From Craspedostauros australis (taxonomy: Eukaryota > Bacillariophyta > Bacillariophyceae > Mastogloiales > Achnanthaceae), in the NCBI GenBank assembly GCA_026770025.1, contig JAMXDE010000014.1, positions 248,001 to 312,000 of the forward strand: 64,000 nucleotides of DNA, written 5' to 3'. The notes beneath the pieces were generated by a model, which did no database searches, was not told the origin of the DNA, and saw only the letters and a list, made by a program, of their open reading frames with translations. Below, piece by piece: positions 1 through 64,000 of the stretch (the first letter of the stretch is position 1; each line of letters begins with the position of its first letter). The position numbers and the translations under genes are program-made.

Positions 1-3000
1 ACAATGGATGTGCTCAGGAAGATGCGAACCGATGACCAGGCCACGACTGGCGCGTAGGTGGATGCATCTTCATTCATGAGATCTCCACGGCAACACCAGC
101 GACCCTTGTACTTCTTGATCGTACCATCCGGCAAGCGCTTGCGACGGAAGACCCAGGTCCCTGGGAAGATTCGATCGTTGACGACGTCGGCCTTTTGAAT
201 CTCTTCCCATGTTCCCTTTTCGGTAAGTGCCTTGATTTCCTTTTCGGCTGCTTGCATCCACTCATCCTTGTTGTCGTCGCGAATCGCTTCGTCAAAGGAA
301 AGGGTGTCAGGGTCATTGCTGGATGCCTTGTACGTGGATGAGCGTTCGGCGATATCCAAATCGCCACCTGTTGCGAAGTAGCTCATCATGTGTCCATCAA
401 CATAAGTTGGGAAGTTTGTTGAGTCTCGTTGTGGCTCGATGATCGAGACAGCATAGGCATGTTGTTCGATGTTAGCCCACGCGTGCTCTGGAATACATGT
501 TGCTGTGTCCAGGATGGACGATGGGTCAACTTCAAGTGTCGATCCGATTTTGTCGGAGACGCGCGTTGCTGGAGCCATCTTGAGAGGTGCCGTGTTGGTT
601 TCGATCATCCCTTGGACAAACTTCTCGACTTCGAATGCACTTGGCTGTGGCCATGGCCCTGGACGAATCGTCGTGACTTGGCGACGGAGTAGTTCGAATG
701 CGAGACGATAGCGATGATTCTCAGAGATGGCGTTCCACACGGAGCGAGTCCTTTTGAAGAATGTGTTTCCACTGATTCTGGATTCGGGAGGAAGAAAACC
801 CTTCATCATCAAGTATTCCGGATCCTGATACGACCATGGCTCTGGTTTGGCCGATGACATGTAGTCAAAGGCATCGAAGCTGGGGTTCATGATGCCGGTT
901 CGTATGAAAGCACTCAGTCTGTTGACGAATTGGCCGACGGCGTAGTCAGTCGCTTGTCTCCTGAGGTCGTCACAACGAATCTCGCAGTGAAGGTCGACTT
1001 CGAAGTGTCTCTCCATGTCCGAGTAGAAGTCCTCGTAGACGTCTTGGAATGGCGTTGGTCCCTCTTCGACCATATCGTCTGGATCCGGCTGCCACCAATC
1101 GGCCATGTTGATGCTTGCTTCTTCTGCTTTAGCCGGCTTTGGGGCGAACGTTGGAAGGACGATGTTGGTTGGTTGTGGATTCAACGTATTGAATCGACCT
1201 CGAAGTCTGCGCAATAAGTAGTGAGCGTCCACCTTGAATTGGTGTAGGTCGATGGAGAGAGAGTCGCTGCCTTCGCGTTGGAGAGGTTCGATTGTATGTA
1301 GGCAATCGACGACAGCTTGTGAGAATGTTATGATCGACGACGAGTCGGGGTGCAATTCCCTGGGTGTTGTGGCCTGTTCAATCTCTTCCAAGGTAGCTAC
1401 TGCGGGGCAGAAGTAGTAATCGTCGGTGTCTTCGTCGTCTAACCATGCGGCTTTGCCTCCCATGCGCGCATACGTGAATCGCTTTGGTTGTTTGCGATTT
1501 CTCGTGCTTCGAGGTCTTACTGGCGTTGGTTCAAGCTTAGGCATGATTGGTGTCATGGAACCGGTTTCAGTTGGTGTCGGATCTGAAGGTGGTAATGGAG
1601 TTGCCGGTCCCGAGATTGGTGACTCTCGGAGAGGTGAGTCAAATTGCGGTTGAAGTGTTCGCTGGTCCGGTGACTCTATAGTAGGGTCAGGTACCGGGGA
1701 CTCATAGGGAGCTCCCTCTGTCGAAGACATTTGCTTGTTGGCTCCCTCTGAAGCTGGCATCGGAGGGGCGAGAGTTTCACTCATGAGATCCGGGATCTGT
1801 TGTGTCGTTGGTTGCGACTCTTTCGCCAATACCTGTGGCGCTCTTTCACGGATGGTTCGTTGGTTTCGCGCCTCAGTTATCGGTGGTGGAGTATTATCGT
1901 CGTTGCGTTGTAACCGGTTGTGGTCTCGCGTGTCTGATGCGAAGGTGTCGTCCTGCTCCATTGATTCCACATCGTCGTCATCAAATGGATATTGAAAGGT
2001 GGTGTCACCAAACATGCGAGTCCATTCTTCCAATTGATAGCTTGGAAGTTGCTTCAAGTCGGTAGCAATTGTTGCGAACCAGTCGTCGAACACAACATGG
2101 AACTGAGGTGTGATCGAACCTGTCCGTGGTGATAGGACCAGGGGTACGGTTGAAGCATGCTTCGTGGAGAGACCCATGTTCACGTATCTCTCTCCTCTTG
2201 GTTCCCATCGGGGTATCTTGCGCCCGTCGGCCAGTGCTTTGTTAAGGACATAGACTGGGCTGCCCCATACGTGCAGGTTATGAAGTTGCTTGAGGGGGAG
2301 ACGAATGCGTGACAGAACATCGTAAGGTGTGAGGCCTGTGGCGGGGTTAGGCACGCGATTGTAGATATACGCGGCATGCACTACGGCCATTGGCCACAGT
2401 TGAGCGTCGAACATTGTTGGCCAATGAATGCTTTGATGCATCATCATGGTTCGGGCCATTGATACAATTGTTCGAATGCTTCGTTCGGCGATTCCATTGT
2501 GATGATGAGCGCCGACGCCTGCGAATCGATGGACTTGATGGAATATCTCAAGGTGCTTGGAGTATTCGGGTGAGGTGAAGGTAGTTGCGTTATCTGATAG
2601 GTAGGATCGCACGGGGACTCCCACATCTCGACACATTAGTTCGAACCGTTCCTTGGCCTCAAGGGTAGCGTGTGTGGTTAGCGCTGCTACTGGTTCCACA
2701 TGAATGTATCCGGAGGCGTGATCGACGAAGATGGCTCCGCCTTTGTACATTTCGTTTGGATCACCTTTGCCTCGTCCTGAGAAGAGGCGTCCTGGTGTTC
2801 GACCGACGAAGTGGTCCACTGATACTTGTTGTCCTGGGAACAAGTGGTCGGTGCGCAAAACTCCTTGTTTGTCACGAACGACATGTTGGGTTATTCCTGG
2901 TGAAGGGCGACGGTGCAGCTTTCCGAATTGACATGCGGCGCAGAGGGGAAGGCTCGTGACCTTTGCCGCAGCTGTGTGCATCTTTCTAGACGATTCTGAC

Positions 3001-6000
3001 CCAGTGAGTGCACCCGAACGCAGCAGGAACTTCACTCGACTGAAGGATAAGTGTCCGAGACGATAGTGCCACCGAAGAAGTTCCTTTTGCGGTTGGGTGA
3101 GGTTCACGTTGTGGTCCGACACGGTAGAGACGATGGACGTTAGTGCAGCTGGTACATCATGGATGTTGTCGGCGCTGTAGCCGACGGATGTTGGCAACCT
3201 TGTGGATTTCTTGTAGTTCGCTACGATTGCATTGCGATCGTCGCTTCCCAGGATTCCGCTGAGTTTGCAGGAGGACTTGTCGAATACGATCGTTTCTCCC
3301 TGATACTCATCGAGAAGACTGGAAGTGCTGATTAGCTTGACCTTCGATTCGGGTACATGGAAAGCAGGCAGTCGCAATTTGCGAGGGCTTCCAGTCACAT
3401 CAAGAACATACCACTCGACAGTTCCCAACGCATTCACTTGGATTTTCTTGAGGAACCCGTTAAGAAAGGTCGGTCTTGGTGGAGGACTTGGAGTAGAACA
3501 GAAATCGTTGAGGTCATTTGTCACAGAGATTGACGCTCCGCTGTCCCATACAAGTTCGAATGGAGCATCGGGCGAGAGATAACTCTCAGCTTTAGCTGGA
3601 GATGCGAAAGCATTGCGATTGGTGAAATAGGATGCTAGACCTTGCAGAGTGAGTAGTGCGGGCATGTCATTGTCACATTGTTGTTTTTGATTTCGATCAT
3701 ACATCAAGTCGATTCCGCGAGTTGGGTACAAGCTCCAGAGGTTTCGTGAGATGGATGAGGTGCGACCTTCCTGGCGGGGCAATTTTGCAGTCGTGAATGG
3801 TTGGTTTTTACCATAAGTGGAAGTTTTCGACTGGTTCCAGTAACGACGTTTTGATCTGTGATTGCGAGTTTTGGTCCGGGCCTGGGGGCGCCACACACGT
3901 TTTGTTCGTGGGGATTTTCCTTTCGACACGTTTACGGGTTTGGGTCCATCTTGGTCGAGACTTTCCATCACAAGGTCGTAGAGACTGCGTTTCACAGCCC
4001 CATTGAAGTGTATGGGACGTTTGTGCACTTGCTTGAACCGTTCCTTGACTCGTGCCTTGTTATAGGCTAAATCAGTAGAGTTGATTAAGTTGGGTCTTCG
4101 TGGAACGTTCGTGTGGAGGAGGAGTAGAGTTACGGCGATTAGCATCCAGGCATTAGCTGCCGCGATGTACCACCCATACTCTACTCCGATGGTGATTACT
4201 TGGAGTGAAGCGAAGAGGAGAACCATTCCAACGATGCTACCGAAGTAGTTGAAGGAGGTGAAGAGGTTCCAGATGAGGGACCACCAGGTGTCTTCGTCTT
4301 GGCTGGAGGCGGCTGTGAAGCATGTCCAAGCAGCCATGTCGATGGAGAGGTTGTCCTGTTTGGGAACGTTCTTGCCCTTTGCCTTCGCCTTGAACTTGAA
4401 GTTGTCCTGGTGGCTCTCGGTGTTGTGCGAGAGACGCCAGCGGCGGCACTTGGCGCACCACATGAACGTCTTGTCGTTGACAAGCTTGCGTTGTGGCTCA
4501 CCGGGCTTGGGAGCTTTGGACGACCAGCCCTGACCGGCGTTGCGTTTGGCGTCGCGTTCCTTGGGCTTCTTGAAGTTGTTTCTCTTTCCATCGTTCTTGG
4601 AGAAACCCTTGTGTTGCTCGAGAACGTTGGCGCTTGGATTCTGGACGACGTTGTTGGCGTACGAGTACTTGGGCACGTTGCTATCTCTGGTACGCCTGAT
4701 GGCATGCCAGCGATTTCCGCGCACTTCGTTTTCGTACGACGCCTCGGCCTTGTTACAGATAGCCATCCATGTGAGGTCTTTTGCAGCAAGCTGGGGGCGA
4801 GCGTGCTCGTACGTGAAGACAGGGAGACGCATGAGGATTTCCTCAAGGTCATCCTTCATCACATAGAGAGGACGTCGGTACTGTTCACCAGACCGGATCT
4901 GTCCTCCCGCTTGGAGGAAGGCATCGAGGATCGTTCGGAGGAGACGGAGGTCGAAGCGACCAGCATCGTCGAGGCGCTTGCAGAGAGCACGAAGGTGGAC
5001 CGCCATGAGACCAACGTTCTCGTTTGGAAAACGTCTGCAGTTGACTTCACGGATCTTGGCTGCGAGGGCGTCTTGTTCATCCAAGGAGTTGGCGGAGTTG
5101 CTGTTCATGAACTCAACGAAGAGAGTGATGAAGTTATCGTGGAACTTCGGCTCAATTCGGTTCATGAGCTGGTCTTCGAGGACTGGATCAAGACTGTCAC
5201 GGAAGAACACTGCGGCCGTCCAGTTGTTCTGGACGTCGTAGTGATCCCACTTCAGATGGTACTCGTTGAAGTGCTTGGTGGCATCTTCAAGAGTGAAAGC
5301 GGCTGGAGAGTCAAGCACACAAGTCATCTCTGACTCTGCGTTGCTGTCAGCGATGTACGCCATGGTGAGGAGTCCAGTTTTGGCCATGTGGTTACGCACC
5401 AGGCGGATGAACTGCTGGATGTTGCCTCCCTTCTTGAACTTGTCTGAGAGTCCTTGCTCTCGCTTGGACTGGTTGGTGGAGTCAGCACCGTTGTGGAGAA
5501 TTCTCTGTTGTTGAGAGTTGGTCCACCTGGTCTGTGACTCGTCTTGGAGGCCGGTCCACGACGCATTTGGTGCGCCTGCGGTCCAGGGTACCCAGTTGCG
5601 TCCTTGCTTGAGGATACCTCCCATGATGGGAACGGTTGGTTTCCCAGAGAGGTCGTCGTCGTCGTCTTCGCTGTCCTCGTCTGACTTTCTGCTCTTCTTG
5701 GGCATGGGTGTTTCCATGTCGAAGAGGCTGTCATCGAGGAAGGACTGGTCCGTCCGAGCTCGTGTGGCGCCGACTGATCGGCTACGCCCGAGACCGGAAC
5801 GGCTTGGTGTCGTGGTGGCTGTTGCTGCTGCTTGGGCAGTGGCTACAGCCGCGTTCGCTGCTTCTGCAGCGGCTTCGGCCGCCAACGTCGCCTGTGTGAG
5901 GCGGGCGTTCTCGACCGTGATCGCTTCGAGCTGCGCTTGCAGCTCTTCCAGCGTGGCAGGGGTTGTCTCTTCCGCCATGATGGATAGCGGGGACTTCTCG

Positions 6001-7000
6001 AGTAGTCTTCAGACGTCGAGGGGATCGATCTGTTTGCCTTTTCTTGCTCTTGCTCGACTTCACTTCGTTGAGAAGGTGTGCACTGAAGTTCGATGCAGGC
6101 TTTGAGAGGCTCGTACTCGGTCAGCGAGTGCGGGTATAGCTTGCTTTAGCAGAGGCTACTGAAGCTCGACCTTGGGTCGCTTACCTTCAGCTGGGACTTT
6201 TGTCCTCTTGAGTGGCTCGATTTTCGAGCGTTGGGAGTCTGATTTCAAATCAGATGCATACGATGAGGACTTCGTCCTTTGTTGGAGGCTCGGTCTGCGA
6301 GCTGTGCCTTTTGGCTTGGTCTCAGAGAGACTCTTGCGATCGGTTGGCAGAGGAAGATTCTTGGTGGAGTTGATTTGACTTGAGAGTATTTGGCAACCAC
6401 TCGCAGCTACCAGTTAGGATTCGGGCGTAGTCGGCGCGAATCGGTGGAGGATGTCTCTTGAATCTGCCAGCTTCGGGATAGCCGTGTGATGCAGTTCAAG
6501 AGAGGTGTACTGATTGAAGAGTTGTTACTGTAACGATGAGTAGATGAGTGCTTTGTAGCTAATCCTTGTCTGTGTTTATTATGAGTTAGCTTGTAGTGTT
6601 AGTAGGGTGAAGAAACGATGCCACACAACTTGGCGAGACCCTGCACTGATGTACTTGGTTCAGTGCTACAGGGTATACAGTCATTACAGCGCCTTGCTCT
6701 CCACATACGTAGATACACTGCAGTGTAGATCATGGCATGTGGCAGTGACGACCATGAAGCAGTGGCTGTGGTTGGAGCTGGCTCTCGGATTCCATTGTTT
6801 GAGTTGAAGCAGGTTGGATACACGCGTTAAGACCACGGCAGTGGTGCAGTAGTCATCAGCATGGAGGGAATCAAAGTATGTTGTAGTAAAAGGATCTGAG
6901 GAGCATATAGTTCCCAAGGTGGGATGTGAGTCAGGTTGGTCATGTTTGGGTCATGATGGATTCGTGAATGGAGGAGAGAAAGGAGGAGAAAAGATTTGGT
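1..7000 (-). mobile_element. Ty1/copia-type LTR retrotransposon, partial (runs off left edge)
   Basis: One long minus-strand reading frame begins at about 5978 and continues past position 1. Parts in order on the minus strand: gag-like region with a Cys/His knuckle-like motif (about 5978-4200), aspartic protease with a DSGAS-type active site (near 3540), GAG-pre-integrase and integrase core (about 3100-1900), a low-complexity linker, and the N-terminal part of reverse transcriptase at the left edge. The gene order integrase before RT marks Ty1/copia, resembling the diatom copia lineages. The leader and 5' LTR should lie within about 6000-7000; a candidate primer binding site is at 6396-6412, but the LTR ends could not be fixed because the partner LTR is outside the window. 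The coding part inside the window looks whole by eye, which suggests a fairly recent insertion. Confidence 0.9.
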
Positions 7001-7425
7001 GGTCGATCAAGTCGGAAGATTTCGCGCCAAAACCAAGAATTTCTCCCATCAGGTTGATACCGTGTTCGGTAATAGTCTGTCCCTCATTGAATCTCAACTC
7101 CACATAAGGAATTTAGAACCCTAAAGACATACCCCATAAATGAACTATTTATCAACAAGCCGGAACGCTTCGTGCATAGACACTTTTGAAAGACAATGAT
7201 TGGATGACAATCACAGACTTCGCTTAGAAATAGCACTGAAACAAGTTCTGCGAAGCATCGAATAGTCTCACCGCCGTCGGAAACCAACAGAAGCACAAAC
7301 GCCAATCCTGGAGAAACAACAATCAAGAGTTTTGAGGACACAAAAGCGCTTCTCCGCGATAACGCTGTGTGGAAGTCGAAAAAACATTATCAGTACCACC
7401 TCAGTTGGCCGATGCGAACACACAG

Positions 7426-7493
7426 GATGTGACAAATGTGGCACATCGATCCAAATTTGTCACATCAATGTGAAGTGCCAAATTTGTCACATC
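7426..7493. repeat. Inverted/direct repeat cluster upstream of the ankyrin-BTB gene
   Basis: A 19-nt element occurs inverted at 7426-7444 and 7475-7493 (18 of 19 positions pair), with a further 16-nt copy at 7451-7466 in the same orientation as the second. The core is AAATTTGTCACATC. It lies about 280-350 nt upstream of the chosen ATG of the ankyrin-BTB gene. It could be a repeated regulatory site or the end of a small element; the sequence alone does not decide. Confidence 0.6.
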
Positions 7494-7774
7494 GGGGGCC
7501 CAAAATCTCATTAGGGATACTGATGGCACAAAGAGCGAAAGAGAGAACGAGAAGATCATGCGAACAAGACAACGAGACGACAACACAACACTCAACCCCG
7601 TACTCCAGCACATCAACAACAGACATCGAATTGTCACTCATATTCTTCACACAGTGCATGGTACTCATACTAATACAAGCTATTGAAGACACGCCATCGA
7701 TATCTCTGCCATTGGTAGCTCGAACTGCACACTTCCTTGACAGCCACTCCAACGCCATCGACCATCCCCTCAAA

Positions 7775-9418
7775 ATGCCGAATGTTACGCACAAACAACT
7801 CTTTGATGCTGCCAAGGCAGGTTACTTGTCGGTGTTGAAGGAATGGAAGAAGCAGAACAAGATACAGAATGAAGGAGTTGATGTCAACAAGGTTAAAGAC
7901 TGGCTTGATCGGTCTCCCCTTCTTTACGCATGCAACAAAGGCCACCTGGAATGTGTGAAGTACCTCATCAATTCATGCGGGGCGAACATCAACCGCAAAG
8001 GCAGCCATGATGACACTCCCCTTCATCATGCATGCTGCTACGGCCACCTGGAGTGTGGCAAGTACCTCATCGAATCATGTGGCGCGAACGTCAACTGCAA
8101 AACCAACATGGGTTGGACTCCCCTTCATTACGCATGCTCCAACGGCCACCTGGAGTGTGTCAAGTACCTCATCAAATCATGTGAGGCGAACATCAACTGC
8201 TACAACGACCATGATTCCACTCCCCTTCATCACGCATGCCTCTTTGGCCACCTGGAGTGTATCAAGTACTTAATCGAATCATGTGGGGCGAACATCAACT
8301 GCAAAGCCGACAATGGTGACACTTCCCTTCATTGGGCATGTCACAACGGCCACCTGGAGTGTGGCAAGTACCTCATCGAATCATGTGGCGCGAACGTCAA
8401 CTGCAAAACCAACATGGGTTGGACTCCCCTTCATTACGCATGCTCCAACGGCCACCTGGAGTGTGTTGCATACCTCATCGAATCAGCCAATGCCGATACC
8501 GACATCCAAAACAACGACAACAAAACACCCCTCGAAATGGTGGGTGCAAAACATCACACCGAAATCAAGAGAATGATCATGAAGCGTCCCAGTCACCACA
8601 ACCCACAACTGTAACAACGCTTACAACAGAATGAGCATGAGAACCAACAACCACAAGAACAGTTGGGACAGCAGTTGAAGCGGAAGAAGCAAAATAATGA
8701 ACACAAACACAGCAGCCAGAAGAGGACCAACATCAGCATTTAAGAAGACCAGCTCAGATCCTTCCAAATCGAGAACAAGACAGACACCATCTTCTTGTGT
8801 GGACAGGACAACGAACAGCAACCAATCAAGGCAAACGTTGAAGTCCTCATGATCATCGTCCCATCCATTGAGACATTGGTCAACTCTGGAGTCCAAAATC
8901 AATGCGCGAATGATGGCACCGAAGACGACGCGTCCCCAATGCAAGTAACCATTCTTCTTCCCAACCTTCCACCAAAACACGTCCGACACGTCCTCCAATG
9001 CATCTACACAGGCGAGATGTCCTTCAATGACAGCGCTCGTGACGACGCTGCTGCTGACGTCGGCGCTCACGCCGGCGCTCACCACGATGCAGATGCCTCT
9101 CACCAGCCAACTCCCATCCTCACAGGACAGGACGATCTGCAACAACTGATCCTTGTGGCCAACGAGTTCGGCTTCTGGCGACTCAAGCTTGTTCTTGAAG
9201 CGGAGTTGGCCCACAAATATCTCACAGAGGACACCATGATAGATGCGTTGATATTCGCCCATCAACACAACTGCGTGGTGTTGAAAGACGAGGCAACAAG
9301 GATGGCAGCTGAACATGAGAATACACTGTTCACTCATCCAGATTTCGGCAAGCTGATTCTACAGCCCCAACTGATGAGAAGCATTCATGTCCTCCGCAGT
9401 GGGGGGAGCGGAGAGTGA
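7775..9418 (+). CDS. Ankyrin-repeat / BTB domain protein, probably two exons
   Basis: Exons 7775-8610 and 8758-9418 (498 aa). The ATG at 7775 starts a short helical lead (about 45 aa) before seven ankyrin repeats of 34 residues (TPLHxAC, NGHLEC, YLIxSCGANIN). The downstream block is a BTB/POZ fold (DTIFLCGQ, LPPKHVRHVLQCIYTGEM) followed by a BACK-like helical stretch to about residue 490. Both blocks are in the same frame; two in-frame TAA codons (8612, 8741) lie between them. An intron 8611-8757 (GTAACA...CTCAG, 147 nt) removes both and keeps the frame, so I call one spliced gene; a decayed gene is the alternative. Ankyrin-BTB proteins usually act as substrate adaptors for cullin-3 ubiquitin ligases. 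The C terminus may continue in another frame after a G6 run at 9401 (see findings). Confidence 0.6.
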
Positions 9419-9635
9419 TGACATTGATGATGAGTGCAGCCGTATGTCCATGATGGAGCTGCACAAGATCATAGATGAGGATGGGGGTACAGTACAAGTG
9501 GATTCATGTATGGATCGAGCGACATTGGTGGACTTCGTCCGCTCTATGAGAACCAACCCAATGAGAACCAGCTCTATGAGAATCAATGGATCCGAAGTGA
9601 TTGAGGTGGACGGCAGTGCCAAGGAAGAGGCGTGA
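9407..9635 (+). other. Possible C-terminal continuation of the ankyrin-BTB gene in the +1 frame
   Basis: Immediately after the G6 run at 9401-9406 the next frame is open to a TGA at 9635. It reads as an acidic stretch (ESDDIDDE) followed by a predicted helical motif (MMELHKIIDEDG, then C...DRATLVDFVRSM) that resembles the small SAP-like helical motif found at the ends of some ubiquitin-ligase and DnaJ-type proteins. It looks protein-like and would extend the upstream gene by about 75 residues if one G were absent or skipped. It may instead be chance. Confidence 0.4.
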
Positions 9636-11137
9636 AGTAGTTCACTCCAGCAACGGCGCTTGACGAGCGAACGCATCATGCAGCGGAGCAGCGCAGATGA
9701 CAAAGTCTGAGCAATTAGATATTCCCATTATTACTTTATCAAGAGAGCCTTCAGACTCGTATGTTGTGAGACTTGTACGAGTAGTTGCGGTGCAGTCACG
9801 GCGCAAGGATATGACGAGTGATCAATCCAATGCCGCATCGCACATGCCGAGTCATGCATCAATTCAACGCCAACGCTCGTGTTGAGTGAAAAGACGAAAG
9901 TTGGTTTGCACGTGCCGAAGAGAGTGCCGCAAGCGGAACCACCACGACATCAAACAATCACTCCATCATTGTGAAGTTCAGTTGCGCCGCGTTTTGTTGT
10001 GATGGGGAGACAAGATGGTTGTGAATGTGAGCGTGAATGTAGGTGGGCGAGGAGCATGGAATATGAGCGCCGTGGAGTCAGCGCCATGGAGCCTCTGCCG
10101 GATTCACACTCATATTTGTCGCCTTCACCATAGGTGTCTTGTGATACGCGAGCGTTTGGTTTGTTGTTCGGGCCAGCCATTGGGGCAGCAGATGAACCAA
10201 GCAACGAAGCAAGAACCATGCACCTCGTCAATTGCGCTTTGGTCGTGGCTTATGCGATCGTTCGCCGCCGGCGGAGTACGTGAGGCTTGATGCGGTCCAA
10301 CCACTTGGCTGGGTTGGCGACTACTCCGGCGTCCAAAGCGATGCGTCTCGTGCGCAGTTCATTGGTGCCATGCGATGCTTCGCTGTCATGCCGTTGCTTT
10401 CCACGCCTCAGGACAATTCGCCGCAGGGTGAGAGTCTTGCTCAGTGCTCCAGCTTGACGACTTGACGACTTGGAGATTGGCATCATCTGTCAACAGATAC
10501 GCGGAACCGAAGTCGACGCCAAGAGATCGCGCGCATCTTCCACATGATGCGTGGTCCGACCTCAGCTCTCTCGTCCGTCACCTGCACTTTTCCGCGCAAC
10601 GCGTGTGTCTGACTTGTTCAGGCGGCGGAAGTGAAGCAGCGAAGACTGCGCTCATCATCTCGGAGGTGTTTGTACCAATAGTCGTACGAGTAGAGGGCAG
10701 TGTGCTTGTGCGAGTATCGTGGTGGTCGGAGACCATGGTGCGCGTAGCAAGCCGCGTTGTGCTGAGCGCGTCTCTTGGCTGCTGTTGGTGATGTCGATCT
10801 TCTGCTTCTTGGATTCCTGTTCTCATTTGTTGCGGTGGAGTCTGCACGAACTTGTGTTGTTGTGACATGTATAGCTCAACGTAAAATACGAAACATCAAT
10901 ACACATCATTTTACCTAAATCACAATTTCCGAAGGTTGTATTTTTCGGGCAGCATGTTGCCATCCACAAAACTCTCGTTTGGCATTTTTTTGCGACCCCA
11001 CAGGGTCGCAACAAATGAAGGTAACAGAAGCACTTTTTTGACTTGCTTGCTCCGCTATAATACTCGAAATTACCTGCCAGCCTCGTAGACCATAGAAAAG
11101 GCACAGCTTGATGCCACAAACAATCTTAATTGCGAAC
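9636..11137. other. Intergenic, no gene recognised
   Basis: About 1.5 kb between the ankyrin-BTB gene and the 3' end of the antiporter gene. Only short open frames without recognisable domains are present on either strand. It holds the hairpin at 10990-11011 described separately. Confidence 0.6.
10990..11011. repeat. Perfect 9-bp hairpin with 4-nt loop
   Basis: TTGCGACCC and GGGTCGCAA flank the loop CACA, preceded by a run of T. It lies about 130 nt beyond the stop codon of the minus-strand antiporter gene, so it would fall in or near that transcript's 3' end. Function unknown; it may be a 3' UTR structure. Confidence 0.6.
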
Positions 11138-13802
11138 TTACAGCACTACTCCGGTGGTGGTTATCGTCTGCGCCATGTCTACGGCGACGGCAGCCTGCGG
11201 AAGGATGCCATTCAGGAGATTTCCGGACAGCAGTGCGTTCTGTGCCAGGTAGGTGGCAATTCCCGCAAAATATCCAACAGCAGCGCCGATGCTGACCTTC
11301 TTGGCGTACCACAGGAAGTCCACCTTCTCGAGGCCCATGAGGGCGACACCGCTGGCGGATCCGATGACCAGGATGGATCCACCGGTTCCGGCGCACAGCG
11401 CGATGAGCTGCCAGAGTCTGTCGTCGGTGGCGTATTCGCTGATGTCGTACATGCCCATGGTGGCAGCGACGAGCGGGACATTGTCGATGAGCGCCGAAGC
11501 GATGCCGATCACGGTCGCGATGATGTCGAGGCTTGGCAGATTGTTGCTGAGGAAGACGGCGAGTTCCTTCAGCAGACCGCTCTTGTCCAGCACGCCGATG
11601 CTCATGAGGATTCCCAGGAAGAAGAGGATTCCGGAAGTATCCAGCTTGGAGAGGGCGGCCGGGACCTTCATGCTCTCCTCACCGTCTTCACCCATGTGGA
11701 TGATGTCGGTCAATGTCCACATGGCACCAAGTCCAGTGAGCATGGCAAGGTACGGTGGCAGACCAGTGAGCTCGGCAAACACGGGAACGGCGAGAAGACA
11801 CGCAATGCCGGACCAGAACACCAGCTTTCCTCTGGTGGCAAGCTCTGTTGGTTCTGGTAGGGTGGACTCGGCCAGGGAGTTGTCCTCCTCGACTTGGTTG
11901 ACGAGGAAGGCGAGGGATGCGACGAGGCATACGATGGACGGGACGAACAGCTGAGTGACCGTTGGGATGGTGGAGAGCTGGTTGTTGATCCATAGCATAG
12001 TGGTGGTAACGTCTCCGATTGGCGTCCACACTCCTCCAGCGTTGGCGGCGACGACGACCATGGCGCCGAACAGCTTCCTGTCATCCTCCTGCGGCACGAG
12101 TTTGCGGAGGAGGGAGCACATGACGATGGTGACAGTGAGGTTGTTGAGGATGGCGGAAAGGAAGAAGGTCAGGAAACCGATGACCCAGAACAGCTGCTTC
12201 TTGGACGTTGTCTTGATCTGATTGGTGACGACCTTGAAACCTTGATGGGCGTCGACGACTTCCACGATGGTGGAGGCCGCGAGCAGGAAGAAGCAGATGT
12301 CGGAGACCTCCGAGAGCTGCTCCCCGAGCTCCGTGAGCACTCCGGGGGATGCGACCCCGGTGCTCTGGTAGTAGTCGGCGTATGTGACCCACATGCCCGT
12401 GCTCATCAACAGCGCCACTGCCGCCTTGTTGAACTCAAAAACTTCCTCGAAGATGATTCCGATGTATCCCAGCACGAAGATTCCGATCATGACGATGTCA
12501 GAATGAGCGTGCAACCAGTCTGCTTGCGAGAAGAACGCCGCGATGCTGGCCACACCGAGGGCCGCGGTTCCGAACTTGATGATGTCATTCTTGGCAGTCT
12601 CTGGTTCCTTGGCCAGCAGGTTGGCCTCCGATTTCATTTCCTCTCGCAGGAGGTCCACCGGGTTTGAAATGCCTGGGTACTTCTTCTCGAGCGTGGCAAG
12701 GCTGAGGCGCTCGTCCTTCTGGATCAACGACATGACATCCTGCATGCTGATGACGCCCTTGACTTGGCTGCCGAACCCCAGCTTTCTGTCGGTGACCTTG
12801 TCCGCCACAACGACGTGTCGCACATCGGCGATCTTCATGGATGCGATGGCGACGTTGGCTGTTTCGGTCAAGGACAGAGCGACGATGTCGTCGGCTGAGG
12901 TTGTGTAATCCCTGACTGGCGACGAGAGGAAGCTGGCTGACTCCTCTTCAGTGTTCGTCTCCTTGATGCGTTGGGTGGAGAACTGTGCGTGTGCGCGTGC
13001 ACGGTGCATAGTGCATAGTGCATAGTCCACGCCGATGTGTTAACGTACGCATTTTAGTGCATCGCATTTATTCAATAGCATTGATGGATGAATGCCATGA
13101 GAGGAGAGCGCGCAAACATGGTGCGAGTATGGCATTTGCACCAACATTCATCCATTTGATGATATGCCAAGACGAAAAGTTGAGATGCATTTTGAGCAAG
13201 TGATGTTGAGAAGAACGCAGGGAGGCTAGTCAATGAGGCCACCTATCAGAGTTGACGAGAGAGTGTTTTTCCGTCATCTTTGACACAGCACGCCAATAAT
13301 CAGCAGATCCAATACAAATCAAACTCACGTTGATGTAATCCGACTCCGTGAAGATTCCAATGAGCTTGGAATCATCGTCATCCTCAAAGACGAGCGCCAC
13401 GTCCACGGATCCCGTCATGATGTTCTCCATGACATCGACGACGCGGTCGGAGGCCTTGGCCTTGTAGAATCCATCCTGTCGCTTGGATTGCTTGAGGACG
13501 CGTTCCATGGTGGTGGAAAAGCCGAATCCCTCTGGTGTGATGACGCATTCCGAACCCAATGTGATGACCTCCTCTGCATCAAAGTTGGCGCCCACACCGA
13601 GCTGCGTGGCGATGCTCTGCGCCTGCGAGATGTGCGCTTGCCTGTTGTGGAAACGAGCAAACGCGGCGTTCCTGTTGACGGCGCTGGTGCTGGTGGTGGG
13701 GACCAACGGCTTCGACACAAAGGAGGAGGAAGGCGTGAAGGCATGGCAGCTGGGTGCCGCCAGCAAGGAAGTGGCGAGGACTGCGAGCTTCATGTTTGCC
13801 AT
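11138..13802 (-). CDS. Plastid CBS-domain NhaD-type sodium/proton antiporter
   Basis: Exons 13802-13329 and 12982-11138 (772 aa); intron 12983-13328 has GTGAGT and CAG ends, phase 0. The start gives a signal peptide ending in CHAF|TP, the plastid import motif of secondary red plastids. Residues about 65-250 form a CBS pair (ESD, VVVADK, MQDVMSLI); the intron cuts between the two halves. Residues about 295-770 are a multi-helix NhaD transporter with EEVFEFNKAAVALLM, DICFFLLAASTIVEVVD, SAILNNLTVTIVM and ANAGGVWTPIGDVTTTMLW. NhaD proteins exchange Na+ (or Li+) for H+; the plant homologue sits in the chloroplast envelope. The CBS pair suggests control by an adenine nucleotide (inference). It points away from the FabF gene across a shared upstream region. 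Confidence 0.88.
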
Positions 13803-14969
13803 TTGTTGGAACGGTGTTGAGAATTCGATAATCCTCTAATCAAGAGCCAATCAGGAGAGTATCTTTCCGCGATCGATGCCGTTGATGGTCGTTTGCATGT
13901 AATCCGCGCTTGTCCTCTCGGTGGACTTGCCAACAAAGCTCGTCTGAAACGCGAAGGATGCAATCTGTTGCGACAGATGAGGGTACGTGTGTGCGCACGA
14001 GTATGCGTTTGTGTGAAAGGAGACAACAAGGGAGAGAGAGACAGCTCGGCGGGTCTGATCCGTGTGGTTCGTTTGTTTTGTGACTGACTGTGGCTGTGAT
14101 TGCGATGTGATTGCGATGTGATGTGATGTGATGTGATGTCCACAAACAGGAGAGAGAGAACTGGTTGCTCCAAAGAGATGAAGCAACGACAGCAGGAAAC
14201 AACAACAGACACGCACGGCAAGGGAGCAGATCCGACGACCCAACAACCCAACAACAATCCGGATCCATCCAGCCATCGCGACAAACGAACGGAAGAGCGA
14301 GAGAGAGAGAGAGAGAGAGAGACAACGACAGCGACAGACATCCAATGAGATGTCTCTTCAGCGTGATGGATGGGAACACGAACAGGAACCACCCATCACT
14401 TCTCGTTCGCGACACATCGTGGAGTTTGCGGTGGATTGGATGGGCGCAAGTCGTGACAACAAGGATCCAACGTCACTTGTGACTGGACTGAATCATGTTA
14501 GGACTGACAAAGTTCCATCACATACGTGTCCCAAACAACGCCAACAACAAATCGCATTGCCGATGATTGTCAACGACGTCAACGTCAACATCATCGCACA
14601 CATCACCAACGAAGTTATGGTTCGTACTTTGACTGATCCGTTGTCACGCTGTCTTCCGACGCTGCACATCGCTCTACTTTGTGCCAACCATCGACGATGA
14701 GAATCCAACAAAACGTGCAGCTGGTTTGTTCATCTTTGTTGAACAGCACCCACATGTAACGCTGGTCACCATCATTCTCTGTTCGTACTCTTCTGATTCC
14801 ATTCCCCAGAAGCCAGTGGAAACCAAAGCAAACCAAAGGATTCCAATCAACCAAAGCCAACACGGATCGAACAGCAGCAATTCATACTCGACCACTGAAT
14901 CCTACTCGTCCTTCTGATCTCACTCACACGATACACTGCAAGTGCCATACTCTACACAACACAACCAAA
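13803..14969. other. Divergent intergenic region between antiporter and KAS II genes
   Basis: About 1.17 kb containing the upstream sequences of two divergent plastid-protein genes. It holds simple repeats: TGATG-type pentamers near 14107-14138 and a GA run at about 14297-14322. Open frames crossing these repeats look non-coding. No clear TATA box was identified. Confidence 0.6.
14297..14322. repeat. GA microsatellite
   Basis: An uninterrupted run of about 13 GA dinucleotides in the shared upstream region of the antiporter and KAS II genes. Confidence 0.9.
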
Positions 14970-16658
14970 ATGAAGATATCGTGCGCAGCCCTTGGAGGTT
15001 TCCTCCTTCTGGTGACAGATAATGCCGCCGCATTCTCACCAAATGCTTCTCCAGCTACCAGACAATCCGCCACAACGCTGCGCATGAGCAGCGACGCCGC
15101 CGATGACAGCAAGCGCGTCGTCGTGACAGGCATGGGCGTCATCAGCGGCTGCGGCATCGGACACGATCAATTCTTCCAGGCCTGCGTCGACGGCCAATCC
15201 AGCATCGACACGGTGCAGCGATTCGATGCCTCCAAATACCCGTGCACCATCGCCAGCGAGGTGCCCGATGACATGTTCGTTGCCAAGGACTTCTTCGTCA
15301 ATCCCAAGAACGCCAAGTCCAACGACCGGTACACCCACTTCGCGGTCGCTGCCGCGCGTCAGGCATTGCAGGATGCCGGCGTGGGCGATACGCCCGAGAC
15401 CTTGAACAATCCGGATCGCATCGGTGTCATGGTGGGATCGGCGTTCGGTGGTGTCGAGACCTTCGAGCGTGAGACCCTCAAGCTTCACAAGAAGCCAGAG
15501 CGTCCCAAGGTGCGTCCGTTCCTTGCCGCTTGTTTGTTTGTTTGTTTGCTGTGTGTATTTGATGCATTGGTCATTTGATTCATGCTCCGGTGTCCGCTTG
15601 GTTCTTCCATTTGATGCATGAGCTTCGTTCTTCCCCTGCAATAAATTTGCAATGGACATATGCATTAGTATGGCTCACATGTGATGTCCCATTCATACCA
15701 ATGTCCATTGGTTTTGTTGACGACACGGTGAAAATCGTGAACAAAATCGTCCACCAAACACACGCATGAATCCGCGTAAATGCAGGTCTCCCCATTCACA
15801 ATCCCAGCTCTGCTTGGAAACACGGCATCAGGTGTCATTGGCATCGAATGCGGATGCCAGGGACCAAACTACGGCATCGTCTCGGCCTGCGCCAGCGGCA
15901 GCCACGCCATCGGCGAGGCCATGGGAATGATCCAGGACGGACACGCCGATCAGATGCTTGCGGGCGGCACCGAGGCCACCATCACGCCCCTCACCTTCGC
16001 CGGATTCTGCGCCATGAAGGCCATGGCCTCCAAATTCAACGACGATCCCAAGTCCGGATCGCGTCCCTTCGATTCCGACCGCGGTGGTTTCATCATGGGA
16101 GAAGGCGCTGGCGTCATCCTGCTCGAGAGCCTGGAATCCGCCAAGAAGCGCGATGCCGAAATTTACTGCGAGCTCGTCGGGTACGGTGCCACCTGCGATG
16201 CCCATCACATCACCACGCCGGCGCCGGGAGGACGCGGATTGGCGGCCGCCATGGAGATGGCCGTCGGCATGAGCGGAATGGAGAAGGAGGAGATCAACTA
16301 CATCAACGCGCACGGCACATCGACGGCGTACAATGACAAATTCGAGACCATGGCCATCAAGACTGTCTTCGGCGACCACGCCACGGAGAAGGACGGAGAC
16401 TTCGTCGTGTCGTCGACCAAGTGCGTGACGGGGCATACCCTGGGTGCCGCCGGTGGCCTCGAGGCCATCGTCGCCGTCAAGGCGATCAAGGAGGGCGTTG
16501 TGCCTCCCACGATAAACTACGACACTCCAGATCCGGAGTGCGACCTGGACTACGTGCCAAACGAGAAGCGCACGATGGAGGTGAACGGTGCCATGAGCAC
16601 GAATTTGGGATTCGGCGGACACAACGCCGCCATTCTCTTCAAGAAGTACGAAGAGTAA
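14970..16658 (+). CDS. fabF: 3-oxoacyl-ACP synthase II (KAS II), plastid-targeted
   Basis: Exons 14970-15509 and 15786-16658 (470 aa); the intron (276 nt) has GTGCGT and CAG ends, phase 0, and joins ERPK to VSPFTIP as in other KAS II enzymes. It condenses malonyl-ACP with acyl-ACP in plastid fatty acid elongation. The N terminus is a signal peptide ending AAAF|SP, then a short transit stretch; mature homology starts at RVVVTGMG (about residue 49). The catalytic triad is visible: Cys in [15 protein letters not shown], His in NAHGTST, His in GHTLGAAGG. The C-terminal signature is [10 protein letters not shown]. The ATG at 14970 has the context CCAAAATG. Confidence 0.95.
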
Positions 16659-17487
16659 GCACCGCTCGACCACATGGTACAATATCACATTTAAGAAGTA
16701 CCCTCAACATTTGCTACGAATCTATACAAAATCACACTCGAGACTAGCTGTGCTTGAAATGTATCGAAGTCGCAGCCGCGGTAGAGTAGCTTGTACGAAT
16801 AGTAGTACGTCCTGTCCTCTCGTGGCGTTTGGCTGGCCATCAACGAATTCACGACGATTTGGCGCGTAATTTCTTCGTGCGTCACACAATCAACCGTTCC
16901 CAATCGTGTACCAAACAAAGAATAGTCACGTCTGAACACTCAATAAGTCTATTTAAGTACTTTGAATTGTACGTCACAATAATTGATAGTTTATTTCACC
17001 GCGATTGTCGTGGACATGGACTGAAGTTCCACCGAAATGTCTGATTGGCTGTATCCGTGTTCCTCCGAAATTGTCTGTCTTTGTCTGTGTCTGTTTGTGA
17101 TCATTCGTGCGCGTGCAATCGTGTGTTGGTGGGAAACCGAAATGCTGACACAAGGGACGAAACGAGGGCAGTCACTGCACACAGTCATCTTGGAGGAGAA
17201 AACAAAGAACAGCCGCTTCAGTTCCTTCTCTTTGTCCGCATTGTGCACATCGTCGTGTTGGGTGGCGCCGCAAGCCTTCTCGGTCTTGCAAAAGGAGGTT
17301 CTGCTTCCGTCCGGCCGTTCTTTCTCTCTCACTCTCTCACACTCCTCGTATCAACGCCAACCACAATAGCAATAAAAGCAACAGCAACAGCCATACAACA
17401 AACAGAAATCCTAACCATTAGCAAGACGATAGATACCATCAGGGGAACCCGCCGACGATCCCGAACGCTTGATCCTTGCCAGCCGAG
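16659..17487. other. Intergenic, no gene recognised
   Basis: About 830 nt between KAS II and the IQ/coiled-coil gene. Only short overlapping open frames with no family resemblance were seen. Confidence 0.6.
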
Positions 17488-18861
17488 ATGATGGCCCAGG
17501 AATCACCAAAGACGATGCAACAGCCGAGAACCTGCCTGGAGGCGATTGATGCCAAGCCCACCATTGCAGACATCGAGGCCTTTGGAGCTGGCGGTGCGGC
17601 TGCAGGCGTTCCCAACAACAACGCCAATAATGCCAGCAAAAGCGATGGCAACGAAACGACGACCGACGACGACGAGAACGACGTCGCGAATCTGTACTAC
17701 CAGGGCTTCGGAGCAGGCAACGAATCCATGTCGTCGCTGGGGACGTACGGCGGGACCACGACAAGGTTGATGGTGCCTTCCGTGCTGGATTGGATGAGAA
17801 CGAAGGTCCCCAATCCATCAAAGTCCAAGAAGTCGGGCGGCCCATCGAGGAAGAGCATGTCGCAGGAGTCCTGCGTGTTGCACTCCTCGACGGGTTCGGG
17901 TTCCACGATGGGATCTGCAGCATCCAGTCGCGAAGACAGCCAGCGCAGCAGAGGACCGCGCAAATCGATGCGATCGAAGCGCAGGGCGGCGGGCATCAAA
18001 CCGCGGCAATCGCATGCGAGGCGCTCCAGCGCTGCGCGCAGGCCGGATTCATCATTGAAGGCTCAGAATCAAAAGCCCATACTGCAGGTCCTGGAGGAGG
18101 TGGCCTCGGCCATCAAGATACAGTCCTTGTTCCGCCAGGTGCGCGGCAAGGAAACAGCGAAGAAGCTGCGTATGAAGAAGCAGTACGCGCATCATGTCAA
18201 GGTGCAAGAGGAGGAGCGCAAGCTGCAGGAGGCTGAATTGGCAAAGCTCGAAGCCGAGATCGAGGAGGAGCTGCGGGGAATGGAAGGCGATCTGCGGGAG
18301 ATCGAGGAGCAGAACGAGAGAGATCTGCAGCAGAAATTGGCGGAGATGGAGACGCAGATGCTGGACACCATCGCGGCGGATCAGGAATTGCCCGAAGTCT
18401 CGGTCGATCACGAACTCCTGCATCTGGGCGAAGTCGATCGCATGGCGGATGAAAATAAGAAGCTGCAGCGTTCGAAGGAGGACGTGCGCCGCAAGGTCGA
18501 GGCGATGACGGAAGAGAACGACAAGATGGAGGCCGAGCATGCGGAGATCAAGGAGATGTTCGCCAGTCTGAACGACTTCGCCAAGAAGAAGATGGAGGAG
18601 AACAAGGAGCTCGCGGCAGCCCAGAAGCTCATGGTGGAGGAGGCCATACCGAAGGCCAAGCAGGAATGCGAGCAAGGATCCACCTCGTGCACGCAGGAGA
18701 TGCGCGTCGTGGAAGTCTACCGTCGGTGCATGTACGATCATCTCCGCATCTTGCAGACAGAGGGTTCCGTGGAGATGCTGGAAGAGGCTGCCAAGATGAT
18801 CGAAGATTGCGAGAAGCAGCTGGGGAACGCCGTGGGAACTCAATTGCATGCCGGGGTGTGA
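17488..18861 (+). CDS. IQ-motif coiled-coil protein of unknown function
   Basis: Single exon, 457 aa, starting at the ATG pair at 17488. Residues about 1-130 are low-complexity and acidic; 130-200 are rich in Ser, Arg and Lys (RKSMRSKRRAAG). Residues about 210-235 hold an IQ-like motif (AIKIQSLFRQVRGKETAKKLRMKK), the type that binds calmodulin. Residues about 235-420 are a long charged coiled coil rich in Glu, Lys and Leu, followed by a short helical tail with two Cys pairs. I do not recognise a named family; a cytoskeletal or flagellar/centrosomal scaffold would fit but is only inference. Confidence 0.8.
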   Translation: MMAQESPKTMQQPRTCLEAIDAKPTIADIEAFGAGGAAAGVPNNNANNASKSDGNETTTDDDENDVANLYYQGFGAGNESMSSLGTYGGTTTRLMVPSVLDWMRTKVPNPSKSKKSGGPSRKSMSQESCVLHSSTGSGSTMGSAASSREDSQRSRGPRKSMRSKRRAAGIKPRQSHARRSSAARRPDSSLKAQNQKPILQVLEEVASAIKIQSLFRQVRGKETAKKLRMKKQYAHHVKVQEEERKLQEAELAKLEAEIEEELRGMEGDLREIEEQNERDLQQKLAEMETQMLDTIAADQELPEVSVDHELLHLGEVDRMADENKKLQRSKEDVRRKVEAMTEENDKMEAEHAEIKEMFASLNDFAKKKMEENKELAAAQKLMVEEAIPKAKQECEQGSTSCTQEMRVVEVYRRCMYDHLRILQTEGSVEMLEEAAKMIEDCEKQLGNAVGTQLHAGV

Positions 18862-19452
18862 TCCTGTTGGTGACGCGTATGGACATTTTGGTGGGAATTT
18901 TGATGGCCATGGCTCTTGGGCTTGAACGGGATTGCCTGGTACGCTGTATGCGACCGAACATTGCTTGGAGGCGCAGGACGTGGTGCCGATTTTAGTTACA
19001 TGTGTCACGGCTCGTACCTATCCATTCTGCTTGTCTGGCATCCAGATGGGCCTTGTTAAATCAGTAGAGTTACATTGCTACGCATGTGTTATATAATATA
19101 ATATTATGGTAGGTGTCATACTCGTAGTCTTTTTATGCAACAACAGTGCGAGGCCACGAGAGAGCCTCTGTTCGACTGTGCTGCGCGCAGAAAACACAGT
19201 AGGGTTTGCGATGGTCGAGACGTGGAACGAAGTTGGCGGTGGAGAGGGGTGTCGAACGAGATCCTCTGCGCGAACGCAAACCACAAAAGCACAGACCACA
19301 AAGATCCACCATCATTGTCACCATCATTGTCACCATCATACGCAACCAAGTATAATTCCAACCAAGGCGACAAGACGAACAGCATTAGTAACAGCATTAT
19401 CATTAGCATAAGCAATAGCAATAGCAATAGCAATAGCGTGGAGAAGAACACG
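18862..19452. other. Intergenic / 5' UTR with simple repeats
   Basis: About 590 nt upstream of the RabGGT beta gene. The last part holds a Ser/Asn-codon-like hexamer repeat (AGCAAT units, about 19407-19437) and CATTGTCAC direct repeats near 19312-19333. The frame upstream of the chosen ATG is open but low in complexity, so it was not included in the protein. Confidence 0.5.
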
Positions 19453-20586
19453 ATGAAGCAAAGCATCACAGTTCACATCGGTGATTCGGCGTCGACCGTC
19501 GACTTCCACCGCGAACTCCACATCCGCTACATCTCGAAGCTCGCCGACAAGCTGGATAACCCATCCAGCTACGAAGGTGCCGTGACAGAGCACCTGCGCG
19601 TCAGCGGCGTCTACTGGACCTACGCGGCGCTGTCCATTCTGGTGTCCGAAGATGAGGCCGATCAGATCTTGGGAGTCACGGCGCCATCGAAATCCGCGGA
19701 CTCGGACAACCCGCGCAGCAGCATCGTCGACTTCGTCCTGCAATGCTACGATGCATCCACCGGCGGCTTCGGCGGCAACGTCGGTCACGACGGCCATCTG
19801 CTCTACACGCTTTCCGCGCTGCAAATACTCGTCATGGCCAACTACGACCTGTCGCTGCTGGACACACCCAGCATCCTGCGCTTCATCGCATCGCTGCAAC
19901 AGCCCGACGGCAGCTTCGCCGGCGATGCGTGGGGCGAGATCGACACGCGCTTCTCGTACTGCGCCCTCAGCAGCCTCGCCCTGCTGCATCGCATGGACGT
20001 CGTCGACGTCGAACGCGCCGCGCACTACATCGCGAGCTGCCAGAACTTCGACGGCGGCTTCGGCAGCATGCTGGGGGCCGAGTCGCATGCCGGACAGGTC
20101 TTCTGCTGCGTCGGCGCCCTCAGCATCGCGCAATGCCTGCACAAGATCCGCAAGATCGATCTCCTCACGTGGTGGCTCGCGGAGCGGCAGTGCGATTCGG
20201 GCGGTCTCAACGGCCGCAGCGAGAAGCAGGCCGACGTGTGCTACAGCTGGTGGATCCTCAGCGTCATGACCATCCTCGATTGCGTCGACTACATTCACCG
20301 CGATAAGCTGGCGCATTTCATCGCGTTGGCGCAGGATCCGGACGATGGCGGCATCGCGGATCGTCCCGAGGATATGCCCGATATCTTTCATACCTTCTTT
20401 GGCCTGTCCGGTCTCAGCCTTTTGGGCAAGCTGCCCTCGTCACCGACGTCGACATCCAGAACGATCGATCCTGTCTTTGCCATGCCCACGGACGTCGTTA
20501 AGAAGCATGGGGTCAAGGGTCAAGTGCTGTGCAAGGCCACCGTCGATGAACGGTTGCAACACCACGATGTCATCAAGAACATATGA
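19453..20586 (+). CDS. RABGGTB: Rab geranylgeranyltransferase beta subunit
   Basis: Single exon, 377 aa. The catalytic beta subunit of geranylgeranyltransferase II adds C20 prenyl groups to the C-terminal cysteines of Rab GTPases, with an alpha subunit and Rab escort protein. The protein is a run of prenyltransferase repeats (GGFGGNVGHDGHLLYT, DGSFAGDAWGEIDTRFSY, FDGGFGSMLGAESHAGQ, GGLNGRSEKQADVCYSWW). Zinc ligands Asp and Cys are in the ADVCYSWW motif and the His is in DIFHTFFGLSGLSLLG. The ATG at 19453 begins MKQSITVHIGD and matches the usual family length (about 330-380 aa). Confidence 0.95.
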   Translation: MKQSITVHIGDSASTVDFHRELHIRYISKLADKLDNPSSYEGAVTEHLRVSGVYWTYAALSILVSEDEADQILGVTAPSKSADSDNPRSSIVDFVLQCYDASTGGFGGNVGHDGHLLYTLSALQILVMANYDLSLLDTPSILRFIASLQQPDGSFAGDAWGEIDTRFSYCALSSLALLHRMDVVDVERAAHYIASCQNFDGGFGSMLGAESHAGQVFCCVGALSIAQCLHKIRKIDLLTWWLAERQCDSGGLNGRSEKQADVCYSWWILSVMTILDCVDYIHRDKLAHFIALAQDPDDGGIADRPEDMPDIFHTFFGLSGLSLLGKLPSSPTSTSRTIDPVFAMPTDVVKKHGVKGQVLCKATVDERLQHHDVIKNI

Positions 20587-20977
20587 GCGGCATACGCATG
20601 TTGCTGACTGCGGCACTATGTTGGAATGTTCTGCAGGTCGCCACTTCTCACTCTCTCTCTCTTTTGGAAACAAATATCCGTAGACCAACAATCATGAGTA
20701 ATCTAGATTGAGGCGAAGTATAGATACATATGTAGATATTCCATGCATGAATACCTGCACCTAATAAGATATAATACTATTTTGTGCAACATACATGATT
20801 GTGAAGCGCAAGTTCAACGCAAGTCTACCTGCAGCCATTCACAACTTCGCAGACATCTTCCGATGAGGTCGACTGCATGCTTATATGAGTAGTCATCGCG
20901 GTGTCGCCGTTCCCGCTGTTGTGGATGAAACACATCCTCCATGGTACATACATATTAGGTTTTACGCCGCGATTGCT
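20587..20977. other. Convergent 3' region
   Basis: About 390 nt between the convergent ends of the RabGGT beta gene and the minus-strand unknown gene. AT-rich, with no open frame of interest. Confidence 0.6.
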
Positions 20978-22005
20978 TCATTTCGCAACTTTCTTGGATG
21001 TGGTGGGGAAGATCACTTCTTCACAATTCAGCGGTTTCAGCTTGTTGTTCCTGTTCAGCACATCCAAAAATCGCTTCGCGACGGTGTTGTCGTTCGCTGT
21101 ATCGAATGAGAATTGGTAAGCTTGCTTGCGAGTCTTCTTGTCTTTCAGCAAGATGGTTACCAGAGTCTCTCTAGCCTCGTTGTTGCGTGTCCTCGGACTG
21201 ACCGTGTACGAGTCCTTGTCCGGCTTCTTCGGATCTTCGACGATTGCTTTGTAATCCTCCAAATTGATGACGTACAAGGGGTGGGCATCAGCTTCGTCTG
21301 TGAAAACGAAGCAGCACGGGCCCTGCACGACGATGAAGCGCAATGATTCCCCGTACGAAATGAAATCACGCTCGTCAAACAGCATTGGGAGGCCTCGGCG
21401 CAGGAAGTTCTTGGGCGGTCCTCCTTTGATCAGGCAGCACTGTGTCGACGGGGAGTGTCATGGGGCATGCATGGATTCGGTAGAGTTAGGGACAGTGTGT
21501 TGATTCCATTCCATTGTCAGAGGGCGTAACGTATGAGACGTGGACGATGATTGTTGGTGAGAGATCGCAGTCAATGTGTAAAGTACGATACGAATACATC
21601 AGTCTTGGATCCTTCCGGGCAAGTGCCACCTTCGAACATTGCACTCCCCTTGCGCAGAGCATTCACAGGCAACACAATACTCGTCCTCCCATCTTCCTCC
21701 ACAATCCAAATACGCACCTTGCTTTGGAAATCGGAACCGATCTTCAGCAGATCTGCCGCCGCCAGCGAATCCCTTTGCACAACTCCCATCACAGCGTTGC
21801 CGTTCCCGGCCTGCCGTTGCGCATCTCTCTTGTTCATCGCGGCAGTGCCCATCATGGCAGGTGCCACCGCCTTTGCCGGTGCCACGACCGCCTCCTCCGA
21901 GGGCTTGGCGGCTTCCACGACAACATCATCGTGCAGGCGAGCTCCGTCCGCAACGGCAGGTCCCACGTCTGGCGCAGGCTTGGCGAGTTGTTCGTACGCG
22001 CTCAT
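20978..22005 (-). CDS. Unknown protein, possible PH-like domain
   Basis: Exons 22005-21598 and 21439-20978 (289 aa). The intron 21440-21597 ends in CACAG; the donor GTATTC is weak but phase 0 and joins GSKTD to CCLIKGG without a stop. Residues 1-60 are Ala/Pro/Val-rich and probably disordered. From about residue 75 the protein alternates short strands (VRIWIVEEDGRTSIVLPV, LRFIVVQGPCCFVFTDE, HPLYVINLEDY, ETLVTILLKD) and ends with a helix (TVAKRFLDVLNRN), the layout expected of a PH-type fold. There is no signal peptide. I do not recognise the family. Confidence 0.7.
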
Positions 22006-22641
22006 CGTGTGCTTGTGTTCTGTTGTGTGAAAGTGCGGTGTGACTACGTGGGGGTGTTGGTTGAGGAATGTTACTATTCTATGATACTGTTGCAGATGTC
22101 AAGCTTCTTCTAACTCCGTCGATTGCTTTTGTGTGGTGGATGGATTGTGAATTATGAATTGTGGACTGTGAACCTGGAAGCTCGTCTGGCTTTTTGTTCG
22201 TGTGAGTTGTGCTGCCTCTTCTGTTGTGTTCTCATCCTGGATGCCAGTCGCGACAATCGAACAGCAACACCATCCACGATCCAAACACGATCCTCTTTTC
22301 AGCCCTTGGTTATGATGCCGCGCACATGAGAGTAGTTGCGGAATTGGACCTCGTCGCCACCACGGTACTGCATCGAATTCCACTGCGACTTTTGCACATG
22401 CTGGTTACAGTATCCATTGAATGATGCATTGTATTCTATAATAGAATATTATACAGAAATACATTCATGAAGGTGGTGACCTTAGAGTGGTTATGCACAA
22501 CGCCAGAGAGTAATACTCTACATCATCTTCATTTCTTCTGGAGTTGGTCAACCATCAGCAGTACTCGTACCCCTCCAACGGAATACAATTGCGACCGCTT
22601 TGTGAATAGAGTCTCTCTCTCTGGAGAGATTGATTGCTTGC
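22006..22641. other. Intergenic, no gene recognised
   Basis: About 640 nt between the start of the unknown gene and the stop of the PRA1 gene, both on the minus strand. AT-richer than the genes; nothing recognisable. Confidence 0.6.
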
Positions 22642-23559
22642 TCAAATGATGTCCGCCTTCGACGTGGGACGATCGACGATCACCTCGGATCCGCTGGAGT
22701 CGTATTCTTCGTCGTGCTGCCCGTTCCGTTGGAAGCCCTGCGCCATGTTCATCTGCTTTGGATCTCGCATGATCGCGTGCAACACAATGATGAAGCAACT
22801 GATCGAGACAAACGTCGCGACTGGCCACAGGCATTTCCACGCCACGACCGCCGCAGTCAATGCGATGAGGAAGTTCGAGCGATGATTAATGGATACCAAT
22901 GATCCGATGTTGCGACCGAAGAAGACGAGCTCGTTCGATATGAGGTACCCATGGAGCTCCCACAATCCCCACAGCGTCCCCAACGAAATCAGCATGCCCG
23001 GGTGCATCAATGCAACCACAAGGGCCACCCCTGCCGCCACCAACGCGTAGTTGGAGACGAAGTATGCAAAATTCAGCTTCAGCCTCGTCTTCACCTTCTC
23101 GAACGACGTCTTGTCCAGTTTTGTGGTCGGTGGTGCGAAGGCATCCTGCGCGAAGCAGAAACCCTGCGTTGACACGCCCAGGAACACTGGCAATGGACGC
23201 AAGGTCTCGACGCTGATCTTGGATCTCGTGTCGGTGACGCTGTGTTGCCCAGTTCGACGTTTGAGCGCGCGCAAACAAGCAAATAGACAAACGGGCATAT
23301 GGTGGAGTCCAGGAATGCACCCAAAAAAGCCGGTGAAGCAAGCAGATGAGAGTGTCAGAGGAGTTGCATCGGTTGGTAACGGTACGCAGCAACAAGCTGG
23401 CACCCCACAAGCTGAAATCAAATCCGAGGCTCCCCATACATGCACTCACATGGCTGTGAAAAAGTTGCGGATCGATTCCATGTCGATGCTCACAGAAGGT
23501 GAACTCCCATGGTGCCTTCTGCCATCCATGTCTGCTCCGTGTGCAATCCCTGCTGCCAT
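22642..23559 (-). CDS. PRA1-family prenylated Rab acceptor
   Basis: Exons 23559-23450 and 23239-22642 (235 aa). The intron (210 nt) has GTGAGT and ACACAG ends in phase 2 and joins SIRNFFTA to VTDTRSK. The core matches PRA1: LRPLPVFLG, then KTRLKLNFAYFVSNYALV and two long hydrophobic pairs (about residues 110-150 and 175-215) separated by a short loop. PRA1 proteins sit in ER, Golgi or endosomal membranes and bind prenylated Rab GTPases, aiding their release from GDI. The C terminus is hydrophilic and acidic. The gene is about 2 kb from the Rab prenyltransferase gene, which acts in the same pathway. Confidence 0.85.
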
Positions 23560-24429
23560 CTTGATGTATTGTGGTAGAGTACTCGATTGCGCTGCGCTTA
23601 GCTTCTATCCGTTTCCTTGTTCCGTTCTGATTGCTTCCTACCGAGAGTAAGCCTTTGCGATTGTGGTGTATAATCACTCGTATTCTAATGGTGGTTGCCC
23701 TTGAAGGGTGCTTGATGTGCTCTTCCACTTTGACCTCTCCGTCTCGACCTCTTCCTGGCGACAACAACGGCGATCTCGTCTCTCTTGTGCTTTTGTGCTT
23801 CCTGTCTGGTGTTCCCCCTTACTTCATGAGTTCTTCTGTTGTTGTTGATGGCGACAAATGACTTTCGAATCGCCCAACAAGAGAACGCCGAAAAGCCACG
23901 AACAAAACGGAGAGATTCGAACCGTTTGAAGGTGTCAAAACAGTCGAGTTATTCGACAACGAAGTGCAGTCATATTGATCAACTGTTTGAAGTACATGTA
24001 AAGGCCTTTGTCAAGGAACGATGACGTCAATGAGGTGATGTGTGAATCTGTGGCGCCACCACAATCCGACGCGTGACAATTGCGTGCTGTGTGATCTTCC
24101 GCGTTTGTGGTGGTTCCGATTGTTGGGCAGTTCACGTTGTTGTGTAAGCGCAATCGTGACGCCACCATCCATCACCCGACCGATCCAGTCCATGCCAACA
24201 ATGGGTGGTGATGACATCAACAACAACAACAACAACAACCACATGAGCCGCTGAATCATCCGCTCTATCCACGATCGTCTCCTTTGTTCCCCTTCCTTTG
24301 TACCAATACCAAAGATCGCAACTCCAACATCACAACCACAACATCTCTGCAGAAATAGCATCACAACCCGATCCAACGAATCTACACTGTACACCTCCTC
24401 TCTTCCATTTACGCTCTACCCTATCCATC
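23560..24429. other. Divergent intergenic region
   Basis: About 870 nt between the start of the PRA1 gene and the start of the Cys-repeat plastid gene. A CAA trinucleotide run is at about 24219-24238. No gene recognised. Confidence 0.6.
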
Positions 24430-24789
24430 ATGTTCGGCAAGGTTTCTTTCGCAACAGTCTTCTGCATCGCAGGCACCGTGGTCCAGACATCCGCCTTCTC
24501 GCAGACTGCCCCTGCCTTCGTCGCCCGAAGGACGACCACGCCGTTGAAGGCGATCAGCACCGGCAGCGATGTCTTCGGAGTGGCATCCTCGCACGCGGCA
24601 GGATGCGGATGCTCCAAATGCGCCTCGGCCCACGGATCCCAGTGTTCGTGCGCCACCTGCCAGTCGTCTCATGGAGAGGACTGCGCATGCGACGACTGCA
24701 GCGTCCGAGTCCACGCCTCGAACTGCGACTGCGCTTCGTGCTCCTCTCAGCACGGACCATCGTGCGGTTGTGCCAACTGTCGCATATAA
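24430..24789 (+). CDS. Small plastid-targeted protein of five Cys/His 13-residue repeats
   Basis: Single exon, 119 aa. The start MFGKVSFATVFCIAG gives a signal peptide ending QTSAF|SQ, the plastid import motif, followed by a short Thr/Arg-rich transit stretch. From about residue 55 to the end it consists of five units of the pattern H-x(3)-C-x-C-x(2)-C-x(3), for example HGSQCSCATC and HGPSCGCANC; the third is one residue longer. Each unit has one His and three Cys, a layout suited to binding metal such as Zn, Cu or Fe (inference). I do not recognise a named family. The ATG at 24430 is favoured because it yields the targeting signal. Confidence 0.85.
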   Translation: MFGKVSFATVFCIAGTVVQTSAFSQTAPAFVARRTTTPLKAISTGSDVFGVASSHAAGCGCSKCASAHGSQCSCATCQSSHGEDCACDDCSVRVHASNCDCASCSSQHGPSCGCANCRI

Positions 24790-25758
24790 ACGCCCTGCAA
24801 GTTCGTTCGCATTGGCACAATACACCGCATGCGCAGGTCTACCTGAGCGTTCCCACAGATCCAGCGACGTATCGCAGGTTCCCAGAGGCAAGGCGACAAT
24901 CAAGGGACGAAGTGAGTTGGGATATTCCATGAAGTTGGTCCGCTACTGAAGAACAAACGACTGACAACTGGAACACAACACACATACACATGCAACGAAC
25001 AAGTCAAGCATTTGCTATTCTTAACAACTATTATTAGTGCTCTATTTATTTCTATGAATATTCTATTGACACCGTCACGCTTCCCATTGGTTGGGTCTCC
25101 ATTCTCACCATCTCAGCAACTGGAAACACATCTGACTTGGAAGGTGATTTGGAAACCCTTCAGTCATCGTGTGGAGTATTGCGTGATACGACCATGAATA
25201 GCTGTATTTCTTGTGCACATTGGAAAGCAATGGCAGCCGATTGACTCCACAACGACACATCCACAAGCATAGCAGTGCATACTCGATACAATCTCAGTGA
25301 TGCATGTGTGAAGATCTCGCTTGATAACTGCTATTGCAAGGCTTGGACATATTAGCACGAGGACGAATACGAGTACGTGCCAATACTCCAGGAATGGGAA
25401 TCTTACCGACTTCCATGGGCTCATTTTGTGATACAGAGTCTACGTAAACGAATGTAGACAAATGGAATAATCCATTGAGTCCATTTCTCCCTTTTCGTGT
25501 GTGATCTTCTTCACCGTGGTATCCAAGCCCAACACGGCACGACACGAAGTCCACGACAACAATCCACACAACAGCGAGACTTGCGACCAACTCTCTCCAT
25601 CCCAGCGAGAACGCACAGAGAGACCACACGAAGCTCACAGAAGGAAGCAATCATCACAAGAACAAGAGAAAGGGACACAAGAGGAGCTGTCTCACAAAGC
25701 CGCAGATCATCGCAATACTCGGAGCCACACACTTTGCCGCAACGAGCGAGACGACAAG
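24790..25758. other. Intergenic, no gene recognised
   Basis: About 970 nt between the Cys-repeat gene and CSN4. The part from about 25500 is open in the CSN4 frame but Arg/Ser/Gln-rich and lacks similarity, so it is treated as 5' UTR. Confidence 0.6.
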
Positions 25759-27491
25759 ATGGAGAGACTGAAGGAGAAGATCGACAGCTCCATCCAGAGC
25801 AAGAACTACGGCGGGATCCACGAAGTGTTCTCGGCGCAGCCTGATTCCTGGAACAGCATCGGGCAGGGAGAGCAACGCAGTCTGGCGGCGCATTTCGTCA
25901 AGTGCGCCGTGTCCCATCCCAACTTCCTGCCTGCCGCATTCGGCGATGAGCAGATGATGAAGATCATGATCGACGCTTTGGGTCATTTGCCAAGCACGGT
26001 GGAGGGTGCCGCCGACAGCAAGCTGCGCCAGATGATCTTCGATTACAAGGTCAACGAGGATTCCGAATTCTCGGAGGCGGCACGGATTTTGTCGGGAACC
26101 AGAATGGAGGACGATCCGGAGAGCGTCTACTACACATCTGCCGCCACCAAGTGCGATGGTAAGTCTCAAACGTCAACTTCCAATGAACCAATCATGTGCA
26201 TATGGATGACATTCGCATGTGAATTGGAAACACGCAGTCTCTCCAGAGAGAGAGATACGCATTCGCAAGGCCTCAAAGTAGACCTGGCCATGCCGGATCT
26301 ATGCGAACAAATGCGTGGAGTAGAGCATTGAAACCAGGTCCATCCTTGTCCGTTCTACAGAAGCAGCCACAATCATACTCACATCAATCCCCTTTCTTGC
26401 ATTCATCCATGTGCATATCATATTTGATGACAATTTGGCAACCATCTGCGACGATGCATCTCACAGTGTACGTGAAGATTGCGGAATGCTTTTTGGAGGA
26501 TGATGAAATCGTGGAGTCCGACTCAGCCGTGACGAAGGCTGGCAGCGTGATCGAGGGCATCAAGGACCCAGAGCAGCATGTCACGCTAATTCTGCGTTTC
26601 AAGTCAACCTACGCACGCGTGCTTGATGCAAACCGCAAGTTCCTCAGCGCCGCCTCCCGATACCACGAGCTCAGTCAAAGCTCTGACGATGTCATCCGCG
26701 CCGAAGATCTCCTGACCATGCTTGGAAAGGCAGCGACGACCGCCATACTCGCGCCGAGCGGACCGCAGCGACATCGAGTTTTGGGATACGTGAGTATACA
26801 ATACATGGCATTGCAGTGTTGTTCGTTGCAACAGTGTAGTGTGGGTTGCAGATGTCACTTGTTGCATTGTACATGCCATACCTCACCACTTCTCATGCGA
26901 CTGCTTTATTTCACCGTCCTAATGATCCGTCGTTTGTTTTTCACTCCAATCCACGTACGCGCGTCAACATATTCATACACACGTCCACGCATTCGCATTT
27001 CTTCTGACAAATACTCGCACATGCTCGTACAACAGATATACAACGATAGCAGACTTTCCGAGCTGGACACAATCGAGAACCTGGAGACGCACTCGACAAT
27101 CTTGAAGAAAATGTACAAGCAGCAGATCATCGGCAAGGCGGAGCTTACCAAGTTCGAATCCACTTTGCAGGCACACCAGAAAGCAGTCATGGGCGATGGT
27201 CTGACTATCCTGGAGCGCAGCGTTGTGGAGCACAACATGATCGCTGTCAGCAAGGTATACGATTCCATCCGTTTCACTGACCTTGGTCGGATCCTTGCCG
27301 TGGGGACTGACAAGGCCGAAAAGATTGCAGCGAACATGATCATGGACGGATCCCTGCGAGGTTCTATCGACCAAGTCGCGGGCTTTTTGGAGTTCGAAGA
27401 TCCCAACACGGAGCAGGCCAACTGGGACAAGTCTCTGTTCAACTTTTGCTCCGAACTCAACCAACTCACAGAGTCGATACAGACGATGTAG
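25759..27491 (+). CDS. CSN4: COP9 signalosome complex subunit 4
   Basis: Exons 25759-26158, 26467-26789 and 27036-27491 (392 aa, near the human length of about 406). Donors are GTAAGT and GTGAGT; acceptors end CACAG and AACAG. CSN4 is a PCI-domain scaffold subunit of the COP9 signalosome, which removes NEDD8 from cullins. Family features: YVKIAECFLEDDE, TYARVLDANRKFLSAASRYHELS and ATILAPSGPQRHRVLG in exon 2, then KMYKQQIIGKAELTKFESTLQAHQKA, LERSVVEHNMIAVSKVYDSIRFTDLG and AEKIAANMIMDGSLRGSIDQVAGFLEFE in exon 3 (PCI winged helix). The second intron is a multiple of three without a stop codon. Confidence 0.93.
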
Positions 27492-27835
27492 GAGTACACT
27501 TGCAGATAGAACATAGAGCACTCTGTGGCAGTTTAGATTTCAGCATTCCGTGCTGCAGTGATGCCCGTTCAGAGTTTGTCTTGTTCTTTTGCGGCGATTG
27601 GGGCGACTTATTCGTTGCTTGGCTTCGCGCTCCTTTTCGCATTGGGCGTGTTTATTCCAGCGTACTTGTGCGAGTAGTGACCAACAAACTCGACCATCGA
27701 CACAGCGTGGATGTACTAACGTTGGCTACGCGCATTTGTTGGTACGACTACAGCAGGAACGTGTGTCTTTCTTTTTGCATCATGCTCATGCAACACCGAC
27801 TTGTCGCGTACCATGGAACAGTGCAAGAACAGCAC
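27492..27835. other. Convergent 3' region between CSN4 and the Ycf49-like gene
   Basis: 344 nt between two convergent stop codons. It shows no feature beyond the expected 3' UTRs. Confidence 0.6.
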
Positions 27836-29666
27836 TCAAAACCAACCTTCAAAGCTTGGGTCTTGACTTCGCTTGTACCACTTGAAGGCGTTCAGGACGG
27901 AAGGGACAGCCACGACAGACAACCCAAGCCAAACATTGGCCTCGAACGAAAAGTCGACGAAGAGCTCGCCGTACTTGATGGCGTACGACCCCACCGCACA
28001 TCCGACGAACAGCTTGATCAGGAATGTGTAGTCATTGTCATCAGCCAGAGCATCTCCGAGATCCTCGAATCCAACCAGCGATTCCGATTCGGCCGCCTTC
28101 TCTGTAGCTGTCTGTGTCTGCGTGACTGCGAGCGGGGCGTTCGTTGTCTTGTCAACGAGTGCCTTCAGATCGTCGTTGAGGGGAGGCTCCCATCCGTTGG
28201 ATCGTGCAATTCTGTAGGTCGCGATGGCCGCGGTCGTGTTGCCGATGCAAGTCAGCAACGCCTGCAGCGGAACAAGGATGGGGATTCGATTGAAGAAGAG
28301 ATGGTAGGTGCAAGCTGTGATGCCTGAGCTGTGCAACGGCAGCAATCCCCACGTCAGACCTTTCCATGTTGGATTGTTCACAACATCTGCCCATCTCCAT
28401 GCGAATCCCATCGCAACCAAGAACTCTACCAACGACGACACATGGATGATCCATCTATCATACGAGTATGCAGTAGGTTGTCGCAGGAAGTGCAGTGACG
28501 ATGTCATGCATTGTTGTGGTGGGAGTGATGGTGCCAACGACGGCGGTTATTGTGCATTGCATTGGATTGAGATAGCGTGGGACGATACAATTAGCCACAG
28601 CAGGACGTGAAGAATGAAAAAATGAAATACAGTATGTTGTGTGAGCCATCTCTGGGGCATCGAAAGAGACGAATGCTGCACATCGTATTCGTCATGACAC
28701 AGACAATACATGAAGCATGAGGGCATCATCCATAGCTCGTATTAGCACCAGTGCATACTGTACGACTACGTACATATGTGCACTTGCATCACTCGTGATA
28801 ACTTACGTTGCGATCGTCAATGCATTCTCAGGCTCTGTCGTGGCCCCCAAAGCATCAAATGTGAACGGGAGGTCCATGAATCCGCCGAGATACGGAGTAT
28901 GCACCGTCGGGTCCGCCAACGCTGGCACGGCTGCTGTGATACCCGCCGCTACCGTCAACACAGCCACCAAGAGGATCATGGGCATGTAGCTCTGCGCGGT
29001 GCTTGGCATGGGCGCATCTTTCTCCTTGGCCTCCAAGGCTTGCCGAAATGCAACCACGGTCACCAGATTGGTCATGGTGAGCAAGGATTCGGCAGAACCA
29101 TGCAGCCAATCCGAATCGGCCAATGACACGCCGTACAACACCTGGGCAGCTATCGCGGCTGGGATGGTGAGGAAGACGAAGAGCAGGCAGGTGGCAAACC
29201 CGACCGTCACTCCCTTGGGGCAGTCATTTTCTTCCACATCCAAGAAGTAGAGAAACGCTAGGTACGGCAGCAGGGAAGCGCCGAAGAATGGCCCGGCCAG
29301 GGCTTCCGCCGTTTCTCTGTCGATGTTGAGGCTGAGCGAAGACGCGGAGCTGATGAGCTCGGTGGGTATCATATCCAATGGCAGCATCCGCATTTGAGAT
29401 GATCTGCGTTGTGACGCAGCTTGGCTTTTGTCATGGCACTTCCACCTAGCGCTTTCGTCGTAGAAATGGCGCAATGGTTGCCTCGAATCTTGCTGGTTCC
29501 GCAAGCTGGTGCCACGATCGGTCAGAGAGGACAGCCGCGTCGCTGAGAACGCGTTGACACTCTCGAACACAGTCGTAGCCAGCAGCAGCGGTAGCACCAA
29601 TACCAGCAGTGCTGGTCCTCGGATTGCCCAACTCTGTCCTCTCCTCATACTGTTGCGGTTCTTCAT
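27836..29666 (-). CDS. Ycf49-like plastid membrane protein (DUF3593-DUF2499)
   Basis: Exons 29666-28807 and 28454-27836 (492 aa); the intron (352 nt) has GTAAGT and ATAG ends, phase 2, and creates the junction ALTIAT|WIIHVSS typical of DUF2499. The N terminus has a signal peptide ending SVNAF|SATR, then a basic transit region to about residue 95. Residues about 120-210 match DUF3593 (FFGASLLPYLAFLYFLD, YGVSLADSDWLHGSAESLLTMTNL). Residues about 285-375 match DUF2499/Ycf49 (VEFLVAMGFAWRWADV, NPTWKGLTWGLLPLHSSGITACTYHLFFN). Several membrane helices follow. Ycf49-type proteins are conserved in cyanobacteria and plastids; their role is not settled. Confidence 0.88.
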
Positions 29667-30242
29667 CGATCGACTTGCGTCTGTTTCGAGAAGGTGCCAA
29701 TTGTGGGCCTGTTCTCGGTGCTTCCTCCTCGTGGTCGTAGAGCACGTGTGTCCCCAGTCGGCTTGGTGTCAGAGTTCGGATGTGGTGGCGCTGATGGATT
29801 TGGATCTTTCCTCTCTTTCTCAATTGGCGGATTGGGTCAATTGAGTCAAGCCACCGTCGGCGATGTTTTGTCTGCCACCACGAAGATCGAACGACCGAAA
29901 TGGCTCAAGAGCCAACAACAAGCGCTCGCAGAAACCAACGCACGATTGCGGAAAGCCTGAGCATTGTTCCCTCCTCTGTGGAAAGACCTTCCCAGGTTCA
30001 TTCTTCCGATGTTCTCGCCTCATGATGACCCTCGCCATCGTCATTGACTGATGGGCCATCGTCTCATCCCAATGTTCACAGGAACAATCGTACCATTATG
30101 ATCATAATCTTGCAACCTCGTAAATCAATTCACAGCAACAACAAAAGCAGCGTAGAACAACAACAGCCAACCAACAGACAACACTCAACCAAACCAAACC
30201 AAAACAAAGCACAACAAAAGCAAAAGCACGGTCGCAGCAAAG
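29667..30242. other. Divergent upstream region of Ycf49-like and MsrA genes
   Basis: About 575 nt shared upstream of two divergent genes. The last 100 nt before MsrA are A/C-rich (CAACAA, AAACC) and probably 5' UTR. No defined promoter motif seen. Confidence 0.5.
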
Positions 30243-30974
30243 ATGGGATGCACACAGTCCACCACAGCCGATCAAACGGTGGCACAGCCACCGCAGATCA
30301 AGCACCAGCAAGAAGAAAATCAGCAGCAACAACAGGAGCAGGCAAGGGCCATGCAAGAGCCACCAACCGCAAGCGATGCCAATGCTGGATCGACGATGTC
30401 CAACCACCTTGCGTTGGGAGCGGGTTGTTACTGGGGCACGGAGAAGTTCGTCAAGAAGGACTTCCAGAAGCGTTTTCCCAAATCCATCCTGAACGCCAAG
30501 GTGGGGTTCATGTCACCGTACGAAACACCAAAATACAGAAATCCCACGTACGAACAGGTGTGCCGCGGAGATTCGGATCATGTGGAGGTTCTGTACATCG
30601 AACTGAAGGACCCCGAGCAGCACTTCGAGGAGCTGCTCCGCTTCTTCTTCTCCTTCCATGACCCGACGACGTTGAATCGGCAAGGCAACGACCGCGGATT
30701 CCAATATGCGAGCTACATCTTCTTCAGTGACGATCGGCAGAAGGAGATCGCCCAGCGCGTGAAATCGGAGATGCAGGAATTGCTGGACACGAAGCAGATT
30801 CGCACGTTCCACACGAAGCACGTGCTGACGGAGGTTGCGCGCATGCGCAAATTCACTCAGGCACGGGAGGATCATCAGCAGTATCTCGCCAAGAATCCCT
30901 TTGGATATTGCAACCATCGCATACGTTTCAAGAAGTGGCCTGCCAAGAAGGAGACGGAGGAGAAGCAGCAGTGA
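30243..30974 (+). CDS. msrA: Peptide methionine sulfoxide reductase A with N-acylation motif
   Basis: Single exon, 243 aa. MsrA reduces the S form of methionine sulfoxide in proteins using a catalytic Cys, here in GAGCYWGTEKFV (about residue 63). Other family motifs: NPTYEQVC, HVEVLYIEL, FHDPTTLNRQGNDRGFQYASYIFF and the C-terminal GYCNHR with a possible resolving Cys. The first residues, MGCTQSTT, fit an N-myristoylation site (Gly2) with an adjacent Cys for palmitoylation, followed by a Gln-rich linker of about 45 residues. This suggests a membrane-attached enzyme, not a plastid or mitochondrial one. The ATG lies in AAAGATGGG, after a long C/A-rich leader. Confidence 0.93.
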   Translation: MGCTQSTTADQTVAQPPQIKHQQEENQQQQQEQARAMQEPPTASDANAGSTMSNHLALGAGCYWGTEKFVKKDFQKRFPKSILNAKVGFMSPYETPKYRNPTYEQVCRGDSDHVEVLYIELKDPEQHFEELLRFFFSFHDPTTLNRQGNDRGFQYASYIFFSDDRQKEIAQRVKSEMQELLDTKQIRTFHTKHVLTEVARMRKFTQAREDHQQYLAKNPFGYCNHRIRFKKWPAKKETEEKQQ

Positions 30975-33454
30975 TCGCAGGAGGCATGGAGATAGACAAG
31001 GCCGGGAATGGATAGACTGGTTGTAGATGAGAGATGCGTACTATACGATATATATTGTGCTTGAGCGGAGTAGAATAGTTCATGTTCATGTTCATCATGC
31101 CATGTCATGCCATGCACAAGGACAAAGCTGACCATGGACAGAAAAAGAGCTGATGGCGCCGCGACATCGTTGGACAAGAATGAATCCATTCCAACACACG
31201 TTCTTTAGCCACAATGTGCAATAGAGCAGAGCACTTGGCTTGGACATCATATAGTACTGCGAGTACCATTCTCTCCTCCTCTGTTCGTGCAATGGCAAGG
31301 ATATGTTCTATCCTCCCCATACTTGCATGAAGACTACCACCTGCATGGGTAGTTCCACTCGCGAAGTTTGCCGTTGTTCTTCTTGAGTTTCGATCAAACC
31401 GTCTTCTTTGCATTCCGTGTCATGAGCCAATTCGATATTGTCAATCGTGATTGTATCCCACGAATGATCCAATCGTGGGTGTCTTCGTTTCGAAAATCAA
31501 ACCTCGAATCCGTGACTGTCCATTCATGAAGTTCCCTTTCCGCGATGACAACGCAATTTGCGCTATTTGATTGGGTTGAATCGTATCCATGAAGTTCGGT
31601 TTTGGGCGAAAAGTTGACATCAGGAACTTAACTAGCGTTCAACGTATTGTTCTTTTTCGCGATTTTCTTCTGCGCGCGAGGCCAAACGTGGAGACAAACG
31701 AATCAGGCTGAGAATTCTGTGTCGTCATCATGGCGGTTGTCGTGGCGTTTTCTCCTCTTTGGTGGAGACGCATCAACGAAGAGGAGCGAGATTTGGTGAA
31801 GCTCGTTCAAACAAAGGCGACAACATCAACATCGTAGGTAGAGAGTACGCGAACAAACGCCTCGTGCCATCACGGAACTCCCAGCCACATCACGAGTGGA
31901 AGCGCTCCGCCCCCTTTCTGTTCTGTTCTGTTCTGTCGCGTTGGTACAAGGAAGCAAACGCGAGAAGCAGCCCAGAGAGACTGAACGCAGAGAGGGGAGA
32001 AACAAAGGCCGACACGAAGGAACCAACCAACGAACTGCCCAGAGCAACGAATGAGCGCTGGGGCATTGAAGCGTCGAAGTGCTCCGAGTCCTTTTGACCG
32101 AGGAGAGTTGGTCTGCTCTACTACTACAAATAAAAGAAAGCAATTGCACAACATCACAAAGGGGAAGCAAGAGCAACAATCAACCCATCAAATCAACGCA
32201 GCCATCTGTCCCATCATTCATCCATAGAGTGCTAATAGAATACAATTACGTATTATACGAATAGAGCAGAAGCCATCGCATCACATCGCATCGCATCATC
32301 GACACCGACGTCGACATCGATCGTGAAGCAACTGCAGAACACAATAGCAGAGTACATCTCCGAAACATTCCTCGTGGCAGTCTCGGTCTGCATGAATCAA
32401 AAAGTGACAAATTTGTTCTTCATTTCCACACAAAACTTCAATCAGATCTCTTTCTCCACCTCCACCTCCATCATCATCATCAACAGGACAAACATCAGAG
32501 CATTGCTCCTTGTTCTGAACAACAACAACAACAGCAGCAACAACAACCACAAGTACAGTAAAAACAAGTACAGCAAAGACAACAGCCACTCCGAGCATCT
32601 GTAACAACGAACAGATCAAGTGCAGACCTCCAAGAGCCTGTGAATCTACAAATCAGACCAAATAAAGCAAGGGTGGGCCAAACCGGGTGGCACACAGCAA
32701 CAACTCTCATTGTGGTGTTCCTGCGTCGTCCTCCCGCAGACTCAAGACTCGACCACCACGCAGTGCGTACCATACTCGCGCAACTGCGAAGGCAACTGCG
32801 AATTTGCGAACAGAGCGACGCAAAGTTCCCACACACATCAAACAGAAACGCACATTCGTATCCTCACTCAACACGACACGCACTGGAGACTTACAACCGT
32901 CATCAGAGCTGCGATACGCGCAGTCGAGCATTAGGCAATCCTCTGCTCGTATTGCATTCGAAAGAAGAGAGCCCTGTCTGTTGTGGACATATCCGCAACG
33001 AACCTACCATACGGTCGAAGTCCTCCGGGACGGATCGTACGCGATCACATCGTCAGGCGTGGATTGCTTTCTTCACTTCCGTGCCAAGCCCATTTCTCTC
33101 GCTCCGGCTCCGGTCGAATCCTAGCTGACGTGTACTACATCCCGCTTCACAGATCTCTTGAGCCTCTCCAGCCCCTGCACACACAGACGCACGCACACAC
33201 ACACGCACACATCCTTTATTCATCAACATTTCGTCACGAACGCGAACATCAGCAACATCCAGCAATTTCCGTTCATCGCGAGCGCAGATTCAAACAGCCG
33301 AATCGCCTTCGAAGGATACCAGAACGTGCGAAGTAGCCAACCAATACGCGCAGTAGCAAGCAATACACACAAGGTATACACACAATAGCAGCAGCAGCAG
33401 AGAGGGCCAACGCTACGCTACCGTACGCTGCCATACCACATTCCACATTGCACC
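30975..33454. other. Intergenic, 2.5 kb, no gene recognised
   Basis: Holds short direct repeats (TTCATG and CATGCCATG near 31080-31115), CAACAA runs near 32517-32550, and an A/C-rich ACAC tract near 33180-33215 just upstream of the PX gene. Open frames of 60-160 codons occur on both strands but have biased, low-complexity composition and no family resemblance. Confidence 0.55.
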
Positions 33455-36400
33455 ATGATTGATCAATCATCCCTCTTAGATTTCTTCGATATCGAAGCGA
33501 CCCCATCGCGAAACGAAGAGCCATCAGAAGCCCTGGCTTCTCCTCCTTTCATCTCTTCGACTCCCACCGCCATCACTGATTTCCTCGATACAGGTACTTC
33601 GATTACAACACCAACATCGACAGCACCGACGGCAACGACGTACACTGACCCATACGCAGAGGCTCGCTTCGACGCTGATGCTAATGCTGACGACGACACA
33701 GACGACGATGCAGACGAATATGTCGATGCGGATACTCTCTTAAACTCCGAGGTCGATTCGCAATCCATTGCGTACCCGGCAGAACAGCTGCTCTCCCTGG
33801 ACGCAACGCAGTACGCACATGCCCGTGTACAGGTGCAATCACCAGCGTCGTCACCATCACTGGCAGCACCATCCTCAACATCCCTCTCAGCATCGTCCTT
33901 CACATCGATACCACAGCCAGTGCTATCACCAACTATTTATCAGGCCACATCCTTCGATGCAAGCTCTTCGTACCATGGCCCCATACCACACCAGGGAGGA
34001 CTTTGCAGGATTGAAGGTAGCGCCGAGCTCACCTACACCCTCGACGTCCTCCTCCAGGACCTCTCCATGCACCAGCTCAACTTCACCAGGAAGGATTTCG
34101 ATTTTGCCACCCGTCTCTTCGCCATCATGGACACCGAGTCGCGGGGGCAGATCTCCATGTCGACAGTCAAGGAATTCGTCACGATGCGCTGCCCTGTCTT
34201 CTGGAGGCGAGATGAAGATCTGGAACATGGTTCGTACATGTCCATGTCGGCAGCACCGCCACCCATGACCACCTTCGACGAAGTATGGCAGTCGGTGATT
34301 CGATGCAGTCAGATTCCACGGCTCGGGGCACTGGACATGCAATCCATCCGTGCCACCTCCATCGGGGTCGAGGCGTGGATGGTCTTCTGCCGCTTCATCG
34401 CGCTGGCGCAGTACTTGGAGGCGAAGAGGAGGTTCTCCGGCAGGCATTTGCAGCAAACCATGCGACATCGCAACGCCCCACGAGGGAGCGAAGTGGTCAT
34501 GGTCGATGTCCCGCCAGCAGCTCCTCCCTTGCCGCTTTCTGCCGATCAGCTGGCCAACTATGAACGCACCGTGCAAAAATCCTTGCCGCTGCCAGAGCTC
34601 GACTTGGATCATTCGTTGCTAGCGGCGCACGATATGGTGCGCAGGCGCAAACGTCAGCAGCATCTTCACTCTCAAACCGACCGCTCGTATGGAGACAACG
34701 CTCCGCACTTTGTAAACAACGGCCGTGTCGAGATCCAGCTCTTCGGATCTTCCCTCGCAACGCGAAAGGCACTGTCATCCGTCATCAACCCATCATCGAC
34801 CTCCAACACCACGGAGTTTCGCATTGCCTACTTCCGATACTCGGACAGTGCAAATGCTGGCATCGCATCACCATCTGACATCATCACCGTGCGACGTTCG
34901 ATGGAGGACATGAAGTGGCTGCATGACACATTCCAAGCCCACAAGGCGCTTGGCGGGACTCTTTGTGGACGAATCCTTCCGCCGTTTCCTGGAACAGAGC
35001 CGAGCAAGTTTCTTGGTCCCAAGCTGACCAACGAAGAATCTGCTCTTGCGTCCACCGGCGGCGCAGCAATCGCAGCTGCCTCTATTGGGGTTGGGAAGCT
35101 GAAGAAGGGACTCAAGTCGCTGTGGGGCACCTACGTGTCGTCATCGGCGCAGGGCCTGCTTTCTTCGAACGGATCAAGCCTCTCCACTCAATCATCGCCA
35201 TCATCGCTGATGCCAAATTCTTCATCTCCGAAGACTCTGGCGAGCCCACAGCACAAGAAGCGGGTGATGGGACGGAAGGGGACGAAGCCGCTGCCAGACA
35301 ACTATTACAACCCCAACACGCCAGATCATCATGCCAGACAATTCGAGCGATACCTGAACTACCTGCTGGAACATCCTGCTCTGTCAGCATCGTTCCCTTT
35401 GAACACGATCCTCAAGGTGAGTTCCAAAGTACCACGGGAGCTTGTCTTGCATTCTACGTGTGGCATATTTCACTTTGATCTGTTCGCTGCTTGATGACAA
35501 GCACAGCCACAACTACAACCGTTTGCGCCAACACACATGCGAGTACTCATATTTGCACGCAAAGGATGTCGTGGCAGTCTGTCCCAACTCCCACATTCCA
35601 TGATACTCCGTTATTGTGCTGTCTTCACCTTCTAACCTCCAACAATTCCTTTCATCTCTGCACACTTACACCCTTCAGGCAAGCCAATCTGGACTGGTTG
35701 CCGCAAAACAATCGCTGGAAGAGCACGGCCGCGCGCAGAGAGAGACCACGACACAGATGCCGGGTCTCATGGATGGGAACAACCTTCCATTCTGGCCATT
35801 AACTGGTTCGGCGTCGGCGTCGCAAATGAACGTGTCGTGGATACGAACTGCAGCGCAGGCAGCAATCGCATTGAAGATCCACGGAGTTCTGGAAACATCT
35901 GGGTTGCAGTCTGCGAGCGCGAGGTTGCAGCACGCATCATTGCCAAACTACGAGCATGCCAGGATTACAAAATGGCCCGACGAGGATAGCCCCAAACGCA
36001 GCCAGCAACGCAGAAGTATGACGTCACCCCACGGAACCACTGGTAACGGCAACGGTATTGGTACGGGTGATGGTCGTGATCATATGGGTGGAGATATCGA
36101 TGGCGATGTCGACAACAGCTTCGAGGATGGTGTGTTGCATGTGGATGACGAGCTCGAGCACCAGGCTGAAGATGACGACGAGGGAAGTGGATATGACCTC
36201 CTTCCGCTTCCCGTGCCAGCGCCGGAACGAGCGATTTTGAACACAGGCGACTTGTCCTCCGAACGGCAGAAGCCGAAGGAGGGACGGTACAGATACGGAA
36301 GCCCATCTCTCTCCGACCACTTGCTTCACGATGATGAACGTGATTCGCGCAGATCCGCGTTCATTGGTGATATCGCAGTCGATGAGAACATCGACAAGCT

Positions 36401-38089
36401 GCGCGAAGTCATCGGCTCTGTAGACTCCACCCTCTCCAGGTGCCTTGCGAGCAGCGCTGAAATTGGCAGCGCAAGAAGGAAGTGTAACGATTTGCATCTG
36501 GGCATCGTGCAAGGATTCGATTCCTGGGAGGGTCTGCGGGGCAAGTTCGTTTCGCAACGGGCTCTGCTGAAGGGTGTCACAGGCATGGAACAGGCAATCA
36601 ACGTTTTCGAGGACAGCGATTTATCCATTGTGGATGGTGAGTGCAGTACTCGGCGTGTGTTGTTCGATTCGTTTGTGGCGTCTGATAATGCCGATGCGCT
36701 CGAAGGGAAGATTTTGTCTGATGAAAGTGCGGCGTCGACTATCTCGTGCGGAACAACATCGACATGGGATAGTTCTTGTCGAATGCCCGTCTTCCATTTG
36801 GCGCCATTCACAATCTCTCACAAGCAGTCCTTTGTAATGATACTCCTGTCGCAAATCGCCGATGTACACAAATGGGGACAACTATTCGTATTGACCACGA
36901 CTGGCTTGCAACAGACATGTCTTGGCAAACAGCGCTCGCTCATTCTGCCGTCTCGGCTGCGGAAGACGTTCGGTCCACGGTGAGAGCAGCTAGGACAGCG
37001 ACCAACGCCAAGGCCGCGGCTGTAGCAGCGGCTGATTCCGCACAATGCGCATGCGAAGAGGACATCTTTGCTTCGATGGATGAGGCTCGGGCGACCCAGA
37101 CAAGGGCATCGATCGCCAAGAGCCACGCACTCCAGTCCGCAGTTGTTGAGCATGAAGCTCTGGCTGTCAAGCGAAGGGCAACCATGGCTCTGGCCCACGA
37201 CGTGAAATGCTGGAATGGCCATCGCAAACGAGAAGTGCTGCGGATGTGCCTCGCCCATGCCAAATCTCAGCACGAAGCCACACGACGTGCTGTCGATGCA
37301 TGGTCGTGCCTCCGAGATGGCTTCATCGGATCGACTGCCTTCCCCACGACGCAATCCCGCTGGATACAGTATCCGGAAAGCCAAGACGTGGCATCGTTCC
37401 CTGTGAATTCGGTTCATGAAGACTCGCATGGCACCATCTATGACACCAATGACGAGGCCGCAGACCAAGAAAGTGACAGCAGCCCAAAGCTTATCGTGCC
37501 TGTGGAACATGATCTGTTGAAAGTCCGCATGGAAACACCGAGTGTTGTAGATGCAGAGTTCGTCGACACTTACTCTCGAGAACCGGACACCATCTTGCCG
37601 CTGGTCGTTGCATCGCCCATCCCGGAAGAAGGGGAAGAAGAGGACGACGAGGAGGAGGGCAAGGAAGAGGCAGAGGCGGAGGTTGCGGCTAGCGAGGAGA
37701 CGAAGGGGAACGAGAGCCTGAGCCAAAGCATCAAAAGCATCAAGAGTGCCAATACCGGAAGCGTGCATGCAGGAAGCATGTATGCTGGAAGCATTCTTTC
37801 CAATAGCGTTGCCACACATTCGAGTTCAATGCATGGCTTTCGATTGAGCATGGATTCACAGCAATTTTCGGCAGCATCGGTCACCGGCAAATCATCGAAG
37901 GCAGAAGCGGTGACAGCAACGGCAGAAGATGACGACCCCCTGACAGAATCGATGCTGAGCCTCGTGGATGGCTTGATGGCTTGGGGTGGCCAGTATGACA
38001 CTGAAGAGGACATGGCCTTACCCACGGGAATGGCGGCATCCATCGCACTCGAGGAAAGCGGGGTTCTGGGATCGCAGGCTGATCTGTAG
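33455..38089 (+). CDS. Large PX-domain (sorting nexin-like) protein
   Basis: Exons 33455-35416, 35679-36636 and 36828-38089 (1393 aa). Donors are both GTGAGT; the second acceptor is ambiguous by 3 nt (36825 or 36828). The ATG has the strong context CACCATG. Residues 1-200 are disordered, rich in Ser, Thr, Asp and Ala. Residues about 210-335 look like an EF-hand-type helical pair (FDFATRLFAIMDTESRGQISMSTVKEF) without a clear calcium loop. A PX domain spans about 425-655: FRIAYFRYSD, RRSMEDMKWLHDTF, ILPPFPG, then a roughly 110-residue insertion, then HHARQFERYLNYLLEHP. PX domains bind phosphoinositides on endosomes. Exon 3 encodes a long helical stretch (about 980-1130) that could be a BAR-type dimer region; the tail is acidic (EEEDDEEE) and Ser-rich. 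Confidence 0.8.
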
Positions 38090-38679
38090 CGTTCAGAGGC
38101 TGCCGCGGTTAGCCCTTCCAGGATGCGAGCAACCAATCATCACTTGTGACTATCATCTCTCTTCGCAATTGCTTCGTGCCATCTAGGATGAACTCCTACT
38201 TACTGCCGTGTGAGTGCATGAACAATGCCACCCATTTCCAAGACAAGACATCAGGTGTGATGGTCTACTCCTCGACCCTACAAGCCACAAGCTACGAGTA
38301 CACAACCAACCATCCACCAGCGATAGAAACGAAGACGAATGCGACAACAACACCCAGCCATACCATACCATGGCTCGTATGAATACGCAGACGAATACGA
38401 CTGCGAATAGACTAAGCATGTGTCCTCTGTGGACCACGCTATTTTTAAACAAATTCCAACTCATTTTAAAACGAGAGTAGGCCTTGTCCGATAAAACAGC
38501 TGATCTCTTGACGAGGAGCCTTCCTTGTCGGGGTCCACAGTCGGCAGAGGGGGATGCGACCTCACCTAAACATGCATGGCAAAATGCAGGCACCAGAGAT
38601 GTGTTGTGAACTTCACGCATAATGGCGTGGTATCGTGGAATGGCATACTCCTCGTCAAATATTCGTCTTGTTGGTAAGT
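38090..38679. other. Convergent 3' region
   Basis: 590 nt between the stop of the PX gene and the stop of the lumen-protein gene. No gene recognised. Confidence 0.6.
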
Positions 38680-39081
38680 TCACTTCTTTGACGAGGCATT
38701 GGCCTTCTCCGTCGTTGCAGTTGCCCACTTGCTGCCAGACTTCGTCTTGGCCGAGGAAGAGTCGTACGAAAAGGATGACAGCGCAGAGCTCAGCTTCGCC
38801 GTCTCCTCCTCACGCGTGTCCAGCTTGAAACCGCTCTTTTCCAATCTGTTGTTCGTTTCAAAGGCCTGCGTGTTCATGGCTGCTGTAGCTGCCGACCGAC
38901 CGTCATCACCGACATCACGTCTCTCGTAGGCCGATGCAGGAATTGCCAGATTGGTGGCGCCAACGAATGCGGTTGCGATGATGGCGCGGCGAGATCTGTC
39001 AGGTGCTGCATGCTGCGTGAGGCACATTGCCGTGCCAACGACGCAGAAGAACGTGATAAACAAAGTGAGATGATGGAGCAT
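38680..39081 (-). CDS. Predicted thylakoid-lumen protein of unknown function
   Basis: Single exon, 133 aa from the ATG at 39081. A hydrophobic signal peptide (MLHHLTLFITFFCVVGTAMC) is followed by a short transit stretch and a second, twin-arginine signal (RSRRAIIATAFVGATNLAIPASA) with an AxA cleavage site. This three-step address leads to the thylakoid lumen by the Tat route. The mature part, about 80 residues starting YERRDVGDDG, is hydrophilic (TNNRLEKSGFKLDTREEETAKL, SSFSYD) with a Ser/Lys-rich tail. I do not recognise a named photosystem subunit. Confidence 0.78.
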   Translation of the reverse strand: MLHHLTLFITFFCVVGTAMCLTQHAAPDRSRRAIIATAFVGATNLAIPASAYERRDVGDDGRSAATAAMNTQAFETNNRLEKSGFKLDTREEETAKLSSALSSFSYDSSSAKTKSGSKWATATTEKANASSKK

Positions 39082-39596
39082 TGTTGCGATTGATGAACGG
39101 ATCGAGGGGTGGATCAGTGGGTGGATCAATGAATCAATGGATCAATGGGTGGATGGGTCAAGGTATGCTGTGTGCTCGTGTGGCGTTGGCACGACGCGCG
39201 ACGACTCTTGTGGAGGGTGTTCTGTGGGCTCTGTGTTGGTCGTTCAGATCTTCTGATGATGCCATTGTCATCTCTCTGACTTTGTATGACAGGCTACGAG
39301 TATCTCGACCACACAGGCAATGAAGACTCACGAGGCCAGGGAGACAACGAAACACCTCACCACAACGCACCGAAACTGCTTGTCACAACCACAGGAAGCC
39401 ACACCATGCAAACAAGGACTCTTTCACACAGCTTTCTGTGTTGAGCCATGGTGTACCACCAGTACTCTGATCGTAGTCTTCATGGTCATGTACAAATTGA
39501 GCAGAGTGTGTGAGTGTATATTTTGAACTATTGCCAACACTCCTCCACAGTGTTTTGTGCAGGACAAGTGTACTTGTACAACGCTGCCTCATCTGT
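39082..39596. other. Intergenic with GGATCAATG-like short repeats
   Basis: 515 nt between the lumen-protein start and the myosin stop. At about 39098-39160 it holds degenerate repeats of a GGATCAATG/GGGTGGATC type immediately upstream of the lumen-protein ATG, in its 5' UTR or promoter. Nothing else recognised. Confidence 0.6.
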
Positions 39597-42500
39597 CTAC
39601 CTTCTCGGCCTCAACGCAATCATGGCGATGCCACCGATCACTGCAACCGCTGCCCCGACTCCTGCCAAAACCATGGGGTTCAGCCCTTCTGCTTTTGGTT
39701 CCACGCGATTGGCTGTCAGCTTCACGATGTGATTTCCGGCCGCACGGCCCATGCGCACGGCCTCGTCAAGATCAGCGTTGCTGGTGATGGCGATGGCATC
39801 TCCTTCGTCGTCCACGAAGGAGAACTGGAGGCACTTGGGATCGATGCTGTACTTGTCGCAGAAGGCCTTCTTGAGACCCACCAGGTTCTGATCTGCCTTG
39901 ATCCTGTGGGTATGGCCTGACGGATCGGCGATCTTGTAGGTGACGGTTTCGCCATCGTGATATCCTGTGTGGCTGTCGTTCAGTTTCGACGTGTCGTTCA
40001 TGGACACGCGGCTCATCTCCCCATCCCCGAACTCGAGCGTCCTCGGGATGTGACCGGGCACATCAGACACGAATGGGGCATCCGCTGCAACTCTGATGAC
40101 CGGAGTTGCGCGCGCTTTGACGACTGGCTTCCCAAGAGACGCAACGACACTCGTCTGCGTTCTCGAGGCCGATTGTTTGGACTTCTGCGCGGATTGCGCG
40201 TCGGATGCATCGTCATCGACATCCATCGCGCTGTCAAAGAGCGATCTCCAGCCCTCCGAACCACCGCAGCCGTTGATGACATCCATCACATCAACAATTC
40301 CGAGCACGGTTCCGTCATCTTCGCAAACGGCCAGGTTCAGAACGGCATCATCATGCATCACCTGAAGCGCCTCGAGGACTGTGATATCCGGCGACACGTG
40401 CTCGGGACTTGGGACCATGACAGACTCCACTGTCGTTGTTTCGGGATCAAGTTCTTTGGCAATGACTTGGGACATCACATCTTTGAAGCCCAGAATGCCG
40501 ATTAGCTCTCCCTCGGAAACGACGAGCGTCGCCTTGCGGTTCTTTGCCATCAATCTTGCAGCATCCGCGACGCTGGCGCCTGGGCTCACGATGGTCTTCG
40601 ACTGCTCGTTCAAGATGGTCTTCAAGCTAGGCATAGCATCTGTGCCAAAGGCCTTCTGCATCAGCGGTTGCAGCAATGCATGAAGCACGGCGGTTTGTCC
40701 GTTTTGCGATCCCTGTTGGCTGGTGACAAGGTTGCTCAGCGCATCCTGCACGACCGATGAGCTCTTGGACTTGGATTTTTCCAGTTTCGACATGGCGTCA
40801 TTCAGGCATTTCGCGATGTCCAAGACTCCAGACGTCATGCCCGCCTCGTTCATCACAGGTAGATGGCGGAAATGATTCTCGACCATCGTCACGAGTGCAT
40901 CCAAAGCTGGGTCAGACATCGACACGCAAGTGGGGTTGGGCGTCATCACGGATGAAACTGGCAATGTGCTGGCATCCAAACCCTTTGCCATGACACGCCT
41001 CGTGAAGTCGGTGTCAGTGATGATTCCAGCGATCGTGCCATTGTGGTTGATAATGAGTGAAGCATCTGCGCGATTCTGCGCAAGGAGCTGAGATACCTGC
41101 AGGACAGTATCCTGCATGGACGCAACCAGTGCTTTCCTTGGTCGTAGCTTTGCTACAGTCTTGGAATCCGCGGGACGTTTCTTCGAGTGGTTGCTACGCT
41201 TGGATCGATCAGCCGAGCTGCGAAGACCAGAGTATTGCGACGCGGTGTCAGACAGATCATCCAGCTCCAACGAGCTGCTGAACACAGATCGCCAGCCCTC
41301 TGCTCCGCCACAACCGTAGATCACATCCATCACATCTACGATGCCCACAACCGTCCCGTTATCTTCGCACACAGGCAGTGTGAGGAAACGGTTGTCATGC
41401 ATCGTCTGCAACGCTTCCAGTACCGTGATGTCTGGCGATACGGACTCGGGATTGGGTGTCATCACACTGGAGATCGCAGTTCTATCGACAGACAGACCCT
41501 TCGCAACAACGCGGGTCATCATGTCCTTGAAGCCAAAGATACCAACGAGCCGACCGTTGTCGACCACCAGCGATGCCTTGCGACGATCTGCCATCAACGT
41601 GGCCGCGTCCATCACGCTGGAGGATGGTGACACTACCGTGCTGGGCTTGCCCGCCAGCAGACTCCTGAGAGTGGGAGAGGTTTGGGTGCCAAAGGCTTGA
41701 GCCATCAACGGACCCAGCAGAGCTTGCAGTGCGGCTGCTTGTGAGCCGCTCGCACCTTGGACGTTGATGGCCTGCTTCAGAGCATCTTCCGCTGCGTTGC
41801 CTCCCTTGCCCTTCGACTTCTCGAGCTTGCTGATGGCATCGTTCAGACACTTCGCAATGTCCAGAAGTCCCACGACTGCGCCTGTGCCATCCACAACCGG
41901 CAAGTGACGGAAGTGGTTCTCGACCATGGTGGTCATCGCATCCATTGCCGAATCGGACATGGCCACACAGGTGGGGTTGGGTGTCATGACCACAGAGATG
42001 TTGGTGGATGCAGCATCGACGTGCTTCGCAACCACCCGCCGTGTGATGTCTGTGTCTGTGACGATACCAGCCAGAGCCCCATCTTCGTTGACGATGAGCG
42101 ATGCATCACCACGCTTGTTGGCGAGCATTTGAGTGACAGCGAGGATGGTGTCGAGGGATGATGAGATCATGGGCTTCTTGGGTCGGAGCTTCGATACCAT
42201 CCGCTCTTGCTTCGCTGCTGCTGCTGATGCTGATGTCACTGATGCGGAGGACTTCTTCTTGTTCGATGCCAGAGATGCAGATGCACTTCCGTTGCCGGAG
42301 TACTGCGATGCGGTGTCAGACAGATCATCCAGCTCCAACGAGCTGCTGAACACAGATCGCCAGCCCTCTGCTCCGCCACAACCGTAGATCACATCCATCA
42401 CATCCACGATGCCCACAACCGTCCCATTATCTTCGCACACAGGCAGTGTGAGGAAACGGTTGTCATGCATCGTCTGCAACGCTTCCAGTACCGTGATGTC

Positions 42501-45500
42501 TGGCGATACGGACTCGGGATTGGGTGTCATCACACTGGAGATCGCAGTTCTATCGACAGACAGACCCTTCGCAACAACGCGGGTCATCATGTCCTTGAAG
42601 CCAAAGATACCAACGAGCCGACCGTTGTCGACCACCAGCGATGCCTTGCGACGATCTGCCATCAACGTGGCCGCGTCCATCACGCTGGAGGATGGTGGCA
42701 CTACCGTGCTGGGCTTGCCCGCCAGCAGACTCCTGAGAGTGGGAGAGGTTTGGGTGCCAAAGGCTTGAGCCATCAACGGACCCAGCAGAGCTTGCAGTGC
42801 GGCTGCTTGTGAGCCGCTCGCACCTTGGACGTTGACGGCCTGCTTCAGAGCATCTTCCGCTGCGTTGCCTCCCTTGCCCTTCGACTTCTCGAGCTTGCTG
42901 ATGGCATCGTTCAGACACTTCGCAATGTCCAGAAGTCCCACGACTGCGCCTGTGCCATCCACAACCGGCAAGTGACGGAAGTGGTTCTCGACCATGGTGG
43001 TCATCGCATCCATTGCCGAATCGGACATGGCCACACAGGTGGGGTTGGGTGTCATGACCACAGAGATGTTGGTGGATGCAGCATCGACATGCTTCGCAAC
43101 CACCCGCCGTGTGATGTCTGTGTCTGTGACGATACCAGCCAGAGCCCCATCTTCGTTGACGATGAGCGATGCATCACCACGCTTGTTGGCGAGCATTTGA
43201 GTGACAGCGAGGATGGTGTCGAGGGATGATGAGATCATGGGCTTCTTGGGTCGGAGCTTCGATACCATCCGCTCTTGCTTCGCTGCTGCTGCTGATGCTG
43301 ATGTCACTGATGCGGAGGACTTCTTCTTGTTCGATGCCAGAGATGCAGATGCACTTCCGTTGCCGGAGTACTGTGATGCGGTGTCAGACAGATCATCCAG
43401 CTCCAACGAGCTGCTGAACACAGATCGCCAGCCCTCTGCTCCGCCACAACCGTAGATCACATCCATCACATCCACGATGCCCACAACCGTCCCATTATCT
43501 TCGCACACAGGCAGTGTGAGGAAACGGTTGTCATGCATCGTCTGCAACGCTTCCAGTACCGTGATGTCTGGCGATACGGACTCGGGATTGGGTGTCATCA
43601 CACTGGAGATCGCAGTTCTATCGACAGACAGACCCTTCGCAACAACGCGGGTCATCATGTCCTTGAAGCCAAAGATACCAACGAGCCGACCGTTGTCGAC
43701 CACCAGCGATGCCTTGCGACGATCTGCCATCAACGTGGCCGCGTCCATCACGCTGGAGGATGGTGGCACTACCGTGCTGGGCTTGCCCGCCAGCAGACTC
43801 CTGAGAGTGGGAGAGGTTTGGGTGCCAAAGGCTTGAGCCATCAACGGACCCAGCAGAGCTTGCAGTGCGGCTGCTTGTGAGCCGCTCGCACCTTGGACGT
43901 TGACGGCCTGCTTCAGAGCATCTTCCGCTGCGTTGCCTCCCTTGCCCTTCGACTTCTCGAGCTTGCTGATGGCATCGTTCAGACACTTCGCAATGTCCAG
44001 AAGTCCCACGACTGCGCCTGTGCCATCCACAACCGGCAAGTGACGGAAGTGATTCTCGACCATGGTGGTCATCGCATCCATTGCCGAATCGGACATGGCC
44101 ACACAGGTGGGGTTGGGTGTCATGACTACAGAGATGTTGGTGGATGCAGCATCGACATGCTTCGCAACCACCCGCCGTGTGATGTCTGTGTCTGTGACGA
44201 TACCAGCCAGAGCCCCATCTTCGTTGACGATGAGCGATGCATCACCACGCTTGTTGGCGAGCATCTGGGTGACAGCGAGGATGGTGTCGAGGGACGATGA
44301 GATCATGGGCTTCTTGGGTCGGAGCTTCGACACCATCGTCTCCTTCACTGTCTCGCCGAGAGGCTCCAAGTTTGACGGCTTGGATCTCACAACAGGTTTG
44401 GACTGTTGAATCCCAGTGACCGAGCTAAGCTCCGATACGTCATCGGCAATGTCAATCGCTGAGCTGAAGATTGACTTCCATCCATTCGCCCCACCGCAGC
44501 CTTTGATAAGGTCCATCACATCAACAACGCCCACAATGCTTCCATCATCCTCACACACAGGCAGCGTGAGGAAATGATGATCGTGCATCATCTGCATCGC
44601 CTCAATCACGTTAATGTCTGGCGATGCATATTCTGGATGCGGGGTCATGATGTCGCTGACAGGGGTGGAACTGATTGGGCGATTCTTGGCAATGACACGT
44701 GTGATGATATCTTTGAAAGCCACCAGGCCCACAAGCTGTCCATCTGTGACGACCAGAGCTGCCTTGTGCCCCATGGCCATCGCCTTGGCTGCCTGGAGGA
44801 TTGTGGTATCAGCCGTCACAATGACCGGGTTGGAATTTGATGTCAACTTCCGCAACGAAGGCACTGCGTCAGAATCCATCCCACCTGCCAGCAGCACCTG
44901 CATCAAGATCTTGAGGTTCTCGGCGTTTGACACGTCTAGATTTGATCCAGCGAGCTGCCTTGACACGTGCTCCATGGAAGGAGACGCCGAGGCGTCGCCA
45001 TCCCCTTTCTCCTTTTCCAACTTCGTGATCGCCTCATCGAGACAACGGCCAATATCGAGAAGGGCGGTGACCGCGTTGCTATCGTCCAGCACCGGCAGGT
45101 ACCTGATGTCATTTTCCACCATGATCGTCAGCGCCTCCATCGCATCGTCAGAAACATGCACAGATCTAGGATTTGCGGTCATGACGAGCTTGATCGCAGT
45201 TTCATCGTTGTCCAACTCTTGCGCAACAACGCGTTTAACGATGTCGTGATCGTTAATGATGCCTGTTGCACTCGCTCCCGTGTTTGAATTGGAAACGACA
45301 GCTGCCGCCGATCGCTTTGCTGCCATTGCTTGGCATACGTTCCGGATGCTGTCGTTGAGGTGCACGACGCATGGCTTGGAGGGACGGAGCTTGGACACTG
45401 ACTTGCCTGTGGTCGAAACATCGACAATGGACCGCGGTGCTTGCATGGGAGTCGACAGTGTCGGTCTCGTCCCAGTCACGGTCATCGCAGAGCGTGCGTT

Positions 45501-48500
45501 TTTTGGTTTCGTGCCTGGGACTGTCCTCGGAACCACGGGAGCAGAAGTCACTGACCGGTCCGACATTGGCTTGGCTCTGTCGACTGTAGGAACTTTGACG
45601 ACAGGGGGCGTTGCGACTACTCGAGGTGCGGTAACAGCTCTCGGTGCACTCGCCTGCAGAACAGGAGGCGCTGTCGGCCCCGCGGATTTCATTTCCGTGG
45701 CCAACCGTCCTTCCAGGCGTCCAATCTCTTCATCCAAGTCTTCGGCGTCTCGAAATCGTTTCTCCTGGATGGCGTTCTGCATCGATCGTTTTTTGTCAGT
45801 GAGAAGCGTTTTGAGCTCATGGATGGTCGGGAGATCGGTGCGGACGGCTTCGAGCCTATCGATGTAAGCCTGAATCGCCTCTGCTTGCGAGAATTTCTTC
45901 GCTGCGATGGATGTGCTGAGATCCGCCTGGGCCTTGCTGATATCTGCCTCCAGCTCACTCCGGCTCTCGTAGGCCACCTCTTCGCCATCAGCATTCTTCA
46001 CAGAAGCTACCGTCGCGGTCTGTTCCACTCCAGCAGACTTTCCAAGTTCTGCTTCTGCCTCGATCTTTTGTTGCAATGCATCGATCTTTTCCTGCAGTTC
46101 ACCGGCTTTCGAGAAATCCTTCTTAGCAATGGCTTCGTCCATCTTCGTCTTCAGCCCTTCCAGCTTGTCCTTCATATCATCTAGCGACGGGAAGTACTCT
46201 CGCAACTTCTCGCGACTATCGAGCGTCTGTTGCAATGACGAGGCCTGCTGAAAGTTCTTGGTGGCGATGGCTTCGTCGATTGATGCTTGCAGCCCCACTA
46301 TCGCAGCCTCAAGTTCTGCCCGCGAGCTGAATCCTTCAATTTCAGTCGGTTGCTTTGCTGCCGATTCGTCATCGGAAATCGATTCGTCGTCATCTTTCTC
46401 GTTGGACTCCGCGTCTGCCAACCTCTTCTTCGCATCATCGAGCTTGGACTGGAGTTCAGCAGCAACTGAAAAGTTGCGTTCGTCCGCTGCCTTTGCCACA
46501 GCATCTTCTGCATCCGTCACGGCCTGCTTCAGCTCTTCCATCGTGGGCAGGTCTGCACGCTTTGCAATCAACGCTTCCAGGCTTGCCTGCAATGGACTCG
46601 CTTCCGCGTACGCCTTCTTGCTGATGGCATCGTCCAGTTTCTCTTGAACTTCTGCGATCTTTGCTTCGAGCACTGGTCTTGTCATTGGTCGGCGTGACTC
46701 AATGACGGCGTTGAGATTCGCACTACAAGAAGCAGAATGCAGCAGGCAATATGTATTGCAACATTGCGTATTGAAGGGTAAGAGAGAAATCAGATATGTG
46801 AGAAGAGTCGAAACAGAGCGAACATTTGCGCTGACACATGCTGACCATTCACGCGAAGAATGGCGTGACACTTGGCCGCATCCCCATGACATTATCACTG
46901 TGATGTGATATCAAACGTATTGTATTGGATCGCATGGCGCAGCATTGGTGAGGACAGTGCATCAATTGGTCGACACTAACACGGGTACGTACATCTTTTG
47001 TTCCTGTTCGGCGGCAACCTGGAAGTTCTTGTTCTTGACTGCATCCTCCAGGGTCGCTGACTCCGTCTTTAACAGCTTCTTGAGTCCTTTGAAGTCGATG
47101 TCACAGTACGGATCCTTCAACTTCCTCAGAACCTGTTTGGCTGCTACGCTTCGTGCAAGGCACTGCATCTTGGTGGCTGCGTTGATGGTGGACTTGAACA
47201 CAGCGATTTGGCGGCTCATCCTGAACGCAGCCGCAATCTTCGTAGCAGCTCGGGCTGCTCGGTAAACCTTCATCATGTGGAGACGGAATCGGACCCACTG
47301 CACCAAAATCCGAGAGGCGCACTTCTGTGCAACTCTTCGTCCAAAGCGGCCGACGGTTCGAGCAGCCGAATGGACGCGCAGCCTCGCGAGTCGTTCCAAC
47401 TTGATGGACAAATCACGGCGCAGGAATATCTTCGAATGCCCAATCTGCCAATCCGCATCCGTCACGGACAAGCGCTTCGACAGCACGTCAACGAGCTGCA
47501 CGATCCCTGCTTCGGGGCCCAAGTCTTCGGGATTCAGCAGGACGCTGAAGCGATTGTAAAAGCTTTCGTGCTCTTCTCGCAAGGCGTAGCCTTCGCGCCG
47601 GATACGAATCGCTTCCATCATGCCGGAATACCGCAGCTGTCGCAACACTTCACCGGCAGCAAATGAGTTTGCGCTCTTCTTCAGGTTGGGCTTGATGCAA
47701 CGGACATAATGCGGCTGCGTGTTCTCCAAATCATCCACTAATGATTGGAGGGAAGATTTGAATTGAGACGCCACGCTGACACCACGGATGGTGGACCGCC
47801 GCGTGGCTCCTGTGGCTTGCTGAACTTCGCCTTCGCTACCTCCGCATGCGTACACCTGTTTGGTGAGCTCAGATTTCGACGAGTCTCCAAGATCTCGCAG
47901 TTCGTTGCTCAGGGTTTCCATGTTCTTCTCCACGAAGCCGTTCACCGTGTACCGGACCTAAGTACCGCGTGGAGGAATGTGACAAGAGCCAAGCGGCGCA
48001 CGAAACGAGCAGGATCAACAGCAGGAGCATGAACACGAGCATTGTCGTCCGACGGCAGCATGTGATTTGAGATGCATATCGTGAGACGCAGGCATGAATG
48101 TATGGTATACAGCAGGAATCGTGGCGCGTAGTCCGCTGCAAACATTGTAAATGCACTCAAACGAGCCAAAAGGCACACCAACAGTCGACGTACCTCCCCG
48201 GCATAGTGGACAATGATGAACTGAAAGTCGTTGCCGAACTTGGGCGTGACGAAGTAATCATGTCTCTTGTTTGCTCCGTTGTCGTTCTTCTTGGCGCTTG
48301 GGGCGACGCCCGCGTTGCCACCGAACAGCTTGTGCAGCTGGCTGACGAATTTGAGGTCCTTCTCGCTGGAGCTGCCCATTCCGCCCCACGCATCGTCGAG
48401 GGTGTTGATGATGCCGACAGTCCCGTTCCCGCCTTCGATGAGCTCAAGACAGGGACGGTTGTCGTTGAAGGAGATGTAGGTCCAGTCCACGCCCTCCGAA

Positions 48501-50823
48501 GCGTACAGATTCTGCTCCACCTCGAAAAGGTGTCTGTTGAAGTGTCTCTGGAGCTTCTCGTTGCAGTAGTTGATGAGCATCTGTTCGTATCCGTTCGCCT
48601 CGAAGCATTCGAAGCCGTAGATATCAAGAACACCGATGAAGCCGAGTTTCTCGCCATCGGTGGGCTGCGCTGTGTTGAACCCTTCGTCCTTGAACTTTTC
48701 CTGGCTGAGGGTTTCATTGATCGATTTGACGAGCCAAATGAAGAGGCAGCTATATGTCATTTTGGCGAATGCGTCGCGCTTGTCGGATGCCATCGCGACT
48801 GTTTGCTGCTTCTTGATGGTCTTGCCACCGATTGTCAGGAGCTTGGTGAGGATCGCCTCCGACAAATCACCTTCTTCTATCTCGAGTAGATCGCAGGCCT
48901 TTCTGAGGCTGGATTTGGATTCCTCGGAGACGATTGCGATATGTTCACCATTCTCATTGACCTCCTCCTCGAAGACGATGTTGCCCAGATGGAGGACTGC
49001 GGCGACGACTTCAAACACTTCGTCCTGCTGCTCGTCGTCCAAACCGAGTCGGTCAAGGCAGTTCACCGTGTCCACGAGGGCGTCGGCGTCCTTCTGCGTT
49101 TTTGGACTTGCCTTGTTGCTGAGATACTTGAAAGCCTCCGCGCCACCACTCAGACCGAGCTTCTCAAGCTGTTCCGTTTTGCCGGATGCCAGCAGCTGGT
49201 AGAAGATGTGATAATTCCTTTCGCCGTCAATTTGGGTGGTGATACGCGTCTTCTCTAGAAGGTAGTTCGACACCGTCGCACCGACGATGCCGCCGGTGGA
49301 TGTGCTGAACATGATCTGAATGAACTTTCCAAACCGGGAGGAGTTGTCATTGTACAGAGTCTGGGCATTTCCGAATGTTTCCAACAGAGGATTGGATGAC
49401 AGCACACGATCCTCCAAGGCCGCGATCATCTTACCAGTTGGGCTCATCAGCTCTGAACCTGCTGCACCGGTGCGCTTCTTTGTGATACGTGCAAGGTATT
49501 GCATGATGTACTTGGTGGCCTCGGTCTTTCCGGCACCGCTCTCGCCGCTGATGATGATGCTCTGGTTGCGGGGTCGGCCAGGGACGTGGAAATGCGTGCC
49601 GTCGTCGCCCATGACCTCCGAATTGTCTTCCTCGAGGTTGCTTGCGATCCTGCGCACGGAGTCGCGGAGGGCGGAATAGGCCCTGTCGGCAACCTGAAAG
49701 AGATGGGGTTCCAAGTCCGAGAAGTCATCGGCGTTGCGGTATTCCAACATGACTTCGTCGGAATACATGGACCTGCCGCCAGCCAACACGACCGGTTTGT
49801 AGGGATTGACAGAGATCATGATGGGCCCTGCGCTGGTGTAAATGGCATCGCGCTTGTACCGGAGCCGGAGGGCATGCAGCAATGATGGTTCCGTGACATT
49901 GGCAAGGTTGAGAACATCTGACATGCCGACGTAGTCATCCGGCGAGATGAGCGGCGTCAGAAGCGACGAGTCCGATATTTTGTGCAGCGTCCCGTCGGCC
50001 GTCTTCACCAAGGCCGGTCCCCCAAGGTTGCGTTCGTTGTGGTTGGTGTCATCTGCGAGGTTTGCGGTCTCCACCGGTGTTGGCACAGCATCCCCTTCCT
50101 CCGATGCGAGTGACTTCACGATGATGCATGGCATGAATAGGTGCTTCGACGAAAACAACACTGGGTCCGTGGAGGAGAAAGAAATGCTGCCGCCGCCGCT
50201 GCTTTTGGATGGAGTTTTAAACGACGTCGACGAGTTGTTGGTCTCCTGGATGACAAGTCTGGGATCGAAGAAGTACTCCACAATTGCTTTGCCAGTCACC
50301 TATGGTACGACCAATATCATTGCCATTGAATGTGATTGCGAGCAATTGCATGGTGTATGTATTGGGCGTGCGTGCGTGCGCATCGTAGTATAATAGATAT
50401 GTATTGTGTTTGTGCGACGACCCAAAGTGATGGCAAGTCCAATCAAGTGCATCGGGTCCAGGGTAGTTTGTGCACCAAATGGATTGCATGCCAGATGGTG
50501 CAGTAACGGTAGTGTGCGAGTCGGACGCAGCTGGATGCAGTTAGATGCAGTTGGATTGAACGTATGTAACAAATATGGAGCACCGTGAAATGGCCATCGT
50601 CCGATTGCATTGGCCACAAGCAAAGCACAAGACACATCCAGCGCAATCATGTTGTGTGAAATGAAACGTCCCGCAAAGATCCCCCAAACAGGAGCGCCAG
50701 GGCAGCATCCCTTGGGGTTTGGACGAAACGTACGAGATCCACAGCCTTGGCTCTGCTGGATTTGGCGGCAGATCCGGCCCTGCCAGCAGAGTTCTTCTTC
50801 GGAGTGACGAAGGAAGACGACAT
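39597..50823 (-). CDS. Giant class XXIX-type myosin with 20 CBS domains, PB1 and membrane anchor
   Basis: Four exons: 50823-50734, 50299-48194, 47957-46993, 46722-39597 (about 3428 aa). All three donors are GTACGT; phases 0, 0 and 2 all fit. Motor domain in exons 2-3: P-loop GESGAGKT (about 281), switch I NNSSRFGK (about 347), switch II DIYGFE (about 590), and TQPHYVRCIKPN. Degenerate IQ-type neck about 929-1005. Seven UVR-like helical hairpins about 1040-1395; the first is completed only by splicing exon 3 to exon 4. After a Pro/Thr-rich linker come five blocks of four CBS domains (about 1494-3200), then a PB1 domain (about 3313-3400) and one membrane helix followed by RPRR. This layout agrees with class XXIX stramenopile myosins. 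A membrane-anchored motor sensing adenine nucleotides through its CBS domains is inference. The locus is easily mistaken for two genes. Confidence 0.88.
41225..44335. repeat. Three near-identical 1068-bp tandem repeats inside the myosin tail
   Basis: Blocks at about 44335-43268, 43267-42200 and 42199-41161 (minus strand) repeat with an exact 1068-nt period (356 codons). Each encodes four CBS domains and a Ser/Ala-rich linker. By eye the copies differ at only a handful of bases, for example two amino acid changes in the third copy. The flanking blocks (about 45401-44336 and 41160-40205) encode the same fold but are clearly diverged in DNA. Confidence 0.95.
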
Positions 50824-51645
50824 GTTGGCCTTCAAATGCAGCGATGGTTGACGATGATGCTGATGACGATGCTGATGACGATGCTGATGACAAAGTTGAT
50901 GTTGAGGCTGACCGTGTGGCGATGTGATCGCTGGATGGATGCCGGATCCTGAAATGTGCTGCTTCCCAAGCGAAGAGTCAACAGGATGTGGATACGAGGA
51001 TTGCGGAAAGGTGGGTTTGGCTGTGGCCAGCAATGACGCATGGGAAGATCTTCGAACAGCAAATCCACCACGATGCGCGCAATGCCCCAACAATCCTGTT
51101 TTGTGCTTGTTTCGCTTCCTTGCGTGAGGTTTTTGTGCGCGTGGTGCGTTTGATACCGCGAAAACAAGAAGCGTCGTGGGCAAATCGTGCCGGTGACGTG
51201 AATTGCAGCGCGCACTCAACATGTCGCTTCCGTGTCGCAGGCGACACACTTCGTCTGTTTCATTCGCTGGTCGGAAATCAAATCCATTCCCGCAAGACCA
51301 GGCGACATTGGCACGCTTCTCGTGTTGCCAAAGATCCGAGCGTGACGTTTGTTGGCTCGTGCGTCACCTGATACAGTGCACTTCGTGGTTGTTTTCTGCT
51401 TTGGTCTGTTGTGCTCTACTCCATGGATGGCTCGTGCATGTGTACACTCCTGTGCAACCAGAGGATGATTTCTTCTATCCCCTGCGATCACTGTGCGAAT
51501 TGGCACGCCTGCATCCCGTTTGATAGACGACTTTGCAGTAGAGCAGTGTAAAGTGGAGTGAAGTGGAGTTCTCTGTTCTATTCTACCTCGTACTCGGCAC
51601 AATAATATCTGTTTGTTATGTGTGCGTGGGTTACATTTACGAGAT
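50824..51645. other. Upstream region of the myosin and 3' region of the secreted protein
   Basis: About 820 nt. TGATGACGATGC-type repeats at about 50848-50900 lie immediately upstream of the myosin ATG and are probably 5' UTR. No further gene recognised. Confidence 0.55.
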
Positions 51646-54600
51646 TTAGGTACAGAAGGCGGAGACTGGTTTCGGGCAGGCAGCAGCTGGATCGCTGATG
51701 GTGTAGGTCTGGCCAGGAGGGCCAGGGCACATGTCCGTTTTGGCACAGTCTTGGCAACCCGAAGCGGGGGAGCAGGTACCGGCGGTGATGACGAGATCGT
51801 CAATCGCCGCGTTGTCGTTGGCAGCGCCGTTGCAACTGTTTCGCGACATGCACGCGCCGTCTCCAATGTTCACGCTGCCCAAAGTCTTGCTTGCGCCAGC
51901 GTGCAGGTCCTTGCAGGAAGCTGAACCTTGGCAAGCGTTCGTACCGATGAAGATGTCAGCGATCTGAGGAGTGACGGTCGTTCCTTGGTTGGCACGCAGT
52001 GCGAGAGCGTTGCAGCTTTCATTGCCATTGCATGCCGCTTGCTCGACACGAATGTTACCGTACACGTTCACTCCGAGATCTTGGCAGCCGCAGGTACCAG
52101 TGCATGCGGCCGGTCCGATGATGACGTACCCAATATCAGCACTCTCGCCGGGACGGACTTCGACTCGGAACACGCTCGGCACTTCACTTGGGACGATGCT
52201 TGGAGCGCTGCTGGGCGCAATGCCGGGAGTTGGAGCTTCGCTCGGCGAACTACTGATACTTGGAGCGTCGGTGGGCCCTGGAGTTGTGGTAGGTGCGGCG
52301 CTTCCGGTTGGACTGGGTGTTGCAGGTGGTGTCGGTGGGGCCGCACCAGGGGGGCTGGTAACCATCAAGGTCGGTTCAAAGCTTTCACTGGGTGCGACGC
52401 TCCTGGAAGGAACCATGCTCGGTTCTTCGCTGAAGCTTGGGGTCGAGCTTGGTGCGATGCTTTTGGAGGGCATCAAGGTGGGTTCCAGGCTTTTACTCGG
52501 TGCCTGACTGACGGAGGGTTCTTGAGTAGTTGTTGGAGGGGGCACCCCACGTGGCTCGAATCTGCCAAGGCTCCAGCAGGACTTGAATCCCAAGCAGCTT
52601 CCGATGATGATGGAATCCGGGGCCACGTCGATGCAAGATTCGTCCGCTGCGCACGAATCTGGAGTGATGGTGAATACAGAGTCGTCGGATGTGAGGCAGG
52701 AAGAGCCCGAAGAACCTGGGCAACATGCCGCGTTCAGATCTCTGCATCGCATCTCAAGCTCGATCGAGGTTCCGGTGAGGAAAGTTCCACTTCCTTCGAG
52801 AGCGGCAAGGATGGCTGCGATGGCATTCGGGTCATTTTTGATACGGTCGAAGCGCGACTGGGCCTCGCTGGGCGAAGAGGGAGTTGCTGTGTCCGGACCG
52901 CATCCAAAGATGCTCTTCACCAGCCTGTCCTTGTTGGATGGGAGCCGCTCGACGGCATTGACGAAGTTCGTGCACACACCCACGTTGTCATCGCAGAGGA
53001 CAACAGGCGCAGGGGTAATTGCTGATCTGACATCGCCTGGTGTCGTCAAGCATACGCTCTGGAAGACTGTCTTGTTGATAGTCGGGGCATCAGTGGGGTT
53101 CACTGTCGGTCCGTCTGATGGCAATAAGCTCGGGAAGTTGGAGGGCCCATTCGATGGAAGCATGCTCGGCTGATCTGACGGCGCATCAGATGGCGTGGCT
53201 GTTGGTCCGTTAGACGGGAGCTCGGACGGCAGCACGGACGGGACGTCACTCGCAAGTGGAGTGGGTGCGAAAGTTGGACATTCAGTAGGTCGGTCGGCTC
53301 TGTTGACGCAGAACTCCGAGACAGCGGCGCCGGTTGGGTTATCGGCACCGTCCTTCGGACAGGCGAGAGATGGGTTGACGATGACGTAAACCTGGGAAAA
53401 TGGGTGTGGGCAGCCTTGCGTGAAGCATCCTTGGCAAACCTCGGTTCCGTCGCAGCTATCCTCCGGCACGACGATGTCGGTTGTCATGAGATCGTTCAGC
53501 CCGAGGCTTTCGCAGGCGGAGCTGCCGTTGCAGGCACCGTCGTTGATGACGAGGTCTCCCCCAATCTTCCCTCCTGGAGCAGCGGCGACGGATCCGTGTG
53601 CAGATGTGCAGGCGTTGGAGTTTGTGCAGGCATTCTGGCCAATGTTGACGTTGCTGATGGTGCGGGCCGCTGTGGCTTGTTTCGCACGCCTTCCGACGCC
53701 TGTGCACGAGTTGCTCCCGATGCAGGCACTGTTCTGGACGATCGCGTCACCGTACGAGAAGGCGCCAAGGTCGGTGCACGAACCACCGCTTGTGCAGGAG
53801 ACTTGTCCAACGAACGTGACGCCGGAGCTGACGACCGGGTCTTCGTTTTGATTGAGGCCTTCGCATGCGGAGTTGCCAGTGCAGGCAGACTCCAGAATGA
53901 GCGGATTTGGACCCACGTCGGCGCACGCAGAGGTCCCAGTGCAGGCATCCAAAGCCACGGTCATGTACGCGGTTGGACTAGTCGAGGAACATGCGCTGCT
54001 AGCGCAGCATACTCCGCTGGCGTTGCTGCACGCAGTTTCGATGTCGGCAGGCAGAGCTGTGACCAACGCCGTTCCGGTGGTTGCCACCTCTTCAAGCTGC
54101 CGTGACAGCTCTGGGTTGTATGCGTATCGGTTGAAGAGGACGCGCGCTGCATTCTCTCCCAAGTTGCCGGCGCACCCAAAGTACGTTCGCAGATCGGGAG
54201 TGCTGCGGACGGCAAGGATTGCTTGGCGACAGGATGCCTTTTCCTTGTTGCAAATGAGTGTCTTGACTGCCTGCTCTGCTGGCGTGAGCGCTGGTGTGGG
54301 GTCTACGTCCGGGTTGCACACAACGATGATGCTTGCATCAAACGCAGTGGGGGCCGAAGTTGCCACAGCACTTGGCGAAGATGAAGGCGTAACACTTGGC
54401 CCTGAGCTCGGGTTGCCGCTTGCTTCGGCACTCGGGACGGTAGATGACGTGATAGTTGGTCCGGAGGTGGGTCGGGACGTCGGCATGGAAGTTGGGGCTG
54501 AAGTTGGTCGGGAAGTAGGCATGGAGGTTGGCTGAGAAGTCGGACGAGAAGTAGGCATGGAGGTTGGCTGAGAAGTAGGCCGAGAAGTAGGCATGGAGGT

Positions 54601-55251
54601 TGGCTGAGAAGTAGGCCGAGAAGTAGGGCTGGAGGTTGGCTGAGAAGTCAGACGAGAAGTAAGCATGGAGGTTGGCACAGAAGTTGTTCCTGCAATCGGT
54701 GTGGAAGTTGGCAGAGTTGTCGGCCCGGATGTTGGTGCAGCAGTTGGCGACACGGTGGGCCCGCTGGTTGGTGCTGAAGTTGGTCTTGAGGTCAGGGCAG
54801 AGGTAGGTACGTCCGTTGGTGAAGAAGTGGGGGCCAAGGTGGGTGACGGAGTAGTGAGAGTTGAGGTTGGGGAGCTTGTGGGAGCCGAGGTTGGATTGCT
54901 TGTGATGCAGCCACTCTTGCTTTGTCCACTACCAACACCACCATCACCACTGCTGGTGCCACCACCCTTGCCTTTGCCTTTGCCACTACCGACATCGCCG
55001 CTGGTGGTGTCGCAGCTGCTGCCACTCAGGCCCTTGCTCTTGCCCTGGCTCTTGCCCTTTCCTTTCGTCGTGAGACCATCGCTCTTGTCGGTGCTGTCCA
55101 TGTCGTCTGCTTCAAGTAGACGTGTAGTGCGGAGCAAGCCATCGCGGTACTTCTTGCGCGCCACATCTCCACGACCGTGCAGAACTGCGTCAGTCATCGC
55201 CATGCTGGCAAGAAGCAGCGCGCCCATCATGGCGACCTTGAACTTGAACAT
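51646..55251 (-). CDS. Secreted PTS-repeat protein with duplicated Cys-rich modules
   Basis: Single exon, 1201 aa from the ATG at 55251, chosen because it gives a signal peptide (MFKFKVAMMGALLLASMAMTDA). The frame is open upstream but shows no similarity. Residues 60-115 are Gly/Lys/Ser-rich. Residues about 120-290 are PTSxPTS repeats, likely O-glycosylated and extended, as in many diatom wall or surface proteins. Two homologous modules follow (about 305-655 and 745-1201): a Cys-bearing helical part, seven C-x(5)-C units spaced by short strands (ACTGTSAC, ACIGSNSC, ACNGNESC), and an ending with a Cys cluster and ACPK. Ser/Pro-rich spacers separate them. No C-terminal anchor is seen. Function unknown; cell-wall or adhesive matrix is a guess. 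Confidence 0.85.
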   Translation of the reverse strand: MFKFKVAMMGALLLASMAMTDAVLHGRGDVARKKYRDGLLRTTRLLEADDMDSTDKSDGLTTKGKGKSQGKSKGLSGSSCDTTSGDVGSGKGKGKGGGTSSGDGGVGSGQSKSGCITSNPTSAPTSSPTSTLTTPSPTLAPTSSPTDVPTSALTSRPTSAPTSGPTVSPTAAPTSGPTTLPTSTPIAGTTSVPTSMLTSRLTSQPTSSPTSRPTSQPTSMPTSRPTSQPTSMPTSRPTSQPTSMPTSRPTSAPTSMPTSRPTSGPTITSSTVPSAEASGNPSSGPSVTPSSSPSAVATSAPTAFDASIIVVCNPDVDPTPALTPAEQAVKTLICNKEKASCRQAILAVRSTPDLRTYFGCAGNLGENAARVLFNRYAYNPELSRQLEEVATTGTALVTALPADIETACSNASGVCCASSACSSTSPTAYMTVALDACTGTSACADVGPNPLILESACTGNSACEGLNQNEDPVVSSGVTFVGQVSCTSGGSCTDLGAFSYGDAIVQNSACIGSNSCTGVGRRAKQATAARTISNVNIGQNACTNSNACTSAHGSVAAAPGGKIGGDLVINDGACNGSSACESLGLNDLMTTDIVVPEDSCDGTEVCQGCFTQGCPHPFSQVYVIVNPSLACPKDGADNPTGAAVSEFCVNRADRPTECPTFAPTPLASDVPSVLPSELPSNGPTATPSDAPSDQPSMLPSNGPSNFPSLLPSDGPTVNPTDAPTINKTVFQSVCLTTPGDVRSAITPAPVVLCDDNVGVCTNFVNAVERLPSNKDRLVKSIFGCGPDTATPSSPSEAQSRFDRIKNDPNAIAAILAALEGSGTFLTGTSIELEMRCRDLNAACCPGSSGSSCLTSDDSVFTITPDSCAADESCIDVAPDSIIIGSCLGFKSCWSLGRFEPRGVPPPTTTQEPSVSQAPSKSLEPTLMPSKSIAPSSTPSFSEEPSMVPSRSVAPSESFEPTLMVTSPPGAAPPTPPATPSPTGSAAPTTTPGPTDAPSISSSPSEAPTPGIAPSSAPSIVPSEVPSVFRVEVRPGESADIGYVIIGPAACTGTCGCQDLGVNVYGNIRVEQAACNGNESCNALALRANQGTTVTPQIADIFIGTNACQGSASCKDLHAGASKTLGSVNIGDGACMSRNSCNGAANDNAAIDDLVITAGTCSPASGCQDCAKTDMCPGPPGQTYTISDPAAACPKPVSAFCT
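54480..54677. repeat. 36-bp minisatellite encoding SQPTSMPTSRPT
   Basis: About five tandem copies of a 36-nt unit in the reading frame of the secreted protein, each encoding 12 residues. Copies are nearly identical, so length variation between alleles is likely. Confidence 0.9.
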
Positions 55252-58200
55252 GGTTCCTGTAGCTAGATGCCTTGAGGTGAGTTGGATCGTCAGACACGCA
55301 GCGTGGCGACAAGGGTCGGTGTTATGCCGATGCGTGCCATGATGACGAGATAGGACCAGTTTCACGCCCATGACAACGTCCAGCACCATGCACCATGATG
55401 CGAAGTCATTTTGAAGCGATGAATCCGTAGAACGACAATATTGAGACGAATTGATGAATGTGTGAGTGGGAAATGGAATTAACGATCGAAGAAGGAAACA
55501 GCAGTCGAAGGAGAGAGGCTCTATCCGCGGTGGCGACGGCAGCCGCACGGATGAGATGCGCTGCGGACGACGACAACATACGAGAGGGCACGTGGACCAA
55601 GAAGCGAAATGGGAGCTGGGTGGTCCGTGCCAGTGCCACGCAGACTCGCACAAGTTCCGCGCTTCTTCTCCCATGCTGATCGCTGCGTTGATCGTGTTGC
55701 ACCAGTTGCATCTCACGCTTCGTATCTTGTATTCAGTCGCAACCGATGGGGGAGTGGAAGCCTGGCCATGCTGCCGCTCATCGCCCTTTGGATATTGCCC
55801 TTGCTTCATCTGACAACATGCGGTGAAGAAGTAGTGCCCATTGTGCTGTTGGTTGACGTTGACATCATCGTGCCTGCCTGAAAATTGCACATGCGAGTAG
55901 TTTGTGTATGAATAAGTATGGTGTATATGGTACATACACATCGTGAATGCACTCGTGCTGGACTCACTTCTGCTGGCTGCTCGATCAATTGATCTTGGAT
56001 TGACCTGCGATTCTGGTGCACTGCTCGTTGTCTGTGTTGGCTTTGCACTCTTCACTCGATGTGTTTTTTGAGGAGAACAGAGTTGTCTTGAGACAACAGA
56101 AGTGATGCCGATTCAACACAAGATGAATGCTGTGAATGTTTTTTATGCTGTTGTTGCGGTTGCTCACATTGTGCTGTGGTTGCTCTCACAAATTGAAGTG
56201 GCGTGAATGTTCTTGCGTCCAGTGTCTTCGTGTTGGTTGGCAGGTTTGCTGTGATACCGGAAAATGGCGGGAACGCCACGCAGGCATTAAAAAACTGAGG
56301 ATCATTCGTCCAACGCAGGGTGTGGCTGATGGTACAGCGATGAAGTGAAGTCCGTGATTAGCGTCGAACGTGGCAGCAGAAGGCTTGGACGTCACAGTGT
56401 GGCCGTTTTGAAACTTTATTCGTTTTCTGTTCATCTCGTAAGCATTGTGTGGTCTGGAGGATTGGGAAATATTCGTCGACGAGTTTTGCTTCGGGTGACC
56501 GCATGCGAGACCTACGGTACGAGCATTGGCGGTGGGGTGGCCCGTGATGAACGGAACTGATGCGTTTGCATTCGTATGGTGTGGTGGCCACATTGTAGGG
56601 CGAAGAGTGGAGGTGCAGAGGTTTACGGAAGGAGGCGATTGACCCTGTTTGTTGTCGCCCTCTCTCTCTCTCTCTCTTTGTTCGAACGATGTCTTGGCTG
56701 CGCATTGTGCTCCAGACGCCATTTGAACTTCATCAGAATCGCAAGGGCGCACCGCGATGATTGTTGGTGCAGCAGCCAAGGAATTGGGCTGACTCACGGC
56801 GCCTCTGCAGACGCCGGGGATCGTGCTGTCGTCCAATTCTTCGAGACCTTTACCGTTGCAGGTGGTTGATGCTCTCTCTCTCTCTCTCTGCGTCTCCCTT
56901 TCGTTGTTGTTGATTGTTTGTGAAGGCCACAACGCGCCCTTTCGCCAAAGAAAGTGGAAGTTTGTGTGTTGGTTGCCTTGTGGGCTTTGAGCACGTCGGG
57001 ATGGCCGGTCTTGGAGTTTGTGCAATGTGCGACCGGCGACAAACTCAAATCGTCATAGGTCAGAAAGCGCGGAAATGGAACTTTGGATTGTTGTGTGTGG
57101 CGTGTCGTATTCTTCTCCATTAAGTATCACTATGTCTGAACACAGACTAATATACTTATAGCACACGCATCAGCGCCCCAACATCGGCGTAGTATTCATT
57201 GATGTTAATGTCCCGTTGCGACACACTGTTCAGCCTCTGCACATAATCGTTTGATTGCGTCGTTTCTGGTAGATACCAATGATATTAAGTTGCATAACGC
57301 CACTCGCTTCACATAAATGACGAACAGTCAAGTTGACAAGCCAGAACAGAAAAGCAAAGAACAACGCCGTCGATCAGCATTCGCTGCGTTCATTGCGGCA
57401 TAGCCTCTGCAAGCAAGATCCAACTATCTTTATTTGCGTCCGTCGCACCTCTTGTCCGCCATGCAACGTTGCCACGCCCGAAGGAACATCAACCGCAGTT
57501 TCGCGTCATTCCGTGCAGTATTACCGACACATTTTGTTGTGCTGGACGCAGCTTCGCGCCAACTCTGAGTCGTGTGCTGGCCAAAGATCGCTCAACTCAT
57601 CCACGACTCCTCAAACGATTCACAAAATTGTCCGGCGCTCCTTCGCTTCCGTTGCGCTTTCTGCCTCTCACAAAATTGGGAACAAGCATTGTGCATCAGT
57701 CGCAGGTTGCGCATCAGTTGCAGGTTGCGCATCAGTTGCAGGTTGCGCATCAGTCGCAGGTTGTGCATCATTTGGAAGAAGTGTGGTAGACCACTCGACA
57801 GAGAGCGTGAGCCCATCCGCAGCAAATCCATCACCTCGGCATCGTAAATCCTCGCGTGCGGCCTCGTGCATCAATCCACGTAGCCAGGACGCTGTATGGC
57901 GTACTGGCGCCCTGCCACGGCTCATCCGCACGTCACGAAAAATACTCTGCTAAATCCACGCAGCACGATCAGATTGCTGACGTCATGTTTTGACGCGATA
58001 CTCTCGCTCGGGTTTCGTTCAGTCTTGCCATCGACCGTATCGCTTCATTCGAACTTCGACTCATCTGACTTAATCATCGCGCCAACAAGAAAATCTCACC
58101 AAAGATACCTTTTCGCACTCGACAACACACACATGTTCCTGAACAAGATCGCCCACAACAGGCATGACCACGAAGCAGGCAACGGTCAGGTGAGGAACCA

Positions 58201-58472
58201 AGACGATGATCGACATGCGGAACAGAGAAGTGGATCCAGAGTGCGCGCCAAGAGATAGATCGAAGGCGAAGGAATGGCAGCGTCATGTGCACAAAGGAGG
58301 CAAGAGGTTGTTGACCGCGAGTGTCATAAAACTCGATTCACATCAGAACAACAGCAGAATCGAACGGCGGTCAGTCTCGCCACCCAATCACCAAGAAAGG
58401 CAATTGCTGTGGTGCTCCATCCACAATACTTCTCTCCGAATATAATAGAGTACGATACAAGACATACTCACA
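55252..58472. other. Intergenic, 3.2 kb, no gene recognised
   Basis: Contains two CT microsatellites (about 56660-56681 and 56872-56890) and the 18-bp tandem repeat at about 57693-57775. Open frames up to 280 codons cross these repeats but have arbitrary composition. The part just upstream of 55251 is open in the secreted protein's frame without similarity. Confidence 0.55.
57693..57775. repeat. 18-bp tandem repeat
   Basis: About 4.5 copies of GCATCAGTTGCAGGTTGC, with C/T changes at two positions. It falls in no supported gene. Confidence 0.85.
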
Positions 58473-61387
58473 ATGATAACCCGATCATCGAGCACGAACC
58501 GTGCGGCCGACAAGGTCGATCATGAGCAAGAATCCGTCAGCAAGAAGCAAGATCGCGCTGAAGAGGAAGTTGCGGCCATGGCTGCGCCCTCAACGGATCC
58601 AGCTCCCAGCGCATGTCCAGCAAGAAATGAGCAAAATGGTATGAAGGAATCACCAGCAAGTGGATCCCCAGCCACTGCACTTGATGCATGCCCACAAGCT
58701 GATGATCACGCTGCTCACGAGAAGGACCAAGACGCCGCCGAAAGCGATGGCGGAGAGCCTGTGACAGGGTCCAAGCAAGAAGCGCCAGCGGCAGGCGCCC
58801 CCGAGCACGAGGTAAGTGCACACTGTGCTCTGCTCTCACTTCATGTGGATGTTGATGTCAATGCAGATGCAGATGTGGATACCATACTATTCTATACACG
58901 AACTTCCGCGAGCCACTCTGGATTGCTTGCGCAGTGTTCGCACGCAAGAAAGTAATAGATTATGTGTCCGCATGCGTGCTTTGCCGACGCACGATCTAAT
59001 GTCTCTCCCCCCTTGTCTTCTTGTTCACAGATCGCTCATCGGAACAATGGTGATGATAATGACCACGGCAACGACAAGTGCAACGCAGTCGACACAGCGA
59101 ATGACGGTGCTATACCTACCGACCTTCCACAAGCAAATCCAATCGCAAATAGCGCAGGCGCTTCAGTTGTTGATGCAAGCAACGGCAATAACAGCAACGC
59201 TCGCCCGGCTTGTGCGACCGATGCGATCGTCGACGACACAAGCAACAGCAAGGATGGTGCGGACCAAAAAGAGCATGCCGACGATGGCACCGACCACGAA
59301 CGGCTCAACAACGAGAGCAAGAAGGAGAAGGAAACGAAGAAGGAGCAGCGAAAAGGGTCTACGGAAAATAGCAATGACCAAAACAAGGACGAAGATGAAG
59401 CGAAGGGCAAGGACAAGGACACAGGTGAGGATGAGGATGAGGATGAGGGCGACGGTGGTTGGGACTTGCATCGCATCTTCTCAATCGCAGAACTGTCTTC
59501 CACTGCTGAGATTCGTCTTTGTGATCAATGCTCCACCCAGGCATTTGGTATCTACGTCAAGAGTGACACGAAGAGCGACAAGTGGGCCTACTGTGTTGAC
59601 TGCCAGGAAAATGACTTTGGTGGTTGGCCATCACCCTCGGACATCCCAGTATCCTTCCTCGCCGTCGACCACAAGAAGCTCATCAAGAAGAAATGCTCCA
59701 AGCGCAGAAATCCCAAGATGCCGGACCTGCCGCAAGCTCCACCAGCGCAAACAGCACGGCACTCAAAGACTGCGGATGAGACGCCTTGTCCACCTCTACC
59801 AAACGTTTGCAGCCCTTCCACTTCATCCGGCGGAAGCCCGGCGCAACGTCAGCCACTGTCCTGCATTCCGCAGTCCCCACCGACGAGCAACGCAGTTCAG
59901 GCACTCAGCATGAGCAAGTGCGTCACCCCGCCGCCGTCCAACGTGGTTGCGGCCATGATCACCGATGTCGGTTCGCGATCGAAATCACCGAAAGCGATAA
60001 CCCCGCGTCCATCCACATCTCGCAAACCATCGAAGGCATCGCTTGCCATCCACAAAAAGTGGCAAGATGCAGCGACTGCGATGGGCGGCGGACGCATCAT
60101 CGTCAGCAAGGCCGCTGCGGAGAAGCTGATTCTCGATATGCTGTATCGTGCAATGAAACCGGTCAACATCACACAAGCTCACAAGGTAAGAGGGATTGGG
60201 CGTGGAGACTTCTTCTGCCTCTCTCACACATACATGTGTACTTGGTGGTACTTTGCAGCGTGTGATGAAGATCATCCAGTTTTACGCTGCCGGTCCCGCC
60301 GGTACTGTTGCGCCGCACCTCATCCAACCTCAGCTAACGCTATTCCCCGTTTGTCTGAATTGTCCGCTGGCACAAATATTGCTATCGGCGTGCGCGTACG
60401 ACTTGTACACTTTTTGTGAGCTAGAAATTGAAAGGAGTTGTTCCTGCTCCATTGCTGTCGTCTTGCCTCAAGGAGATGGCCTCGAAGGATGACGGCGAAG
60501 ACAGCAACGCCAACCCGTTCGACGTGAATAGCGACGACGACGACGGCAAAGAAAACCGTGATGGACGACGAAGCCAGGGTCAACCGCGACAGGATACTCA
60601 CAAGAAGGCACCTTCCTCTGATGCCCTTTGCGGTTCCGTTGTCTACAAGCCTGGACGGTCTCTCAACGCGAGCCTGTACTACTTTGACCATGGCAAGAAA
60701 CCTGGTCTCTCTCCATCGGAACAGGGAGAGCTCGCCTCCAAACTGGCTGTAAGCACGGCGAAGCGAGATGCGTTGGAAGACGAATTGAACGCCACACTAT
60801 TCAGCACTCGGAAGTTAGCCAACGAACCAACGAACTTGGATCTCGAGACGCGGCTCGATGAGCATGAATCGACCGTCTCCCAATACAGAATCGAAGTGGA
60901 AGACGCTCGCAAGCTTCAGGTGAATCAAGAGCACAAGGCGAGAACCAAACGTAAGATCACCAAAATGACCACGGTTTGGCGTTCGCGCAAGCGTATCTGT
61001 TTGGACTTCATGAATCACTTGGAGGAGGTCACGGATGGCATGGTCTCCGCCAGAAAGTGCTTCAAGGGGGATGGGCAGATCTCGTTGGATTCCGACGAGG
61101 TGGTTCGCGATGGCGCGATCCGCTTCGAGAAGGACAAGCGCGATCGCAAACGCATGTTGGGCGATCGAATGAAGACCAACGCTCTGCGAGCTTCCCATGC
61201 CAAGCTGATGGCAGGGTCCTCATTGAAAGGCCCCAGATCCGCTCAGCACTCAAAGCGAGCGACTGGAGCAATGGCAAGTGATCTCGCGAATCCTGATTTC
61301 GTCGCAGTCATGCTGAACAGCCAAGGTCATGTGCAGCGAGTTCATTTGGATGCTGACGAGATTCGAAGCAAGAGCAGCAGCGGTTGA
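58473..61387 (+). CDS. HOP2/TBPIP-like homologous-pairing protein with long N-terminal extension
   Basis: Four exons: 58473-58811, 59031-60185, 60259-60301, 60435-61387 (829 aa). Donors GTAAGT, GTAAGA and GTACTG; the 43-nt third exon is the least certain. Residues 1-250 are disordered and acidic. A Cys4 motif (LCDQC...YCVDC, about 296-325) with nearby Trp may bind zinc. A Ser/Pro-rich linker leads to a winged-helix part (AAEKLILDMLYRAMKPVNITQAHK, about 473-497) and then a long coiled coil (ELASKLAVSTAKRDALEDEL) and TMTTVWRSRKRI-type helix (KMTTVWRSRKRICLDFMNHLEE), which match the TBPIP/HOP2 layout. HOP2, with MND1, promotes strand invasion by Dmc1/Rad51 in meiosis. Typical HOP2 is about 220 aa, so the first 470 residues are extra. 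Confidence 0.68.
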
Positions 61388-63438
61388 TCTGCGAGTATAA
61401 TGCCTGAACCAAAGAAAATGTGGTGGAACGTTGAGTAGAATTGAATGTACAGAGGCACTATATCTATGTACAGCAATGGTTTTGTGTCTCGAGTGAGAGA
61501 AAGTTCATGGTGGCGCAGTGCGAGCTTCGTGTGGGTCTCTATCCACACCGGATGCGAGACGTTTACTTTATCGCATGGCAACTAGCTTTTAAGCTAGTTG
61601 CGAGTCGACCAACTGTTTGCAATCAACATTCCATATTTTTTTCCCGGATTTCAAAACTAAGTACATATTCCCAATCCTCGTAGATCTAAAACATATACCA
61701 ATCCATTACAGATCTGAGGTTGGCCGTATTTTAAGTTTTATGGACCGATGGATGTGCGCATTTTTCGATCTCTTTCGGGTTTCAGCTGTTTGGCTACGAC
61801 TACATCGATCCAAGTTAACGCGTTGCTGTTCTTTGTTTCAGCAAGGTTGTTCCCATTTTGAATTGTTTAGTTTCTTTTTCAGGCGTTTCGATCAGAGCAT
61901 CCAACACCCTGTCCACGATAGCGCTAGTTGTAGAGTTCTGGGAGAAGCGGCGGGTGCGCGTTTACGTCCAATCTACTCTGTGCGTGTCCAATCCGTCGTC
62001 GACGTCAGCAAACTGGCTGCTGCGTCATGAACCACCAATCACAGCACGATGTGATAGGTTCTCACCAATGCCTTGTTGTGGTGGAATGGTTGAGTGAGGT
62101 TGGTACTCTCGAAGTGTTTTGTGTCATGCATTTTTCGTACGTGCGTTGCAATGTTTGACATTTACCTCAGCCCCCAGGATGCCCGACTGGCCGAGAGCGC
62201 CAAACCTGACACAAGAAGATGACAATGGCGGAACACCAAAAAAACATCACAATGGCCACCCAACGGCATTGTCAGCGCCGCACCAACCAGCGGCCCAATG
62301 ACAAATCCAAGCACATCGACGTCACTGCCATGCAACCTTTGGTGGGTGGACGAGCGGAGGCTGCGAGAGCGGTTGATTTGGGGCCGCCGCAGGCCTCCGC
62401 GCAAACGTCTCAAAATTGCAGCAGATTGGCTCGTTGGATGTAGCCTGTGTATTCCATGCTCAGGCCACACCAACGCCTACGAATGGGCAACACACATCCA
62501 GGAGGTCACCATCAAGGTCCCCACGAAGTTTGAGGCTCGGGAAGGACCGGGAAGGTGTCCGCGCGGAGGAATCAGTGGAGGGCAAGAGTTTTGTTGGGCG
62601 GATCGTGGCGAACCTGCCATGTGACTTTGGCAGTGAGGGGGCAGCATCATCAAGCTGCCCAATCGCCAAGTCACCCATACAAGGTCCGTGCGACATCATC
62701 TGAAGATGCACGTCGCGAAGTTCGAGCTGCTGTAACGGTCTGGAAGAGGCTGCAGCATGGAATGAGTGCAGACCTGTCATTTTTGGTGGGGCACCCAAAA
62801 CCAACAGGGCCATCACCAAATGGAGGCGTACCATCGGAACCCTCCACACCCAGCCCAGTCTGGATGCATCAGCATGTCGCCAGGTAGTGTGGGAATGCAC
62901 GAGGGTCACGTGGAGGGGCTGAAAGGGTCCTGTGGATGAGATATGGATCCGTATCCATACCGCATCCAGCTTGCACTTCGTTTTTTGAAATCGCTCTTTT
63001 TCAGTGTATCGACACTTTGGGGTGTGCAATGTGGCAGAAATGTTCTGTCCTTCATGGAGTGGATAGCTGGGGAGCATACAGAGCCATTGTGGTGCGCAGT
63101 TTGAAGAAATACAACGATGATGATGATGATCATGGGTGCTGAGGGGAGGGCAACATTGTGCCATCCAGAATTTTTCGAATTCACCACACAACTGTGTGGT
63201 GGTCAAACATGACAATAAAAACAATTTCTATGTCAATTTAACTTTGATATTCTGTATAACCTATAGTCAGGCGTCTGAATGCAATGTTTAGATTTAATTG
63301 CAAACGATGTGTTGTTGAGATATAGCATGATAAGCAGATGTTTGGATGGTTTTGGGGTGGCCTCTAGACTCGTTATAGTAGCATGATCTGTCGCCCACAA
63401 AACTCCACAACTAGTGTTATCGCGGTGATGCACTCCCA
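61388..63438. other. Intergenic, 2 kb, no gene recognised
   Basis: Holds the palindrome at 61578-61601 and a 7-bp inverted repeat near 63184-63199. Open frames at 62119-62900 on both strands have no recognisable domain; they may be remnants of an old element or chance. Confidence 0.5.
61578..61601. repeat. Perfect 11-bp inverted repeat with 2-nt loop
   Basis: GCAACTAGCTT and AAGCTAGTTGC are separated by TT, about 190 nt beyond the stop codon of the HOP2-like gene. It may form a hairpin or cruciform; role unknown. Confidence 0.7.
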
Positions 63439-64000
63439 TCACGGAGTTTCGGTCTCATCACCCAACACAGCCTCACTTTCTCTGTTCGCCTTCATGGTGT
63501 GAGCATCACACCACATCTGATGGTCCAGTTGCTCTTCCTCTCTCTGCAACTCCTCTTCCCTCTGTTCCTCCTCTGTTCCAGCTGATTCATTGTTGGTCGC
63601 CACGATTCTGGATGTTGCTGTTGCTTTGCTTGTTGTGTTGGTTGCTGTCTTGATGAGAGCAGCCTCCTTCTTTTGTTTGCGTTGTTTGGCACTGTACGCT
63701 GCAAACAGCGACGCTTTTACGCGCATGGGATTTGCGTGCAGTTGGACGTACCAGTCAGTTTTCGTTTTTTCGTTCTTCATCAGTTTCTCGTGTGCTTCAT
63801 GTTCGGACGGTCTGTTTTTCGGGTCCTTCGCGGACGCTTCACAGATGTCCTTCAATTTTGCCACAACGTAGTCTGGTAGTTCCGCGGGTTTGCGCGTTGT
63901 TTTGCTTGCCCAGCCTTGTACTGCGAGTGGTGGGTGTTCTGTTTCCGCGGTCTGGTCTCGTAGTGCCGTGGTGTGATCGGATGGCAGGTGTTGTTGTCCG
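63439..64000 (-). CDS. Partial gene, unknown function (runs off right edge)
   Basis: An open frame enters from the right edge and ends at the stop codon 63439-63441; about 186 codons are visible and the start is outside the window. It encodes a hydrophilic, Lys/Glu-rich helical protein: GWASKTTRKPAELPDYVV, AKLKDICEASAKDPKNRPSEHEAHEKL, TDWYVQLHANPMRVKASLFAAYS, then a Gln/Glu-rich coiled stretch. No catalytic motif is visible and I do not recognise the family. The ordered LPDYVV...KNRPSEHEA block looks conserved in style, so it may be a chromatin or element-associated protein, but this is not shown. Confidence 0.5.
   Translation of the reverse strand, partial: GQQHLPSDHTTALRDQTAETEHPPLAVQGWASKTTRKPAELPDYVVAKLKDICEASAKDPKNRPSEHEAHEKLMKNEKTKTDWYVQLHANPMRVKASLFAAYSAKQRKQKKEAALIKTATNTTSKATATSRIVATNNESAGTEEEQREEELQREEEQLDHQMWCDAHTMKANRESEAVLGDETETP

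Follow-up and report, generated by a model that had tools for sequence, protein, structure and literature searches.

A predicted class XXIX myosin of the diatom Craspedostauros australis carries five four-CBS blocks and a tail end homologous to fungal CBS/PB1 proteins

The window analysed here, a stretch of 64,000 nucleotides from the diatom Craspedostauros australis, holds on its minus strand a gene that is, judged by its sequence, a class XXIX myosin: the predicted protein of 3,428 amino acids runs from a myosin motor through seven helical hairpins and 20 CBS domains to a PB1 domain and one C-terminal membrane helix (Table 1). As its motor falls inside class XXIX, we count the gene as a new member of that class, which Odronitz and Kollmar described in 2007 with the same tail (PMC2375034). 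The domain layout has been known since then; what is new here is the arrangement of the CBS domains in fours, their predicted disc fold, the conservation of the ribose site and the kinship of the tail with fungal CBS/PB1 proteins. Taken as a whole, the sequence and model evidence make it probable that this is a fused class XXIX myosin that would act as an organelle-tethered motor tuned by the adenylate level.

Table 1. Features of the predicted myosin gene, in window coordinates and in order of transcription.
Feature	Position	Strand	Remarks
Exon 1	50734..50823	-	30 codons; ATG start at 50823
Exon 2	48194..50299	-	N-terminal extension and most of motor
Myosin motor domain (approximate)	47418..49933	-	Pfam Myosin_head; interrupted by intron 2
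Intron 2	47958..48193	-	Splits motor domain
Exon 3	46993..47957	-	Motor end, lever/neck, start of hairpin 1; terminates at GTACGT donor
Neck, seven helical hairpins of ~45 residues	45702..47090	-	Hairpin 1 spans intron 3
Intron 3 (disputed join)	46723..46992	-	270 nt; relatives continuous here
Exon 4	39597..46722	-	7,126 nt; hairpins, 20 CBS, PB1, membrane anchor, stop
CBS block 1 (CBS 1-4)	44511..45389	-	Most diverged; N replaces ribose-site T
CBS block 2 (CBS 5-8)	43458..44324	-	99% amino acid identity with block 3
CBS block 3 (CBS 9-12)	42390..43256	-	Near-identical group 2-4
CBS block 4 (CBS 13-16)	41322..42188	-	Near-identical group 2-4
CBS block 5 (CBS 17-20)	40278..41147	-	Residues 2913-3202; AlphaFold2 model: AMPK-gamma-like four-CBS disc
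PB1 domain	39717..39944	-	Basic (K) face and acidic (OPCA) face both present
C-terminal membrane helix and basic tail RPRR	39600..39677	-	22-residue helix; hydropathy

When spliced, the four exons give a coding sequence of 10,287 nt, a multiple of three with its sole stop at the end, and all three introns have GT..AG borders. An earlier note, made from the letters alone, had argued that what looks like two genes is one, joined in matching phase through a donor at 46992 and an acceptor at 46723; both sites are present (a GTACGT donor from 46992 and a TTGTAG acceptor to 46723) and the splice frame is intact. The 90-nt first exon that it had placed at 50823 also joins in frame and is backed by the majority consensus of 16 full-length relatives, which likewise open with M...VDLVTGK...YFFDP. 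The alternative, in which two genes, one for a short myosin and one for a CBS/PB1 membrane protein, stand in tandem by chance, draws on the facts that the unspliced exon 3 frame reaches a stop shortly past the donor, that exon 4 alone is an open frame of 2,437 codons and that the fungal CBS/PB1 protein is the product of its own gene (538-734 amino acids among the 120 matches listed). We nevertheless consider it exceedingly improbable and reject it: the join sits inside a helical repeat hairpin and relatives align straight across it, unbroken in 8 of the 10 tested, including three named as MMETSP sequences, that is, transcripts (P0047, P0106 and P0108), while 47 of the 106 relatives have the CBS tail and more than 75% of a motor within one protein.

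The Pfam Myosin_head match is divided between exons 2 and 3, and the translated motor retains the P-loop (GESGAGKT), switch I (NDNSSRFGK) and switch II (DIYGFE). Membership of class XXIX, as proposed earlier, agrees with a tree built from 30 of the 48 motors and same-genome paralogs (one paralog, present twice, was reduced to a single copy), a set without reference motors of other named classes, in which the window motor groups with 29 other CBS-bearing myosins with a support of 100 and 11 same-genome myosins fall outside. Named members of this 30-motor clade are all stramenopile and include a Tribonema 'myosin 29' and Phytophthora.

Between motor and CBS array, the short coiled-coil regions expected for class XXIX are present as seven helical hairpins. 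The description of this neck as UVR-like holds only weakly: hairpin 5 alone passes the Pfam UVR cut-off (28.2 bits), but just one of 16 relatives has a Pfam UVR match, a hairpin profile run against PDB sequences found no UVR structure among its 11 matches and a fold comparison of the hairpins gave no match at E<=0.001, so that any UVR kinship of the neck appears weak. IQ motifs were not detected by Pfam in the three exon frames scanned (E up to 0.1), nor did a genome-wide IQ scan place one at the window gene among 150 of 297 candidates scored; degenerate IQ-like helices were recognised by eye in the lever/neck encoded by exon 3. The Pfam miss is not decisive, since 10 of 16 relatives are also without an IQ match and six have one.

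Profile counting in exon 4 returned 20 CBS stretches (Pfam, 544.6 bits), the number given in the earlier note. We discarded the idea that 20 is a record: 26 of the 106 relatives have as many and, on these sequences, 20 CBS domains are ordinary within the class. The number comes in fours in 100 of the 106, and the number of four-CBS blocks varies, mostly from 2 to 5, with five in the window gene. Block duplication, which had also been suggested, accords with an array of such blocks in which three of the five are 99% identical, and ochrophyte blocks are frequently near-copies of one another.

Block analyses covered 98 proteins—the window protein and 97 of the 106 relatives—with at least eight CBS domains in a multiple of four; 21 formed an 'oomycete' group (P0057, P0080, P0081 and P0090, which are unnamed, were placed there by resemblance) and all others were called 'ochrophyte'. 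Nearest-block counts ignored matches of at least 90% to other proteins, which skips near-duplicate records and thereby favours a protein's own blocks as nearest. The careful block tree drew on 12 of the 98 proteins; compared with an earlier quick tree, it omits six blocks that are long or near-identical and keeps two of the four fungal rows. AU tests on it were run after the quick tree had been seen. Within these bounds, the sequences indicate that the arrays of oomycetes and of ochrophytes were amplified, or homogenised, separately.

The near-identity of blocks 2-4 might stem from gene conversion (homogenisation), or partly from faulty assembly, instead of recent duplication, and the array may then be shorter or longer: dS among them is merely 0.013-0.038, and tandem copies are prone to misassembly. 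We find this somewhat unlikely. Blocks 2 and 3 are not one copy read twice, as seven sites differ between them, all synonymous, and other genomes look the same (four blocks 100% identical in P0009, two 96% identical in P0006). Conversion and duplication are indistinguishable for blocks 2-4 with the present data.

An AlphaFold2 model of block 5 and fold comparison predict an AMPK-gamma-like disc of four CBS domains as the fold of a block; AMPK gamma itself was absent among 60 of 75 sequence matches listed. Ribose-site residues were counted by alignment column. In CBS1, the ribose-binding T/S-x-x-D is present in 360 of 361 blocks; block 1 of the window gene is without the ribose-site threonine; the ribose positions of CBS1-3 are Asp, basic and Asp in 320 of 361 blocks. 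These features of fold and site lend support to the earlier idea that the CBS tail may respond to adenine nucleotides. Were the array instead a purely mechanical spacer or multivalent binder with no nucleotide sensing, its varying block number and the near-copy blocks of ochrophytes would suit a length device, and 175 of 361 blocks have G or A at the T/S position of CBS3; against this stands the constancy of the CBS1 site across oomycetes, diatoms and other ochrophytes, together with its retention in 110 of the 120 fungal-type proteins listed (the other 10 were not parsed), and we judge a spacer unlikely.

Behind the array, the PB1 domain scored 28.1 bits in Pfam, above the cut-off, and 22.1 bits, slightly under the cut-off of 23.6, in the whole-exon scan. 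A proposal that PB1 is unique in this genome and hence homotypic was rejected once an NBR1-like frame (C29) proved to carry another PB1; because that protein is also encoded, pairing need not be homotypic.

From one end to the other, the last CBS block and PB1 of the window gene line up with fungal CBS/PB1 proteins that exist on their own and likewise finish in a C-terminal membrane helix. This family was brought out by a separate protein search (120 listed) and was not seen among 120 of 144 protein matches listed, of which the named ones are all stramenopile. The alignment establishes homology, at the level of sequence, between the tail end (one four-CBS block, PB1 and membrane helix) and fungal proteins of the Mug70 type and, given that homology, the class most simply arose by a motor joining a CBS/PB1 protein, in keeping with the fusion suggested in the earlier note, which had named plant CBSCBSPB proteins as the likeness where the comparison here is with fungal members.

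Mitochondrial outer-membrane tail anchors bear an expanded dibasic motif in a tail of 3-8 residues behind a short helix, and several plant dibasic proteins reach more than one organelle; the mitochondrial list of the same paper includes no plant CBS/PB1 protein by name or by four gene numbers (PMC4154396). The window tail, RPRR, fits this dibasic motif. By a hydropathy rule, 179 proteins have a helix-like C-terminal stretch, and eight tail-bearing proteins, Tribonema P0073 among them, are without one; the AlphaFold2 model puts the anchor helix at its residues 495-515 with low confidence. A simplified form of the expanded dibasic motif fits 164 of the 179 helix-bearing proteins, in a scored set that excludes unrelated anchors, and the dibasic tail pattern occurs in only 11 of the 120 fungal proteins listed. 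Such a basic tail anchor suggests mitochondria or peroxisomes, with mitochondria alone a tentative choice that comes close to an even chance. Diatom plastids are enclosed by a membrane continuous with the ER, which would suit entry into another membrane (peroxisome, ER or outer plastid membrane) instead of mitochondria, a serious contender whose likelihood is nearly balanced. Oomycetes, which to our knowledge have no plastid, nevertheless have the same basic tail. In the account given by PMC8644595, basic C-terminal tails are common to several organelles, marking peroxisomal and plastid-envelope anchors too, whereas ER anchors tend toward nonpolar, negative or no terminal residues; acidic residues are absent from the tail in 179 of 179 proteins.

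We propose that a motor joined a free-standing CBS/PB1 protein and that the four-CBS unit was copied afterwards, to five blocks here. The C-terminal helix and its short basic tail would insert post-translationally into an organelle membrane, likeliest the mitochondrial outer membrane or that of peroxisomes; every block would form a closed AMPK-gamma-like disc with an adenine nucleotide bound at CBS1 at least; the two-faced PB1 would cluster tails head to tail; and nucleotide state, by altering disc shape or clustering, would tune the motor's hold or pull of the organelle on actin. Because arrays were built separately in oomycetes and in ochrophytes, with five discs attained in both groups, disc number may be under selection, such that array length might set the reach of the tether or the steepness of an AMP/ATP response. 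That the class as a whole is a stramenopile energy-gated organelle motor—a myosin bearing an adenylate sensor of the Mug70 type with two to five discs, tail-anchored in mitochondria or peroxisomes, and with array length used in this way—is a tentative extension that we hold to be more doubtful than probable.

If true, direct tuning by adenylate of a motor seated at the surface of an organelle would represent a new connection, in diatoms and oomycetes, between energy state and the movement of organelles. The limited literature searched yielded no paper on the function of class XXIX myosins; hitherto a list of domains, the class now has a testable idea of its location, its ligand (adenine nucleotides in each block) and the origin of its tail, and the four-CBS quantum with separate build-up of arrays would make a clean case of repeated repeat gain in a motor tail.

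Among known systems, myosin XIX of animals is a mitochondrial myosin of another class and with another tail, and the likeness, should the anchor prediction be right, would lie in attachment to the outer membrane of mitochondria. AMPK gamma and archaeal MJ1225 are alike in the four-CBS disc fold predicted here, at ~16-20% identity; the D-R-D-D ribose-site pattern of AMPK gamma is resembled by the Asp, basic, Asp of most class blocks, but AMPK gamma is part of a kinase, whereas here there is no kinase and several discs sit serially on a motor. Fungal proteins of the Mug70 type (A. nidulans AN5716, P0299) have four CBS domains and PB1 in the same order as the myosin tail, a membrane helix, a basic tail and the ribose-site T..D in CBS1 and CBS3, but have no motor and a single block, and their tails are mostly R-x-x-x-R. 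The class XXIX myosins of PMC2375034 have in common with the window gene a stramenopile motor followed by short helices, an array of many CBS domains, PB1 and a C-terminal membrane helix. The passages of that paper on the class list three IQ motifs and as many as 18 CBS domains, where the window gene has no Pfam IQ match and 20, and they do not bring up four-CBS blocks, their fold or descent from a CBS/PB1 protein that stood on its own.

Rebuilt from sequence, the window myosin is one frame of 3,428 codons in four exons, with introns of 434, 236 and 270 nt that are all GT..AG, and the coordinates of the earlier note proved exact to the single base. Pfam places the myosin head in exons 2 and 3 and adds 20 CBS domains, PB1 and a single match to UVR; according to hydropathy and a structure model, the protein ends in a C-terminal helix followed by RPRR. 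Left unspliced, exon 3 shortly meets a stop, so the join between exons 3 and 4, which falls within one repeated hairpin of the neck, matters for whether this is one gene or two. When 250 residues around the join were aligned with ten motor-bearing relatives, eight aligned without interruption at 43–49% identity, including P0047, P0106 and P0108 (proteins named as MMETSP transcripts); the other two local alignments, those with Phytophthora ramorum P0066 and Tribonema P0073, began past the join. Motor coverage exceeded 75% in the same protein as the CBS tail in 47 of 106 relatives found by the tail. The alignments across the join uphold the earlier claim of a single gene for motor and CBS tail, which we treat as established, pending RNA from the organism itself. 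The upstream neighbour is a 1,488-codon frame that has PT-type disordered repeats and contains a 36-bp minisatellite. Elsewhere, an ankyrin-repeat frame appears to have been amplified fairly recently, because its 102-bp units are 80% and its 306-bp units 87% alike in DNA.

Positions of features in the window
Feature	Position	Strand	Detail
Ankyrin-repeat frame	7433-8614	plus	
CitMHS-type transporter frame	11141-13039	minus	
Prenyltransferase toroid frame	19102-20586	plus	
PCI-domain protein frame	26223-27491	plus	
Possible PX-domain protein frame	33389-35494	plus	
Myosin exon 4	46722-39597	minus	
CBS block 1	44511-45389		
Myosin exon 3	47957-46993	minus	
TEDS-rule site region of motor	about 48830-48750		GGKTIKKQQTVAMASDKRDAFAK
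Myosin exon 2	50299-48194	minus	
Myosin exon 1	50823-50734	minus	
Upstream neighbour frame	51649-56112	minus	
Minisatellite	54470-54684		

Our grouping of 20 six-frame matches gave 12 myosin genes in the host genome, and a genome search located none of the other 11 where a CBS match occurs. In a tree of 41 motors, one branch with support of 100 separates the 30 CBS-type myosins, the window's among them, from the 11 host paralogs, and the nearest company of the window motor is Cylindrotheca, Nitzschia and Pseudo-nitzschia; the gene is thus a member of class XXIX, as had been proposed. At the TEDS-rule site, 16 residues ahead of DALAK, myosins mostly have an acidic or phosphorylatable residue; of the 44 class XXIX motors parsed (of 48), 39 instead have lysine there, four serine and one asparagine. 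Odronitz and Kollmar defined class XXIX in stramenopiles, with very long tails that include three IQ motifs, short coiled-coil segments, as many as 18 CBS domains, PB1 and a C-terminal transmembrane domain (PMC2375034); this was the only paper treating class XXIX or CBS-bearing myosins that our searches of open-access literature found. IQ motifs are the sole class feature that Pfam did not detect in the window gene, and a Pfam IQ match is also absent from 10 of 16 relatives. Several frames of 2,600–3,970 codons with many IQ-motif matches occur on host contig C6, near 1024000, 1080000, 1596000 and 2938000.

Profiles built in this analysis agree with Pfam on the 20 CBS domains that the earlier note had counted. 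Among the 106 relatives, profile counts were 4 in three, 8 in seven, 12 in 44, 16 in 20 and 20 in 26, giving multiples of four in 100, and 2, 3, 10, 14, 14 and 19 in the other six; many of these records are incomplete, so the smaller numbers are minimum values. The count is 20 in each of the 21 oomycete-type proteins that carry blocks (17 from named oomycetes, four assigned by us). The repeating unit, a four-CBS block, spans about 290–300 residues plus a linker, and its period in the window gene is 1,044–1,068 bp. Block 1, the most diverged of the window's five, has N at the CBS1 ribose site and is the sole one among 361 blocks lacking T or S.

Inside each oomycete-type protein the closest block pair is 42–51% identical, and the nearest match of all 105 blocks is the same-position block in another oomycete-type protein. 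Among the remaining 77 proteins, which include the window's, 94 of 256 blocks have their nearest match elsewhere in the same protein, in many cases at 90–100% identity; the nearest-match count ignored matches of ≥90% to other proteins, which favours the own-protein result. At the protein level, blocks 2, 3 and 4 of the window myosin share 99% identity, with dS of 0.013 to 0.038 and two non-synonymous differences across the first 957 nt; best identity to the nearest neighbour is 47% for block 1 and 60% for block 5. Gene conversion and duplication of blocks would fit these data equally. An unrooted tree built from 44 blocks and two fungal proteins has one branch that sets all oomycete blocks apart from the rest (support 96/94) and a second that does so for the ochrophyte blocks (92/87, under the tool's star level). 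Grouping all last blocks together was rejected (p-AU 6.7e-106), as was grouping all first blocks (3.8e-35); the arrays were therefore built up, or overwritten, independently in oomycetes and ochrophytes.

The earlier note had suggested, from the tail's likeness to plant CBSCBSPB proteins, that the gene may have arisen by fusion; fusion is supported, with the fungal CBS/PB1 form serving for the comparison instead. In a search aimed at fungal CBS/PB1 proteins, the query stretch matched real proteins at 86–91%, and among the best 120 of 1,389 matches, the set used here, the named organisms are fungal; many entries are titled 'CBS and PB1 domain' protein, and 'meiotically up-regulated gene 70' is the title of some. 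Our class XXIX last-block profile matches all 120 of these best matches, covering positions 5-300 of 302 in four that were inspected; 120/120 have a membrane-helix-like stretch at the end and 119/120 no acidic residue past it. Aligned with Aspergillus nidulans AN5716 (P0299), the window's last block and PB1 match at 31.8% across 516 columns (E 1e-60). Sources name P0264, P0269, P0270, P0284, P0307, P0313 and P0345, all fungal CBS/PB1 proteins, 'mitochondrial ribosomal protein subunit S4', 'ribosomal protein subunit S4' or similar, titles that may reflect co-purification with mitochondria. A six-frame search, blind to introns, found PB1 in only two places in the host genome, the myosin and an NBR1-like frame, and hence no free-standing CBS/PB1 copy. 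CBS-PB1 proteins occur in fungi, plants and Chromista according to Mutte and Weijers, who use the word 'myosin' twice, in an unrelated context (PMC7051960).

The frame at the second PB1 locus (L025, G000:C29:265769-265936) also holds what by eye look like a ZZ-type zinc finger and, at its C-terminal end, a UIM; it is NBR1-like and a possible partner for the myosin's PB1. In the PB1 of the myosin tail, 181 of 183 proteins keep the basic-face lysine, and two acidic-face aspartates are each present in 182; with both faces kept, the domain could form head-to-tail chains or bind the NBR1-like protein. The window neck has seven hairpins; across 48 motor-bearing proteins, window included, there are seven in 21, six in nine and four in 18, and the hairpin profile matched 603 times over all necks against 0 in shuffled necks. 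A predicted structure of the exon-4 neck contains six helix-turn-helix hairpins and matched no solved fold at E≤0.001. Motor, neck, blocks, PB1 and anchor lie in one chain and are conserved; the protein may insert into a membrane, bind nucleotides and cluster, and may couple these to the motor, which is the weakest step of the proposed mechanism.

Two pooled searches gave 187 proteins, window included, with >100 residues past the last CBS, and 179 of these related, non-independent entries have near the end a helix-like stretch (≥15 residues, none of them D, E, K, R, N, Q or H). Past it, in these 179 related tail proteins, which alone were scored, no acidic residue occurs, a simplified dibasic pattern is found in 164, and the tail is eight residues or fewer in 173. 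Oomycetes, which are not known to have plastids, share the basic tail, which favours mitochondria or peroxisomes, the likeliest destinations of the anchor. Working in tobacco cells, Marty et al. showed that targeting to mitochondria requires anchors with such tails and that these anchors suffice for it, and noted that several also reach other places (PMC4154396); a review describes basic tails as serving peroxisomes and plastids too (PMC8644595).
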